Notes under the pieces: model-generated | What the model saw: the letters and a program-made list of their open reading frames with translations, nothing else | The model's database searches: none | Told to the model about the DNA's origin: nothing | Virus record (IMG/VR): IMGVR_UViG_3300021087_000047 | Coordinates: 1 to 32,408 of that record | Reading direction: 5' to 3' (one strand) | Source: a virus | Length of the DNA: 32,408 nt | Shown: piece by piece, positions 1 to 32,408 of the stretch | Position numbering within the stretch: the first letter of the stretch is position 1 | Layout of the letters: each line of letters starts with the position of its first letter | Position numbers and translations under genes: made by a program

Positions 1-11
1 GAGATAGAAAA

Positions 12-443
12 ATGGCAGAAGTAGAATATAAAGGTATAAAAATGAGTGGTTCTAAACTCATGGTAATATTACCTTTAATAGGAACTCTCATGGGTGGTCT
101 TTGGGGTGGATTTGAACTCTACAATAGATTATTAGTAGCTGAAAAGAAATTAGCTTTAATGCAACCAGCACAAATACAAGCTGAAATGGATAAGTTAGTA
201 GCACTTACAGATGTTATAAAAGATAATCTACAAGGAGAAATTACAGAAGCAGTTAGACTTGCTAGACAAGTAGAATCAAGTTCTGCAGAAACTCAAAGAC
301 AAATTAGAACTGATGTTTATGACATGGAACGAGAGATGCAGAAGCGTTTCCGTGAAATGGATCAAGACATTAGAGATAATAAAGATGATCTAGAAGAAAA
401 GATATCTACGATATTAGAAAATCCACTTAATGATGTTGAATAA
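12..443 (+). CDS. membrane-anchored coiled-coil protein, function unknown
   Basis: I do not recognise this 143-residue protein. A single hydrophobic segment at about residues 16-36 (LMVILPLIGTLMGGLWGGF) follows a short basic N-terminus. The rest is highly charged and heptad-like (about residues 40-135, rich in E, K, D, R and Q), so a membrane-anchored coiled coil is predicted. That layout matches inner-membrane spanins or antiholin-like proteins, but a better spanin pair lies at 24255-25119, so I assign no lysis role. The ATG at 12 lies near the window edge after an A-rich leader, so an upstream operon partner may be missing. Its 3' end overlaps a 30-codon transmembrane ORF by 14 bases, suggesting translational coupling. 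Confidence 0.75.
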   Translation: MAEVEYKGIKMSGSKLMVILPLIGTLMGGLWGGFELYNRLLVAEKKLALMQPAQIQAEMDKLVALTDVIKDNLQGEITEAVRLARQVESSSAETQRQIRTDVYDMEREMQKRFREMDQDIRDNKDDLEEKISTILENPLNDVE

Positions 444-522
444 AATTCCCGTATGGGTTATATCTACACTTGTCTATGTGATAGGTGGTGGAATTCTTTT
501 AGCTATGTTATTTTATACTTGA
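430..522 (+). CDS. 30-residue single-pass membrane peptide
   Basis: The ORF starts with two ATG codons inside the 3' end of the preceding gene and encodes a peptide that is almost entirely one transmembrane helix (VWVISTLVYVIGGGILLAML) with a lysine near the N-terminus. The out-of-frame overlap with a membrane coiled-coil gene suggests coupled translation and perhaps a membrane complex. Its TGA stop lies inside the -35 element of the next promoter, a compact arrangement also seen at 9677. There is no homology evidence. Similar tiny membrane ORFs occur at 6268, 25219, 30413 and 31377. Confidence 0.55.
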   Translation: MMLNKIPVWVISTLVYVIGGGILLAMLFYT

Positions 523-548
523 TACCGCAGGTACACTTTTGATATAAT
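519..548 (+). promoter_or_regulatory. class A promoter, copy 1
   Basis: The -35 element is TTGATA at 519-524, followed by an 18-base spacer and TATAAT at 543-548 with an extended TGA just before it. The spacer CCGCAGGTACACTTTTGA is nearly identical in the copies at 724, 9674 and 32173. The predicted transcription start is at about 555, one base before an ATG at 556. Confidence 0.75.
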
Positions 549-555
549 ATACATA

Positions 556-716
556 ATGAAGTTGAATCTTGAAAAGTGGTTGGTTGGTTGAAGATGAAAA
601 CGGTCCCGGAAATTCTGAAAGGTTGGGAAGGAATGAAAACTACTTCGCGAGGAGGCCTTACCTCATTAAAAAAGCTGAGAGATGAAAATGGGAGCGACGC
701 CGAAAGGCGCCCATGA
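556..716 (+). other. candidate small RNA or leader peptides between two class A promoters
   Basis: This 160-base stretch has its own promoter yet no clear gene. A leaderless ATG at 556 opens only 11 codons (stop 589-591). A second ORF at 594-716 (40 codons, basic) has no Shine-Dalgarno sequence at 594; its internal ATG at 633 follows a GGGAAGGA run. The segment is richer in G than its surroundings and ends in a GC-rich hairpin, CGCC-GAAA-GGCG at 698-709, flanked by GGG 690-692 and CCC 710-712, with no U-tract after it. The next promoter starts 8 bases later. It could be a regulatory RNA, a leader peptide, or a remnant gene. Confidence 0.35.
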
Positions 717-723
717 AGTAAAT

Positions 724-753
724 TTGACACCGCGGGTACACTTTTGATATAAT
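724..753 (+). promoter_or_regulatory. class A promoter, copy 2
   Basis: This is the best-matching copy. A perfect -35 TTGACA at 724-729, an 18-base spacer (CCGCGGGTACACTTTTGA) and a -10 TATAAT at 748-753 with extended TGA are visible. The predicted start is at about 760, three bases before the ATG at 763, so the mRNA would be essentially leaderless. The bases after the -10 (GTATACATAATGA) are also shared with the copy at 32173. Confidence 0.8.
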
Positions 754-762
754 GTATACATA

Positions 763-966
763 ATGATAAAAATAGAAAGAAAATCTCCAAAAACTGGTAA
801 AATCAATTCTATGATTTTAGACACAACTAAAGAATTACTTGACGAATACTACGCTGGTAGTGATCGTCTGGTTCAAGATATTTTTCCAAACTTAAATGTT
901 GACGAAAGAGAATTTATAATGACAGGTTATACTGTTGAAGATTGGAGCGCAATTCATGCAAGTTGA
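763..966 (+). CDS. small acidic protein, function unknown
   Basis: The 67-residue product is predicted from ATG 763, directly downstream of class A promoter 2. It has no Shine-Dalgarno sequence because the predicted transcript begins at about 760. The protein has a basic N-terminus (KIERKSPKTGK) and an acidic helical rest, ending in a DEREFIMTGYTVEDW motif; I recall similar endings in small proteins of other T4-like phages, but this is recollection and not a search result. It overlaps the next gene by 11 bases. Its promoter and position among small genes suggest an early, host-interacting role, which is inference only. Confidence 0.65.
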   Translation: MIKIERKSPKTGKINSMILDTTKELLDEYYAGSDRLVQDIFPNLNVDEREFIMTGYTVEDWSAIHAS

Positions 967-1378
967 AGCAGAACAAGAAATAGACGGCAATTGGGTCGGA
1001 AAAGAAAAATCAAGATATGATTTTACTCTTAAACTTTTAGAGACAAAAACAACAACACGAGGTTATTGGGTTTATCGAATGACAGATAGACATGGTAATC
1101 ACTTTATTGCGTTTGATGGTAGAGAACAATGGGACCTTCCAGAAACGATATCAGGTACACACCCACAACATGAAGGCGATTATACAGGTGATCATAGATT
1201 ACAGGAAGGAGATTGTTTTACTTGTAAAGCAACAGTCAATAGACATGATATAGTAGATTATAAATATGGTGGAGCAGACAGTAAACATAAACAAACTGTA
1301 TTGAATAGAATTAAATTAGGAAAATTCGTCGGTAGAACTGATGGATATAGTTCTTATAATGAGGAAACAGAAGATTAA
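956..1378 (+). CDS. conserved-looking phage protein, function unknown
   Basis: ATG 956 was chosen because GGAG lies 10 bases upstream; the reading frame is open further upstream to a TTG at 935. The 140-residue product is rich in aromatic and charged residues with alternating beta-like segments (YWVYRMTDRHGNHFIAF) and a GDCFTCKATV strand followed by basic residues near the end. The pattern could suit a small beta-barrel (OB-like) nucleic-acid-binding fold, but no diagnostic motif is present. It is coupled to both neighbours by short overlaps (11 and 20 bases) and so belongs to the class A promoter 2 operon. Confidence 0.7.
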   Translation: MQVEAEQEIDGNWVGKEKSRYDFTLKLLETKTTTRGYWVYRMTDRHGNHFIAFDGREQWDLPETISGTHPQHEGDYTGDHRLQEGDCFTCKATVNRHDIVDYKYGGADSKHKQTVLNRIKLGKFVGRTDGYSSYNEETED

Positions 1379-1520
1379 AATTTTTAAAGAGGCCGAAGTA
1401 GAATTTAAAGATCCTGTAAGAAGGATATTTTATCTAGATAGAGCTGCTAATAGGGCCAAAAATCCAGAATTTAAAAAGTTATGGCTTGATAAAAAAGCTG
1501 AACTTTTACGGAATTTATAA
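1359..1520 (+). CDS. small basic helical protein, function unknown
   Basis: A 53-codon ORF starts with ATG at 1359, inside the end of the preceding gene, and stops at TAA 1518-1520. The product is very basic and mostly helical, ending in KNPEFKKLWLDKKAELLRNL. The upstream gene's 3' end offers no clear Shine-Dalgarno sequence, so coupling to upstream translation is likely. It is the last gene before an intrinsic terminator. Size, charge and position suggest a nucleic-acid or host-protein-binding accessory factor; this is inference. Confidence 0.65.
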   Translation: MRKQKIKIFKEAEVEFKDPVRRIFYLDRAANRAKNPEFKKLWLDKKAELLRNL

Positions 1521-1531
1521 CATTAAACTGT

Positions 1532-1539
1532 TATAAATA
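1532..1539 (+). promoter_or_regulatory. T4-type late promoter (TATAAATA)
   Basis: An exact match to the T4 late consensus TATAAATA lies in the gap before hsp20. With T4 geometry the start would be at about 1545, at the base of the hairpin at 1543-1567, so a late hsp20 transcript would begin with a stem-loop. In an AT-rich genome one match could be chance, but similar elements at 10395, 16864, 25356 and 31364 also sit just upstream of genes. Confidence 0.55.
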
Positions 1540-1542
1540 TAA

Positions 1543-1573
1543 ATGTAAACGCCGAAAGGGTTTACATTTTTTT
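1543..1573 (+). terminator. intrinsic terminator
   Basis: A perfect 8-bp stem (ATGTAAAC at 1543-1550 with GTTTACAT at 1560-1567), extended inside by CC/GG around a GAAA loop, is followed by seven T residues (1567-1573). A-T pairs with the flanking A-tract may lengthen the stem. It separates the 763-1520 operon from hsp20. The late promoter just upstream means the same hairpin could also form the 5' end of a late mRNA. Confidence 0.8.
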
Positions 1574-1604
1574 AACCTTGCTTACTAATAGGAGGAAAAT
1601 AACT

Positions 1605-2057
1605 ATGAACAAGTTAAGCATATGGGACGATTTTAGTCCCTTCACAATAGGATTCGGTTCAGTTTTTAATGAACTAGATAGAGTCCGATCATTACCACAA
1701 TCTAATTATCCACCCTACAATATCCGTAAAGGAGCTGAGGAAGATTCTTATATTATTGAATTAGCATTAGCTGGATTTTCAGAAGAAGATGTGACTGTTT
1801 CAGTCAAAGAATCTAATCTGACTGTATCTGGTGAGCTGAGTGATAAGGATAATGGGTTTGTACATCAAGGTATTTCACAACGAAAATTTTCAAGGAATTT
1901 TGTTCTTGCAGATGATGTTGTGGTTAAAGGTGCCGATCTTTCAAATGGAATACTTTCCATTTATGCTGAAAGAGTAGTTCCGGAAGAAAAGAAAGCCAGA
2001 ACTATTGAGATTGGTAAACTCGCAAAGTCAAGTAAGAAGCAATTCTTATCTGAATAA
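1605..2057 (+). CDS. hsp20: small heat shock protein Hsp20 (alpha-crystallin family)
   Basis: This 150-residue protein has the alpha-crystallin domain at about residues 35-135: YNIRKGAEEDSYIIELALAG, a GISQRKFSRNF beta segment (residues 89-99) and a LSNGILSIYAER strand near the end, all typical of IbpA-like ATP-independent holdase chaperones. ATG 1605 is chosen because AGGAGG lies 9 bases upstream; a TTG-initiated extension to 1578 is not needed. Hsp20 genes are common in T4-like phages of marine cyanobacteria, where roles in virion assembly or host stress have been proposed. The last residues (QFLSE) end in L-x-E, the residue pattern cut by T4-type prohead proteases, though here it is the natural C-terminus. 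A terminator and a late promoter lie just upstream. Confidence 0.93.
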   Translation: MNKLSIWDDFSPFTIGFGSVFNELDRVRSLPQSNYPPYNIRKGAEEDSYIIELALAGFSEEDVTVSVKESNLTVSGELSDKDNGFVHQGISQRKFSRNFVLADDVVVKGADLSNGILSIYAERVVPEEKKARTIEIGKLAKSSKKQFLSE

Positions 2058-2136
2058 TTATGAGCATAGCTGGGGTGTGCCTTGGCGGGAGCGTCGATAA
2101 TTTTGACTGTGGTTTATAATCCACCGGAGAAAAAAC

Positions 2137-2164
2137 TTGACATCTCAGCGAATGCTGTTATAAT
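2137..2164 (+). promoter_or_regulatory. class B promoter, copy 1 (CAGC-N4-GCTG spacer)
   Basis: TTGACA at 2137-2142, a 16-base spacer and TATAAT at 2159-2164 form a near-consensus sigma-70 promoter. The spacer holds the inverted repeat CAGC-GAAT-GCTG (2146-2157), shared with the copies at 25141 and 25903 and, with loop AAAA, at 6234. The predicted start coincides with the ATG at 2171, giving a leaderless transcript. Confidence 0.8.
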
Positions 2165-2170
2165 AGATAT

Positions 2171-2323
2171 ATGTTTAGGAAATTAATAGAATTTTATAAT
2201 AAAAAAAGAAAAGATATTCCTGAACCTGATTATGTGAATTATGAAGATCCATATATGAAAGAAATAAATAATGTTAAATTGAAAGAGGAAACTGATAATG
2301 AATTATTGGAAAAAGTTAGTTGA
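2171..2323 (+). CDS. small charged protein, leaderless start
   Basis: A 50-residue ORF begins at ATG 2171, seven bases past the -10 of class B promoter 1, so its mRNA should start at or beside the initiator ATG. The product has a basic N-terminus (MFRKLIEFYNKKRK) and an acidic remainder; no family is recognised. It overlaps the next gene by 26 bases. It is too short for default length cut-offs, but the promoter, start position and overlap make it credible. Confidence 0.6.
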   Translation: MFRKLIEFYNKKRKDIPEPDYVNYEDPYMKEINNVKLKEETDNELLEKVS

Positions 2324-2522
2324 GTTTTTAATCGGACCCGCAGATGGTGATGGTATAAGAGCTCGTGATACTAAAGGTCACTATAAAGCAGACGATAAAT
2401 CTACAGCTACTGTTAATGAAGCCTATAAAGATGGTAAGAAACCTAAATCAAAAGCTAAGCCAAAAGCTAAAGCTAAGAAAGGTCGAGGTCGTCCTAAAGG
2501 TTCTAAAAACAAGAAGAAGTAG
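2298..2522 (+). CDS. basic AT-hook-like DNA-binding protein
   Basis: The 74-residue product has a mixed N-terminal half (a short hydrophobic start, then acidic and polar residues) and a lysine-rich C-terminal half built on KPKSKAKPKAKAKKG. It ends in GRGRPKGSKNKKK, whose RGRPKG core is an AT-hook motif that binds the minor groove of AT-rich DNA. In an AT-rich phage genome it could act in DNA compaction, transcription or takeover of the host nucleoid; the choice among these is inference. It is translated from ATG 2298 within the preceding ORF, and its TAG stop overlaps the GTG start of the next gene. Confidence 0.8.
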   Translation: MNYWKKLVEFLIGPADGDGIRARDTKGHYKADDKSTATVNEAYKDGKKPKSKAKPKAKAKKGRGRPKGSKNKKK

Positions 2523-2677
2523 TGGCTTTATTATATCGTAGAAATAACGAGTCAAGATCAAAGAAATGTACTTCACAAGGCTCAGGTGGCCGAAGTCGTA
2601 GTACTAAAATTGCAATGTCTACAATGAATAAACGAAAAAAAGCTAATCACAAAAATTATCGTGGCCAAGGAAGATGA
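2522..2677 (+). CDS. 51-residue basic Ser/Arg-rich protein
   Basis: The ORF starts at GTG 2522, overlapping the previous stop by one base, and ends at TGA 2675-2677. The product is strongly basic with an SQGSGGRSRSTKIAMSTMNK segment and ends in YRGQGR. From memory, small proteins of this composition recur next to replication genes in marine T4-like phages, but no function is known to me. Composition suggests RNA or DNA binding. It overlaps the next gene by 17 bases, continuing the chain of coupled ORFs from class B promoter 1. Confidence 0.65.
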   Translation: MALLYRRNNESRSKKCTSQGSGGRSRSTKIAMSTMNKRKKANHKNYRGQGR

Positions 2678-3032
2678 AATACTAAATACTCATTATCCAC
2701 TATTTGATGATGGACTTTATTCAGAAGTTGTACATGAAAGTGGTGAAAGAGCTATCAAGATTCTTAAAGGAAATTATAAGGATATAATTTATCAATATGG
2801 TAAAATAGAATTTGTTCCTAGAGCAGAATCAGAAACACCAACTATAAATTTTGATAGAGCTGTTAGATCGTGTCCAGAAGAAATGACGGATACAATATCT
2901 ACAGATAAAGAATTTAATCAACTTATGGGTGATATACTCATAGAATTATTGGCCAATGAAGGCTTAAAGGAATTGGAACATGGAATACAGCAAAGAGTTC
3001 AGACAAAGACTGACAAAAGAAATAACAAGTGA
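2661..3032 (+). CDS. phage protein, function unknown
   Basis: The 123-residue protein starts at GTG 2661 inside the preceding ORF; the first in-frame ATG comes much later, so GTG is the likely initiator. It is acidic, with an N-terminal beta-like region (residues 1-55: HYPLFDDGLYSEVVHESGER, then IKILKGNYKDIIYQYGKIEF) and a helical C-terminal half. No diagnostic motif was found. It overlaps the lysozyme gene by 53 bases, so the C-terminal codons are constrained in two frames. Co-transcription with lysozyme does not by itself indicate a lysis role. Confidence 0.7.
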   Translation: MAKEDEILNTHYPLFDDGLYSEVVHESGERAIKILKGNYKDIIYQYGKIEFVPRAESETPTINFDRAVRSCPEEMTDTISTDKEFNQLMGDILIELLANEGLKELEHGIQQRVQTKTDKRNNK

Positions 3033-3477
3033 TGAAGGTTGTGTACTTAAAGTATACGAAGATCATCTAGGTTATAAAACAGTTGGGATTGGACATTTAG
3101 TTAGAGCAAATGATCCTGAATGGGATATGAGTGTAGGAGAACCTATTACTCAAACTAGGTGTGATGAATTATTTTTTTATGATATTAACATTACACTTAA
3201 AGAGTGTGAGGAGAACTTTCACAACAATTGGAGAGATTGGCCCGAGGAAGTTAAACTAATAATCGCGAACATGGCTTTTAATTTAGGATTACCTAGATTA
3301 AAGAAATTTAAAAGAATGTTTGCAGCACTTAATAAACAAGATTATAAAGGAGCAGCCAAGGAAGGTTTAGACTCTAAATGGGCAAAACAAGTATATAATC
3401 GTGCAAGGCGATTAATGGATCGGATGCATGCCATTGATGTAACTGATAAATTTGATAACGATGGAAAATTAAAATAG
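2980..3477 (+). CDS. e: T4-type lysozyme (GH24 endolysin)
   Basis: This 165-residue protein, close to the 164 of T4 lysozyme, hydrolyses peptidoglycan at the end of infection. The catalytic triad E19, D28 and T34 is visible with the family spacing (E-x8-D-x5-T) in DEGCVLKVYEDHLGYKTVGI, followed by GHL. The C-terminal helical lobe contains the NMAFNLG motif (about residues 104-110). No signal peptide is present, so export depends on a holin, which I cannot identify with confidence; the small membrane ORFs nearby are candidates. ATG 2980 is preceded by AAGGA at a suitable distance. It overlaps the previous gene by 53 bases. Confidence 0.96.
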   Translation: MEYSKEFRQRLTKEITSDEGCVLKVYEDHLGYKTVGIGHLVRANDPEWDMSVGEPITQTRCDELFFYDINITLKECEENFHNNWRDWPEEVKLIIANMAFNLGLPRLKKFKRMFAALNKQDYKGAAKEGLDSKWAKQVYNRARRLMDRMHAIDVTDKFDNDGKLK

Positions 3478-3490
3478 GAAAAATTATATT

Positions 3491-3718
3491 ATGAATGGTG
3501 AAATGGCAAAGACCTTGAGAGAGGCATTAATTATTAAATATGAAGGTGAAATAGCTGAAGCTAATGCGAACATACAAGTTTATTTAGCGAATCCTGTTGG
3601 TATCGGAGAACATCCTGATATCATATCAGCAATGGATACACAAATAGAAAAAATGGCCCACGCAGAAGAAAAACTGATGGCCGTAAGAAATCATTTTATA
3701 CCCGAAAGAGTTATTTAG
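3491..3718 (+). CDS. small helical protein preceding DNA polymerase
   Basis: The 75-residue product is almost wholly helical and acidic (ALIIKYEGEIAEANANIQVY, then a VGIGEHPDI loop and a second helix). I recall closely similar proteins immediately upstream of gene 43 in marine T4-like phages, but no assigned function. AGGA lies about 12 bases before ATG 3491, rather far for a Shine-Dalgarno sequence. The stop codon overlaps the GTG start of gene 43 by one base, so it may help deliver ribosomes to the polymerase start. Confidence 0.75.
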   Translation: MNGEMAKTLREALIIKYEGEIAEANANIQVYLANPVGIGEHPDIISAMDTQIEKMAHAEEKLMAVRNHFIPERVI

Positions 3719-6213
3719 TGCATTTTTACACTAATGTACAGAAGTATAAAGACTTCATATTAGCTCGTGGAATAAAGAATGGTGAGAAGTATGTTAAACG
3801 CATAAAGTATGAACCTACTCTCTATATCCCAACAAATAAACACACAGCACATAAATCTGTAAGAGGTGAATTTCTTCAAGCTAAGAAGTTCGGCTCTATT
3901 AATCATGCTAGAAATTGGCGAAAGAGATATAAAGATACTAATGTTGATATTCATGGATTAGATTCATGGGAATATACTTACATTAATGAAAGTTTTCCGA
4001 GTGATATTGAATTTGATATTAAACAATTAAATATTCTTAATATTGATATAGAATGTGAATGTGAAAACGGATTTCCAGAACCTGTTGACGCAGAAGAAAA
4101 AGTCAATGCAATCACAATGAAGTTGTTTGGACATGATACAGTTCATGTCATTGGAACAGATAATTTTGATTTCAAAACAGATGATCCTAATGTAAAATAT
4201 TATAAATGTCATCATGAAAAAGAATTGTTAAAAACATTCATGGAAGTTTGGAAAGAACTTGATCCTAATATAATTACAGGTTGGAATGTTGAAACTTTTG
4301 ATATAGCATATCTTGTTAATCGTATTTGGAAATTATTTAATTGGGATACAGTTACAAATTTATCTCCACACAATCTAGTTACTTCTAGAGAGTGGTTTTA
4401 TATGGGTCAAAAGAAAATGATTTCTTATAATATATCTGGAGTATCTATATTAGATTATCTACAGATGTATAAGAAGTTTACATACATCACTAGAGAAACA
4501 TATAGATTAGATCACATTGCAGAAGTAGAACTTGGTAAAAATAAAATAGATTATTCAGAGTTTGGAGCTATGCATCTATTCTATAGAAATGATTATCAGA
4601 AGTTTTTAGAATATAATATCAGAGATACAGAATTAGTTGAACAGTTAGATGATAAGCTAAAACTAATGGATTTAGTTATCACTATGGCATATAGTGCTAA
4701 GTGTAATTATGAAGATGTATTTGGTTCAGTAAGATTTTGGGATTTATTAATCTATAATTTCTTAAAAAAGAAAGGCATGGTTCCACCACCAAAGAAAGGA
4801 TCACAAGATTCAAGAATTGTTGGAGCTTATGTAAAAGAACCTCAAGTAGGACAACATAAATGGGTAATGTCATTTGATTTAAACAGTCTATATCCACATT
4901 TAATTATGCAATATAATATGAGTCCTGATACTTATATTCCTAATAAATTTAATCAAGATATATCTGTTAAAAAATTATTAGAAGGTGAGGTTGATATAAC
5001 TTCATTAACTACTTCAACAGTTACGCCAAATGGTGCTATGTTCACTACAAAAAGACAAGGATTTTTACCTGAACTGTTAGAAGAAATGTATGATGAAAGA
5101 GTGTTGACTAAAAATAAAATGCTACAACATCAAAAAGAATTAGAAGATACAGCTAAAGATAATATAACAACACGAAAGAAATTAGAGTATGCTATAACTG
5201 CTGAGAACAATAATCAGATGGCCAAGAAGATTGCCCTTAATTCATGTTATGGAGCTTTAGGAAATCAATGGTTCAGATACTTCAATAGAGACATAGCTGA
5301 AGGAATTACAACAGCTGGACAATTAAGTATTAAATGGGTAGAGAAAGCTGTTAATAAATGGATGAATAAATTGTTAGAAACTGATGAAGATTATGTAGTC
5401 GCGATTGATACTGATTCAATTTATGTTACATTTGAAAAATTGATTGAAAGAATGGATCCAAATAATCCTGTTGAGTTTCTAGATACAGTAGCTAAAGATA
5501 GAATAGAACCTATGATCAATGAATCTTATGAAGAATTAGCTTCTTATATGAATGCTTATGAAAATAGAATGAATATGGGTAGAGAAGTTATTGCTGATAA
5601 AGGTATCTGGACAGCTAAGAAAAGATATATTCTTAATGTACATGATTCAGAAGGAGTAAGATATAAAACTCCTAAATTAAAAATGATGGGAATTGAAACA
5701 GCTAAATCTTCAACTCCAATGTGGTGTAGAAAAAATTTAGAAAAAGGTATTAAAGTTTTAATGAATAAAACTGAACATGATGTTTGGGCGTTTATTGAAG
5801 ATAGTTGGAATGAATTTAAGAAATTACCCATAGAAGAAATATCTTTTCCAAGAGGTTGTCAGAATGTGACTAATTATCAGAATAATGCATCAATATACAA
5901 GAAAGGAACGCCTATTCATGTAAGAGGATCCTTGTTGTACAATAATTTAATGTATAAATACAATATAGATAAGAAGTATCCCGTTATTACTAATGGTGAG
6001 AAAGTCAAATTTTGTTATTTGAAAATGCCTAATGTGATAAATGAAAATGTGATATCTTTTGTCAATGTTTTACCTAAAGAGTTTGAATTAGAACCTTATA
6101 TTGATTATGAACTTCAATTTAAGAAATCTTTTGTTGAGCCTTTAGGAGTAATTTTAGACAAGATCGGTTGGACAACAGAACCTGTTTCCAATTTAGATGA
6201 TTTTTTTGGGTAA
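3718..6213 (+). CDS. 43: DNA polymerase, family B (T4 gp43-like)
   Basis: This replicative polymerase of 831 residues is somewhat shorter than T4 gp43 (898). The 3'-5' exonuclease motifs are Exo I D110-I-E112, Exo II NVETFD (190-195) and Exo III Y299-x3-D303. Polymerase motifs are A, DLNSLYP (387-393), with aspartate 387 as metal ligand; B, KKIALNSCYG (503-512); and C, DTDS (564-567). All catalytic carboxylates are present, so both activities should be intact. Translation starts at GTG 3718, overlapping the previous stop by one base. It works with the gp41 helicase, gp61 primase and UvsX encoded elsewhere in this window. There is no sign of an intron, intein or split gene. Confidence 0.98.
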   Translation: MHFYTNVQKYKDFILARGIKNGEKYVKRIKYEPTLYIPTNKHTAHKSVRGEFLQAKKFGSINHARNWRKRYKDTNVDIHGLDSWEYTYINESFPSDIEFDIKQLNILNIDIECECENGFPEPVDAEEKVNAITMKLFGHDTVHVIGTDNFDFKTDDPNVKYYKCHHEKELLKTFMEVWKELDPNIITGWNVETFDIAYLVNRIWKLFNWDTVTNLSPHNLVTSREWFYMGQKKMISYNISGVSILDYLQMYKKFTYITRETYRLDHIAEVELGKNKIDYSEFGAMHLFYRNDYQKFLEYNIRDTELVEQLDDKLKLMDLVITMAYSAKCNYEDVFGSVRFWDLLIYNFLKKKGMVPPPKKGSQDSRIVGAYVKEPQVGQHKWVMSFDLNSLYPHLIMQYNMSPDTYIPNKFNQDISVKKLLEGEVDITSLTTSTVTPNGAMFTTKRQGFLPELLEEMYDERVLTKNKMLQHQKELEDTAKDNITTRKKLEYAITAENNNQMAKKIALNSCYGALGNQWFRYFNRDIAEGITTAGQLSIKWVEKAVNKWMNKLLETDEDYVVAIDTDSIYVTFEKLIERMDPNNPVEFLDTVAKDRIEPMINESYEELASYMNAYENRMNMGREVIADKGIWTAKKRYILNVHDSEGVRYKTPKLKMMGIETAKSSTPMWCRKNLEKGIKVLMNKTEHDVWAFIEDSWNEFKKLPIEEISFPRGCQNVTNYQNNASIYKKGTPIHVRGSLLYNNLMYKYNIDKKYPVITNGEKVKFCYLKMPNVINENVISFVNVLPKEFELEPYIDYELQFKKSFVEPLGVILDKIGWTTEPVSNLDDFFG

Positions 6214-6233
6214 TAATATGAATAAAAAAGAGA

Positions 6234-6261
6234 TTGACAATACAGCAAAAGCTGTTATAAT
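6234..6261 (+). promoter_or_regulatory. class B promoter, copy 2 (variant loop)
   Basis: TTGACA at 6234-6239, a 16-base spacer and TATAAT at 6256-6261 are visible. The spacer repeat is CAGC-AAAA-GCTG (6243-6254): both arms match the other copies while the central four bases differ. The predicted start coincides with ATG 6268. It lies just downstream of gene 43 and drives the small membrane gene and then uvsX and gp41. Confidence 0.8.
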
Positions 6262-6267
6262 AATAGT

Positions 6268-6429
6268 ATGAGTGTAGAAAATATATTTTTCACCCTACAC
6301 TTAGTTACATGGGTTTTATTAATCTGTAATATGGTTGAACTTCATACTTTTAAAAAAGAAGTTAGACAAATGATAGATTATGAAAATACTCTCAAACGAA
6401 AACGGAGAGAGTTAAGAAACGGAGATTAA
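6268..6429 (+). CDS. 53-residue membrane protein ahead of uvsX
   Basis: The ORF begins at ATG 6268, seven bases after the -10 of class B promoter 2, so its mRNA should be leaderless. Residues 5-24 form a hydrophobic helix ([20 protein letters not shown]), followed by a very basic helical tail ([10 protein letters not shown]). It ends two bases before the uvsX ATG, and its final codons (CGGAGAT) supply the GGAG-type ribosome-binding site of uvsX. A membrane anchor with a basic cytoplasmic tail directly ahead of recombination and helicase genes is unusual; function unknown. Confidence 0.65.
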
Positions 6430-6431
6430 TT

Positions 6432-7475
6432 ATGAGTTATTTGAAAAATCTGATCAAAACGACAGGTAATGAGTTTGCAAGTATAGTAAAAGACGGTGTT
6501 CAAGCCGCTGATGTTAGTGGATACATTGACACAGGTTCTTATATATTTAATGCTTTATTATCTGGATCAATATATGATGGATTACCTAATAACAAGATCA
6601 CAGCATTAGCTGGTGAATCTGCAACAGGTAAAACATATTTCGCACTTGGTATGTGTAAACAATTTTTAGATGATAACCCCGAAGCGGCTGTCATTTATTT
6701 TGAGTCTGAAAGTGCAATCACAAAAAACATGATTGAAGCTAGAGGAATTGATTCTTCTAGAATCGTCATTGTTCCTGTTACAACAGTTCAAGAATTTAGA
6801 ACGCAATCTATTCGTATTATAGATCAGTACATAGAAGATAAAACAGATATGAAAATGTTATTTGTTTTAGATTCTCTTGGTATGTTATCAACAACAAAAG
6901 AAATTGAAGATACAGCTAAAGGTTCTGAAACTAAAGATATGACTAGAGCACAATTAGTGAAAGGTGCGTTTAGAGTTTTAACACTTAAACTTGGTAAAGC
7001 TGGAGTTCCATTAATCGTAACAAATCATACTTATGATGAAATGGGATTGTTTGCAAGAAAAGTTATGGGTGGTGGAAGCGGTCTTAAATACGCAGCATCG
7101 TCTATTATCTTTTTATCTAAAAAGAAAGAGAAAGACGGAAAAGATGTTATTGGAAATATTATTCATTGTAAGAATGAGAAATCAAGACTTACGATTGAGA
7201 ATAAAATGGTAGATGTCATATTAAGATATGAACAAGGTTTAGATAGATATTATGGATTACTAGAACTAGCAATCAAATATGGTATTTTTAAACAATCATC
7301 TACTAGAGTTGAGTTGCCTGATGGTACAACACAATTCGGTAAAACAATTAACAACAATCCAGAGAAATATTTCACAAAAGAAATATTGGATAAATTAGAC
7401 GAAGTAGCAAGACAGGAATTTTTATATGGCAACGAGACTAGAACAGACGATTCTCAAGAATCTGATAACGAATGA
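6432..7475 (+). CDS. uvsX: UvsX recombinase (RecA-like)
   Basis: UvsX coats single-stranded DNA and drives strand invasion for recombination-dependent replication and repair. The 347-residue product has Walker A GESATGKT (61-68), Walker B LFVLDSLG, and a [17 protein letters not shown] stretch like the RecA-core L2 and adjacent strand. The C-terminus is acidic ([12 protein letters not shown]), as in T4 UvsX, where it is thought to modulate DNA binding. ATG 6432 is preceded by GGAG. It overlaps gp41 by 50 bases in another frame, coupling recombinase and helicase synthesis. Confidence 0.96.
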
Positions 7476-8808
7476 AGAATATACTAGAAAAGTATTACCT
7501 TACATAAAATCAGAGTTCTTTTCAGAAAGGGACGAGGAGTTCCTATTTAAACAAATTAGTGATTACTTTTTAAAGTATAAATCTGTACCTACACCTGAAG
7601 CTTTAATCATTGACATTGATGAAAAAGATGATGTTGATGCTCAATTACTTCAAGAATCTATAAATCTTATTCAAGAAATAAAAACAGACACTTCAAATAC
7701 TCCTGATGAATGGTTAATTGATTCAACAGAAAATTGGTGTAAAGATAGAGCTGTTTATAATGGAGTAATGAGTTCTATTGAGATTATTCAATCTGATGGA
7801 TCCAAGGGAGAAATTCCTGAGATTTTAAGAGACGCTTTATCAGTATCTTTTGATACAAATATAGGACATGACTTTTTAGATGATTGGGAACCACGATATG
7901 ATTTTTATCATACAGAAGAAGAAAGAATTCCTTTTGATTTAGAATTGATGAATAAAATTACAAAAGGTGGATTACCTAATAAGACATTAAATATTTGTAT
8001 GGCTGGAACAGGTGTTGGTAAATCTTTGTTTATGTGTCATGTTGCCGCAAGTTGTTTACTTCAAGGTAAGAATGTTTTATATATCACTTTAGAAATGGCC
8101 GAAGAAAAGATTGCTGAAAGAATTGACGCTAATCTATTAGACATATCATTAAATGATTTAGATGATTTACCGAAGTCAATGTATAAAAAGAAAATTAAAA
8201 GAGTTCAAGAGAAAACAAAAGGAAAATTAATTGTCAAAGAATATCCAACAGCTACAGCTCATTCAGGACATTTCAGACATTTATTACAAGAATTAGATTT
8301 AAAGAAAGATTTTACACCTGATATAATATTCATAGATTATTTAAACATTTGTGCTTCATTCAGAGTTAGACCTGGTAGTAATGTAAATACATACACTTAT
8401 GTTAAGAGTATTGCAGAAGAATTAAGAGGATTAGCTGTTGAGTTTGATGTTCCGATTATGTCTGCTACTCAAACAAATAGAACAGGGTTCGTATCAACAG
8501 ATGTTGGATTAGAAGATACTTCTGAATCATTCGGATTACCTGCCACAGCTGACTTTATGTTTGCTCTGATATCTACAGAAGATTTACAAGAATTAGATCA
8601 AGTGATGGTCAAACAATTAAAGAATAGATACAATGACCCAACATATCATAGAAGATTTGTTGTGGGTGTTGATAGAGCTAAAATGAGATTGTTTGATTGT
8701 GAACAATCTGCTCAAGATGAATTAGTAGATATTGGTCCTGTCATGGATCAAACGGCTACAGGTGAGAGAATCACTGCAGAAAAGACAGAAGATTTTAAGT
8801 ATGACTAA
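7426..8808 (+). CDS. 41: replicative DNA helicase (DnaB-like, T4 gp41)
   Basis: The 460-residue protein is the 5'-3' hexameric helicase of the T4 replisome, partnering the gp61 primase encoded at 25949. It has an N-terminal helical domain (about 1-150), Walker A GTGVGKS (194-200) in the C-terminal RecA-like core, a DnaB-type TLEMAEE segment (221-227), and Walker B IIFIDY (300-305). The length is close to T4 gp41 (475). Start ATG 7426 lies inside uvsX. The TAA stop (8806-8808) is immediately followed by the first base of a tRNA gene, so the tRNA must be cut from the gp41 message. Confidence 0.95.
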
Positions 8809-8882
8809 GCGGGTTTGGTATAATGGTATTATAAAAGGTTTCCAATCTTTTGAAGGGAGTTCGATTCTCTCAACCCGCTCCA
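8809..8882 (+). tRNA. tRNA-Gly (anticodon UCC)
   Basis: A complete 74-base cloverleaf can be folded: acceptor GCGGGTT (8809-8815) pairs with AACCCGC (8872-8878); a D arm follows; the anticodon stem AAAGG/TCTTT holds loop TTTCCAA (8839-8845), giving anticodon TCC (8841-8843); the T arm is GGGAG-TTCGATT-CTCTC with one G-T pair; the discriminator is T and CCA is encoded (8880-8882). It reads GGA, a glycine codon favoured in AT-rich genes. It starts on the base after the gp41 stop codon and ends six bases before the next ATG. Confidence 0.95.
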
Positions 8883-8888
8883 TTTATT

Positions 8889-9677
8889 ATGTTATCTCTT
8901 AAACCGATTCATAAAATAACTTGTTCTGAATTTATAAGTGAAAGACATTATTCCGCTGTGATGCCAAGATTAACAAAACATTATATGGGTTGTTATCAAG
9001 ATGATGAATTAGTAGGTGCTATTACTTTTGGTTGGGGAACAAGACCCAAACATACAATACAAAAGTTATTTCCTGAACTAGACACTAAAGATTATTTTGA
9101 AATAGGAAAAATGTGTATGGACGATTCAATGCCTAAAAATTCTGAATCACAATTACTTTCTTTATCTATTAAATGGTTAAGAGAAAATACAGATATTAAA
9201 TATCTTTTTACATGGGCTGATGGATTAGTAGGAAAACCTGGTTATGTTTATCAAGCAGCTAACTTTCTTTATGGTGGCTTCTCTATGACAGATACTTATG
9301 TATCAGAGAATGGAGAGAAAATACACCCAAGAACTATACAAGGTATATTACCAAATGAAGATGGTTTAAAGTATGGACATAGACCTAATCCTCAACAATT
9401 AGTAGAACTTAAATTGAGTAGAGTTAAAGGTAAACAATTCAGATACATTTATCCTATGTCGAAAAAAGATAGAAAGTATTTGAAAAAATCAACAGTTAAA
9501 TGGGATTTGAATCACCCTAAACATTCTGATTTAGAGTGGAAAATAAAACTACCTGGTAAAAAAGATTATACACAAACTAAAAAGATGCCATTTGATTTAA
9601 CAAAAGATATGGAATATAACAAAAAGAATATTCAGTCTTATAAAAGTGAATCAAATTTAAATACTTTTTTTAGTTGA
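8889..9677 (+). CDS. Mom-like DNA modification protein (GNAT-fold acyltransferase)
   Basis: The 262-residue protein resembles phage Mu Mom, which modifies adenines in phage DNA and blocks host restriction. Visible family features are the N-terminal HYSAVMP motif (20-26), ELVGAITFGWGTRP (40-53), YFEIGKMCM (69-77), D111, and the YQAANFLYGGF segment (121-131). As I recall, an Asp and a Tyr ten residues apart are catalytic in Mu Mom; D111 and Y121 fit that spacing. The C-terminal 100 residues are a basic extension of unknown role. ATG 8889 is used because the open frame upstream lies inside the tRNA. The assignment is by eye; the substrate and actual modification are unknown. Confidence 0.72.
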   Translation: MLSLKPIHKITCSEFISERHYSAVMPRLTKHYMGCYQDDELVGAITFGWGTRPKHTIQKLFPELDTKDYFEIGKMCMDDSMPKNSESQLLSLSIKWLRENTDIKYLFTWADGLVGKPGYVYQAANFLYGGFSMTDTYVSENGEKIHPRTIQGILPNEDGLKYGHRPNPQQLVELKLSRVKGKQFRYIYPMSKKDRKYLKKSTVKWDLNHPKHSDLEWKIKLPGKKDYTQTKKMPFDLTKDMEYNKKNIQSYKSESNLNTFFS

Positions 9678-9703
9678 AACCACAGGTACACTTTTGTTAT
9701 AAT
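9674..9703 (+). promoter_or_regulatory. class A promoter, copy 3
   Basis: TTGAAA at 9674-9679, an 18-base spacer (CCACAGGTACACTTTTGT) and TATAAT at 9698-9703 with extended TG are visible. The stop codon of the upstream gene (9675-9677) sits within the -35. The predicted start falls on the ATG at 9710, giving a leaderless mRNA. Confidence 0.78.
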
Positions 9704-9709
9704 AGTAGT

Positions 9710-10213
9710 ATGAAAAAAGATAAAAAAGTAAGACAATTATTCATTGATATGGACGGTGTTTTAGCTGACTTTGAGAATGGACTTTCAGAAGTTTTAGGAC
9801 ACAAAGTTAGATTATCTGATGTTAAAGATGTATATGACGAAAGGAAAAGGGAAGTCACTTCTAAACACTTGTTCAGAAGATTGAAACCTCTTCCAGATGC
9901 TTGGAAATTAGTCGATTGGGCTTTAAATTCAGGTATTCATACAGAAATATTAACAGCAGCTGGTACAATAAATAGAACTATAGTTATCAAAGATAAAATA
10001 GACTGGATTAAAGAATATTGTACAGATCATTGGATCATAATTCCAACATTTAAAGGTAGTCAAAAAGCAGCATTTGCTCATAGTAAAGCAGTATTAATTG
10101 ACGATAGACCTAGAAATATTGAATGTTGGGTAGAAGCAGGTGGTATTGGAATACTCCATACTACAGCAGATGATACAATAAAACAATTAAATGACATTAT
10201 CAACGCAGAATAA
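9710..10213 (+). CDS. 5'(3')-deoxyribonucleotidase (HAD superfamily, NT5C-like)
   Basis: The 167-residue HAD phosphatase dephosphorylates deoxynucleoside monophosphates and could tune dNTP pools alongside NrdA/NrdB. HAD motif I is DMDGV (13-17) with nucleophile D13 and acid/base D15; motif II is around T82; a lysine near 119 fits motif III; motif IV is D131-D132 in LIDDRPRN. The start is ATG 9710, not an upstream in-frame ATG at 9674 that would lie in the -35 of class A promoter 3. No Shine-Dalgarno sequence is present, consistent with leaderless initiation. It overlaps the next ORF by 23 bases if that starts at 10191. Confidence 0.88.
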   Translation: MKKDKKVRQLFIDMDGVLADFENGLSEVLGHKVRLSDVKDVYDERKREVTSKHLFRRLKPLPDAWKLVDWALNSGIHTEILTAAGTINRTIVIKDKIDWIKEYCTDHWIIIPTFKGSQKAAFAHSKAVLIDDRPRNIECWVEAGGIGILHTTADDTIKQLNDIINAE

Positions 10214-10388
10214 GAAGGGAACTATTAAAGAAAAACCCTTAATGGATATTCTCAATCAAAAAGTAGAATTGAGAAAAGAACTTATTCGGCTTAAAAAAGT
10301 ACACAAATCAAAGAAACGACAACTAGAACTGGTTGAGAAGATCGCTGAAATAGATGATTTTCTTAAAGAACATAAAATTCAAAAATAG
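10191..10388 (+). CDS. small basic coiled-coil protein, function unknown
   Basis: The 65-residue ORF could begin at ATG 10191 or at ATG 10242 (48 residues); neither has a good Shine-Dalgarno sequence, and the later start looks more protein-like. The product is a basic amphipathic helix (LRKELIRLKKVHKSKKRQLE), then an acidic KIAEIDDFL stretch, consistent with a helical hairpin or coiled coil. It is the last gene transcribed from class A promoter 3 before the late promoter at 10395. No family is recognised. Confidence 0.6.
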   Translation: MTLSTQNKKGTIKEKPLMDILNQKVELRKELIRLKKVHKSKKRQLELVEKIAEIDDFLKEHKIQK

Positions 10389-10394
10389 TATTAA

Positions 10395-10402
10395 CATAAA
10401 TA
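10395..10402 (+). promoter_or_regulatory. late promoter (CATAAATA), possibly leaderless
   Basis: CATAAATA lies inside a small inverted repeat (AGTATT 10387-10392 with AATACT 10399-10404). With T4 late-promoter geometry the start would be at about 10408, next to ATG 10409. It stands at the head of the late cluster 10409-21790. Confidence 0.55.
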
Positions 10403-10408
10403 CTGATT

Positions 10409-12541
10409 ATGAAACCTTTTCTTGAAGTAATCACAGAACAATCCCCTAATGATAAGCTTGATAAGCTTACACATAACATACCTTTATCTACAAAGAGATT
10501 AAAACAGTTAAATAACTTTTCTGATCTTGCTTTAATGTTTGATTTTGAAGGTTGGCAGGGGTATCCACCTCCAAGTAATTCATCAAAAGTTGCTTTTGAT
10601 GAAATTCAATATCTAATTGGATTACAAGAATTCCGTGATCAATGGGAAACAGATATGAGAATGCATGACACAAAAGTAATAAAAGCATTCAGAAAGTATG
10701 TTGACAAACATAATTTAGAAGTTGATTTAGACGAAATTAAAAGAATTTCAGATCAAGCAGATTCAATTATATTATCACTTAAAAGATTTTATAACAGACC
10801 TAGACCAAAAGTGTTAGCTAACAAGTTGGGTTTAGGTTTTTCATTTTTTCCATTAAAGACAGCAGAAACACCTTCTTATCCATCAGGACACGCAACTCAT
10901 GGAAGATTGGTGGCTAAATTAGTAGCTGATGAAGTTCCATTTGAACATAGAAGAAATATAATAAGAATGGGAGAAGATATAGGTGAAGGCCGAATGATAG
11001 CTGGAGCACATTATCCTACTGATACAAATTTTGGACATTTATTAGGAGATGAATTATATAGATTAGCAAAATCATCTTCATCAGAATTAAAATTAGAGAC
11101 TTTAGGAGAAATGACACAAACTGCATTACAACAAAAAATAGCTGATTTAGACCCCGGCTTAGATGTACATTCAACAACAAAAAGAATAGCTAATACTGGT
11201 GATATGTCAAACAAAGACTTTGAAAAAATACTTAAAGACAAGTTAGATGCTAAGAATGTAAAACTTATTAATCCTAGAACAGGAAAAAATAAGAGTGCAG
11301 TATTTGATATGTTTGAATTTGAAATTGAAGGAGATGATAAAGTATATGATATAACATTAGCAGGTAAAGTAGCTGGTAGAAGTTCACAAGGAACATCAGA
11401 TAATGAAACATCATTTTTACTTGTTTTAGCAGCCAGACAAGCTGGTGCTAAAGATGATATAGAAGATATAGCTATTAAAATGATAGACCCGAATGTTTAT
11501 GGCAAAGTATCTAACGGAAAAGGAATAATAGGAGAAGAACAAGCTAAAAAATTACTAGCTTATGTAGAAAATAATGAGAGTTGGTTTACTTCTCATAGAT
11601 TACAAGTTAATGCATTACTGAAAGCAATAGGTAAAAATATTCCGAAATTATATGTAAAAGATGACAGTTCATTAGATGTTAATACACAAGCCGTAGACTT
11701 ATATAAACAAGATTTTGGATTAAGTATAGCTAGGTCTTTAGATAAATGGAATCCAGCAGATGTATGGTTATATTATGACAGAAAAGTTCCTGACCATTCT
11801 AATTTAACAGCGTTAAATATGTATTTGTATTATTCAATTAAGTCTGCACAAGGTGTTATAGGCATATCTCTTAAAAAGGGATCAGGTATATTAGGATATA
11901 AAAATTATCACGAACCTGATAAAATACATTTAAAGAAAGTAGATTTAAAAATGTCAGCATTAGGCTCATTATCAGGTACATTAGCATTTGTAGGTGATGG
12001 TGTTGATGGTATGAGTTTAGGATTTAGAATTTTTGATGCAAAAGATACTGGTTTAATTAGAGGAGAAGGTGAGAAGAAAGGAGCAGAAGCAGTTCAAGGT
12101 AAAGTGGCGTTAGAGTTATTAGATACTTTTACAGGTAAGAGATGGAAAAATGACATAACTAGTGCTGGTGGTGCAGATATATTAGAATTAAAGAAAGGTA
12201 AATGGTCATTTACTACAAATGGAAAGAAGAAATTTAAAACAGCTAAAGCTAATTGGACATTTATATCTAGAAGAACAAATTTGACATTTGCTAGAGGAGC
12301 TAGTAAAATGAACCATAGTAATGCATTTAGAAGTGAAAATACATTTTTAAAATGGTTAGATAAACAAGATAAAAAGGAGAATGCAGGAAAGGCATGGGTT
12401 AATTCTAAGTTTCAAGTATTAGAATTATTTTCTAAATTACATAGTATGTCTCAAATTGAAGAAAAGAAATTAGCATTCGCTTTATTAAAATACGCGAAGT
12501 CTGAATCAGAATGGTCAGCAGCACATTTAAAGTTAGAGTAA
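10409..12541 (+). CDS. PAP2-family phosphatase fused to a nuclease-like domain, putative virion protein
   Basis: This 710-residue protein starts FLEVITEQ, like a capsid-targeting peptide with an I-x-E site at 8-10. Residues 90-220 carry the three PAP2 acid-phosphatase motifs: K125-x6-R132-P133, PSGH (158-161), and R195-x5-H201-x3-D205, with both catalytic histidines present. PAP2 enzymes release phosphate from lipids or small phosphoesters. Residues 320-500 contain E333, NPADVW with D451, and IGISLKK with S487-x-K489, an arrangement reminiscent of PD-(D/E)XK nucleases whose last motif is S-x-K; this second call is tentative. The C-terminus has beta-like and then helical segments of unknown role. 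No membrane segment is seen, so the phosphatase domain is probably soluble. The next gene starts two bases downstream. Confidence 0.75.
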   Translation: MKPFLEVITEQSPNDKLDKLTHNIPLSTKRLKQLNNFSDLALMFDFEGWQGYPPPSNSSKVAFDEIQYLIGLQEFRDQWETDMRMHDTKVIKAFRKYVDKHNLEVDLDEIKRISDQADSIILSLKRFYNRPRPKVLANKLGLGFSFFPLKTAETPSYPSGHATHGRLVAKLVADEVPFEHRRNIIRMGEDIGEGRMIAGAHYPTDTNFGHLLGDELYRLAKSSSSELKLETLGEMTQTALQQKIADLDPGLDVHSTTKRIANTGDMSNKDFEKILKDKLDAKNVKLINPRTGKNKSAVFDMFEFEIEGDDKVYDITLAGKVAGRSSQGTSDNETSFLLVLAARQAGAKDDIEDIAIKMIDPNVYGKVSNGKGIIGEEQAKKLLAYVENNESWFTSHRLQVNALLKAIGKNIPKLYVKDDSSLDVNTQAVDLYKQDFGLSIARSLDKWNPADVWLYYDRKVPDHSNLTALNMYLYYSIKSAQGVIGISLKKGSGILGYKNYHEPDKIHLKKVDLKMSALGSLSGTLAFVGDGVDGMSLGFRIFDAKDTGLIRGEGEKKGAEAVQGKVALELLDTFTGKRWKNDITSAGGADILELKKGKWSFTTNGKKKFKTAKANWTFISRRTNLTFARGASKMNHSNAFRSENTFLKWLDKQDKKENAGKAWVNSKFQVLELFSKLHSMSQIEEKKLAFALLKYAKSESEWSAAHLKLE

Positions 12542-12542
12542 T

Positions 12543-13730
12543 ATGGAATTTTTAACAGAAGCAGCAGGAAAGAACTTACATTTAGAACATCTTGAAGATG
12601 AGATTCTAAATTTTGGTATTGCTGGTGGAAGGAGTTCAATACAATTTCTACAAGCATTACGAGATATGTTTAAAGGTGGTTCTGGATCAAAATTAAATGT
12701 AACAGTTAAATGGGATGGAGCACCAGCTGTATTCGCAGGGCCGCATCCAGAAACGGGCAAATTCTTTGTAGCTACAAAAAGTTTATTCAGGAAACGCAAG
12801 GCAGACACAGCTTATTATCATACAAACGCAGATATAGATGCAGATAAATCTGGAGAGTTAGCTGCTAAACTAAAAGTATGTTTAGCAGAGTTTAGTAAAT
12901 TGGGTATGAGAGACATATTACAAGGTGATTTAATGTTTACAGATGATGTTTCAACAATGGATATAGATGGAGAATCATATTATACATTTCAACCAAATAC
13001 AATTTTGTATGCTGTAGCTAAAGATAGTAAATTAGGTAAAGCAATTAACTCAGCCAAGATAGGTGTAGTTTGGCATACGACATATAAAGGTGATTCAATA
13101 GAAAATTTAAAAGCTTCTTTTGGAGCTAGAATACCAAGTAAATCAACTGCAGTATGGCAAGATGATGCTAAATATAAAGATGTCTCTGGTAAAGCTAACT
13201 TCACAGCAGCAGATACAGTAAGAGTAACTAATTTATTATCACAAGCAGGTAAACAATTTCAAAGAATAGATTCTGTTAGTTTCAATGCATTTCTTAGATG
13301 GCAAGACACAGTTCCACCAGGAGTCGGGTTTAAAAGTTATCTAAATACATATACAAGAGCTGGAAAACCTTTACCAGCTTCTGGAAAAGCTGTACAAATG
13401 TATTTTAAACATTTTAACGATTGGTGGCTTAAAAACAAAGATGAAAAGAATTTAAAAATGCATTTAGCAGAAATCAGAAAAGCTACAACAGCATTAAAAA
13501 ATGTAGTAGATTTTATGAGACTTCTATTACAAGCTAAAATGATGATTGTTCAAAAATTAAATGATGCTAAAGGAATAGCTAGAACTTTTGTTAAAACTCC
13601 AACAGGATTAAAAGTTGTCAACCCAGAAGGGTATGTCGCGATTGACAAAACAGGTGGAGCTGTTAAAATAGTAGATAAATTAGAGTTTAGTTTTAATAAC
13701 TTTACAGTAGCAAAGAATTGGGATAAGTAA
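12543..13730 (+). CDS. ligase-like covalent nucleotidyltransferase, putative virion protein
   Basis: The 395-residue protein begins MEFLTEAA, with an L-x-E site at 4-6. Motif I of the ATP-ligase/capping superfamily is KWDG (56-59), K56 being the expected AMP-binding lysine. FVATKSLF (75-82) and GDLMF (128-132) fit the downstream core. EGYV (362-365) matches motif IV and AVKIVDK (373-379) motif V, although the distance between motifs III and IV is unusually long, about 230 residues. I recall this family as a domain of unknown function in marine T4-like phages. Whether it joins DNA or RNA, or transfers a nucleotide to protein, is unknown. Its stop TAA overlaps the next ATG by one base. Confidence 0.7.
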   Translation: MEFLTEAAGKNLHLEHLEDEILNFGIAGGRSSIQFLQALRDMFKGGSGSKLNVTVKWDGAPAVFAGPHPETGKFFVATKSLFRKRKADTAYYHTNADIDADKSGELAAKLKVCLAEFSKLGMRDILQGDLMFTDDVSTMDIDGESYYTFQPNTILYAVAKDSKLGKAINSAKIGVVWHTTYKGDSIENLKASFGARIPSKSTAVWQDDAKYKDVSGKANFTAADTVRVTNLLSQAGKQFQRIDSVSFNAFLRWQDTVPPGVGFKSYLNTYTRAGKPLPASGKAVQMYFKHFNDWWLKNKDEKNLKMHLAEIRKATTALKNVVDFMRLLLQAKMMIVQKLNDAKGIARTFVKTPTGLKVVNPEGYVAIDKTGGAVKIVDKLEFSFNNFTVAKNWDK

Positions 13731-14905
13731 TGAGTGCAAAAGATCAAACAAATTTTATAAAACTTGCAGCTAAGGGTTTTAAAGCTATGGCTAAGTCTGT
13801 AAGTTTTGATGTAGAATTAAAAAAACTAGCTTTAGATGCAGCTAAGTTTGCAAGGAAAGGTTATCTAACATTTCAGAATTGGTTTCAAAAATTACCTTAT
13901 GAGGATAAGTTAGCATTAGGTGGTGAATTATCTTTTTTTACGAGACAAACAGATAAGACTATAGAGAAGATGTTGAAATTTAAATTTGAACAGAAAGAGC
14001 TAAAAGATTTTAAAGATATAACAGAGGATGCGGATAAAGGAGCTACATTTACATTTGGTAGATTTAATCCACCAACAGTTGGTCATGTTAAGTTAGCCAC
14101 TAAGATGAAATCAGTTTCATCAGGACATGATGTTTTAATATATACTACTCACACAATAGACAAGACAAAGAATCCATTAACAAATGCTCAGATACGAAAG
14201 TTTATGAATCCTATGTTACCAAGAGGTATTAGTGTACAAACATCTGCTTCTAGAACAGTATTTGATGTTCTAGTAGATTTATATGATAATGGGTATAGAT
14301 ATATTCAAATGGTTGTTGGATCAGATAGAATAATGGAGTTTGACAAATTATTAAATAAATATAATGGAGTTAAATCAAGACACGGATATTATAATTTTAA
14401 ATCAATTAAAGTTGTATCAGCTGGAGACAGAGATCCAGATGCAGAGGGAGCAGCAGGTATGTCAGCATCTAAAATGAGACATCTGGCTTATTCAGATCAA
14501 GAAGATGAATTTATTAAAGCTTTGCCTAGAGGTTATAGATTAGGTAAACAATTATATTCAGCAGTGAGAAAAGGAATGGGTATAACAGAAGATTTTCCAG
14601 ACTTTATGTTGAGTGAAGTATATACTGACACCCATGTTCCACAAGTACATGAATGGGGTTCACAAGAAGGTAGAGAGTATGCACAAGACTTTACACCATA
14701 TGAACCTGTAGTTGATTGGAGAAAAATATCATCATGGAGAGAACAAGAAGATTTACCTAAAAAAGTATTAGCCTATAAAGAAAAGATGTACAAAGAATTA
14801 AAATCAGAGAGAGATGATTTCACAAAAAGATATGGTGAAAGAGCTGATGAAGTAATGCACGCAACAGCAATGACAATGGCTAAAAGGAAATATGGATATA
14901 CTTAA
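13730..14905 (+). CDS. HxGH-type nucleotidyltransferase with extra N- and C-terminal domains
   Basis: The 391-residue protein has a helical N-terminal region (1-96), an I-x-E site at 97-99 (DITED), and then a Rossmann-type nucleotidyltransferase with GRFNPPTVGH (110-119) and the second motif MSASKMR (244-250), as in NMN adenylyltransferases and cytidylyltransferases. THTIDKTKNPL is a signature I recall from related phage proteins. Further L/I-x-E sites follow the domain (ITE 285-287, LSE 294-296), so the enzyme core is bracketed by candidate prohead-protease sites. The substrate is unknown; NMN, nicotinate mononucleotide or a sugar phosphate are possible. It overlaps the kinase gene by 14 bases. 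Confidence 0.8.
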   Translation: MSAKDQTNFIKLAAKGFKAMAKSVSFDVELKKLALDAAKFARKGYLTFQNWFQKLPYEDKLALGGELSFFTRQTDKTIEKMLKFKFEQKELKDFKDITEDADKGATFTFGRFNPPTVGHVKLATKMKSVSSGHDVLIYTTHTIDKTKNPLTNAQIRKFMNPMLPRGISVQTSASRTVFDVLVDLYDNGYRYIQMVVGSDRIMEFDKLLNKYNGVKSRHGYYNFKSIKVVSAGDRDPDAEGAAGMSASKMRHLAYSDQEDEFIKALPRGYRLGKQLYSAVRKGMGITEDFPDFMLSEVYTDTHVPQVHEWGSQEGREYAQDFTPYEPVVDWRKISSWREQEDLPKKVLAYKEKMYKELKSERDDFTKRYGERADEVMHATAMTMAKRKYGYT

Positions 14906-15629
14906 TTACAAAGAAGATGATTTAGTTTTAGATGAAGGGGTTAATGATCCTGGAATATTTAAGGCGATTATACTAGCAGGTGGTCCTGGTAGTGGTAAGT
15001 CTCATATAGCTAAGAAATTAGGATTAGGCACAATGGGTTTAAGAGTAGTTAATTCTGATGCATTTTTTACTATGTTATTGAAAAAGAAAGGTCTTTCATT
15101 AAAGATGCCAGCCGATGAAAATGAAGAAAGAGAAGCGGCTAGAATGGCAGCTAAAGCCTTAACAGATAGACTATTATCAACAACTATTGATGCTAGATTA
15201 GGAATACTTGTTGATTCAACATCAGGAGATCAAAAAAAGACTGTAAATATAATAGCCAAGTTAAAAGCAGTAGGTTATGATGTTAAAGTAATATTTATAG
15301 AAACAAGTTTAGAAACAGCACAAAAAAGAAATCAGCAACGATCAAGAACATTACCACCTACAGTTGTAGATTTTTCTTGGAAGGGAGCTCAGAAAGTAAA
15401 ACCACTCTTAAAGAGATCGGTAGGTACTTTAAATTATCACGAAATAGAAAATGAATTTGATGGAAAAGTAGATGTATCCCTAGCAGGTAAATTAACAACA
15501 TGGGCAACTAAACTTCCAATTAAAGGTCAATTATGGGTAGCAGCTGTTAAAAGAGGACAAGATTCTATGACTACAGAAACCATAAATACCAGTATAAGAT
15601 CATTTTATCAGTTTTGGAGTAAACAATAA
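14892..15629 (+). CDS. P-loop kinase (polynucleotide kinase/zeta-like AAA_33 fold)
   Basis: The 245-residue protein has Walker A GGPGSGKS at 30-37, an NSDAFF segment (DxD-like substrate pocket) shortly after, LVDSTSG as a likely Walker B region, and an ETAQKRNQQRSR arginine-rich lid. This order fits the kinase family including polynucleotide kinases, zeta toxins and chloramphenicol phosphotransferase; sequence reading cannot choose the substrate. An L-D-E-G site at 13-16 lies just before the P-loop domain, so prohead-protease trimming would leave the kinase intact. It follows a ligase-like and a nucleotidyltransferase gene in one overlapping operon, which suggests nucleic-acid end processing. 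Its last base is shared with the next ATG. Confidence 0.8.
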   Translation: MDILNYKEDDLVLDEGVNDPGIFKAIILAGGPGSGKSHIAKKLGLGTMGLRVVNSDAFFTMLLKKKGLSLKMPADENEEREAARMAAKALTDRLLSTTIDARLGILVDSTSGDQKKTVNIIAKLKAVGYDVKVIFIETSLETAQKRNQQRSRTLPPTVVDFSWKGAQKVKPLLKRSVGTLNYHEIENEFDGKVDVSLAGKLTTWATKLPIKGQLWVAAVKRGQDSMTTETINTSIRSFYQFWSKQ

Positions 15630-16474
15630 TGACAATAGCAACAACTAATGTAGGTGTAGCAGCAGTTAGAGCCGAATTAGGTCTATCATATTCTGCAGGA
15701 GATAATATATCATTATCAGATATGAATACAAAACATATTGCTGTTGACCTTAGCAACACAACTGATTCAAGATTCACATTAACTAAAAGAGCAGGTATCA
15801 CAATGACTACTGATGATGTTGCTACTTCAAATCAAAATGCATTAACTTCTAATCCATCAAGTCTTGGAGAATGGAGAAGCTATGATTATGTTAATCCGAT
15901 AGTATTCAGTTCTTATGGTGCATCTTATGCAAATGAAGATCAAACAGTTCAAGGTGAACTTGCAAGTTTTTCAACTAGTGGTTGTATAGGATATGGAATA
16001 AAAAATAGTGTAGAACTTTATTGTAAGAGAGTAGGTAATGATATAGTTTGGTATGGTGGAGAAGGAAGGTGGGGATCAACTCATACTACTAGTACAGAAG
16101 GTGGTGCTGTTATTACTTCTGATACAGAGGTAGCTAGATTAGCCGGTGCAGCGACAACAAGTTCAACAGGTGACACGACAGTTTCAGTTGCTATTAGTAC
16201 AGCTTATAATTCCTGGAATATTTTTACAGCAGGACCTGCAAATACATCTTCTGGTTCAACAAACTCACAATTAACATCAACAAATACAAAAGTGGGGTAT
16301 GAAAGTTATACATCAGGATATTCTGATTGTATCGCAGGTGGTGCATATAATGTCCATCGGTGGGCAAATGATTTTACAGTTACGCCTGTTGGAATGAATG
16401 CAAGAGTTTTTAGATTTTATACAGGTTATAGTATATATGCAATAACTCAAACACATGGCAGTGATTGTTGTTAA
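15629..16474 (+). CDS. Ser/Thr-rich virion structural protein, probably tail-fibre related
   Basis: This 281-residue protein is rich in S, T, G and A and almost free of lysine in its second half, typical of beta-rich fibre proteins. The N-terminus contains VRAELGLSYSAGDNISLSDM, a pattern I recall near the start of many phage tail-tip and fibre proteins. GEWRSYDY (residues 85-92) and a TTSTEGGAVITSDTEVARL stretch follow. Six cysteines include a final CC. No enzyme motif is present. Its place after the kinase and before small structural genes fits late expression. The exact virion position cannot be told. Confidence 0.7.
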   Translation: MTIATTNVGVAAVRAELGLSYSAGDNISLSDMNTKHIAVDLSNTTDSRFTLTKRAGITMTTDDVATSNQNALTSNPSSLGEWRSYDYVNPIVFSSYGASYANEDQTVQGELASFSTSGCIGYGIKNSVELYCKRVGNDIVWYGGEGRWGSTHTTSTEGGAVITSDTEVARLAGAATTSSTGDTTVSVAISTAYNSWNIFTAGPANTSSGSTNSQLTSTNTKVGYESYTSGYSDCIAGGAYNVHRWANDFTVTPVGMNARVFRFYTGYSIYAITQTHGSDCC

Positions 16475-16483
16475 GGAAATAAT

Positions 16484-16843
16484 ATGTTACATTTACACAA
16501 AGATTTAGAAATACACAGAGATCATACAGGTAAAAGTCAAACTGTTACAGTTTCTTGTAAATGTTATAGTGATTATGTTACTAAAACTGTATCTTTTCCA
16601 GAATCAGGTGATCCTGATATTCCAGAACCTACTGTTGATATAGAAATAACAGATTTTGATAGCATGACATTAAGAGGACAAATTGATGTTGAGTGGTTTG
16701 TACCAGATGAATTAGCAATAACAGGGACTTCTAGAAATGATGTTGCAAAGGCTAGAGCTTCTTGGACAGAATCATTTAACTCATATCAACCAATTATAAA
16801 CGCAGAAAAACAATTATTAACAGATTGTGCTGAATTTGATTAA
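16484..16843 (+). CDS. phage protein, function unknown (probably structural)
   Basis: AAGGA lies nine bases before ATG 16484, a good ribosome-binding site. The 119-residue acidic protein starts MLHLHKDLEIHRDHTGKS, has a beta-like TVTVSCKCYSDYVTKTVSF segment with a C-x-C pair and a DPDIPEP linker, and ends in a helix. It lies ten bases after the Ser/Thr-rich protein gene and may be its chaperone or partner, a common fibre arrangement, but this is inference. Confidence 0.65.
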   Translation: MLHLHKDLEIHRDHTGKSQTVTVSCKCYSDYVTKTVSFPESGDPDIPEPTVDIEITDFDSMTLRGQIDVEWFVPDELAITGTSRNDVAKARASWTESFNSYQPIINAEKQLLTDCAEFD

Positions 16844-16863
16844 CAAGTATCAGCATAGAAAAT

Positions 16864-16879
16864 TATAAATACATAAATA
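16864..16879 (+). promoter_or_regulatory. tandem late promoters (TATAAATA and CATAAATA)
   Basis: TATAAATA at 16864-16871 is followed immediately by CATAAATA at 16872-16879, both matching the T4 late -10 consensus. They lie in the gap before ATG 16902, which has its own GAGG ribosome-binding site, so here a normal leader of about 17-25 bases is expected, unlike the other late promoters. Confidence 0.65.
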
Positions 16880-16901
16880 GAATTAACAGAGGATAAAAAC
16901 A

Positions 16902-17177
16902 ATGTCACCATGGAAACCAATCACAACTGAAGCAGCTCTAGGAGTAAATACAGGAGCAGCATCTAATGTAGGAAGTAGTCGTTATGTACGATTATTAAAC
17001 ACAGCAGCTGTTGGAACAGAACATTTAGTAACTTTAGAACAATCAGGTGGTACAGATATAGGTACTTTTAGTCTAGAGGGACAACAAGAGGTTATCATTC
17101 AGAAAGACCCTTCCGATCAACTATTCGCAGCCAACGCGGCTGTAATGGCTGTTGGAATAGCAATCAATTCAAATTAA
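16902..17177 (+). CDS. small beta-rich structural protein
   Basis: The 91-residue protein begins MSPWKPITTEAALGVNTGAA, then has a beta-rich VRLLNTAAVGTEHLVTLEQ region and an EVIIQKDPSDQLFA segment. I recall short proteins with this PITTEAA start near structural genes of marine T4-like phages. ITTEAA resembles, but does not satisfy, the I/L-x-E cleavage rule seen in neighbours. GAGG precedes the ATG and a double late promoter lies upstream, supporting abundant late expression. It could be a decoration or fibre-adaptor protein; this is not resolved. Confidence 0.7.
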   Translation: MSPWKPITTEAALGVNTGAASNVGSSRYVRLLNTAAVGTEHLVTLEQSGGTDIGTFSLEGQQEVIIQKDPSDQLFAANAAVMAVGIAINSN

Positions 17178-17181
17178 TAAA

Positions 17182-19851
17182 ATGTCTGGACACATAGTAA
17201 ACGATTTTAAAGACCTGCGTAGTTTAATAACCGCAGTTACAAAAGCTAACCCAGCTAAAACTACTCGCCAACAAAACGAGAAAAAAATGGGTATTCATAA
17301 AGAAGATGAAGCACAACCCATAGACGATAAGAAACCAAAAGAGAAAAAGTTTCATGCTGGTGAGGAAGAAATTAAAAGAGCATATCTAAATTTAGGTAGA
17401 GCAGCACAAGGTTCTCTTGAATATCAAAGAAAATTACTTCAAAAAGAATTAGCTAAAATGGGTTTCAAAACTTATTCTCAGTTTGCATTTGATGCAATCT
17501 TTAAGTTTGAACAGAAAGATAAGAAAAAGAAATGGAAAGAACCTTTAAAAGGCTTTCCTGGAAATGAAGAAATTGATGAAAACATTCAACTTGAGAGTGC
17601 TCTTTCAGATATGCAAGATATTGTTAAGACTAAAGGTGCTAAGAAAATTGGTGGTGTAATGGTTGATATGTTTACTGCTAGTGTTATAACAAACGCTTAT
17701 AATAAAGTAAGTGACGCGAACAAAAAGAAGTTGGAAACAGCTAATCTTCAAACTTTAGTTAAACTAGCACACAAGATTATGGGTATGAAAGAAGAACTCA
17801 ATCTAGACGAAGGTAAAATGAGTGATCTTCTTATTGATATTCAACAAGGTGCTACAGCTAAAGAGTTAGCTAGAGATTTTAATATATCTTTAGCAACAGC
17901 TAAGAATTTCCTTAAAGACTATTACGGACAAAAGAAAGGTTCAAGAAAGGAAGAAGTTGAAGAATCTGTCAATGAGAGTAATTGGGGATTTGTATTCTAT
18001 AATAAGAAATCTTTAGACAATTTCCTTAAAGACCCATATATCAAAAGTGTGACAAAAAATGTTACGATAGACAAAGCAAAATTCAGAGGTGGTAAGAGTG
18101 GATTTGATGTTGGTATTGAATCAGATGCAGATTTAGGCCTTAATCCTTTAGCCAAAAAAGTAGATGCAATTAAGAAGAAATACGGAAAGCCTGGAGTTGA
18201 TTATGCTCATGTTGAACATGACGGTGAATCAATTAGTGAAGGCACATGGGCAGTTCCAGATTCATACAAAAAACTTTACAACTTACAAGTAGGTTTCTTA
18301 GCTATGAAAAAGGCTGCTACTGAACTTAATTCAAGAAAACTTTTAGTAGACCTATATAGTATTTTTGGTGATGATTCATTCTATGATGATGTTGAAAAAT
18401 ATATTGATACTCCCGATCCTAAATTTGATTTAAGAGATTTAATTGTCAAACACTTAACACCATTCGGACTTAAATTCAATAGTAGCTACAAAATAACTCA
18501 TGCTCCAAAAGATTGGATTGATAATCTAGGAAAATCAGAATCAAAAATTGAAGAAAGACTTATCGAAGGAAAACCAAGAAGAGGTAGAGGAAACATTAAA
18601 AGACCTAAGGGTAAAGTAGTTCCTTTAACAATGAGTAAAGAAGATAAACTTAAAGAACAAAAAGAACAAGCTCAAGAGTCTCCATTCAAATTAAAATCAC
18701 AACAATATCCAAGAGCAGTAGCAATTAATACTGATGGATTTGGAAAAAGACACGCGACAGTTGAAGATATTATAGCAGCATGCGACAGTTTTGGAATGAT
18801 ATTAGACAAAGAATTACAAGTAGAACAAATTCAAAAACAACTTGGGAAGGGTGGATTTATATCTTATAAACAAGTAGATTTAAATGATGTGTTTGAAGAA
18901 AGAGAAACACAAAGAATTATACTAGCATTAGAATCTACTGTAGAAACACAAGAGCCTATTGAATATACAAAATATGAAATAACAGAAGCGTATATTATGG
19001 GCGAAGAAATAGAATTTGTAAAACCAGATGGATATAAAACAGCTGGACCAGTATTAAAGAAAGGTGGAAATACTTTTAATGTAAAAGATAAATTTACAGG
19101 TAAGTCTTTCACCTATAAATATATAAACGAGGAACAAGAGGTGAAAACATTTACAGAAGTAATCAACGAAGTATCTATTGGAGACGCTGGAATTAGAAAA
19201 GACTTTCCTAATGTATGGGCTCAGAAAGATAAAAGAATGAACAAAATTCTAATGGCATTAGTTAATCTGCATGGGTATGTAGATAATCTAAAATCTTATA
19301 AAAAAGATAAAAAAGGTTTTGTTGATTCTCTAAAGAGAATTGGTAAGAATGATGCAGGATTAAAGAAAGCAGGTCTTACTAAAAGAGAAATTGGAGAAGA
19401 TATTCAAGAAGGTAGATTTTCAAAACAACTTATTAAACAAGCGGGTGGAATAGCCTTTGATAAGAGATATTACATGGGTAATATGACAGGCGCTATTAAT
19501 GCTATAGAGAAATTAAAGAAAGGATTATCTGATGATCCTAAAGTTAAAGAGATGTTAAGAATTGCAAATGAAGGCAATGAAACAACAGACTATACTAATT
19601 GGCTACCAGAAGGTGGTGATAAAGAAGCATATCAGAAATTCTTCAATGCAGCTTTAAAGAAATTTGGTGTTAGTTCACCAGATGAATTAGAAGGTGATAA
19701 GAAGAAAGAATTCTTTGATTATGTTGATAAGAATTGGAAAGGCGATCATGAAGAAAAAGAACAAGATGTTCATAAATCTTACAAAATGGATGGCCGAAGA
19801 AAGAATTTTAAAGAGAAGATGAGAAAACTCGGATACATTAAGGGTAGATAA
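17182..19851 (+). CDS. 889-residue multidomain virion protein, candidate prohead-processed polyprotein
   Basis: No single family is recognised. The protein is highly charged and mostly helical, with repeated acidic joints that match the T4 prohead protease rule (I/L-x-E): L208-D-E210/G, I351-S-E353/G, L460-I-E462/G, I600-T-E602/A, I661-N-E663/V and I741-Q-E743/G. Residues 655-664 (VKTFTEVINEV) look like an internal capsid-targeting peptide. Between joints are compact segments: 211-245 helix-turn-helix-like (ATAKELARDFNISLATAKNF), 266-350 alpha/beta, 354-450 helical, and 664-889. The end contains KKFGVSSPDELEGDKKKEF, a stretch I recall in head or structural proteins of marine phages. It may be an internal head protein set made as one chain. 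Confidence 0.7.
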   Translation: MSGHIVNDFKDLRSLITAVTKANPAKTTRQQNEKKMGIHKEDEAQPIDDKKPKEKKFHAGEEEIKRAYLNLGRAAQGSLEYQRKLLQKELAKMGFKTYSQFAFDAIFKFEQKDKKKKWKEPLKGFPGNEEIDENIQLESALSDMQDIVKTKGAKKIGGVMVDMFTASVITNAYNKVSDANKKKLETANLQTLVKLAHKIMGMKEELNLDEGKMSDLLIDIQQGATAKELARDFNISLATAKNFLKDYYGQKKGSRKEEVEESVNESNWGFVFYNKKSLDNFLKDPYIKSVTKNVTIDKAKFRGGKSGFDVGIESDADLGLNPLAKKVDAIKKKYGKPGVDYAHVEHDGESISEGTWAVPDSYKKLYNLQVGFLAMKKAATELNSRKLLVDLYSIFGDDSFYDDVEKYIDTPDPKFDLRDLIVKHLTPFGLKFNSSYKITHAPKDWIDNLGKSESKIEERLIEGKPRRGRGNIKRPKGKVVPLTMSKEDKLKEQKEQAQESPFKLKSQQYPRAVAINTDGFGKRHATVEDIIAACDSFGMILDKELQVEQIQKQLGKGGFISYKQVDLNDVFEERETQRIILALESTVETQEPIEYTKYEITEAYIMGEEIEFVKPDGYKTAGPVLKKGGNTFNVKDKFTGKSFTYKYINEEQEVKTFTEVINEVSIGDAGIRKDFPNVWAQKDKRMNKILMALVNLHGYVDNLKSYKKDKKGFVDSLKRIGKNDAGLKKAGLTKREIGEDIQEGRFSKQLIKQAGGIAFDKRYYMGNMTGAINAIEKLKKGLSDDPKVKEMLRIANEGNETTDYTNWLPEGGDKEAYQKFFNAALKKFGVSSPDELEGDKKKEFFDYVDKNWKGDHEEKEQDVHKSYKMDGRRKNFKEKMRKLGYIKGR

Positions 19852-19853
19852 AG

Positions 19854-20276
19854 ATGAGTTGGACACAACCAGGACAAGGATTTTTACGAGAAGTTTATTT
19901 AGAAGAAGCTCTTGGCACAATAAGACTAGGACAGTTAAAAGCCTTTAACGGGACTGTTCCTTTAGTTTTTAAACGAACTTCAGGAAAAGATGGTGGATTT
20001 CAAGAATATGATCTTGTTGGTAAATATAAACAAGCTTTATATATGACACTTGATGAACCGAACAAAGAAATCATGGTTTATTTGAATGTGGGTGATAACA
20101 ATTTAGATGATCTTACAACGGATATGTTTCCTAAAAAATATCACGATGCAGATGATACTGATTGGGAGTCTCAAAAACTTCAATGGAAGTTTTTTGACAT
20201 ACCAATGGAAAAAGAGATTGCTAAAGCAGTTAAAAGACAGTATCCAAAATTTAAATTTAAGCTTGGCGATAGTTAG
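19854..20276 (+). CDS. virion-associated protein with prohead-cleavage-like N-terminus
   Basis: The 140-residue protein starts two bases after the previous stop. Its N-terminus, FLREVYLEEALG, includes L16-E-E18, a candidate prohead protease site, and resembles the TYLSEVALG start of the protein at 21377. The remainder is alpha/beta (VPLVFKRTSGKDGGFQEYDL, KEIMVYLNVGDNN) with a basic end. No enzyme motif is visible. The shared N-terminal pattern and the operon suggest an internal head or head-associated protein. Confidence 0.65.
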   Translation: MSWTQPGQGFLREVYLEEALGTIRLGQLKAFNGTVPLVFKRTSGKDGGFQEYDLVGKYKQALYMTLDEPNKEIMVYLNVGDNNLDDLTTDMFPKKYHDADDTDWESQKLQWKFFDIPMEKEIAKAVKRQYPKFKFKLGDS

Positions 20277-20278
20277 CC

Positions 20279-20734
20279 ATGATTAATGAAGGTAGAAAAG
20301 CACCAGATTTGGGCATGCCTTCACAAGCGGGCAACAATCTTCTCTATGATTTAGTTAAAAAAGCTAAGTCAGAAAGAGAATTACTTAGTATGATTGACAA
20401 ATTAGCACTCAAGTTGGGTGGTAAATACAAAGATGCTAAGGACGAACTTATAACGAGAGCTGCAGTAGATGCATTTGACCAGAAAGGAAACAAAGGTCAA
20501 CAAGGTGTTTCAGACAGACAAGTTCAAGTTCAAATTGGAAGTGCAGCTGATTTATCAGGAGGCGGCACTATTAAATTAAATGATAAGAGTTCAATTAAGA
20601 TTGATCAGCGAACAGCTAAGAAAGTTTTAAAGAACTTGATGAACTTAAAACCTGCTCAGCGTGGTGATGTAACAAAAGCTATGCAGAAAGATAAAAACGG
20701 GTTTAATAAGTTCTTAAAAATACTAAATAGATAG
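20279..20734 (+). CDS. helical basic virion-associated protein
   Basis: The 151-residue protein begins MINEGRKAPDL, where I2-N-E4 is a candidate prohead protease site at the extreme N-terminus. The body is helical and basic, with a glycine-rich loop (LSGGGTIKLNDKSSIKI, about 94-110) and a C-terminal helical segment (TAKKVLKNLMNLKPAQRGDV). Basic charge would suit contact with packaged DNA. It starts three bases after the previous gene. No homologous family is recognised. Confidence 0.65.
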   Translation: MINEGRKAPDLGMPSQAGNNLLYDLVKKAKSERELLSMIDKLALKLGGKYKDAKDELITRAAVDAFDQKGNKGQQGVSDRQVQVQIGSAADLSGGGTIKLNDKSSIKIDQRTAKKVLKNLMNLKPAQRGDVTKAMQKDKNGFNKFLKILNR

Positions 20735-20764
20735 TATAATAATATTTTATTGGGAGATAAAACA

Positions 20765-21361
20765 ATGCCAATATGGGGAGCAACAGATTCAGACGAGTCT
20801 AAACCTAAACATTTGACAACAGCTCAAAAGAAAGAAGTATTCGCAAACGCAAGTGGGTGGGTAGTTGAAGCTGGTTCTACACAATCTGGGAACGACAACA
20901 CAAGTGCCGATCCAGAGATTTTAGTAGCAATCGGATCACTAGCAACATCATTGGGTGCAGCAGATATTACTGAAATTGATTGGATAACTACAGCAGCAGA
21001 CAAATCTGAAGGATTTAGTCTTTCTGTTAGAGTATTCTTTAACGAGCCAGTAGATGTTGATGTAACAAGTGGAGTACCATACTTAGCTATAACCAACAGT
21101 AATGCTGGTTCTGGTTCAGGTCGTGGACCACACAACTTACCTTATGTAAGTGGAACAGGTACTAATGAATTAGTATTCACATTAGCAATAGCAGCAGCTA
21201 ACGCAGCTACAAATGCTGATGATGTATTGAGTGTAGGAACCAATGCTATGAACTTAAATTCAGGTACAATCAAAGATGCTGGACAAACTGCAGTTGATAC
21301 AACTATTACTAATAGTTCAACTATTGGAACAGCAGCTGGTACAATAACAGTTACAGCATAA
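20765..21361 (+). CDS. structural protein with SwmB-like beta domain
   Basis: ATG 20765 is chosen because GGGAGA precedes it; the frame extends only five codons upstream to a TTG. The 198-residue protein begins MPIWGATDSDESKPKHLT with a KKEVFANASGWVV stretch, a start I recall as common to structural proteins of marine T4-like phages. Residues 85-180 (FSLSVRVFFNEPVDVDVTSG, YLAIT, YVSGTGTNELVFTL, GTIKDAGQTAVD) match the layout of SwmB-type immunoglobulin-like repeats found in surface adhesins, so a role in surface display or host contact is plausible. The C-terminal part is Thr/Asn-rich. Confidence 0.75.
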   Translation: MPIWGATDSDESKPKHLTTAQKKEVFANASGWVVEAGSTQSGNDNTSADPEILVAIGSLATSLGAADITEIDWITTAADKSEGFSLSVRVFFNEPVDVDVTSGVPYLAITNSNAGSGSGRGPHNLPYVSGTGTNELVFTLAIAAANAATNADDVLSVGTNAMNLNSGTIKDAGQTAVDTTITNSSTIGTAAGTITVTA

Positions 21362-21376
21362 TTTTAGGTTAAGATA

Positions 21377-21790
21377 ATGAAAAGCTTTAAAACATATTTA
21401 AGCGAAGTAGCTTTAGGCACCGGAACAGCTGGAATTACAGCTGACGGTGATTTTGACTTTCATAGAATGGACCAAGATGATGTAAAAGCCAGAGTTAATA
21501 CCTGGCTTTCAGCTAATATGCAAATGGAGTTCGCTACAGTTAATGCGGCTCTTATTCAATTAGCTAAAAAAGTACAACAACTTGGTATTTCTTTTGATGT
21601 ACAAGTAGAAGCGGCAGGCGATAGTGGATCGCTTCGAATACCTTTATCGGTATTCGGTGAAAAGGCAGATCCAACAGGAAACTATGTTGACAATTATGGT
21701 TCAACAATTCCAGAAAATCTAGTATTGGATATTCAATACGAGAAAATGCCTACTGGTGGATTTAGAGTATCAGGTAATATTCAGCAATAA
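21377..21790 (+). CDS. virion-associated protein with capsid-targeting-like start
   Basis: The 137-residue protein starts MKSFKTYLSE/VALG. This closely resembles the T4 internal-protein targeting peptide, which as I recall begins MKTYQEFIAEA, and the L8-S-E10 site fits the prohead protease rule. The body is alpha/beta with a predicted helix (EFATVNAALIQLAKKVQQLG) and a DSGSLRIPLSVFG strand pair. No enzyme motif is visible. It is the last member of the late cluster bearing such a start, and is a good candidate internal head protein. Confidence 0.7.
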   Translation: MKSFKTYLSEVALGTGTAGITADGDFDFHRMDQDDVKARVNTWLSANMQMEFATVNAALIQLAKKVQQLGISFDVQVEAAGDSGSLRIPLSVFGEKADPTGNYVDNYGSTIPENLVLDIQYEKMPTGGFRVSGNIQQ

Positions 21791-21795
21791 CCTTT

Positions 21796-21816
21796 TGTAA
21801 GTCATATATACTTACA
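21796..21816 (+). repeat. perfect inverted repeat over a start codon
   Basis: TGTAAGT (21796-21802) and ACTTACA (21810-21816) form a 7-bp stem around a CATATAT loop; the last paired base is the A of ATG 21816. No Shine-Dalgarno sequence separates it from the start. It could be a repressor operator, or an mRNA hairpin controlling translation of the next gene. Confidence 0.5.
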
Positions 21817-22187
21817 TGATGGATATTTTTGAAGAACTCAACGAGGAGAATTTTACCTTATTCGCGATTCGTCATTACGACAATCCACAATGTACATCAA
21901 CAGAAGAATTCTATGAAGATATTCGGAGATTCCGATATCTAAAGAGACTTCTTAAACGATATTACAAAAACGGCGAATTACGGGAAAGATTGATTCTCAA
22001 TCATCTTATAGTTTTAAACAATTTGTTTGGCGTACCAAACGCTATACGAATGTTAGAGTATAAGATAGAAGAGGAGTTCTGGCCTGTACTTAAAACATGC
22101 CTTTTATATTTAAATTATATTGAGGATAATTGGCGTCAAGAAATACCGTTAGATCAAGAAGTAATAAAAAGATTAAGAGAGTTATAA
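21816..22187 (+). CDS. conserved-looking acidic/aromatic phage protein, function unknown
   Basis: The 123-residue protein starts at one of two adjacent ATG codons (21816 or 21819). It is helical and rich in R, E, Y, L and F: DIFEELNEENFTLFAIRHYD, then a FYEDIRRFRYLKRLLKRYY segment and a LNHLIVLNNLFG helix. I recall similar proteins encoded next to structural genes in marine T4-like phages, without known function. It is followed three bases later by another conserved-looking gene, suggesting a functional pair. Confidence 0.7.
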   Translation: MMDIFEELNEENFTLFAIRHYDNPQCTSTEEFYEDIRRFRYLKRLLKRYYKNGELRERLILNHLIVLNNLFGVPNAIRMLEYKIEEEFWPVLKTCLLYLNYIEDNWRQEIPLDQEVIKRLREL

Positions 22188-22190
22188 TAA

Positions 22191-22754
22191 ATGGGAAGAG
22201 GAATCGACACGGTAATAGTATTCAGAGTATTAAAACTCTTAACTACACCTTGGAAAGAACAGGCTGCATTCGAAGAAGGCCTTATAGACGAAAAGGGTAA
22301 ACGAACTAAAAAGAAACCCAATTCATCAAAAGAAAAAGACGCATACACATTCCTGCATCGTCTAGTATTCAATTTAAAGAGAATTATGGAGATGATTCCG
22401 TTTGGAAAAACGAAGATATCTTCATATGCTGCCGCACTATTTCTTGTCAAAGAACACGCAGGCCTTACAGGCACAAAATTAGATAAAGAAGTATTTAAAT
22501 ATCTCAAAGAAACTGGACAACTTGAAGATGAAATTTTAGAAGAATTTATTCCTATAAACAAATTACAAAATGAAAGAACATACACCTTGACTAGAAAAAT
22601 GATGATTGATGAAGAAAACTATGCTGAAAGAGGTGATACAATAATCCATTCAGGTGCAAAGCCTGCAGGAAAAGTATACGGAGTTTCCGTATTCAAAATG
22701 TACAATGTTGATAAAGAAATGATGATGCATTGTACAGGACATGATTTAAGATGA
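22191..22754 (+). CDS. conserved-looking phage protein, possibly structural
   Basis: The 187-residue protein has an N-terminal helix (TVIVFRVLKLLTTPWKE), a basic linker (KGKRTKKKPNSSKEKD), and a helical core with FLHRLVFNLKRIMEMIPFGK and KISSYAAALFLVKEH. I recall this N-terminal pattern (RxLKxLTTPW... IPFGKTKxxSYAAAL) in many T4-like and related myoviruses near head and tail genes. It has no catalytic motif and no export signal. Its stop overlaps the next ATG (ATGA), tying it to a transglutaminase-like protein. Confidence 0.72.
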   Translation: MGRGIDTVIVFRVLKLLTTPWKEQAAFEEGLIDEKGKRTKKKPNSSKEKDAYTFLHRLVFNLKRIMEMIPFGKTKISSYAAALFLVKEHAGLTGTKLDKEVFKYLKETGQLEDEILEEFIPINKLQNERTYTLTRKMMIDEENYAERGDTIIHSGAKPAGKVYGVSVFKMYNVDKEMMMHCTGHDLR

Positions 22755-23149
22755 AACCCTTAACAGTAGCACAATTAAACAAACAGTTTAAATATGTCAA
22801 AGACGCTGATCAATATGGTCATAGAGAAGCCTGGTTCATTATGAAAAAGGCTCCATATACTGGAGATTGTGAAGATTATTCATTGACATTATTATACAAC
22901 TTAAAAGGCAGAAGTCTTTATAAGATGTTGATAAGCTTACTTATCAGAGAAAGCAAAATATGTCGCTGTACAATTAAAGGTAATGGTCACGCTGTTCTTA
23001 AATACAAAGGTAGATATATTGACAACATACAAAAGAAGTGGTGTCAAAAATCATATCTTGAAAAAAGAGAGTATGTATTTTCGTCTTGGTTATACATACC
23101 TTATCAAGTAATCGTTAAATTAATTATTGGTTACATCAAATCTAGATAA
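22751..23149 (+). CDS. transglutaminase-like cysteine protease/peptidase
   Basis: The 132-residue protein shows the triad layout of bacterial transglutaminase-like cysteine proteinases: TGDCEDYS with nucleophile C40, GHAVL with H80, and IDN with D91. The GDCEDY motif is the clearest sign. Members cleave or cross-link proteins; LapG, for example, releases surface adhesins. Here it might process a virion protein or act on the host envelope. Around residue 110 onward the protein is hydrophobic (YVFSSWLYIPYQVIVKLIIG), possibly a membrane-associated tail. It is translationally coupled (ATGA) to the preceding gene. Length is near the minimum for the fold. Confidence 0.72.
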   Translation: MKPLTVAQLNKQFKYVKDADQYGHREAWFIMKKAPYTGDCEDYSLTLLYNLKGRSLYKMLISLLIRESKICRCTIKGNGHAVLKYKGRYIDNIQKKWCQKSYLEKREYVFSSWLYIPYQVIVKLIIGYIKSR

Positions 23150-23165
23150 TGAAGGAGAATATATT

Positions 23166-23639
23166 ATGAATTTGAACAATATAACAATCAATCGAGCCCC
23201 CCTTGATCCTATAAACACTACTGAAATCTTTAAAGATAAGAGAGTAGTAATTTTTGGATTACCTGGAGCATTCACACCAACTTGTACAACTAAACAAGTA
23301 CCCAATTATGTTGAAGCTCTTCCACAATTCCAAGAAAAAGGCATTAATGAAATATGGTGTATTTCTGTTAATGATCAATTTGTCATGGGAAAATGGTGGC
23401 AAACTATAAAACCAGCAGGTTTGAACTTTTTACCCGATGGCAATGGTATTTTGACTAGAAGAATGGGTATGTTAGTCAAAAAAGAGAATTTAGGTTTCGG
23501 ATATAGGAGTTGGAGATATGCTGCTGTTATAAATAATGGTAATGTAGAACAACTTTTCGCAGAAGCAGGAATTGAAGATGATCATGGTGAAGATCCATAT
23601 GAAATGTCAAAACCTGAAACTGTACTTAAATATCTATGA
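23166..23639 (+). CDS. peroxiredoxin (AhpC/TSA, Prx5-like)
   Basis: The 157-residue thiol peroxidase reduces hydrogen peroxide and alkyl hydroperoxides. The peroxidatic site is GAFTPTC with C40 and the nearby KQVPNY, as in Prx5/glutaredoxin-coupled enzymes; RSWRYAAVINNG carries the conserved arginine and a second strand. A further cysteine in EIWCISVND could serve in the cycle. ATG 23166 is preceded by GAAGGAG, an excellent ribosome-binding site; the frame extends upstream into the preceding gene but is not needed. It ends with ATGA overlap to the HNH gene. In a phage this is an auxiliary metabolic gene that could limit oxidative stress during infection. Confidence 0.93.
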   Translation: MNLNNITINRAPLDPINTTEIFKDKRVVIFGLPGAFTPTCTTKQVPNYVEALPQFQEKGINEIWCISVNDQFVMGKWWQTIKPAGLNFLPDGNGILTRRMGMLVKKENLGFGYRSWRYAAVINNGNVEQLFAEAGIEDDHGEDPYEMSKPETVLKYL

Positions 23640-24025
23640 GAAACTATAAGAAAGAATACGAAAATTATCATTCCAGACCAGAACAAAAGATAAGAAGGGC
23701 TGCTCGGAATGCTGCAAGACGGCGTTTCGCTGATGCTGATCCTAATAAAGATGTTCATCATAAAGACAACAATCCAGAGAATAATGATTTGAATAATCTT
23801 TCTTTAGTCACACAACATTACAATAGAAAAGAACCTAGATTAAGAGAGAAGAAACTCAAAGACTTACAAGCTAAACTATCTCAAGCTCTTCAAAAGAATG
23901 AAGATATGGGTAGTGTAACAGGTGCACATATAGCAGGTACAGGTGATGATAACACAGTTCACACTAAACCAAAGAAAAAAAGATTAGCCAAGAGATTACA
24001 AAAGTGGCAGAAGAAAGGTAAATAG
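23636..24025 (+). CDS. HNH endonuclease-like protein
   Basis: The 129-residue protein has an HNH motif at residues 39-63: DVHHKDNNPENNDLNNLSL, then VTQHYNR. The VHHKD histidines, the central Asn and the following N/H residues fit a beta-beta-alpha metal nuclease. The basic N-terminus (RRAARNAARRR) and lysine-rich C-terminus (KPKKKRLAKRLQKWQKKGK) suggest nucleic-acid binding. I recall the same architecture in other marine T4-like phages at fixed positions, so it may be a housekeeping nuclease and not a homing element; both remain possible. It overlaps the peroxiredoxin stop (ATGA). Confidence 0.82.
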   Translation: MRNYKKEYENYHSRPEQKIRRAARNAARRRFADADPNKDVHHKDNNPENNDLNNLSLVTQHYNRKEPRLREKKLKDLQAKLSQALQKNEDMGSVTGAHIAGTGDDNTVHTKPKKKRLAKRLQKWQKKGK

Positions 24026-24028
24026 AAT

Positions 24029-24262
24029 ATGTCTAGATTATGGAATTTAATATTAGGTTTATTCATAAAACCAAAATATGAATTATGGGTAACTTATAAA
24101 CCTACTGATTGGGATGGTAAAAAGGAAACACATAAGTTTATAGTTAGGAAAAAGATTAAGATTACTCCAAAACATATTATTTTTAAGGATAATGACGAAA
24201 GAATAGTTGAGATTAAATCTCAAGAACCAATAGACTACATGATAAGGGAATTGTATGAGTAA
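24029..24262 (+). CDS. small protein, function unknown
   Basis: The 77-residue protein has a short hydrophobic N-terminus (LWNLILGLFI) followed by a small basic beta-rich domain (YELWVTYKPTDWDG, KFIVRKKIKITPKHIIF). The hydrophobic start could be a membrane anchor, or simply an amphipathic helix. It overlaps the inner-membrane spanin candidate by 8 bases, so it may belong to the lysis cassette. No family is recognised. Confidence 0.65.
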   Translation: MSRLWNLILGLFIKPKYELWVTYKPTDWDGKKETHKFIVRKKIKITPKHIIFKDNDERIVEIKSQEPIDYMIRELYE

Positions 24263-24641
24263 AGTATTAATGGGTATCATCTTTGTAATGGGAATAGGAT
24301 CCTATTTCCTTTATCAACAGTATGAAACAGTAAAGGCTGAGAACATGGCTTTAACATTTGCTGTGGAAGAACAGAAAAAAACAATAGAAGTAATCAAAGA
24401 GAACTTTGAAAGACAGGGGAAAGCCTTGAACAATCTAACAGCTAGAAATGCTGAGATTGAAGGTGAAATGACTAGATACTTAGACATATTCAAAAGACAT
24501 AATTTGAATAAGTTAGCAATAGCTAAACCAGGTCTAATTGAAAAGAGAGTAAACGATGGAACAGCGAAAATATTCATCACGATTGAAAATGACAGTAAAA
24601 TGCTTGACAATCTTGACGATGCTTCCACTACTAATAATTAG
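24255..24641 (+). CDS. inner-membrane spanin (Rz-like)
   Basis: The 128-residue protein has a type II signal-anchor (LMGIIFVMGIGSYFLY, residues 5-20) followed by a periplasmic coiled coil (about 25-85, KAENMALTFAVEEQKKTIEV and onward). This is the layout of Rz-type i-spanins, which fuse inner and outer membranes at lysis. The decisive context is the lipoprotein gene beginning within it in another frame, the classic overlapping Rz/Rz1 arrangement. The peptidoglycan step would come from the lysozyme at 2980, far away in the genome. Confidence 0.82.
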   Translation: MSKVLMGIIFVMGIGSYFLYQQYETVKAENMALTFAVEEQKKTIEVIKENFERQGKALNNLTARNAEIEGEMTRYLDIFKRHNLNKLAIAKPGLIEKRVNDGTAKIFITIENDSKMLDNLDDASTTNN

Positions 24642-25119
24642 TGGTTGTGCATCAAAACAAGTAGAAGTAATATCTAAACCTATAGAGATTGAGATCATTC
24701 AACCTACTATGCCTAGGTCTATTGATCTAAAGGATCCTAGATGGTTTGTCGTTAGTGAAGCTAAGATATCTAATCCTTGTAATAAGAATCCAGAGGGTAA
24801 AAGAGACTGTACTCTTGGTAAAGAACACCCTGATTGGCCAGATGGCTATACATATCTAGACAGATTTCTAGATGACATTAAGAAATTAAATGGTGGAGAT
24901 GTGGTCTTTGTTGCAATGACAATAGACGATTATGAACTAATGAGTTTCAATATGCAAGAACTAAGACGATATTTAAGAGAAGTTCAAGAGGTTGTCATCT
25001 ACTACAGAAATGTAACTATTAAAAACCCAGATGGATCAACAACAAAAGGTGTTGGTGCTACAAATGGTGATGATTCAAAAAGACCAACAATCGGTCTATT
25101 TCCAAGAGATAAAGATTGA
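24556..25119 (+). CDS. outer-membrane lipoprotein spanin (Rz1-like)
   Basis: The product has a signal peptide and lipobox (LLIISGC, cysteine 31 when started at ATG 24556). GAGAG precedes that ATG; an alternative ATG at 24589 would give a shorter signal peptide. It overlaps the i-spanin gene by 86 bases. The mature region of about 157 residues is much longer than lambda Rz1 and contains DPRWFVVSE and DDYELMSFNMQELRRYLREV, with EVVIYYRNV after it; I recall this combination in o-spanin candidates of vibriophages and other T4-like phages. It lacks the proline-rich sequence of lambda Rz1. Lipidation at C31 and outer-membrane sorting are inferred. Confidence 0.8.
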   Translation: MEQRKYSSRLKMTVKCLTILTMLPLLIISGCASKQVEVISKPIEIEIIQPTMPRSIDLKDPRWFVVSEAKISNPCNKNPEGKRDCTLGKEHPDWPDGYTYLDRFLDDIKKLNGGDVVFVAMTIDDYELMSFNMQELRRYLREVQEVVIYYRNVTIKNPDGSTTKGVGATNGDDSKRPTIGLFPRDKD

Positions 25120-25140
25120 TGTTCATTCTTTGAACAAACC

Positions 25141-25168
25141 TTGACAATTCAGCGAATGCTGTTATAAT
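25141..25168 (+). promoter_or_regulatory. class B promoter, copy 3
   Basis: TTGACA at 25141-25146, a 16-base spacer with CAGC-GAAT-GCTG, and TATAAT at 25163-25168. The predicted start is at about 25175. The first plausible codon is GTG 25181 of a 13-codon ORF ending in an ATGA overlap with ATG 25219, so the leader here may hold a short upstream ORF. Confidence 0.8.
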
Positions 25169-25218
25169 AGATATATAGTCGTGTTTAATGATGAACATAG
25201 CTATCAGAGATTTATTTT

Positions 25219-25353
25219 ATGAGACATATGATTAGGTGGTTAAAAATATGCGCGTTGTTGTTGAGTTTAATGTTAATATTGCACGCGGCAGAAATAACAT
25301 ATGATTTTTTATACCATTCAACACACAATATACCGATATTTGAAAATCATTAA
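25219..25353 (+). CDS. 44-residue membrane or secreted peptide
   Basis: The ORF from ATG 25219 to TAA 25353 encodes a basic N-terminus (MRHMIRWLK), a hydrophobic stretch (ICALLLSLMLILHAA, residues 10-24) and a polar tail rich in histidine and aromatic residues. It fits either a signal-anchored small membrane protein or a secreted peptide cut after LHAA. It sits downstream of class B promoter 3 and is translationally linked to a 13-codon GTG ORF at 25181. No homologue is known to me. Confidence 0.5.
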   Translation: MRHMIRWLKICALLLSLMLILHAAEITYDFLYHSTHNIPIFENH

Positions 25354-25355
25354 GA

Positions 25356-25363
25356 CATAAATA
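25356..25363 (+). promoter_or_regulatory. late promoter (CATAAATA)
   Basis: CATAAATA three bases after the preceding stop. With T4 geometry the start is at about 25369 (GTAAGC), at the foot of two hairpins, matching the arrangement at 1532 (start GTAAAC). It would transcribe the lipoprotein gene at 25463. Confidence 0.5.
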
Positions 25364-25371
25364 TAACCGTA

Positions 25372-25418
25372 AGCACAAGAATGTGCTAGTTGCACTATCG
25401 CAGATGGCGTAGTGTTTT
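25372..25418 (+). terminator. two tandem hairpins, second terminator-like
   Basis: Hairpin 1 is AGCACA-AGAA-TGTGCT (25372-25387). Hairpin 2 is CACTA-T-CGC / GCG-TAGTG around loop AGATG (25393-25414), followed by TTTTAT. It could terminate the class B promoter 3 transcript, or form a structured 5' leader for the late lipoprotein mRNA starting at about 25369. Confidence 0.55.
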
Positions 25419-25462
25419 ATATTAGATAGATTATTAATAATAACAAAAAAAAGGATAAAGTT

Positions 25463-25732
25463 ATGAAAAACTTAATAACAATAAGTTTTCTTCTTTTACT
25501 TGCATCATGCGCGTCAGTACAGTCCGTATGGGAAGGTGGAAAAGAAGTTGTAACAGGTACAGTCGATGCCGTAGTTCAAGGTACTTCAACAGTAGTCTCA
25601 GCAGTAGCTGAGGATGTAGTTGATACTGCAGCATTTGTTGCTGACACCACAGCTGGTGTTGTCAAATCAGGTGCAGAATTCGCGGACGAACAGACTGATG
25701 CGTTACAAGACGAAGAAAGCCCAAAAGAATAA
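25463..25732 (+). CDS. small Val/Ala-rich lipoprotein
   Basis: The 89-residue protein has a clear lipoprotein signal (MKNLITISFLLLLASC, lipid cysteine 16) with AAGGA about 8 bases before ATG 25463. The mature part is low-complexity amphipathic, with repeated VV-x-GT and AxxV patterns, ending in the acidic DEQTDALQDEESPKE. It resembles entericidin-like or other small envelope lipoproteins in style only. The last sense codons before the stop form C CCA AAA GAA TAA, a slippery heptamer, and the -1 frame stays open for 57 codons. It may act at the host envelope in lysis or superinfection exclusion; this is inference. Confidence 0.8.
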   Translation: MKNLITISFLLLLASCASVQSVWEGGKEVVTGTVDAVVQGTSTVVSAVAEDVVDTAAFVADTTAGVVKSGAEFADEQTDALQDEESPKE

Positions 25733-25899
25733 GCTCCTTCAGACAATTCAGAAAGAAAGAGAGCACTTTAATTCGAAGTAATTCTATTATCACAATAGAA
25801 GTCAGAAGCAGTGAGGAATTACAATCTGCTTCTGAATTCGTGAGAAACTTCTGTAATGAAACAGTTCAATGTGAAATAGTTATATTATTTAAGGACTGA
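25720..25899 (+). other. open -1 frame after slippery heptamer, possible frameshift extension
   Basis: The heptamer C CCA AAA (25720-25726) is in the correct register of the lipoprotein gene for a -1 shift. The -1 frame then reads 57 codons to TGA 25897-25899, giving a basic start (RISSFRQFRKKESTLI) and a folded-looking end (IITIEVRSSEELQSASEF, CEIVILFKD). It contains no ATG, and its only GTG is late, so it cannot easily be a separate gene; an ATA at 25729 overlapping the stop would be a very rare start. Two hairpins lie inside: TTCTATT/AATAGAA (25784-25802) and CAGAAGCAG/CTGCTTCTG (from about 25803), rather far downstream to stimulate a shift. Confidence 0.45.
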
Positions 25900-25902
25900 A
25901 CC

Positions 25903-25930
25903 TTGACAAAACAGCGAATGCTGTTATAAT
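25903..25930 (+). promoter_or_regulatory. class B promoter, copy 4
   Basis: TTGACA at 25903-25908, a 16-base spacer with CAGC-GAAT-GCTG, and TATAAT at 25925-25930. The predicted start is at about 25937, 12 bases before ATG 25949; this short leader has no Shine-Dalgarno sequence. It drives the primase and probably nrdA and nrdB. Confidence 0.8.
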
Positions 25931-25948
25931 AGATACTATAGATAAATT

Positions 25949-26965
25949 ATGTTATGGGTAGATAAAAAATATCTACGATTGATAGCGAGTAGATTCAGAA
26001 ACAGTAAATGGAAGAATGAAGATTTACTAAATCACGCTTGTCCCTATTGTGGTGATTCAGAAAAGAATAAACACAAAGCTCGAGGATATCATTTCGTATA
26101 CAAGGAAACATTCATCTACAAGTGTCACAACTGTGGAGAATCGAAATCCTTCGCTTCTTTTTTGAAAGAACAAGATAGTTCATTGTGGAAACAATATGCT
26201 GTAGAAAAGTTCTATAAGAAGAATCCCAGCTTTGACACTATTCCAGTTAAAACAGCTCCATCACCCAATTTAGGTAATAATTTACTTGAACAAGTAGGTT
26301 GTATTAGAGCTATTGATGCACAACAAGCTACAGATTATCTTAATCATAGACAAATTCCTAAGCATCATTGGGACGATTTATGGTATATTAAGAACAGTCA
26401 GAGTCTAACTTCCTTGGATACTAAATATAAAAATAGAGTATTTGGAAATGATCCGAGATTAGTAATTCCTTTCTATACAAGACAGGGAAAACTAATAGGG
26501 ATATCAGGCAGGGCACTCAATAACAATAAACTAAGATACTTAACATTAAAATTTGATGATACACATTCTCTCATCTACGGCCTTCGAACGGTTGACTACA
26601 ATAAAAGAGTTTATGTTACAGAAGGACCCATTGACAGCCTATTTTTACCCAATTCCATATCAGTTGCAGGAAGTGATTTCTCAAAATTAAATTCGATAGT
26701 ACCACCTGAACAAGCGGTGGTAGTTTTTGATAATGAGCCTAGAAATCCTGAAATTGTGAAGAAAATGAGTCAAATTATTGAAGAAGGTTATACTGTTTGT
26801 TTTTGGCCTAAAACAATTAAACAGAAAGACATCAATGATATGGTTTTAGCAGGTCTATCTTCAAATATTATTATAGACATAATAGAAAAGAGTAAATTTT
26901 CAGGGTTGAAGGCTAACATGGCCTTGAGTGATTGGAGTAAGATTAGTGGAAAGCGAAGTGATTGA
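25949..26965 (+). CDS. 61: DNA primase (T4 gp61-like, DnaG type)
   Basis: The 338-residue protein, close to T4 gp61 (342), makes RNA primers with the gp41 helicase. An N-terminal zinc-binding domain has CPYC (C31, C34) and CHNC (C59, C62). The TOPRIM core is visible as VYVTEGPIDS with E225, VVVFDNEPR with D261, and KDINDM. ATG 25949 is the first start after class B promoter 4, and the promoter geometry leaves about 12 leader bases. The gene overlaps the start of nrdA by 20 bases. Confidence 0.95.
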   Translation: MLWVDKKYLRLIASRFRNSKWKNEDLLNHACPYCGDSEKNKHKARGYHFVYKETFIYKCHNCGESKSFASFLKEQDSSLWKQYAVEKFYKKNPSFDTIPVKTAPSPNLGNNLLEQVGCIRAIDAQQATDYLNHRQIPKHHWDDLWYIKNSQSLTSLDTKYKNRVFGNDPRLVIPFYTRQGKLIGISGRALNNNKLRYLTLKFDDTHSLIYGLRTVDYNKRVYVTEGPIDSLFLPNSISVAGSDFSKLNSIVPPEQAVVVFDNEPRNPEIVKKMSQIIEEGYTVCFWPKTIKQKDINDMVLAGLSSNIIIDIIEKSKFSGLKANMALSDWSKISGKRSD

Positions 26966-29294
26966 AACAAAAGTAGTCAAAAGAGATGGTTCTATAGAAC
27001 CGATAGATTTAGAAAAAGTACATAGAATGGTAGAAGCCGCATGCAGAGATGTAGCTGGCGTATCTGAATCTTCTGTTGAAATGAATTCAGGCCTCCAATT
27101 TTATGATGGAATAACATCTACAGAAATACAGAGCATATTGATAAAGTCTGCCGCAGACTTGATATCACTAGAAAGTCCTAATTATCAATATGTAGCTGCT
27201 AGACTGTTATTATTTCAAATTCGTAAAGGTGTATTCAACACCAAGTGGAAAGATTCTAAAATATATCCCCCTTTAAAAGACATTGTAACGCGTAATATCA
27301 ATTATGCTGTCTATGATGAAAAGCTTATCACTTACTATAGTGATGAAGAATGGGAGAAATTAGATAATTATATCAAACACGATAGAGACTTTAATTTTAC
27401 ATATGCTGGGTTAAGACAAATAGTTGACAAATATCTTGTTCAAGATAGAAGTTCAGGTAAATTGTATGAATCACCACAGTATATGTATATGTTAATTGCC
27501 GCAGTCTTATTCAAAAATTATCCAGAAGAAACGAGGCTACAATATGTCAAAAAGTATTACGACGCTACTTCAACATTTAAAATCAATATCCCAACACCTA
27601 TTATGGCCGGCATTAGAACTCCTTTACGCCAGTTTGCGTCTTGTGTTCTTGTTGATTCTGATGATACTCTTGACAGTATTTTCAGTTCTGATATGGCTAT
27701 TGGCCGTTATGTTGCTCAGCGTGCGGGAATTGGCATCAATGCTGGGAGAATTCGAGGTTTGGGTTCAAAGATTCGAGGAGGAGAGGTACAACACACAGGC
27801 ATTATTCCATTCCTTAAGAAATTTGAATCGACAGTCCGTTGCTGTACTCAAAACGGCGTTCGAGGCGGTTCTGCAACAGTTCATTTCCCTATTTGGCATC
27901 AAGAAATAGAAGATATTATTGTTTTAAAGAACAATAAGGGAACAGAAGATAACAGAGTCAGAAAACTAGACTATTCTATTCAGATATCTAAACTATTCTA
28001 CGAAAGATTCTTGAGAAATGAAGATATCACACTATTCTCACCACATGAAGTGCCAGGACTATACGAAGCTTTCGGCACAGAAGCTTTTGACGAAATGTAT
28101 GAGAAATACGAAAGAGCTTATTCAGTTCCAAAGACAAAAGTAAATGCTCATACATTGTTTATGGATTTACTTAAAGAGAGAGCTGAAACAGGTCGTATCT
28201 ATATAATGAACATAGATCATTGTAATAGTCATTCATCATTCTTTGAGGATGAAGCTAAAATCAGTATGTCTAATCTATGTCAAGAGATCACACTACCCAC
28301 AACTCCTATCACATCTCCAAGAGATGAACAAGGAGAGATAGCTCTATGTATATTGTCAGCTATCAATGTTGGTACAATGTCTAATGATTTAAGAGAAATG
28401 CCTGAGCTATGTGATTTAGCTGTTAGGGCATTAGATGAAGTTATTGAATATCAGAATTATCCAGTCAAAGCAGCTGAGATATCAACAAAGAAAAGACGAA
28501 GTTTAGGGATTGGTTACATAGGATTAGCTCATTTCTTGGCTAAGAACAAAGTCAAGTATGGTGATGATGAAGCATTAAAATTAGTTCACAGGCTAACTGA
28601 ACACTTTCAATACAATCTACTCGCGACTAGTGTTCAGTTGGCTAAAGAGAAAGGGAGCTGTGATGGTTGGAGTCAAACGAAATACTTTGGTGGACAACTT
28701 CCTATTGATCATTATAAGAAAGATGTTGATGATTTAGTCAAGCCAGAATATGAGTGTGATTGGGAGAGTTTACGAGAAGAATTAGTTAAACATGGAGTGA
28801 GAAACAGTACATTAACGGCACAAATGCCGTCTGAGAGCTCCTCTGTCGTGTCTAATGAAACGAATGGTATAGAACCACCTAGAGATCACATGGCCATAAA
28901 GAAAAGTAAGAAGGGTCCACTAAAACAGATAGTTCCTGGTTATCCACACTTGAAGAACTTCTATACTCTATTATGGGACATGCCTAACAATGATGGCTAC
29001 ATTAAAATTGTCGCAGTCATGCAGAAGTTCTTTGATCAAGCCATATCGGGTAATTGGTCATACAATCCAGAAAACTATGAGAATGGAGAAGTTCCACTAT
29101 CTGAAATGGCTAAAGATATGTTGAACTCTTATAAATATGGATGGAAAACAGTATATTATCAGAACACATACGACAGTAAGAAAGAAGATGAAATTCTTTT
29201 AACAGAAGAAGTTGTTGATATTGTCACTAATGACAATTATGAAGATTTTGATGATGAAGATGATGGATGCGATTCAGGAGCTTGTGCTATATAG
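26946..29294 (+). CDS. nrdA: ribonucleoside-diphosphate reductase, large subunit (class Ia)
   Basis: The enzyme reduces ribonucleotides to deoxyribonucleotides with NrdB. GTG 26946 is chosen because GGAG lies eight bases upstream; this gives 782 residues, close to E. coli and T4 NrdA. The frame is open upstream to GTG 26928. Active-site residues are the redox pair C233 and C468, and N443-x-C445-x-E447 around the thiyl radical cysteine. The C-terminus CDSGAC (C775, C780) is the shuttle pair that takes electrons from thioredoxin or glutaredoxin. A short N-terminal ATP-cone-like region (VVKRDGSIEPIDLEKVHRMV) is present. All catalytic residues are intact. Confidence 0.97.
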   Translation: MESEVIETKVVKRDGSIEPIDLEKVHRMVEAACRDVAGVSESSVEMNSGLQFYDGITSTEIQSILIKSAADLISLESPNYQYVAARLLLFQIRKGVFNTKWKDSKIYPPLKDIVTRNINYAVYDEKLITYYSDEEWEKLDNYIKHDRDFNFTYAGLRQIVDKYLVQDRSSGKLYESPQYMYMLIAAVLFKNYPEETRLQYVKKYYDATSTFKINIPTPIMAGIRTPLRQFASCVLVDSDDTLDSIFSSDMAIGRYVAQRAGIGINAGRIRGLGSKIRGGEVQHTGIIPFLKKFESTVRCCTQNGVRGGSATVHFPIWHQEIEDIIVLKNNKGTEDNRVRKLDYSIQISKLFYERFLRNEDITLFSPHEVPGLYEAFGTEAFDEMYEKYERAYSVPKTKVNAHTLFMDLLKERAETGRIYIMNIDHCNSHSSFFEDEAKISMSNLCQEITLPTTPITSPRDEQGEIALCILSAINVGTMSNDLREMPELCDLAVRALDEVIEYQNYPVKAAEISTKKRRSLGIGYIGLAHFLAKNKVKYGDDEALKLVHRLTEHFQYNLLATSVQLAKEKGSCDGWSQTKYFGGQLPIDHYKKDVDDLVKPEYECDWESLREELVKHGVRNSTLTAQMPSESSSVVSNETNGIEPPRDHMAIKKSKKGPLKQIVPGYPHLKNFYTLLWDMPNNDGYIKIVAVMQKFFDQAISGNWSYNPENYENGEVPLSEMAKDMLNSYKYGWKTVYYQNTYDSKKEDEILLTEEVVDIVTNDNYEDFDDEDDGCDSGACAI

Positions 29295-29312
29295 AGAGAA
29301 TTTAATTAGATT

Positions 29313-30416
29313 ATGACTATATTTAACAGAAAAAAGATAAATTATTTAAAGCAGCCCATGTTCTTTGGCGAAGATTTGAATACACAACGATACGATAATT
29401 TCAAATATCCCATATTCGACAAACTAACACAAAAACAGTTAGGATTCTTCTGGCGACCAGAGGAAGTATCATTACAGAAAGACAGAAATGATTTTCAACA
29501 ATTAGATGCTGGTCAAAAACACATATTTACAGCTAATCTCAAGTATCAAACACTACTAGATAGTGTACAAGGTCGAGGTCCAGCTTTAGCTCTACTGCCG
29601 TATTGTTCTATTCCAGAACTAGAGAGTTGTGTATTGGCTTGGGATTTCATGGAAATGATACACAGTCGTAGTTATACTTACATCATGAAGAATCTCTATG
29701 CTGACCCCACAAAAGAGTTTGACACAATACTAGAAACAGAACCTATCATAGCTAGAGCTAATACAGTTACAAAACATTATGATGATTTCATAGACTATGC
29801 TAAACGAGCTAATGGTCTTAGTTCACAAGATCAGTATGCATACGAACTCAAGAAACTATTCTATAAGATGCTAATCAGTATAAATATCCTTGAAGGAATT
29901 CGATTCTATGTATCATTCGCATGTACATTTGGGTTTGGGGAGTTGAGGCTTATGGAGGGATCTGCAAAGATCATTTCTCTAATTGCTCGAGATGAGTCTC
30001 AACACCTCGCTATTACTCAACACATCATCAAAAATTATCAGAAACATGAGAAAGATAAAGTCATGTTGAAAGTGATGAAAGACTGTAAACAAGAAGTCTA
30101 CGATATGTACGCTCAAGCTGTACAAGAGGAGAAAGATTGGGCAGAGTATTTGATGAAAGATGGTTCAATGATAGGACTATCAGCCACATTACTTGGAAAC
30201 TATGTTGAATTCATAGCTAACAAACGATTACGAGGCATAGGACTTGAGCCTCTATATGATATTTCAAGTCGAACAAACCCCCTACCTTGGACTCAACATT
30301 GGCTCTCTAGTCGTGGACTTCAAAACGCTCCACAAGAGACCGAAATAGAGTCATATATAATAGGAGGGATTAAACAAGATATAACCGATGAAACATTCGA
30401 GAAATTTAAATTATGA
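29313..30416 (+). CDS. nrdB: ribonucleoside-diphosphate reductase, small subunit (class Ia)
   Basis: NrdB (367 residues) holds the diiron-tyrosyl radical cofactor for NrdA. Iron ligands and radical tyrosine are seen in E114-x2-H117-S-R-S-Y121, with D83 in LLDSVQGRG, the glutamate of ILEGIRFYVSF, and E-x2-H in RDESQHLAI. The C-terminus of T4-like NrdB binds NrdA; here it ends ITDETFEKFKL. It lies 18 bases after nrdA. Its stop overlaps the ATG of a tiny membrane gene (ATGA). There is no sign of an intron or inserted homing gene, which are frequent in phage nrd genes. Confidence 0.97.
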   Translation: MTIFNRKKINYLKQPMFFGEDLNTQRYDNFKYPIFDKLTQKQLGFFWRPEEVSLQKDRNDFQQLDAGQKHIFTANLKYQTLLDSVQGRGPALALLPYCSIPELESCVLAWDFMEMIHSRSYTYIMKNLYADPTKEFDTILETEPIIARANTVTKHYDDFIDYAKRANGLSSQDQYAYELKKLFYKMLISINILEGIRFYVSFACTFGFGELRLMEGSAKIISLIARDESQHLAITQHIIKNYQKHEKDKVMLKVMKDCKQEVYDMYAQAVQEEKDWAEYLMKDGSMIGLSATLLGNYVEFIANKRLRGIGLEPLYDISSRTNPLPWTQHWLSSRGLQNAPQETEIESYIIGGIKQDITDETFEKFKL

Positions 30417-30526
30417 AAACACTAATAAACAAGATACTACACACATCATTCCCAATAGTATATGTCTTTTGGGCACTATCAGCTATACTGATACTCCTGG
30501 TCTATGGTCTGTCTAGATTAATATAA
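30413..30526 (+). CDS. 37-residue single-pass membrane peptide
   Basis: ATG 30413 overlaps the nrdB stop (ATGA). The product has a basic start (MKTLINKILH), one transmembrane helix (FPIVYVFWALSAILILLVYG) and a short basic end (LSRLI). Coupling to nrdB and the following chain of overlapping ORFs supports translation. Function unknown; a holin-like or host-membrane role is conceivable but unsupported. Confidence 0.6.
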   Translation: MKTLINKILHTSFPIVYVFWALSAILILLVYGLSRLI

Positions 30527-30693
30527 TGCAAAACAACGAAAACACCCTATCACTATTTTGTGAAGAATGTGGAGCTGATTTCCATGTCGAACATGAAATG
30601 GGATTACAGTATCAAGTGTTCTATTGTCCTTTCTGTAGTGAACAACTACCCGATAAGGAAGCACACATTGAAGAGGAAGAACTACTCCATTGA
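30526..30693 (+). CDS. zinc-ribbon protein, 55 residues
   Basis: The start ATG shares its A with the preceding TAA. Two CxxC knuckles, C12-E-E-C15 and C34-P-F-C37, are separated by 18 residues, which fits a zinc ribbon. The remaining sequence is acidic, ending EEEELLH. Small zinc ribbons in phages often bind RNA polymerase or other nucleic-acid enzymes; the target here is unknown. It overlaps the TTG start of the next lipoprotein gene by four bases. Confidence 0.75.
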   Translation: MQNNENTLSLFCEECGADFHVEHEMGLQYQVFYCPFCSEQLPDKEAHIEEEELLH

Positions 30694-30863
30694 AAGACGA
30701 GACATTCATTAAGATTATACAAAGAATCCTTATCCCATCAGCTCTTATTTTAACCGTTATCATGACAGCCTGTGCTGTCTACGAACCCATTCCCGGCCTA
30801 TGTTATACCGACAAAACAGGCACATATCTATGTGATGAACAAGATCAAGAAGAAAGTCAATAA
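30690..30863 (+). CDS. 57-residue lipoprotein (TTG start)
   Basis: A TTG at 30690, overlapping the previous stop, opens a frame encoding a basic N-terminus, a hydrophobic stretch (ILIPSALILTVI) and a lipobox MTAC with lipid cysteine 28. The mature peptide of 30 residues contains two more cysteines (38, 48) that could form a disulfide in the periplasm, and an acidic tail. AGAGGA lies somewhat far upstream, so coupling is likely. It is the third lipoprotein in the window. Small lipoproteins can serve as o-spanins or superinfection blockers; no evidence decides. Confidence 0.65.
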   Translation: MKDETFIKIIQRILIPSALILTVIMTACAVYEPIPGLCYTDKTGTYLCDEQDQEESQ

Positions 30864-31029
30864 GTTCCTCCACGAAGTATCACAAGAAGAAGGTGGAGAG
30901 TACTACAATCTAGCAGTTTGTATACGATCAGGACAAGTATCAGCTAGACAAATACAAGAACATTTAAAAGACAAAGACTTCAAAGACTATTACATGAACA
31001 ACTTTTTTGGAGAAGGAGACACAATATGA
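30835..31029 (+). CDS. small helical protein, function unknown
   Basis: ATG 30835 is preferred; the frame is open upstream to a GTG at 30772 inside the lipoprotein gene, but that N-terminus would be proline-rich and unlike the rest. The 64-residue product is helical and amphipathic: KIKKKVNKFLHEVSQEEGG, then NLAVCIRSGQVSARQIQEHL and a short acidic end. The QVSARQIQEHL segment could be a turn-helix element, but no DNA-binding family is confirmed. It overlaps the next gene by four bases (ATGA). Confidence 0.65.
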   Translation: MNKIKKKVNKFLHEVSQEEGGEYYNLAVCIRSGQVSARQIQEHLKDKDFKDYYMNNFFGEGDTI

Positions 31030-31313
31030 AAATAAGAAACAAAGAACATCAATCACTAGGCCTAGAACAATTACAACAGTTATGTGATGAATTCCCTAAT
31101 GATCAAATGTTAGGTGAAGAACTAAGAAGAATAACGAAGGCGGCGGCATCAGTCAATAACCCGGAGGGCTTACGAGCCACGAGCCCAAGTTTAGAAATAA
31201 CACCAGAAGAACTAGAAGCCTGGCACAGTATGTCCAGAGAGATGAGGGGTTCGGTTCACGAAGATAATCCATCAGACATAGAAAGAGATTACGAAGATTC
31301 CAACATTTCTTAA
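31026..31313 (+). CDS. acidic protein, function unknown
   Basis: The 95-residue protein begins MKIRNKEHQSLGLEQLQQL and is acidic and helical throughout, with EITPEELEAWHSMSREMRG near residue 60-78 and an acidic end (DIERDYEDS). It is ATGA-coupled to the preceding ORF. No family is recognised. The middle (31140-31190) is richer in G+C than its surroundings. Confidence 0.65.
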   Translation: MKIRNKEHQSLGLEQLQQLCDEFPNDQMLGEELRRITKAAASVNNPEGLRATSPSLEITPEELEAWHSMSREMRGSVHEDNPSDIERDYEDSNIS

Positions 31314-31363
31314 AATCGGTATCGTGTTCATGATCTTGCTTGAAATCATGTTCAGAACATATA

Positions 31364-31371
31364 CATAAATA
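31364..31371 (+). promoter_or_regulatory. late promoter (CATAAATA), leaderless geometry
   Basis: CATAAATA ends six bases before the A of ATG 31377, which is where T4 late-promoter geometry would place the transcription start. The element would drive a membrane peptide and the ribbon-helix-helix gene. Confidence 0.5.
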
Positions 31372-31376
31372 TAGGT

Positions 31377-31475
31377 ATGAAGATAAAAAACCCAGATATT
31401 CTTGTATATAATATACTGTTCGGAGTGTTAATAACATTCTTAGTGTGGAACTATATAGTAGGAGGTAGCCCTTGA
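31377..31475 (+). CDS. 32-residue single-pass membrane peptide
   Basis: The ORF from ATG 31377 to TGA 31475 encodes a short basic start (MKIKNPD) and one transmembrane helix (ILVYNILFGVLITFLVWNYI). Its 3' end contains AGGAGG (31460-31465), which is the ribosome-binding site of the following TTG-started gene, and the two ORFs overlap by four bases. Function unknown. Confidence 0.55.
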   Translation: MKIKNPDILVYNILFGVLITFLVWNYIVGGSP

Positions 31476-31663
31476 GACATTTTACAGAGAGTGTCAATAC
31501 ACGATTTGAAGTAGGAATCATCAAACTTCTTGATGAAATAGTAGAATCTGACTGGTGTAAACAACAAGGAATGAACAGATCAGACTTAGTAAGACATCTA
31601 GTTAGACTAGGAATCAAGAACTTTCATTCAAATCAGCCAAAAGAGAGAGCGTTTAAGAGGTGA
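31472..31663 (+). CDS. ribbon-helix-helix DNA-binding protein
   Basis: TTG 31472 follows AGGAGG by six bases, a strong site that fixes this unusual start. The 63-residue protein fits the MetJ/Arc/CopG fold: an N-terminal beta strand (SVNTRFEVG), helix 1 (IIKLLDEIVESDWCKQQG), a turn with NRSDLVR and helix 2 (HLVRLGIKNF), with a basic tail. The MNRSDLVRHLV segment is the typical RHH helix-turn-helix pattern. Such proteins bind short tandem operators as dimers of dimers. Three tandem 10-bp repeats start 14 bases after its stop, a plausible operator, which would suggest control of the following gene. Confidence 0.75.
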   Translation: MRHFTESVNTRFEVGIIKLLDEIVESDWCKQQGMNRSDLVRHLVRLGIKNFHSNQPKERAFKR

Positions 31664-31676
31664 ACTATCGCGCGGA

Positions 31677-31706
31677 AGTGTGTCATAGTGTGTCAAAGTG
31701 TACTGA
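31677..31706 (+). repeat. three tandem 10-bp repeats, candidate operator
   Basis: AGTGTGTCAT, AGTGTGTCAA and AGTGTACTGA follow each other with an exact 10-base period. Two further units of the same kind (TATGTGTCAG, AGTGTGTACA) lie at 32349-32368 within the last ORF. One-turn spacing on the same face of DNA suits ribbon-helix-helix repressors, and the RHH gene is directly upstream. Confidence 0.6.
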
Positions 31707-31759
31707 ACAGAACACAAAAATAACTCTGAAATGCCGCGTATTAACGAAGAAGTGATACC

Positions 31760-32095
31760 ATGCCTCCAAGAACCCCCAAAAAGCCTCCAATCCCTTATAG
31801 AGTCTATGTTACATACCTTCCAGACGGCCGGTACTATATAGGCTTTTCACACAAGACAGACAAACTATTTCTGAAGTATTTCGGATCTTCAGTAGTCATC
31901 AAAGAGTGTAGTCCAGAAGAGCTAACCAAAGAAGTCATTGCAGAGTATGATAAGAAGTCGCACGCTAAGATGCAAGAGTTCTTATTACAGTGGAAGTACA
32001 GACATGATGAGAGATGTATTAACGATATGATACACCTACGATTAAGAATGTCTTATCTTAAAGACTTCACCCCCATAGAGTGGAAACCGAAATGA
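31760..32095 (+). CDS. GIY-YIG-like domain protein
   Basis: The 111-residue protein starts with a proline-rich segment (MPPRTPKKPPIP) and then YRVYVTYLPDGRYYIGFS, matching the two-strand VYV...YYIG core of the GIY-YIG nuclease fold, followed by LKYFGSS. I recall such stand-alone short versions in marine T4-like phages. The catalytic arginine and the C-terminal glutamate expected in active enzymes are not obvious, so it may be inactive or non-nucleolytic. A 36-codon ORF from ATG 31731 overlaps its start in another frame. No good Shine-Dalgarno sequence precedes ATG 31760; the tandem repeats lie 54 bases upstream. Confidence 0.7.
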   Translation: MPPRTPKKPPIPYRVYVTYLPDGRYYIGFSHKTDKLFLKYFGSSVVIKECSPEELTKEVIAEYDKKSHAKMQEFLLQWKYRHDERCINDMIHLRLRMSYLKDFTPIEWKPK

Positions 32096-32172
32096 GAATG
32101 ATTTACAAAAATACTATCACCGCTCGCTCTGAAACCTAGTCACAGCAATAGATACAGAGCACCTCCTTTTCC

Positions 32173-32202
32173 TTGTATCCGCATGTACACTTATGATATA
32201 CT
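32173..32202 (+). promoter_or_regulatory. class A promoter, copy 4 (divergent)
   Basis: TTGTAT at 32173-32178, an 18-base spacer (CCGCATGTACACTTATGA) and TATACT at 32197-32202 with TGA extension. Each element departs slightly from the other copies, and GTATACATAATGA downstream is identical to copy 2. The predicted start is at about 32209, three bases before ATG 32212. Confidence 0.7.
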
Positions 32203-32211
32203 GTATACATA

Positions 32212-32408
32212 ATGAGAAATATAGATATAAAAAACAGTCTTGATCTAACACACATAGCTACAGGATATCCTCACACTATTATATTGAATAGTAAGGAAAC
32301 ACAGCTAGCTATGGACAATACGAGCACCATGAATCATACATGGGATCTTATGTGTCAGAGTGTGTACAGTAGAACAGGTGAATGGATTCCTGATAACTTT
32401 GATGTTGA
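32212..32408 (+). CDS. partial ORF at the window edge, function unknown
   Basis: An open frame runs from ATG 32212 to the last base without a stop, giving 65 complete codons. The start follows class A promoter 4 with leaderless geometry. The visible part begins MRNIDIKNSLDLTHIATGYP and contains a NHTWDLMCQSVYSRTGEWIP segment. No family is recognised from the fragment. It contains two units of the 10-bp repeat family (32349-32368), which may be coincidental coding sequence. Confidence 0.55.
   Translation, partial: MRNIDIKNSLDLTHIATGYPHTIILNSKETQLAMDNTSTMNHTWDLMCQSVYSRTGEWIPDNFDV

Follow-up and report, generated by a model that had tools for sequence, protein, structure and literature searches.

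A T4-type capsid-targeting leader and predicted prohead-protease site on candidate enzymes of a T4-like marine phage

Whether a group of enzyme-like proteins encoded among the replication genes of a T4-like marine phage is carried in the phage head is the question raised by positions 10409 to 21790 of the DNA analyzed here (the window, 32,408 nucleotides, IMG/VR record IMGVR_UViG_3300021087_000047). The cluster is flanked by a replication helicase gene on one side and by the genes of primase, NrdA and NrdB on the other. The original prediction described it as a late cluster of at least seven proteins with capsid-targeting-like starts and prohead-protease sites. The T4 internal proteins IPII and IPIII share the start MKTYQEFIAE/A. 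In T4, targeting depends mainly on residues 4 and 7 and processing on residues 8 and 10, and gp21 cleaves after L/I-x-E (PMC9026906). We suggest that the cluster very probably encodes internal head proteins that are targeted by such a leader, cut by a gp21-type protease, packed into the head and ejected with the DNA. The label "late" was not borne out, as late-promoter-like sites (TATAAATA) numbered 9 against 5.8 expected and were not enriched. No gp21, portal or capsid gene was found in the 32-kb window fragment, and isolated phages gave neither nucleotide matches to the cluster nor tblastn matches to the 21377 and 10409 proteins.

All seven peptides named in the original prediction were located in the window proteins where it had put them: MKPFLEVITE/Q in gene 10409 (E10), MEFLTE/A in gene 12543 (E6), KDFKDITE/D in gene 13730 (E99, internal), MDILNYKEDDLVLDE/G in gene 14892 (E15), GFLREVYLEE/A in gene 19854 (E13 and E18), MINE/G in gene 20279 (E4) and MKSFKTYLSE/V in gene 21377 (E10). 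The reading of all seven as tagged proteins stood only in part, since a full N-terminal leader is present in two of them, 10409 and 21377, and the others have mostly the conserved cleavage half alone. MKSFKTYLSE of 21377 fits the T4 register M-x-x-[FY]-x-x-[FY]-[IL]-x-E; the N-termini of 12543, 14892, 19854 and 20279 do not. The targeting half is absent from several window proteins, and 12543, 14892 and 20279 have the cleavage half in short or irregular forms.

The features described below are all on the plus strand. The leader of the PAP2-phosphatase protein (gene 10409-12541) lies at 10409-10438 in the exact T4 register, with V at position 7. Its relatives read MK[ST]F..xIxE, and 27 of 34 distinct N-termini are leader-like, compared with 7% in shuffles. 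The rest of the protein (10439-12541) comprises a PAP2-type phosphatase domain (residues 122-213; Pfam PF01569, E=2e-9) and a C-terminal half (phrog_1462) that is matched at 24.7% by S-SCSM1 ORF90, an annotated virion protein. The adjacent gene 12543-13730 starts with the short leader or cleavage site MEFLTE/A (12543-12560) followed by a DUF6267 domain (12561-13730; PF19782, E=2e-92). The pattern [FYL][LI]xE/[AGDE] precedes this domain in 39 of 56 distinct homologue N-termini; some relatives have longer leaders, such as MIKFSSFLTE/D, and most of those without the site begin at the domain itself. The invariant motifs KWDGAP and EGxV (K56-W-D-G59 and E362-G) suggest that DUF6267 is possibly a nucleotidyltransferase- or ligase-like enzyme. 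Foldseek returned no match under E=0.3 for this fold, whose C-terminal strands are poorly modelled, and VIA-align 2 gave helical matches only, with Z under 7 and no ligase listed, a result that excludes nothing. The PDB held no close sequence relatives of this protein or of the cytidylyltransferase.

In the cytidylyltransferase of gene 13730-14905, the leader-like motif is kept, but as an internal junction (KDFKDITE/D, 14003-14026) in a disordered linker between a helical domain of about 82 residues and the catalytic core. The proteins of relatives start here, reading MKKFKDITE/A, MKTFKTITE/A or MKNFRNITE/V, so that the internal DITE/D of the window corresponds to their N-terminal leader. The catalytic domain (residues 100-287, 14027-14590; phrog_395/3041) is of the cytidylyl/NMNAT/PPAT type. 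Its best Foldseek matches were PPAT and NadD/NMNAT (target TM about 0.6), and the motifs GRFNPPT.GH and SAS..R are invariant in the family; by motifs and modelled fold, the protein is a candidate enzyme of the NMNAT/PPAT nucleotidylyltransferase superfamily. A second site, GITE/D (E287, 14579-14590), which the original prediction overlooked, closes this domain ahead of a second low-confidence linker. Relatives read G[IVL]xE there, with P2 free (T, N, S, R, K, Q). In the structure model, residues 88-100 and 288-305 have pLDDT under 50.

The P-loop kinase gene (14892-15629) carries the N-terminal site LVLDE/G (14892-14936) before a Zeta-toxin/AAA_33-type domain (14937-15629; PF06414, E=3e-15; PF13671, E=1e-12). 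Among 33 distinct homologues, P3 is L, I, V or F and P2 is any of eight residues, with E at P1 and G at P1' invariant; the full leader MKQFKSIIQE/G or MKQFKQVIQE/G is present in three relatives (L137, L140 and L143). The candidate leader GFLREVYLEE/A of the 140-residue protein (gene 19854-20276; 19854-19907) has two informative relatives only, too few for a judgement, and in L016 the same leader of about 20 residues precedes a different body. The N-terminal site MINE/G (20279-20290) of the 151-residue protein (gene 20279-20734) is M[IL]xEG in relatives, where x is N, S, T, R, D or L, and MRRYHPIIPE/G in L066. The full leader of the 137-residue protein (gene 21377-21790; 21377-21406) was found on 19 of 19 distinct N-termini, although full-length identity falls to about 27%, and a leader of this type also occurs in h27 of phage Melnitz (MKNFKNHIAE/E).

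The window enzymes are on separate chains; several enzymatic domains on one chain were found only in relatives L141 and L143-L145. In some relatives, the kinase, PAP2 and two transferase domains (NT and cytidylyltransferase) form a single chain of 1181 residues in which each domain junction has an xxE/[GSA] site. Homologue starts that fall within longer proteins adjoin [ILV]xE[AGS] in 54 of 190 cases, against a background of 8%. The loci and junctions are partly non-independent, and some of the regular expressions were fixed after a first look.

The alternative that survives best, although we consider it unlikely, is that the leader docks proteins onto the prohead core or serves another assembly step and is not removed, xxE being a binding motif. 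Targeting and cutting are indeed separable, as T4 still permits targeting with aspartate at position 10 (PMC9026906). However, in the relatives P3 is I, L or V and P1 is E nearly without exception, whereas P2 varies freely, in agreement with what T4 gp21 requires. The site is also seen untagged, both where domains join and ahead of the domains of the kinase and of 20279, and it matches that of the capsid protein itself (FLSE/A in Melnitz, LLTE/A in S-CREM2, MISE/A in the phage of L066 and FLTE/A in T4). A gp21 is annotated in Melnitz and S-CREM2 and was found by PF03420 in the record of L066. Removal of the leader by the head protease is thus supported by the residue pattern.

It is highly improbable that these are cytoplasmic infection enzymes that adhere to particles, the conserved N-terminus being a structural part of each. 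The cluster does sit among replication genes, and the proteome studies of S-CREM2 and S-SCSM1 caution that carry-over may explain virion detection; virions also contain many leaderless proteins of unknown function. Against this, one leader is common to otherwise unrelated proteins, it lies in segments predicted to be disordered (residues 88-100 of 13730 and 1-11 of DUF6267), and nearly a third of the DUF6267 homologues lack it. Leader-bearing cytidylyltransferases are among the virion proteins listed in published proteomes for S-CREM2, S-SCSM1 and S-SZBM1. In S-CREM2, the virion-detected proteins with a leader are gp154 (MKNFSSFLTE/A), the SAM lyase gp6 (MKDFDSFLEE), the kinase gp14 (MKRFDAFLTE), gp13 and gp136. 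The S-SCSM1 NMNAT has the leader MKSFLQFLKE/A, and its gene lies in a syntenic cluster in which seven genes are annotated as virion proteins. In S-SZBM1, a protein starting MRFRQFIIE/A was detected in virions, whereas its leaderless DUF6267 neighbour was not detected in the published virion proteome. The NMNAT of S-CBWM1, a non-T4 cyanophage, is reported in virions and has no such leader, so that another route into virions would be needed there.

The bare site proved a poor guide. Within the first 25 residues, [IL]xE occurs in 6 of 12 cluster genes and in 6 of 30 others in the window (Fisher p=0.06; p=0.018 against shuffles). Demanding a small or polar residue after E gave 6/12 versus 2/30 (p=0.004), a criterion picked post hoc on data already seen. 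Across the S-CREM2 genome, 45 bare sites were observed against 46 in shuffles. The enrichment anticipated by the original prediction is therefore marginal in the window and absent from S-CREM2, and we rejected the bare site as a criterion. The decisive sequence evidence is instead the whole T4 leader register (MxxFxx[FY][IL]xE, cut after E) and its conservation across phages. In a comparison of leaders by family over 146 loci, the leader was present in 100% of the 21377 homologues, 79% of PAP2 proteins and 65% of cytidylyltransferases, but in 0-5% of polymerase, UvsX, helicase, primase and NrdAB. A stricter form matched 93 of 1882 proteins, compared with 6.2 (maximum 12) in shuffles, and 30 of 763 families have a match, including SAM lyase, ART, cytidylyltransferase, PAP2, kinase and small unknowns. 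As DNA, the register gave 13 matches in eight whole phage genomes, against 3 for an E-to-D control. That chance and composition account for the pattern, acidic-hydrophobic tripeptides being common near N-termini and the fitting ones selected, is the least probable reading of all; it would explain the bare-site counts, but it is contradicted for 10409, 13730, 14892, 20279 and 21377 by the full leader, by its near-absence from the negative-control replication families and by its conservation while bodies diverge to 27-50%. The 21816 family is 43% leader-like and was set aside as a false positive, its LNEE lying in a conserved N-terminus that resembles part of the fold.

We therefore return to internal head proteins as the preferred reading. 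A leader of about 10 residues (M-K-x-F-x-x-[FY]-[IL]-x-E), the counterpart of the capsid-targeting sequence of T4, would take each protein into the prohead core. The gp21-type protease of the phage would then cut after E in [ILV]-x-E to remove the leader, and would separate joined domains by cutting at identical sites in linkers. The freed PAP2 phosphatase, NMNAT/PPAT-type nucleotidylyltransferase, P-loop kinase and ligase-like DUF6267 protein would stay alongside the DNA inside the head and would most likely be ejected with it, becoming active before phage gene expression. The leader, the site pattern, the linker placement and the domain fusions and splits can be read in the sequences. Packaging of leader-bearing proteins in the head is strongly supported, virion presence having been seen by others for homologues; cleavage in this phage, injection and function are what we infer. 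Conservation, placement at domain junctions and the three related-phage virion proteomes give strong support to the central claim of the original prediction, that enzymes bear a T4-type leader ending in a prohead-protease site; its count of seven, like its enrichment test, went too far.

The T4 internal proteins IPI, IPII and IPIII (MKTYQEFIAE) have the same leader register and cleavage motif and likewise place unrelated bodies behind a shared leader, and a gp21-type protease is present in the relatives of the window. Where their role is known, they act as small inhibitors of Type IV restriction enzymes (PMC12373910); here the tag is borne by enzymes and by multi-enzyme chains, and the phages are marine and infect other hosts. 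The T4 ADP-ribosyltransferase Alt is a head-packed enzyme that is cut by gp21 and injected, and head packing and cutting are proposed here too. Unlike Alt, the window classes are phosphatase, nucleotidylyltransferase, kinase and DUF6267, with no ADP-ribosyltransferase; L066 has the leader MKNFKSYITE/A on a probable one (PF18760). The chains of L141 and L143-L145 resemble polyvalent proteins, phage proteins that join several unrelated enzymatic domains and are presumed to be injected (PMC5512222). However, processing of the latter is credited mainly to their own peptidase domain (PMC5512222), whereas the junctions here bear the site of the head protease and the same modules also occur as separate leader-bearing genes. 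In phiKZ and SPN3US, ejection proteins are likewise packed into the head and cleaved by a prohead protease after the final E of a short motif (PMC9026906), but the protease is distant and they form a large bolus. The NMNAT/cytidylyltransferases of S-CREM2, S-SCSM1 and S-SZBM1 are homologues of 13730 detected by mass spectrometry of CsCl-purified particles; the available portions of these papers propose carriage without a mechanism and do not mention a targeting leader.

The tag system itself is known from T4, but the tagging of enzymes throughout T4-like phages of the ocean seems to be undescribed. We lean towards the broader view that, in these phages, a portable leader and the head protease's site constitute a plug-in system for enzymes. 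These would be loaded either singly, each with its own tag, or as multi-enzyme chains that the prohead protease divides, and would be delivered ahead of all phage gene expression; the cargo would serve NAD or nucleotide metabolism, RNA or DNA ends, SAM removal and ADP-ribosylation. A simple rule, which combines the leader register with [ILV]xE followed by a small residue at junctions, would predict the cargo of abundant marine T4-like phages and offers a possible mechanism for the NMNAT, kinase and SAM lyase detections in cyanophage particles, for which carry-over was not excluded by the authors. Which enzymes a phage delivers before its own gene expression becomes a testable question.

A chain of sites overlooked by the original prediction was also observed in the 889-residue modular protein (17182-19851), whose candidate sites LDE/G210, ISE/G353, LIE/G462, ITE/A602 and IQE/G743 lie near module borders. 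Alignment blocks begin at about residues 204, 349-351, 471-485 and 735-741, and the modules are permuted in relatives, L014 having a swapped order.

The original prediction proposed seven [IL]xE sites in the cluster at 10409-21790, and all seven are present where it placed them in the window. Its suggested test, enrichment of [IL]xE within the first 25 residues, was marginal in the window (6/12 cluster genes vs 6/30 other genes, p=0.06) and failed over the whole S-CREM2 genome, where 45 matches were observed against 46 in shuffles; a finding resting solely on this test would be weak. IPII and IPIII of T4 begin identically with MKTYQEFIAE/A (slash, cleavage site), and the leader extends beyond its final three residues. 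Targeting depends on residues 4 and 7 and processing on residues 8 and 10, and the T4 prohead protease gp21 cuts after L/I-x-E (PMC9026906). The full N-terminal leader is found in the window on the proteins starting at 10409 and 21377 only, and is absent from the others named in the prediction. The protein at 19854 has too few relatives to judge, and its leader recurs in the related locus L016 on a different body.

Leaders were counted in 146 loci, mostly relatives from viral contigs, as the T4 register with MK, MR or MQ as the first residues. Among 1882 distinct proteins, 93 belonging to 30 protein families carried the register, whereas shuffles gave a mean of 6.2 and a maximum of 12. Among distinct N-termini, leader-like starts accounted for 100% in the 21377 family, 79% in the PAP2 family of 10409, 65% in the cytidylyltransferases, 34% in the kinases, and 32% in the DUF6267 proteins; the values were 0% for DNA polymerase, helicase, primase, NrdA, NrdB, and peroxiredoxin, and 5% for UvsX. 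A scan of eight whole genomes for the leader written as DNA gave 13 matches, compared with 3 for a control with the final E changed to D. Despite the weakness of the suggested test, the finding itself is real. At 9710-10213 the window encodes an NT5C/HAD phosphatase without a leader; its L061 homologue has MKTYNQLLVE/V immediately ahead of the domain.

The variation around the candidate sites fits a protease site. All 33 sequences of the kinase family (14892 in the window) have E at P1 and G at P1', with L, I, V, or F at P3 and one of eight residues at P2. Relatives of 20279 begin with M[IL]xEG, in which x is variable. In the cytidylyltransferase family, an E lies just ahead of the core in 40 distinct sequences, a count conditional on a search pattern that itself demanded this E, and P3 is mainly I or L. 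DUF6267 proteins (12543) have [FYL][LI]xE/[AGDE] in 39 of 56 distinct N-termini, and most of the others start right at the domain (MAGKN, MPSPN, MAKAN), so that the leader acts like a detachable module. Capsid proteins carry candidate sites at about the position of T4 FLTE/A: FLSE/A in Melnitz, LLTE/A in S-CREM2, and MISE/A in the phage of L066.

Similar sites lie between domains. The cytidylyltransferase at 13730 has an internal site, KDFKDITE/D (E99), after a helical domain of ~82 residues, and relatives' enzymes start at this very site (MKKFKDITE/A, MKTFKTITE/A, MKNFRNITE/V). In the predicted structure, E99 sits in a linker (88-100, pLDDT under 50) followed by the catalytic domain; a second conserved site, GITE/D (E287, P2 free), marks the end of that domain, before a second low-confidence linker. 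In L141 and L143-L145, the kinase, PAP2, NT-like, and cytidylyltransferase domains form a single 1181-aa chain with the N-terminus MKQFKSIIQE/G and interdomain sites IRE/S (226), LQE/S (428), and LKE/A (712). In L140, the segment following 428 (SIIDIPRR) opens a protein of its own, in which the leader MIFRFKNFIKE/S precedes it. Over all loci, [ILV]xE[AGS] was found near 54 of 190 internal homologue starts within longer proteins, junctions that are not all independent, vs 8% elsewhere. The modules of the 889-aa protein at 17182 start near [ILV]xE-type sites, and their order is permuted in relatives.

Packaging of homologues is supported by the mass spectrometry of others, who themselves caution about carry-over. 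The S-CREM2 virion proteome comprises 52 proteins (PMC10665884). Leader bearers detected in it are gp154 cytidylyltransferase (MKNFSSFLTE/A), gp6 SAM lyase (MKDFDSFLEE), gp13, gp14 kinase (MKRFDAFLTE), and gp136 (MQTFSMFFSE). In S-CREM2, 4/4 proteins with the exact register and F/Y at position 4 were detected (p=0.003), and 5/6 when L was also permitted there (p=0.003). In the S-SZBM1 virion, the cytidylyltransferase (MRFRQFIIE/A) was detected and its leaderless DUF6267 neighbour (MAKNTHLEH) was not. The S-SCSM1 NMNAT begins with MKSFLQFLKE/A, and the syntenic cluster of this phage has seven genes with a virion-protein annotation; the S-RIM8, S-SSM5, and S-MbCM6 cytidylyltransferases begin with MKKFSAFLTE/A or MKKFSAFLSE/A. 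In S-CREM2, a virion-detected protein annotated as Cas9-like (OR473000, 7704-10313, minus strand) matches no Pfam family and contains RFASFMAE/A in its N-terminal region. ORF93 of S-SCSM1 (91626-91835), annotated as a virion protein, has a leader-like motif at its C-terminal end, ...KKKRTFKEFLEYIE.

The 32,408-base fragment derives from a T4-like marine phage, with the gene order polymerase, UvsX, helicase, the cluster (9.7-24 kb), primase, NrdA, and NrdB; head genes are absent from it. The nearest isolate found, Methylophilales phage Melnitz (Kyanoviridae), shares this order and has a cluster of like kind in the matching position. In S-SCSM1 and S-SZBM1, the homologous cluster is flanked by the helicase or MazG region on one side and primase on the other, and S-CREM2 retains part of it ahead of its primase. 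The window also contains a lysozyme-like gene (2980-3477) and two overlapping reading frames (24255-25119), the second with a lipoprotein-like start, which look like Rz/Rz1 spanins.

In T4, the leader, its protease, and the injected internal proteins are established. The most likely course is that the prohead core would take in leader-bearing proteins, a gp21-type protease would trim the leaders and split fused chains, and the freed enzymes would stay in the head and exit with the DNA on ejection. Cleavage of leaders and chains is suggested by the site pattern, and injection by analogy with T4. The cargo comprises a nucleotidylyltransferase of NMNAT/PPAT type, a P-loop kinase, a PAP2 phosphatase, and DUF6267 with KWDG; we speculate that it works early on NAD or nucleotides and on nucleic-acid ends. 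The S-CREM2 SAM lyase and a leader-bearing probable ADP-ribosyltransferase of L066 fit early counter-defence and host take-over, for which the T4 IPs and Alt offer a comparison (PMC12373910; PMC5512222). A review has suggested that the leader allows T4-like phages to load varied proteins (PMC9026906), and NMNATs in cyanophage virions are already published. In the open-access literature, we found no paper connecting the T4-type leader with these NMNATs; as far as seen there, enzyme cargo across marine T4-like phages is new, as are multi-enzyme chains with a head-protease site at every junction.

Other leader-like proteins were observed outside the window. The L066 protein (8479-8919, 146 aa) combines a probable ADP-ribosyltransferase domain (PF18760, E=6e-6, under the curated cut-off) with the leader MKNFKSYITE/A, in parallel to T4 Alt. 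In Melnitz (L002), a RimK-like ATP-grasp protein (78-1127) starts with MTQKFSQFITE/E; if it is packaged, infection could bring a modifier of ribosomal proteins into the cell. T4 gp61.1 (NC_000866, 18966-19130, minus strand), a 54-aa hypothetical protein with the N-terminus MKTFKEFIKE, adjoins primase gene 61, and the marine clusters likewise adjoin the primase gene. The vicinity of terL is a second location of leader-bearing genes in cyanophages: small proteins there in S-SZBM1 (122311-123125, minus strand), S-SCSM1 (44215-44535), and S-CREM2 (107301-108014) have the starts MKSFKSFLSE, MKTFKQYITE, MKTFKQFMSE, and MQTFSMFFSE, and one of them is lysine-rich, as T4 internal proteins are.

Follow-up and report, generated by a model that had tools for sequence, protein, structure and literature searches.

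Three consecutive genes at 12543–15629 of a genome fragment from a marine T4-like phage (positions 1–32,408 of IMGVR_UViG_3300021087_000047; this whole 32-kb, 32,408-nt stretch is called the window below) may constitute an end-processing toolkit that the phage packs into its capsid and injects on entry, a reading to which we give slightly less than even credence. The cassette encodes a protein of the DUF6267 family, an HxGH-type nucleotidyltransferase and a P-loop kinase (Table 1), and the fold classes, tags, linkage and fusions behind the cargo reading are supported by computation. Four points are new: the ligase fold predicted for DUF6267 on the basis of its model and the conserved motifs I, III, IV and V; a packaging signal of the T4 capsid-targeting (CTS) type, which the sequences support as a modular feature of the DUF6267 and HxGH families; the presence of this tag on the HxGH enzymes detected in three published cyanophage virion proteomes; and the pairwise fusion of the activities in relatives. 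Because the cassette enzymes bear, or descend from bearers of, this T4-type tag, they are probably delivered into the cell along with the phage DNA.

Table 1. Features of the cassette and of the genes preceding it, in window coordinates (an arrow marks the end of a CTS-like tag)
Feature	Position	Strand	Basis
HAD/NT5C-type phosphatase gene	9674..10213	+	PF06941 E 2e-8
710-aa protein: N-terminal CTS-like sequence, PAP2-superfamily phosphatase domain (aa 122-213), C-terminal phrog_1462 domain	10409..12541	+	
CTS-like propeptide of 10 residues on 710-aa protein, MKPFLEVITE↓Q	10409..10438	+	spacing as T4 IPIII
DUF6267, predicted RNA-ligase-fold covalent nucleotidyltransferase without OB domain, 395 aa	12543..13730	+	PF19782 E 1.9e-92
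CTS-like propeptide of 6 residues on DUF6267, MEFLTE↓A	12543..12560	+	like T4 Alt MELITE↓L
Motif I, K56-W-D-G, predicted nucleotidyl-acceptor lysine	12708..12719	+	K56, D58, G59 invariant in 76 aligned proteins; KxDG in 123/125
Motif III-like QGD (127-129)	12921..12929	+	Q127, D129 invariant (76 aligned proteins)
Helical insertion, aa 222-341, between motifs III and IV	13206..13565	+	DSSP of model
Motif IV, E362-G-Y-V	13626..13637	+	E362, G363, V365 invariant (76 aligned); 125/125
Motif V, K375-I-V-D-K	13665..13679	+	K375 invariant (76 aligned)
(H/T)xGH nucleotidyltransferase, NMNAT/PPAT type, N-terminal extension of ~90 aa, 391 aa	13730..14905	+	phrog_395 E 3e-49
Internal CTS-like segment of HxGH protein (aa 91-99), LKDFKDITE↓D	14000..14026	+	N-terminal in relatives: MKKFKDITE↓A, MKFKDITE↓A
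First nucleotidyltransferase motif, GRFNPPTVGH	14057..14086	+	G, R, P, P, G, H invariant in 69 relatives
Second motif, MSASKMR (ISxTxxR type)	14459..14479	+	S245, R250 invariant in 69 relatives
P-loop kinase, PSTK / T4 Pnk / Zeta-toxin class, 245 aa	14892..15629	+	Zeta_toxin 3e-15, AAA_33 1e-12
Weak possible kinase CTS (...LVLDE↓G)	14892..14936	+	LDE↓G at aa 13-16, T4 spacing not kept
Walker A, GGPGSGKS	14979..15002	+	GGPGSGK invariant in 26 relatives
N54-S-D56, aligned by eye with T4 Pnk N33-R-D35	15051..15059	+	N54, D56 invariant

DUF6267, a Pfam family of unknown function with matches in 466 phage records, was modelled by AlphaFold2 with pLDDT 88 and pTM 0.85, residues 1–12 being disordered. 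The best match of this model in the VIA structure comparison was Naegleria RNA ligase (180 aa, 3.8 Å) at Z 8.1, a Z of 8 being within the range attainable by models without clear relatives; T4 Rnl2 and Rnl1 gave Z 7.2 and 7.0, and polynucleotide ligases made up 48 of the 50 matches listed. Foldseek alone found no significant match for the model in the PDB (best E 0.1). The KxDG motif and then motifs III, IV and V occur in this order and are conserved in 76 sequences, and together with the model they predict the covalent nucleotidyltransferase fold of RNA ligases. An initial annotation, made from the letters of the window, had called this protein ligase-like; the predicted fold and the motifs support this, and K56-W-D-G and E362-G-Y-V lie where it had placed them.

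The second protein matches cytidylyltransferase-like families, and its family, found in 526 phage records, is annotated as 'cytidyltransferase' in phages. We disfavour this as the real activity, because no cytidylyltransferase was present among the 50 structure matches listed and the second motif is ISxTxxR-like. The model (pLDDT 87) matches PPAT (Z 13.8) and NMNAT/NadM/NadD (Z 13), PPAT and NMNAT being tied, and the protein has the GRFxPP(H/T)xGH and ISxTxxR motifs in a matching NMNAT/PPAT fold. The nucleotidyltransferase type proposed initially is upheld, and the HxGH motif needs correction to TxGH, with T in 97% of relatives; we keep HxGH as the family name. The kinase, which also matches the phrog polynucleotide kinase, had been described as being of the polynucleotide-kinase type, and its profile searched against the PDB places it in the corresponding class (PSTK 1.6e-6, Zeta toxin 1.7e-5, T4 PNK 1.5e-4). 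It has the P-loop, catalytic Asp and lid arginines of T4 Pnk type, which are not specific to Pnk because they are common to PSTK and Zeta toxin. Direct sequence searches of the PDB with single cassette proteins gave nothing useful.

The three ORFs are contiguous and overlapping and are preceded by a PAP2 fusion gene ending at 12541, as was originally described. The 710-aa product of this gene, which is probably a cassette member, matches PAP2 (E 2e-9) and, in a C-terminal domain of unknown function, phrog_1462 (E 1.7e-15), and its relatives start with MKSFxxxIxE or MKTFLQVIKE. Of the phosphatase/nuclease-like fusion that had been proposed, the phosphatase part holds; the nuclease domain, merely suggested by a D...GISLKK pattern, finds no family support. 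The picture of a late operon among structural genes is likewise not supported in the form given, the genes not simply sitting among structural ones: just upstream come UvsX and gp41 helicase (6432–8808), and downstream comes an adhesin/fibre-like gene. In relatives, HAD genes are repeatedly found close to the cassette, homologues lying there in Pelagibacter phage HTVC008M and Methylophilales phage Melnitz. The cassette genes co-occur in relatives, for which a synteny survey had been suggested, and are also fused there: HxGH with kinase in about 15 loci, DUF6267 with HxGH in S-PM2, HxGH with PAP2 in L036, and Polbeta with HxGH in some relatives. Jumbo phages are known to combine ligase, PNK, HAD and Polbeta for RNA repair (PMC7824862).

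A short N-terminal module obeying the T4 CTS rule was found in 100 of the 125 DUF6267 proteins and 62 of the 76 HxGH enzymes, with a pattern that was tuned after part of the data had been seen. An (L/I/V)xE site lies directly ahead of the mature start in the 100 tagged DUF6267 proteins, and untagged ones mostly start directly after the end point of the tag (MAVKNLHLEHLED). The 48 ten-residue DUF6267 propeptides have F/L/Y at position 4 in 46 cases and, in all 48, F/Y/L/I/M/H at position 7 and L/I at position 8; P1' is mostly A/D/S/Q. These positions match T4 IPIII, in whose CTS residues 4, 7, 8 and 10 are those that matter (PMC9026906); T4 IPII/IPIII start with MKTYQEFIAE↓A, and T4 Alt is processed at ITE-6 (PMC5694885). 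The tag occurs also on unrelated folds, neighbouring HAD and adenylate-kinase genes carrying it, and tag-bearing genes cluster near DUF6267 (p 1e-5). The packaging signals suspected in the window are real in form on DUF6267 and the 710-aa gene; the HxGH protein has no N-terminal CTS, its site being buried behind an extra segment of ~90 residues, and the kinase signal is weak. Kinases of relatives start with MKTFAELQE↓G (Melnitz) and MIPFILKE↓G (HTVC008M). No match to a gp21-type prohead protease was found within the 32-kb window; HTVC008M has one.

Virion proteomes have been published for three T4-like cyanophages, S-CREM2, S-SZBM1 and S-SCSM1 (PMC10665884, PMC9146016, PMC9602691), and the HxGH enzyme was detected by MS in all three, tagged each time (MKNFSSFLTE↓A, MRFRQFIIE↓A and MKSFLQFLKE↓A, respectively). 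In S-SZBM1, the HxGH gene is directly downstream of DUF6267, and this tag-less neighbour is not in the virion table; tag-less DUF6267 is absent from the virion tables of two cyanophages. Genome-wide, tagged proteins of S-CREM2 were detected in 5 of 7 cases versus 52 of 217 overall (p 0.009), and S-SZBM1 alone gave no enrichment (1 of 3 tagged genes, p 0.36). The loose motif [LI]xE[AGS] anywhere in 26 residues had no predictive value for virion detection, and patterns that were not anchored failed in S-SZBM1. Predictive value was confined to the anchored T4 spacing, and there to S-CREM2. The NMNAT-like virion protein of S-CBWM1 was rejected as a close parallel, being a distant homologue without the tag in a phage described as non-T4. 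For the HxGH family packaging is well supported; for DUF6267 it is probable, and for the kinase the case is weaker. For the window's own proteins we infer it, virion detections coming from relatives only.

If the enzymes are packaged in this manner, the N-terminal T4-type CTS would draw a tagged enzyme into the prohead core during head assembly, a gp21-type prohead protease would cut the tag off after (L/I)xE, and the mature enzyme, trapped with the DNA, would enter the cell upon injection. There the kinase would phosphorylate a substrate, the phosphatases (PAP2, HAD) would trim one, the HxGH enzyme would transfer a nucleotidyl group, and DUF6267 would activate an end via a lysine-nucleotide adduct. 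RNA would be the most likely target, for instance tRNAs that host defence has cleaved, and RNA (tRNA) repair is the likeliest task of the toolkit, the RNA substrate and the counter-defence role being our inference. To our knowledge, an HxGH enzyme has no standard part in RNA repair. More tentatively, we propose that marine T4-like phages whose hosts include cyanobacteria, Pelagibacter and methylotrophs carry a conserved and exchangeable cargo of capsid-tagged enzymes for nucleic-acid end processing, centred on HxGH and the RNA-ligase-fold family DUF6267, which would reach the cell with the genome and there repair RNA or dampen host defence ahead of any phage gene expression. The initial interpretation is, as a whole, partly supported.

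The main rival to RNA repair keeps the injected cargo and changes its substrate to a small molecule: a NadR-like or COASY-like pathway would restore NAD or CoA after host depletion, with DUF6267 as an accessory nucleotidyltransferase. NadR combines NMN adenylyltransferase with ribosylnicotinamide kinase, and COASY combines PPAT with dephospho-CoA kinase. We retain the NAD idea, although we consider it unlikely, because the HxGH model fits NMNAT and PPAT equally and the HxGH+kinase fusions have the NadR/COASY layout; moreover, the best PDB sequence for the HxGH profile is NadM MJ0541 (a weak match), one fusion protein matches nadR_NMN_Atrans at 8.8e-7, well short of the curated cut-off, and the authors of the S-SCSM1 paper suggest a role for the enzyme in NAD. 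The kinase points elsewhere: its profile finds PSTK, Zeta toxin and T4 Pnk, with no NadR kinase among the 60 matches listed and a weak match (0.02) to dephospho-CoA kinase. A cofactor pathway would also account for neither the ligase-fold protein nor the Polbeta fusion. For the NadR ribosylnicotinamide-kinase domain, a search gave weak AAA_28 matches (best 0.0046) beside Zeta_toxin at 4e-18.

Injection itself would be dispensable if these were ordinary intracellular infection enzymes, the (L/I)xE module being coincidental or serving another role and virion detection being contamination. The lack of the tag on cyanophage DUF6267, the lack of enrichment in S-SZBM1, the position of the window's HxGH tag and the acknowledgement, by the authors of the proteome papers, that abundant non-virion protein may be a contaminant are all compatible with this view. 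We judge it quite improbable nevertheless, as the tag keeps T4 spacing, is present or absent as a unit and occurs independently on unrelated folds, and as the three detections in T4-like phages were all of tagged enzymes, with enrichment in S-CREM2. A Mom-like DNA modification gene at 8850–9677 of the window, and the closeness of Mom-like, NT5C-like and kinase genes in Melnitz, would suit a pathway in which the kinase and the nucleotidyltransferase make an activated precursor added to phage DNA. This appears very improbable, since in Melnitz the Mom-like gene is far from both DUF6267 and HxGH, and a modification made during replication would gain nothing from enzymes carried in the virion.

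Genes for DUF6267 and its HxGH partner occur widely in T4-like cyanophages and have had no explanation. With the predicted ligase fold and the capsid-delivery signal, the two families become enzymes that can be tested and may act when the phage enters, and the tag rule could serve as a simple predictor of injected cargo from phage sequence. The closest comparison for delivery is with T4 IPI-III and Alt, which are capsid-targeted, gp21-processed and injected: the likeness lies in the short N-terminal propeptide, which is hydrophobic at positions 4 and 7 and has L/I at 8 and E at 10, or in the six-residue Alt form MELITE. In T4 the cargo comprises an ADP-ribosyltransferase and small proteins; in the cassette it would consist of end-processing-type enzymes with conserved linkage that are fused pairwise in relatives. 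With T4 Pnkp plus Rnl1/Rnl2 and the jumbo-phage RNA repair sets (PMC7824862), the cassette has in common a ligase-fold nucleotidyltransferase, a PNK-class kinase, nearby HAD phosphatases and, in some relatives, Polbeta NTase fusions; it differs in the HxGH hub and the capsid tags, its activities are predicted ones, and DUF6267 differs in its 120-aa helical insertion and in ending at motif V. NadR and COASY share the fusion of an HxGH nucleotidyltransferase to a P-loop kinase, and the cassette differs from them in its PSTK/Zeta/Pnk-class kinase and ligase-fold partner. The 'cytidyltransferase' or NMNAT-like virion proteins of S-CREM2, S-SZBM1 and S-SCSM1 are the homologous HxGH enzyme in virions; the accessible text of those papers names neither a capsid-targeting signal nor a ligase-fold partner for it, and the DUF6267 of these phages carries no tag.

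We predict with high confidence, on the basis of motifs and a structure model, that the DUF6267 protein has a ligase-type fold. An alignment of 76 sequences left H13, H16, E18, D19, K56, W57, D58, G59, P61, Q127, D129, H178, Y181, K332, E362, G363, V365 and K375 invariant, a set comprising motif I (KxDG) and candidates for motifs III, IV and V of covalent nucleotidyltransferases in the correct order. The AlphaFold2 model was confident (pLDDT 88, pTM 0.85), and when Foldseek candidates were re-aligned with VIA-align, polynucleotide ligases occupied 48 of the 50 rows listed. RNA ligases (Naegleria RNA ligase, Z 8.1; trypanosome REL1, 7.6; T4 Rnl2, 7.2; T4 Rnl1, 7.0; fungal Trl1, 6.9) scored 1–2 Z units higher than DNA ligases (about 6). 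Foldseek by itself gave no significant match to this model, and the fold claim therefore depends on motifs, rank and family purity all pointing the same way. A 120-aa helical insertion lies between motifs III and IV; the protein terminates at motif V, so the model lacks an OB-like domain beyond it.

The adjoining HxGH nucleotidyltransferase looks like an intact adenylyltransferase-type enzyme: its model fits PPAT (Z 13.8) as well as it fits NMNAT/NadM/NadD (Z about 13), Foldseek matches NadD (E 4e-5), and conservation across 69 relatives extends to both catalytic motifs. The database name "cytidyltransferase" is probably a misnomer. A profile of the kinase matches PSTK (1.6e-6), Zeta toxin (1.7e-5) and T4 Pnk (1.5e-4); its Walker A motif, N-x-D and lid arginines are all conserved. 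Among relatives, HxGH and kinase form a single ORF in about 15 loci, DUF6267 and HxGH are joined in resequenced cyanophage S-PM2 (591 aa) and in profile phrog_455, and HxGH is fused to PAP2 in one locus and to a Polbeta-type nucleotidyltransferase in two; these pairwise fusions mark the activities as parts of one set. In the deposited S-PM2 genome (AJ630128) DUF6267 and HxGH occupy two overlapping frames, and in the deletion-mutant genome (LN828717) a single one; the split may reflect a sequencing error, or the two genomes may truly differ.

The window, a fragment of 32 kb, comes from a T4-like marine phage; within it, genes for DNA polymerase, UvsX and gp41 helicase are followed by the Mom-like gene, an HAD/NT5C phosphatase gene and then the cassette (see table). 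The closest named DUF6267 relative is that of Methylophilales phage Melnitz (52% identity), Pelagibacter phage HTVC008M (43%) being among those ranking below it. In 19 metagenomic relatives found via the kinase, the order DUF6267-HxGH-kinase is kept wherever the contig spans it, many with PAP2 upstream and some with an extra stretch separating DUF6267 from HxGH. DUF6267 matches 466 and HxGH 526 phage records, mostly cyanophages; the kinase matches just 8 isolate records, yet is common among metagenomic relatives.

Features of the window and of related loci (| marks the predicted cut site)
Feature	Location	Strand	Remark
tRNA-Gly	8809-8882		adjoins Mom-like gene
Mom-like DNA modification gene	8850-9677		PF25680, E 1e-51
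710-aa PAP2 fusion	10409-12541	+	anchored tag
DUF6267	12543-13730	+	Alt-like tag
HxGH enzyme	13730-14905	+	
P-loop kinase	14892-15629	+	
Tagged ORF	21377-21790		MKSFKTYLSE|V; tagged homologues in several relatives (L010, L020 and others)
SpoT-type HD domain	L110:14147-14707		HD_4, E 1e-16; capsid-type tag MKTFKKYIAE|D; possibly an injected (p)ppGpp hydrolase
RimK-like ATP-grasp, zinc-protease-like tail	L078:6828-8192		capsid-type tag MENFRSFITE
Tagged protein	L074:3424-4785		MEKFKSFITE
Hypothetical genes, ~250-265 aa each	L009 (Agrobacterium phage Atu_ph07):1-5750		upstream of 778-aa protein containing kinase domain

Proteins of the cassette often begin with a putative capsid-targeting propeptide of the T4 type. 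T4 IPII and IPIII begin with MKTYQEFIAE|A and Alt with MELITE|L; in IPIII, targeting depends on residues 4 and 7 and processing on residues 8 and 10 (PMC9026906), and Alt is cut at ITE-6 (PMC5694885). Such a propeptide was found in 100 of 125 DUF6267 proteins (most often 10 residues long, frequently also 9 or 6), and positions 4, 7 and 8 of the ten-residue forms obey the T4 rule with almost no exceptions. Most of the other 25 begin directly after the site (MAVKNLHLEHLED), so the module comes and goes as one piece. It also stands before the HxGH domain in 62/76 cases and before the PAP2 gene; elsewhere it is found on HAD phosphatases, an adenylate kinase, a SpoT-type HD protein and a RimK-type protein. 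The strict anchored pattern occurs on 4.4% of other ORFs, and these cluster near DUF6267 (9.1% within 1.5 kb vs 2.9% farther, p 1e-5); among the window's about 40 genes, the 710-aa gene and 21377-21790 carry it, and DUF6267 has the Alt-like form.

That virions contain the HxGH enzyme is already published: mass spectrometry detected it in those of cyanophages S-CREM2 (PMC10665884), S-SZBM1 (PMC9146016) and S-SCSM1 (PMC9602691), and all three enzymes are tagged. DUF6267 is tag-less in these phages, lies directly upstream of HxGH in S-SZBM1, and is absent from the virion protein tables examined, those of S-CREM2 and S-SZBM1. In S-CREM2, 5 of 7 anchored-tag proteins, including a SAM hydrolase and an APH-like kinase, are virion proteins vs 52/217 overall (p 0.009), and in S-SZBM1 1 of 3 was detected (p 0.36), both p-values being indicative since the pattern tolerance was set after inspection. 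Authors of the virion proteomes, those of S-SCSM1 (PMC9602691) among them, themselves acknowledge that contamination is possible. S-CREM2 gp12 and gp6, virion proteins with tag-like N-termini, are possible injected anti-restriction and nuclease cargo; the SAM hydrolase begins MKDFDSFLEE, and a virion protein annotated as Cas9-like has RFASFMAE|A at about aa 18-25.

In the proposed working, tagged enzymes would be recruited to the prohead core, where the prohead protease would cut them free; they would then be packed together with the DNA and injected. Packaging of the HxGH family is very likely in T4-like relatives; in the window itself it is likely for DUF6267, slightly favoured for HxGH and somewhat doubtful for the kinase. 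As to the task, RNA repair in large phages is described with a ligase fold, a PNK-class kinase, HAD/PAP2 phosphatases and a Polbeta partner as ingredients (PMC7824862), and the presence of these makes repair of defence-cleaved RNA our first, still tentative, choice. Resynthesis of NAD or CoA, the main alternative because NadR and COASY share the layout of HxGH plus P-loop kinase, seems rather unlikely.

In the literature searched, no paper mentions DUF6267, and the only one to contain both "cyanophage" and "capsid targeting" is a T4 review; as far as this search shows, neither the tag nor the ligase-fold assignment had been described before, nor had the fusions or the idea of a cargo cluster. 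The window's cassette can be likened, as a variant, both to the internal-protein cargo of T4 and to phage end repair.

Follow-up and report, generated by a model that had tools for sequence, protein, structure and literature searches.

The window analysed here is a stretch of 32,408 nucleotides, positions 1 to 32,408 of the virus record IMGVR_UViG_3300021087_000047, in which an open frame at 17182-19851 on the plus strand was confirmed to encode a product of 889 amino acids. On the strength of this open frame and of related proteins at other loci (L001-L005), the product is proposed to be a modular polyprotein precursor of internal head proteins. A Pfam search gave no domain above the cut-off for this protein or for 10 further proteins (8 from fetched loci, 1 from Melnitz-3 and 1 from S-CREM2), and neither Pfam nor PHROG matched the 889-residue protein to the IPI, IPII, IPIII or Alt families. 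A copy of TATAAATA, which we take to be the same as the T4 late-promoter core, lies at 16864-16871 on the plus strand, about 30 nt upstream of an ATG at 16902 whose open frame stops 4 nt short of the ATG at 17182; the window holds 9 copies against 5.84 expected, a weak signal that is not above chance.

The chain can be divided into modules that mostly end in phi-x-E, a hydrophobic residue followed by any residue and Glu, with a slash marking the putative cut point after the Glu; all coordinates are on the plus strand. Residues 1-133 (17182-17580) comprise a leader-like helix (DFKDLRSLITA) and a folded domain predicted at about 56-116 in the AlphaFold2 model, and end in IDE133/N. There follow the AKDLM module (residues 134-210, 17581-17811, beginning DMFTASVI), which ends in LDE210/G; the HTH module (211-265, 17812-17976), a predicted three-helix, homeodomain-like unit that ends in VNE265/S; the SNW module (266-353, 17977-18240), which ends in ISE353/G; and the GTW module (354-462, 18241-18567), which is modelled at a pLDDT of about 95 and ends in LIE462/G. 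A basic linker and the CORE domain, delimited from the model, profiles and fold matches, occupy residues 463-650 (18568-19131) and end in INE650/E, with an SH3/Hfq-like barrel predicted at about residues 596-648. Residues 651-663 (19132-19170; EQEVKTFTEVINE/) resemble a capsid-targeting leader that is buried within the chain. The C-terminal part consists of the VSIG module (664-739, 19171-19398), the sequence DIQE743/ and the KFS module (740-810, 19399-19611), which ends in LPE810/G, the FFD module (811-858, 19612-19755; KKEFFDYVDKNWKGD), which matches phrog_28651, and, as judged from the open frame and the model, a basic tail (859-889 plus the stop codon, 19756-19851). Some phage proteins with the FFD module bear the name DNA ligase 1, which was rejected as a function.

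Several neighbouring genes, likewise on the plus strand, encode products with short leaders, as identified by Pfam and a leader scan. Upstream are a PAP2-domain protein (10409-12541) with the leader MKPFLEVITE/Q, a DUF6267 protein (12543-13730) with MEFLTE/A, a cytidylyltransferase-like protein (13730-14905) whose homologues are reported in cyanophage virions, and a kinase-like protein (AAA_33/Zeta_toxin; 14892-15629) with a leader ending in DLVLDE/G. Downstream are a 151-residue protein (20279-20734) that starts MINE/G and, at 21377-21790, a 137-residue protein that starts MKSFKTYLSE/V and has a homologue in Melnitz-3. In a survey for which a few starts were assigned by us and are uncertain, phi-x-E was present within the first 18 residues of 7 of the 13 genes of 10409-22187 versus 2 of the 23 other genes of the window, the two exceptions being NrdA and a trivial MAE.

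Relatives were collected by a scan of viral contigs with the whole protein, from which the best 80 of 166 were kept, and by module-specific scans (GTW, 77 loci; AKDLM, best 80 of 171; HTH, 42; VSIG, 12). Matches are piecewise, with one relative (L001) covering the full length. Residues 664-738, and with them VSIG, are absent from L002; the segment 659-739 is placed after 740-860 in L004 and L005, VSIG standing behind FFD in L004; and the HTH and AKDLM units are in swapped order in L063. The C-terminal unit is found in scores of other proteins, and the KFS module is widespread among the best 80 of the 166 relatives. Eleven profile models distinguished 56 architectures in 222 distinct proteins; 48 of these architectures, in 122 proteins, are multi-module, a number inflated by proteins cut at contig or locus ends, and both orders were seen for 18 of 33 co-occurring module pairs. 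AKDLM also stands alone behind a leader, in proteins of 94 residues (L244, MKTFIQLTE/A) and 79 residues (L217, MKKFKEFRQVDE/A). The earlier note had regarded the protein as a fusion of separable units and had asked whether its segments are shuffled, or encoded separately, in related phages; the permuted modules and the standalone AKDLM copies support it on both counts. The GTW module gave no match in the cultured-phage collection, and megablast of the gene cluster returned none.

A stronger test than the number of sites concerns the residues that precede each module. The profiles covered only sequence downstream of the joint, so that upstream residues had no influence on which copies were found, and upstream flanks were counted only if less than 50% identical to one another. 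Phi-x-E ends exactly at the start of GTW in 46 of 46 distinct flanks (12 of 149 matches were dropped for incomplete starts), and it directly precedes HTH in 27 of 27 and VSIG in 7 of 7. For AKDLM, in the best 80 of 171 loci, the motif is present in 29 of 36 flanks, in two registers (12 and 17). At other offsets it occurs in 0-10 of the flanks of these four modules. Other modules are looser (SNW 4/4, GKY 14/19, CWK 7/13, KFS 24/38 over two offsets), FFD has the motif in 11/32 and 7/32 flanks at two offsets, and CORE (at most 1/6) and Ndom (0/5) have module edges that were set arbitrarily. The P3 residue is I or L in 41 of 46 GTW, 21 of 27 HTH, 6 of 7 VSIG and 25 of 29 AKDLM joints, and is I, L, V, M or F at every GTW, HTH and VSIG joint, where the S/A-x-E or A-x-E motif of the phiKZ/SPN3US type was not found. 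A domain could carry the motif along as it moves; the P2 residue, however, varies freely at the joints, which speaks for selection on the motif rather than its inheritance together with the domain. Breakpoints of the alignments served as an independent test: when motifs within 5 residues of an alignment start or end were compared with 400 random placements, [IL]xE[GAS] was found near 51 of 356 starts (19.9 expected) and 38 of 328 ends (19.4 expected), and none of the 400 placements reached either value. The controls [ILVFM]xD and [ILVFM]xK were at or under expectation, and [KDNQ]xE was at 1.06 times expectation at starts and mildly raised, 1.27 times, at ends.

The number of sites is less informative than their position. 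The earlier note had pointed to six I/L-x-E sites, four of them before Gly, and all six are present (E210 LDE/G, E353 ISE/G, E462 LIE/G, E602 ITE/A, E663 INE/V and E743 IQE/G), but the set was incomplete, as E133, E458, E492, E650, E739 and E810 bring the [IL]xE sites to 12 overall. Twelve is chance level for this protein (10.0 expected in 5000 residue shuffles, p 0.29), as is the total of 197 versus 199.9 expected across 46 non-redundant family ORFs, and the raw number of sites was dropped as evidence. [IL]xE followed by Gly occurs 5 times in the 889-residue protein against 0.77 expected (p 0.0008), a class that was picked after the data had been seen. In the 46 family ORFs [IL]xE[GAS] reaches 96 versus 39.5 expected and [VF]xE[GAS] 104 versus 38.1, so the P3 residue is not limited to I or L; the controls [IL]xD[GAS] (21 versus 33.1) and [IL]Ex[GAS] (32 versus 39.6) are not raised, whereas [IL]xK[GAS] likewise is (102 versus 64.9). 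Because the [IL]xE total is at chance and this last control is raised, motif counting by itself is weak evidence.

An AlphaFold2 model of the protein (68 alignment rows, mean pLDDT 72.9, pTM 0.36), for which alignment A5 used 67 of 168 candidate fragments, two of them badly aligned, consists of compact high-confidence units parted by segments with a pLDDT below 50. [IL]xE sites lie at most 2 residues from a low-confidence segment in 9 of 12 cases versus 28 of 63 for other Glu residues, a borderline difference (Fisher p 0.051). E210 sits at the boundary between two modules, in a short loop modelled with intermediate confidence, and E810 is four residues away from a low-confidence segment. Among aligned relatives the Glu is kept at E210 (25/26), E353 (22/24), E743 (23/24) and E265 (5/5), and at E650 (11/14), E462 (11/16), E810 (11/16) and E663 (3/4); it is poorly kept at E133 (1/3), E739 (3/19), E458 (5/11) and E492 (7/14). 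Five of the six joints proposed in the earlier note do fall between compact segments of the model. The sixth, E602 (18985-18987), is judged not to be a joint, because it is inside helix 597-606 of a block with a pLDDT above 90 and its site is kept in only 3 of 14 aligned relatives, and the list had also left out E133, E265, E650, E810 and others. E572/E573 (VFEE) is conserved within a helix, so a motif match inside a fold carries no information. Model, conservation and position-exact motif together describe folded units joined by flexible linkers that bear the motif, with the matches at E602 and E572/E573 inside folds.

A differently ordered relative (L064), modelled at a lower quality of 65.5 with a poor GTW part, was aligned after 11 fragments had been dropped and 2 added, one aligning badly (24%) and one indifferently (34%); its [IL]xE sites are at linkers in 8 of 13 cases versus 30 of 61 for other Glu (p 0.31), and its phi-x-E sites in 17 of 24 versus 21 of 50 (p 0.018). 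Foldseek gave no match under 1e-3 in the PDB and one in BFVD, a loosely aligned DUF5824 protein of an uncultured virus. With VIA-align on the Foldseek list, both the HTH region and the barrel reached a Z of only about 6, below the level that can be safely read, and the modelled HTH unit and barrel are weakly suggestive of homeodomain-type and Hfq/Tudor-type folds, respectively.

In the fetched loci, 136 of 1808 distinct plus-strand ORFs start with a leader of the form KxF...phi-x-E; shuffling of the first 30 residues leaves 1.6 on average, and the second control, the minus-strand ORFs, has 0 of 1335. The stretch KTFTEVINE/V occurs inside the 889-residue protein (leader 653-663), and the likeness that the earlier note had seen between its FTEVINE/V part and N-terminal targeting peptides holds, for it aligns with buried leaders of the MKTFxQxIxE/ type in relatives: MKTFGQVISE/AKFPKKL (L116), MKTFRQITE/AKFPKKL (L100) and MKSFSQIISE/AKFPKKL (L124). 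These counterparts are internal and keep the leader Met, where the window protein has Val. An internal leader that keeps its Met in relatives is read as a gene-fusion scar, and by this comparison the buried leader is probably a relic of the point at which a second gene once began before it was fused to the first.

A protease of the gp21 type (PF03420, Peptidase_S77) is encoded in 6 of 20 records, and these are precisely the ones that measure 69 kb or more; no protease gene was found in the window, a 32-kb fragment, or in the 13 other shorter records. The protease gene is directly upstream of scaffold-like and capsid-protein genes. Phi-x-E is present at the propeptide place of the major capsid protein in all six phages (IGE/D, INE/T, MTE/A, ISE/V, ISE/A and LNE/T), two of which are closely related, and this place is presumed to correspond to where T4 gp23 loses its propeptide. 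T4 gp21 itself cleaves after L/I-x-E (PMC9026906, in excerpt).

The link to virions is through the gene cluster. In the cultured relative Melnitz-3, a member of the Kyanoviridae with an OM43 host, this gene block recurs between helicase and primase and includes DUF6267, the cytidylyltransferase and several leader-bearing genes. The KFS module is present in QZI94975 of the OM43 phage Melnitz; no Melnitz proteome was found in excerpts of PMC9004378. The corresponding block of S-CREM2 spans gp154 to gp162, the primase, with gp154 starting MKNFSSFLTE/A and homologous to the product of 13730-14905, and gp160 carrying the CWK module, which is shared with L064. The S-CREM2 virion proteins include gp154 (the cytidylyltransferase), gp155, gp156 and gp160 (PMC10665884, Table 3, in excerpt), that is, 4 of the 7 syntenic genes gp154-gp160, and the authors of that study allow that some virion-detected proteins were possibly co-purified. 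A cytidylyltransferase (T4-GC190) was also reported in S-SM1 virions by Sullivan et al. (PMC3037559, in excerpt). The S-CREM2 and S-SM1 data bear on neighbours and syntenic genes; no homologue of the 889-residue protein itself was detected in any virion.

We favour, with a probability of roughly two in three, the reading that the protein is a polyprotein whose units are internal proteins of the head (prohead core) and whose joints are cleaved by the prohead protease. The idea of a polyprotein of head components, which was the core of the earlier note, is thereby retained on the basis of fused and permuted units, a motif at the joints and leaders, with E602 struck from the joint list and that list extended. 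To judge from sequence, this protein of a marine T4-like virus is probably divided into individual proteins within the newly made head. Modules, their permutation, the joint motif, linkers, leaders and the protease gene of relatives can be read directly in the sequences; from them we infer targeting of the precursor to the core, cutting at maturation, retention of the products and their ejection with the DNA. The precursor would enter the prohead core by means of its N-terminal and buried helices of the capsid-targeting type, and during head maturation a gp21-type protease would cut after phi-x-E at the linkers. The best-supported candidate cut points are E210, E265, E353, E462, E650/E663, E743 and E810, those at E133, E458, E492 and E739 being less certain. 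Cutting would yield some nine folded proteins of small size, of which one or more probably bind nucleic acid. Most of the products would, as their most likely fate, stay with the DNA and be ejected with it like T4 internal proteins. As every joint has the same short cut site, modules could be deleted, moved or added without harm to processing, which would account for their free shuffling. A more specific version has somewhat less than even odds: that marine T4-like phages possess a true polyprotein system, in which small injected proteins are exchangeable, are joined in one chain and are set free by the prohead protease, that the cut sites double as swap seams, and that a phage can re-equip its injected set when modules are added or reordered downstream of one targeting leader.

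The main rival has the same joints cut in a scaffold-like protein of the prohead core, the pieces of which mostly leave the head, with shuffling reflecting loosely constrained filler. The core genes of T4 sit between the portal and protease genes, and the gene that contains the FFD module in Pseudomonas phage SKa-4 is likewise flanked by those for the portal and the head maturation protease; no publication on the P. putida phages was found in the open-licence PMC literature. T4 core proteins are, moreover, cut by gp21 into several fragments that are mostly removed (PMC9026906, in excerpt). We nevertheless consider this rival unlikely, given the compact, well-predicted domains (pLDDT about 95) with conserved sequences, the position of the gene among leader-bearing enzyme genes rather than beside the portal-protease-scaffold-capsid block, and the detection, in the excerpted virion studies, of cluster homologues or syntenic genes in finished particles. 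It is distinctly improbable that the protein works whole and uncut, phi-x-E being merely common in linkers or in recombination-seam DNA: the [IL]xE total is not over chance and the linkers are Glu-rich (the 28 of 63 other Glu near them), but the Glu is position-exact, with a hydrophobic P3 and a free P2, in 46/46, 27/27 and 7/7 unrelated flanks, [KDNQ]xE is not comparably enriched, and the motif recurs at capsid propeptide sites and leader ends. A polyvalent-type early effector injected whole is very improbable, for although the protein is multidomain and mosaic, lies in a cluster of likely virion-borne enzymes and recalls large proteins described from phages and plasmids (PMC5512222, in excerpt), Pfam gives no catalytic or conflict domain, and hence no recognised built-in peptidase, and the joints fit the prohead-protease motif instead.

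Leader, motif and protease are T4-type parts that are already known. To our knowledge, neither module shuffling nor standalone module proteins have been described for T4 gp22, gp67 and gp68. These proteins are similar to the window protein in having several gp21 cuts per chain and differ in that their core pieces are mostly expelled (PMC9026906, in excerpt). T4 IPI-IPIII and Alt have a short leader ending in L/I-x-E/ that is cut by gp21, as seen here on neighbours and on the standalone module, but they are single units with a terminal propeptide, whereas the protein described here has many units per chain, the motif at the joints and a changing order (PMC9026906, in excerpt). The inner-body and ejection proteins of phiKZ, 201phi2-1 and SPN3US are likewise abundant, internal and provided with several sites in long propeptides, but their motif is S/A-x-E or A-x-E and the cuts strip propeptides without freeing a series of modules (PMC10052503 and PMC9026906, both in excerpt). 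Polyvalent proteins of phages and conjugative elements are also long, mosaic and multidomain and are thought to enter the host with the DNA; they differ in their recognised enzymatic domains and, if processed, an often built-in peptidase, as against no Pfam domain above the cut-off and joints of the prohead-protease type here (PMC5512222, in excerpt). An arrangement in which many folded units share a single chain, permute freely and have a cut-site motif wherever they join was not found described in the open-licence PMC literature, outside which most subscription papers fall.

Animal RNA viruses and retroviruses commonly make polyproteins that are cleaved into many functional units, but for tailed phages the concept is not a standard one. 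If the favoured reading is true, it provides a rule for reading many unannotated marine phage proteins, which would be split at phi-x-E joints, predicts which proteins travel within the head, and supplies an example from nature of multiple cargoes loaded behind one targeting signal; virion proteomics of a cultured relative could then test directly what the modules do.

The N-terminus of the window protein departs from the T4 pattern. No phi-x-E is present in its first 24 residues, and at the place where its own leader has SLITA, the homologous sequences of L001-L004 all have phi-x-E (KVIGE, KIIGE, SLIGE and KAIEE, as in DFKDLRKVIGE/). Asp at P1 of T4 IPIII inhibits processing and still allows targeting (PMC9026906, in excerpt); by analogy, the first fragment of the window protein may retain its leader after processing.

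As judged from family matches, fusion and splitting between the window and other phages affects whole enzymes as well, since the three separate upstream ORFs for DUF6267, a cytidylyltransferase and a kinase (window 12543-15629) correspond to parts of long families elsewhere (phrog_455, 764 positions; phrog_12810, 788 positions). Within the proposed polyprotein, domains 55-118 (window 17344-17535) and 508-650 (window 18703-19131) each match the profile built for the other, and an internal duplication is possible.

Units related to polyprotein modules also occur in other proteins. A GTW-like unit lies near the end of proteins from other contigs (L141-L169), often roughly 450 aa long and of a class different from the polyprotein, where it follows the stretch FESWAxxITE/GTWAIPDS (slash, proposed cut after Glu). 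The 936-aa chain BAV39295.1 of Tenacibaculum phage pT24 (L307:1123-3933), annotated as 'DNA ligase 1', contains many hydrophobic-x-Glu sites and an FFD module, and Vibrio phage proteins with a similar ligase name match through the FFD module; the ligase name looks doubtful. In Synechococcus phage S-CREM2 gp160 (L309:11843-12736), the stretch 17-70 gives a match to phrog_696, annotated as 'major head protein', and gp160 seems to mimic the capsid-protein segment directly after the propeptide site. This protein is among those detected in the virion.

In the gap preceding the gene pair 16902/17182, TATAAATA (window 16864-16871) is a possible late promoter. The Melnitz-3 homologue of a protein encoded near the polyprotein (window 20750-21361) is annotated as 'putative S-layer protein'.
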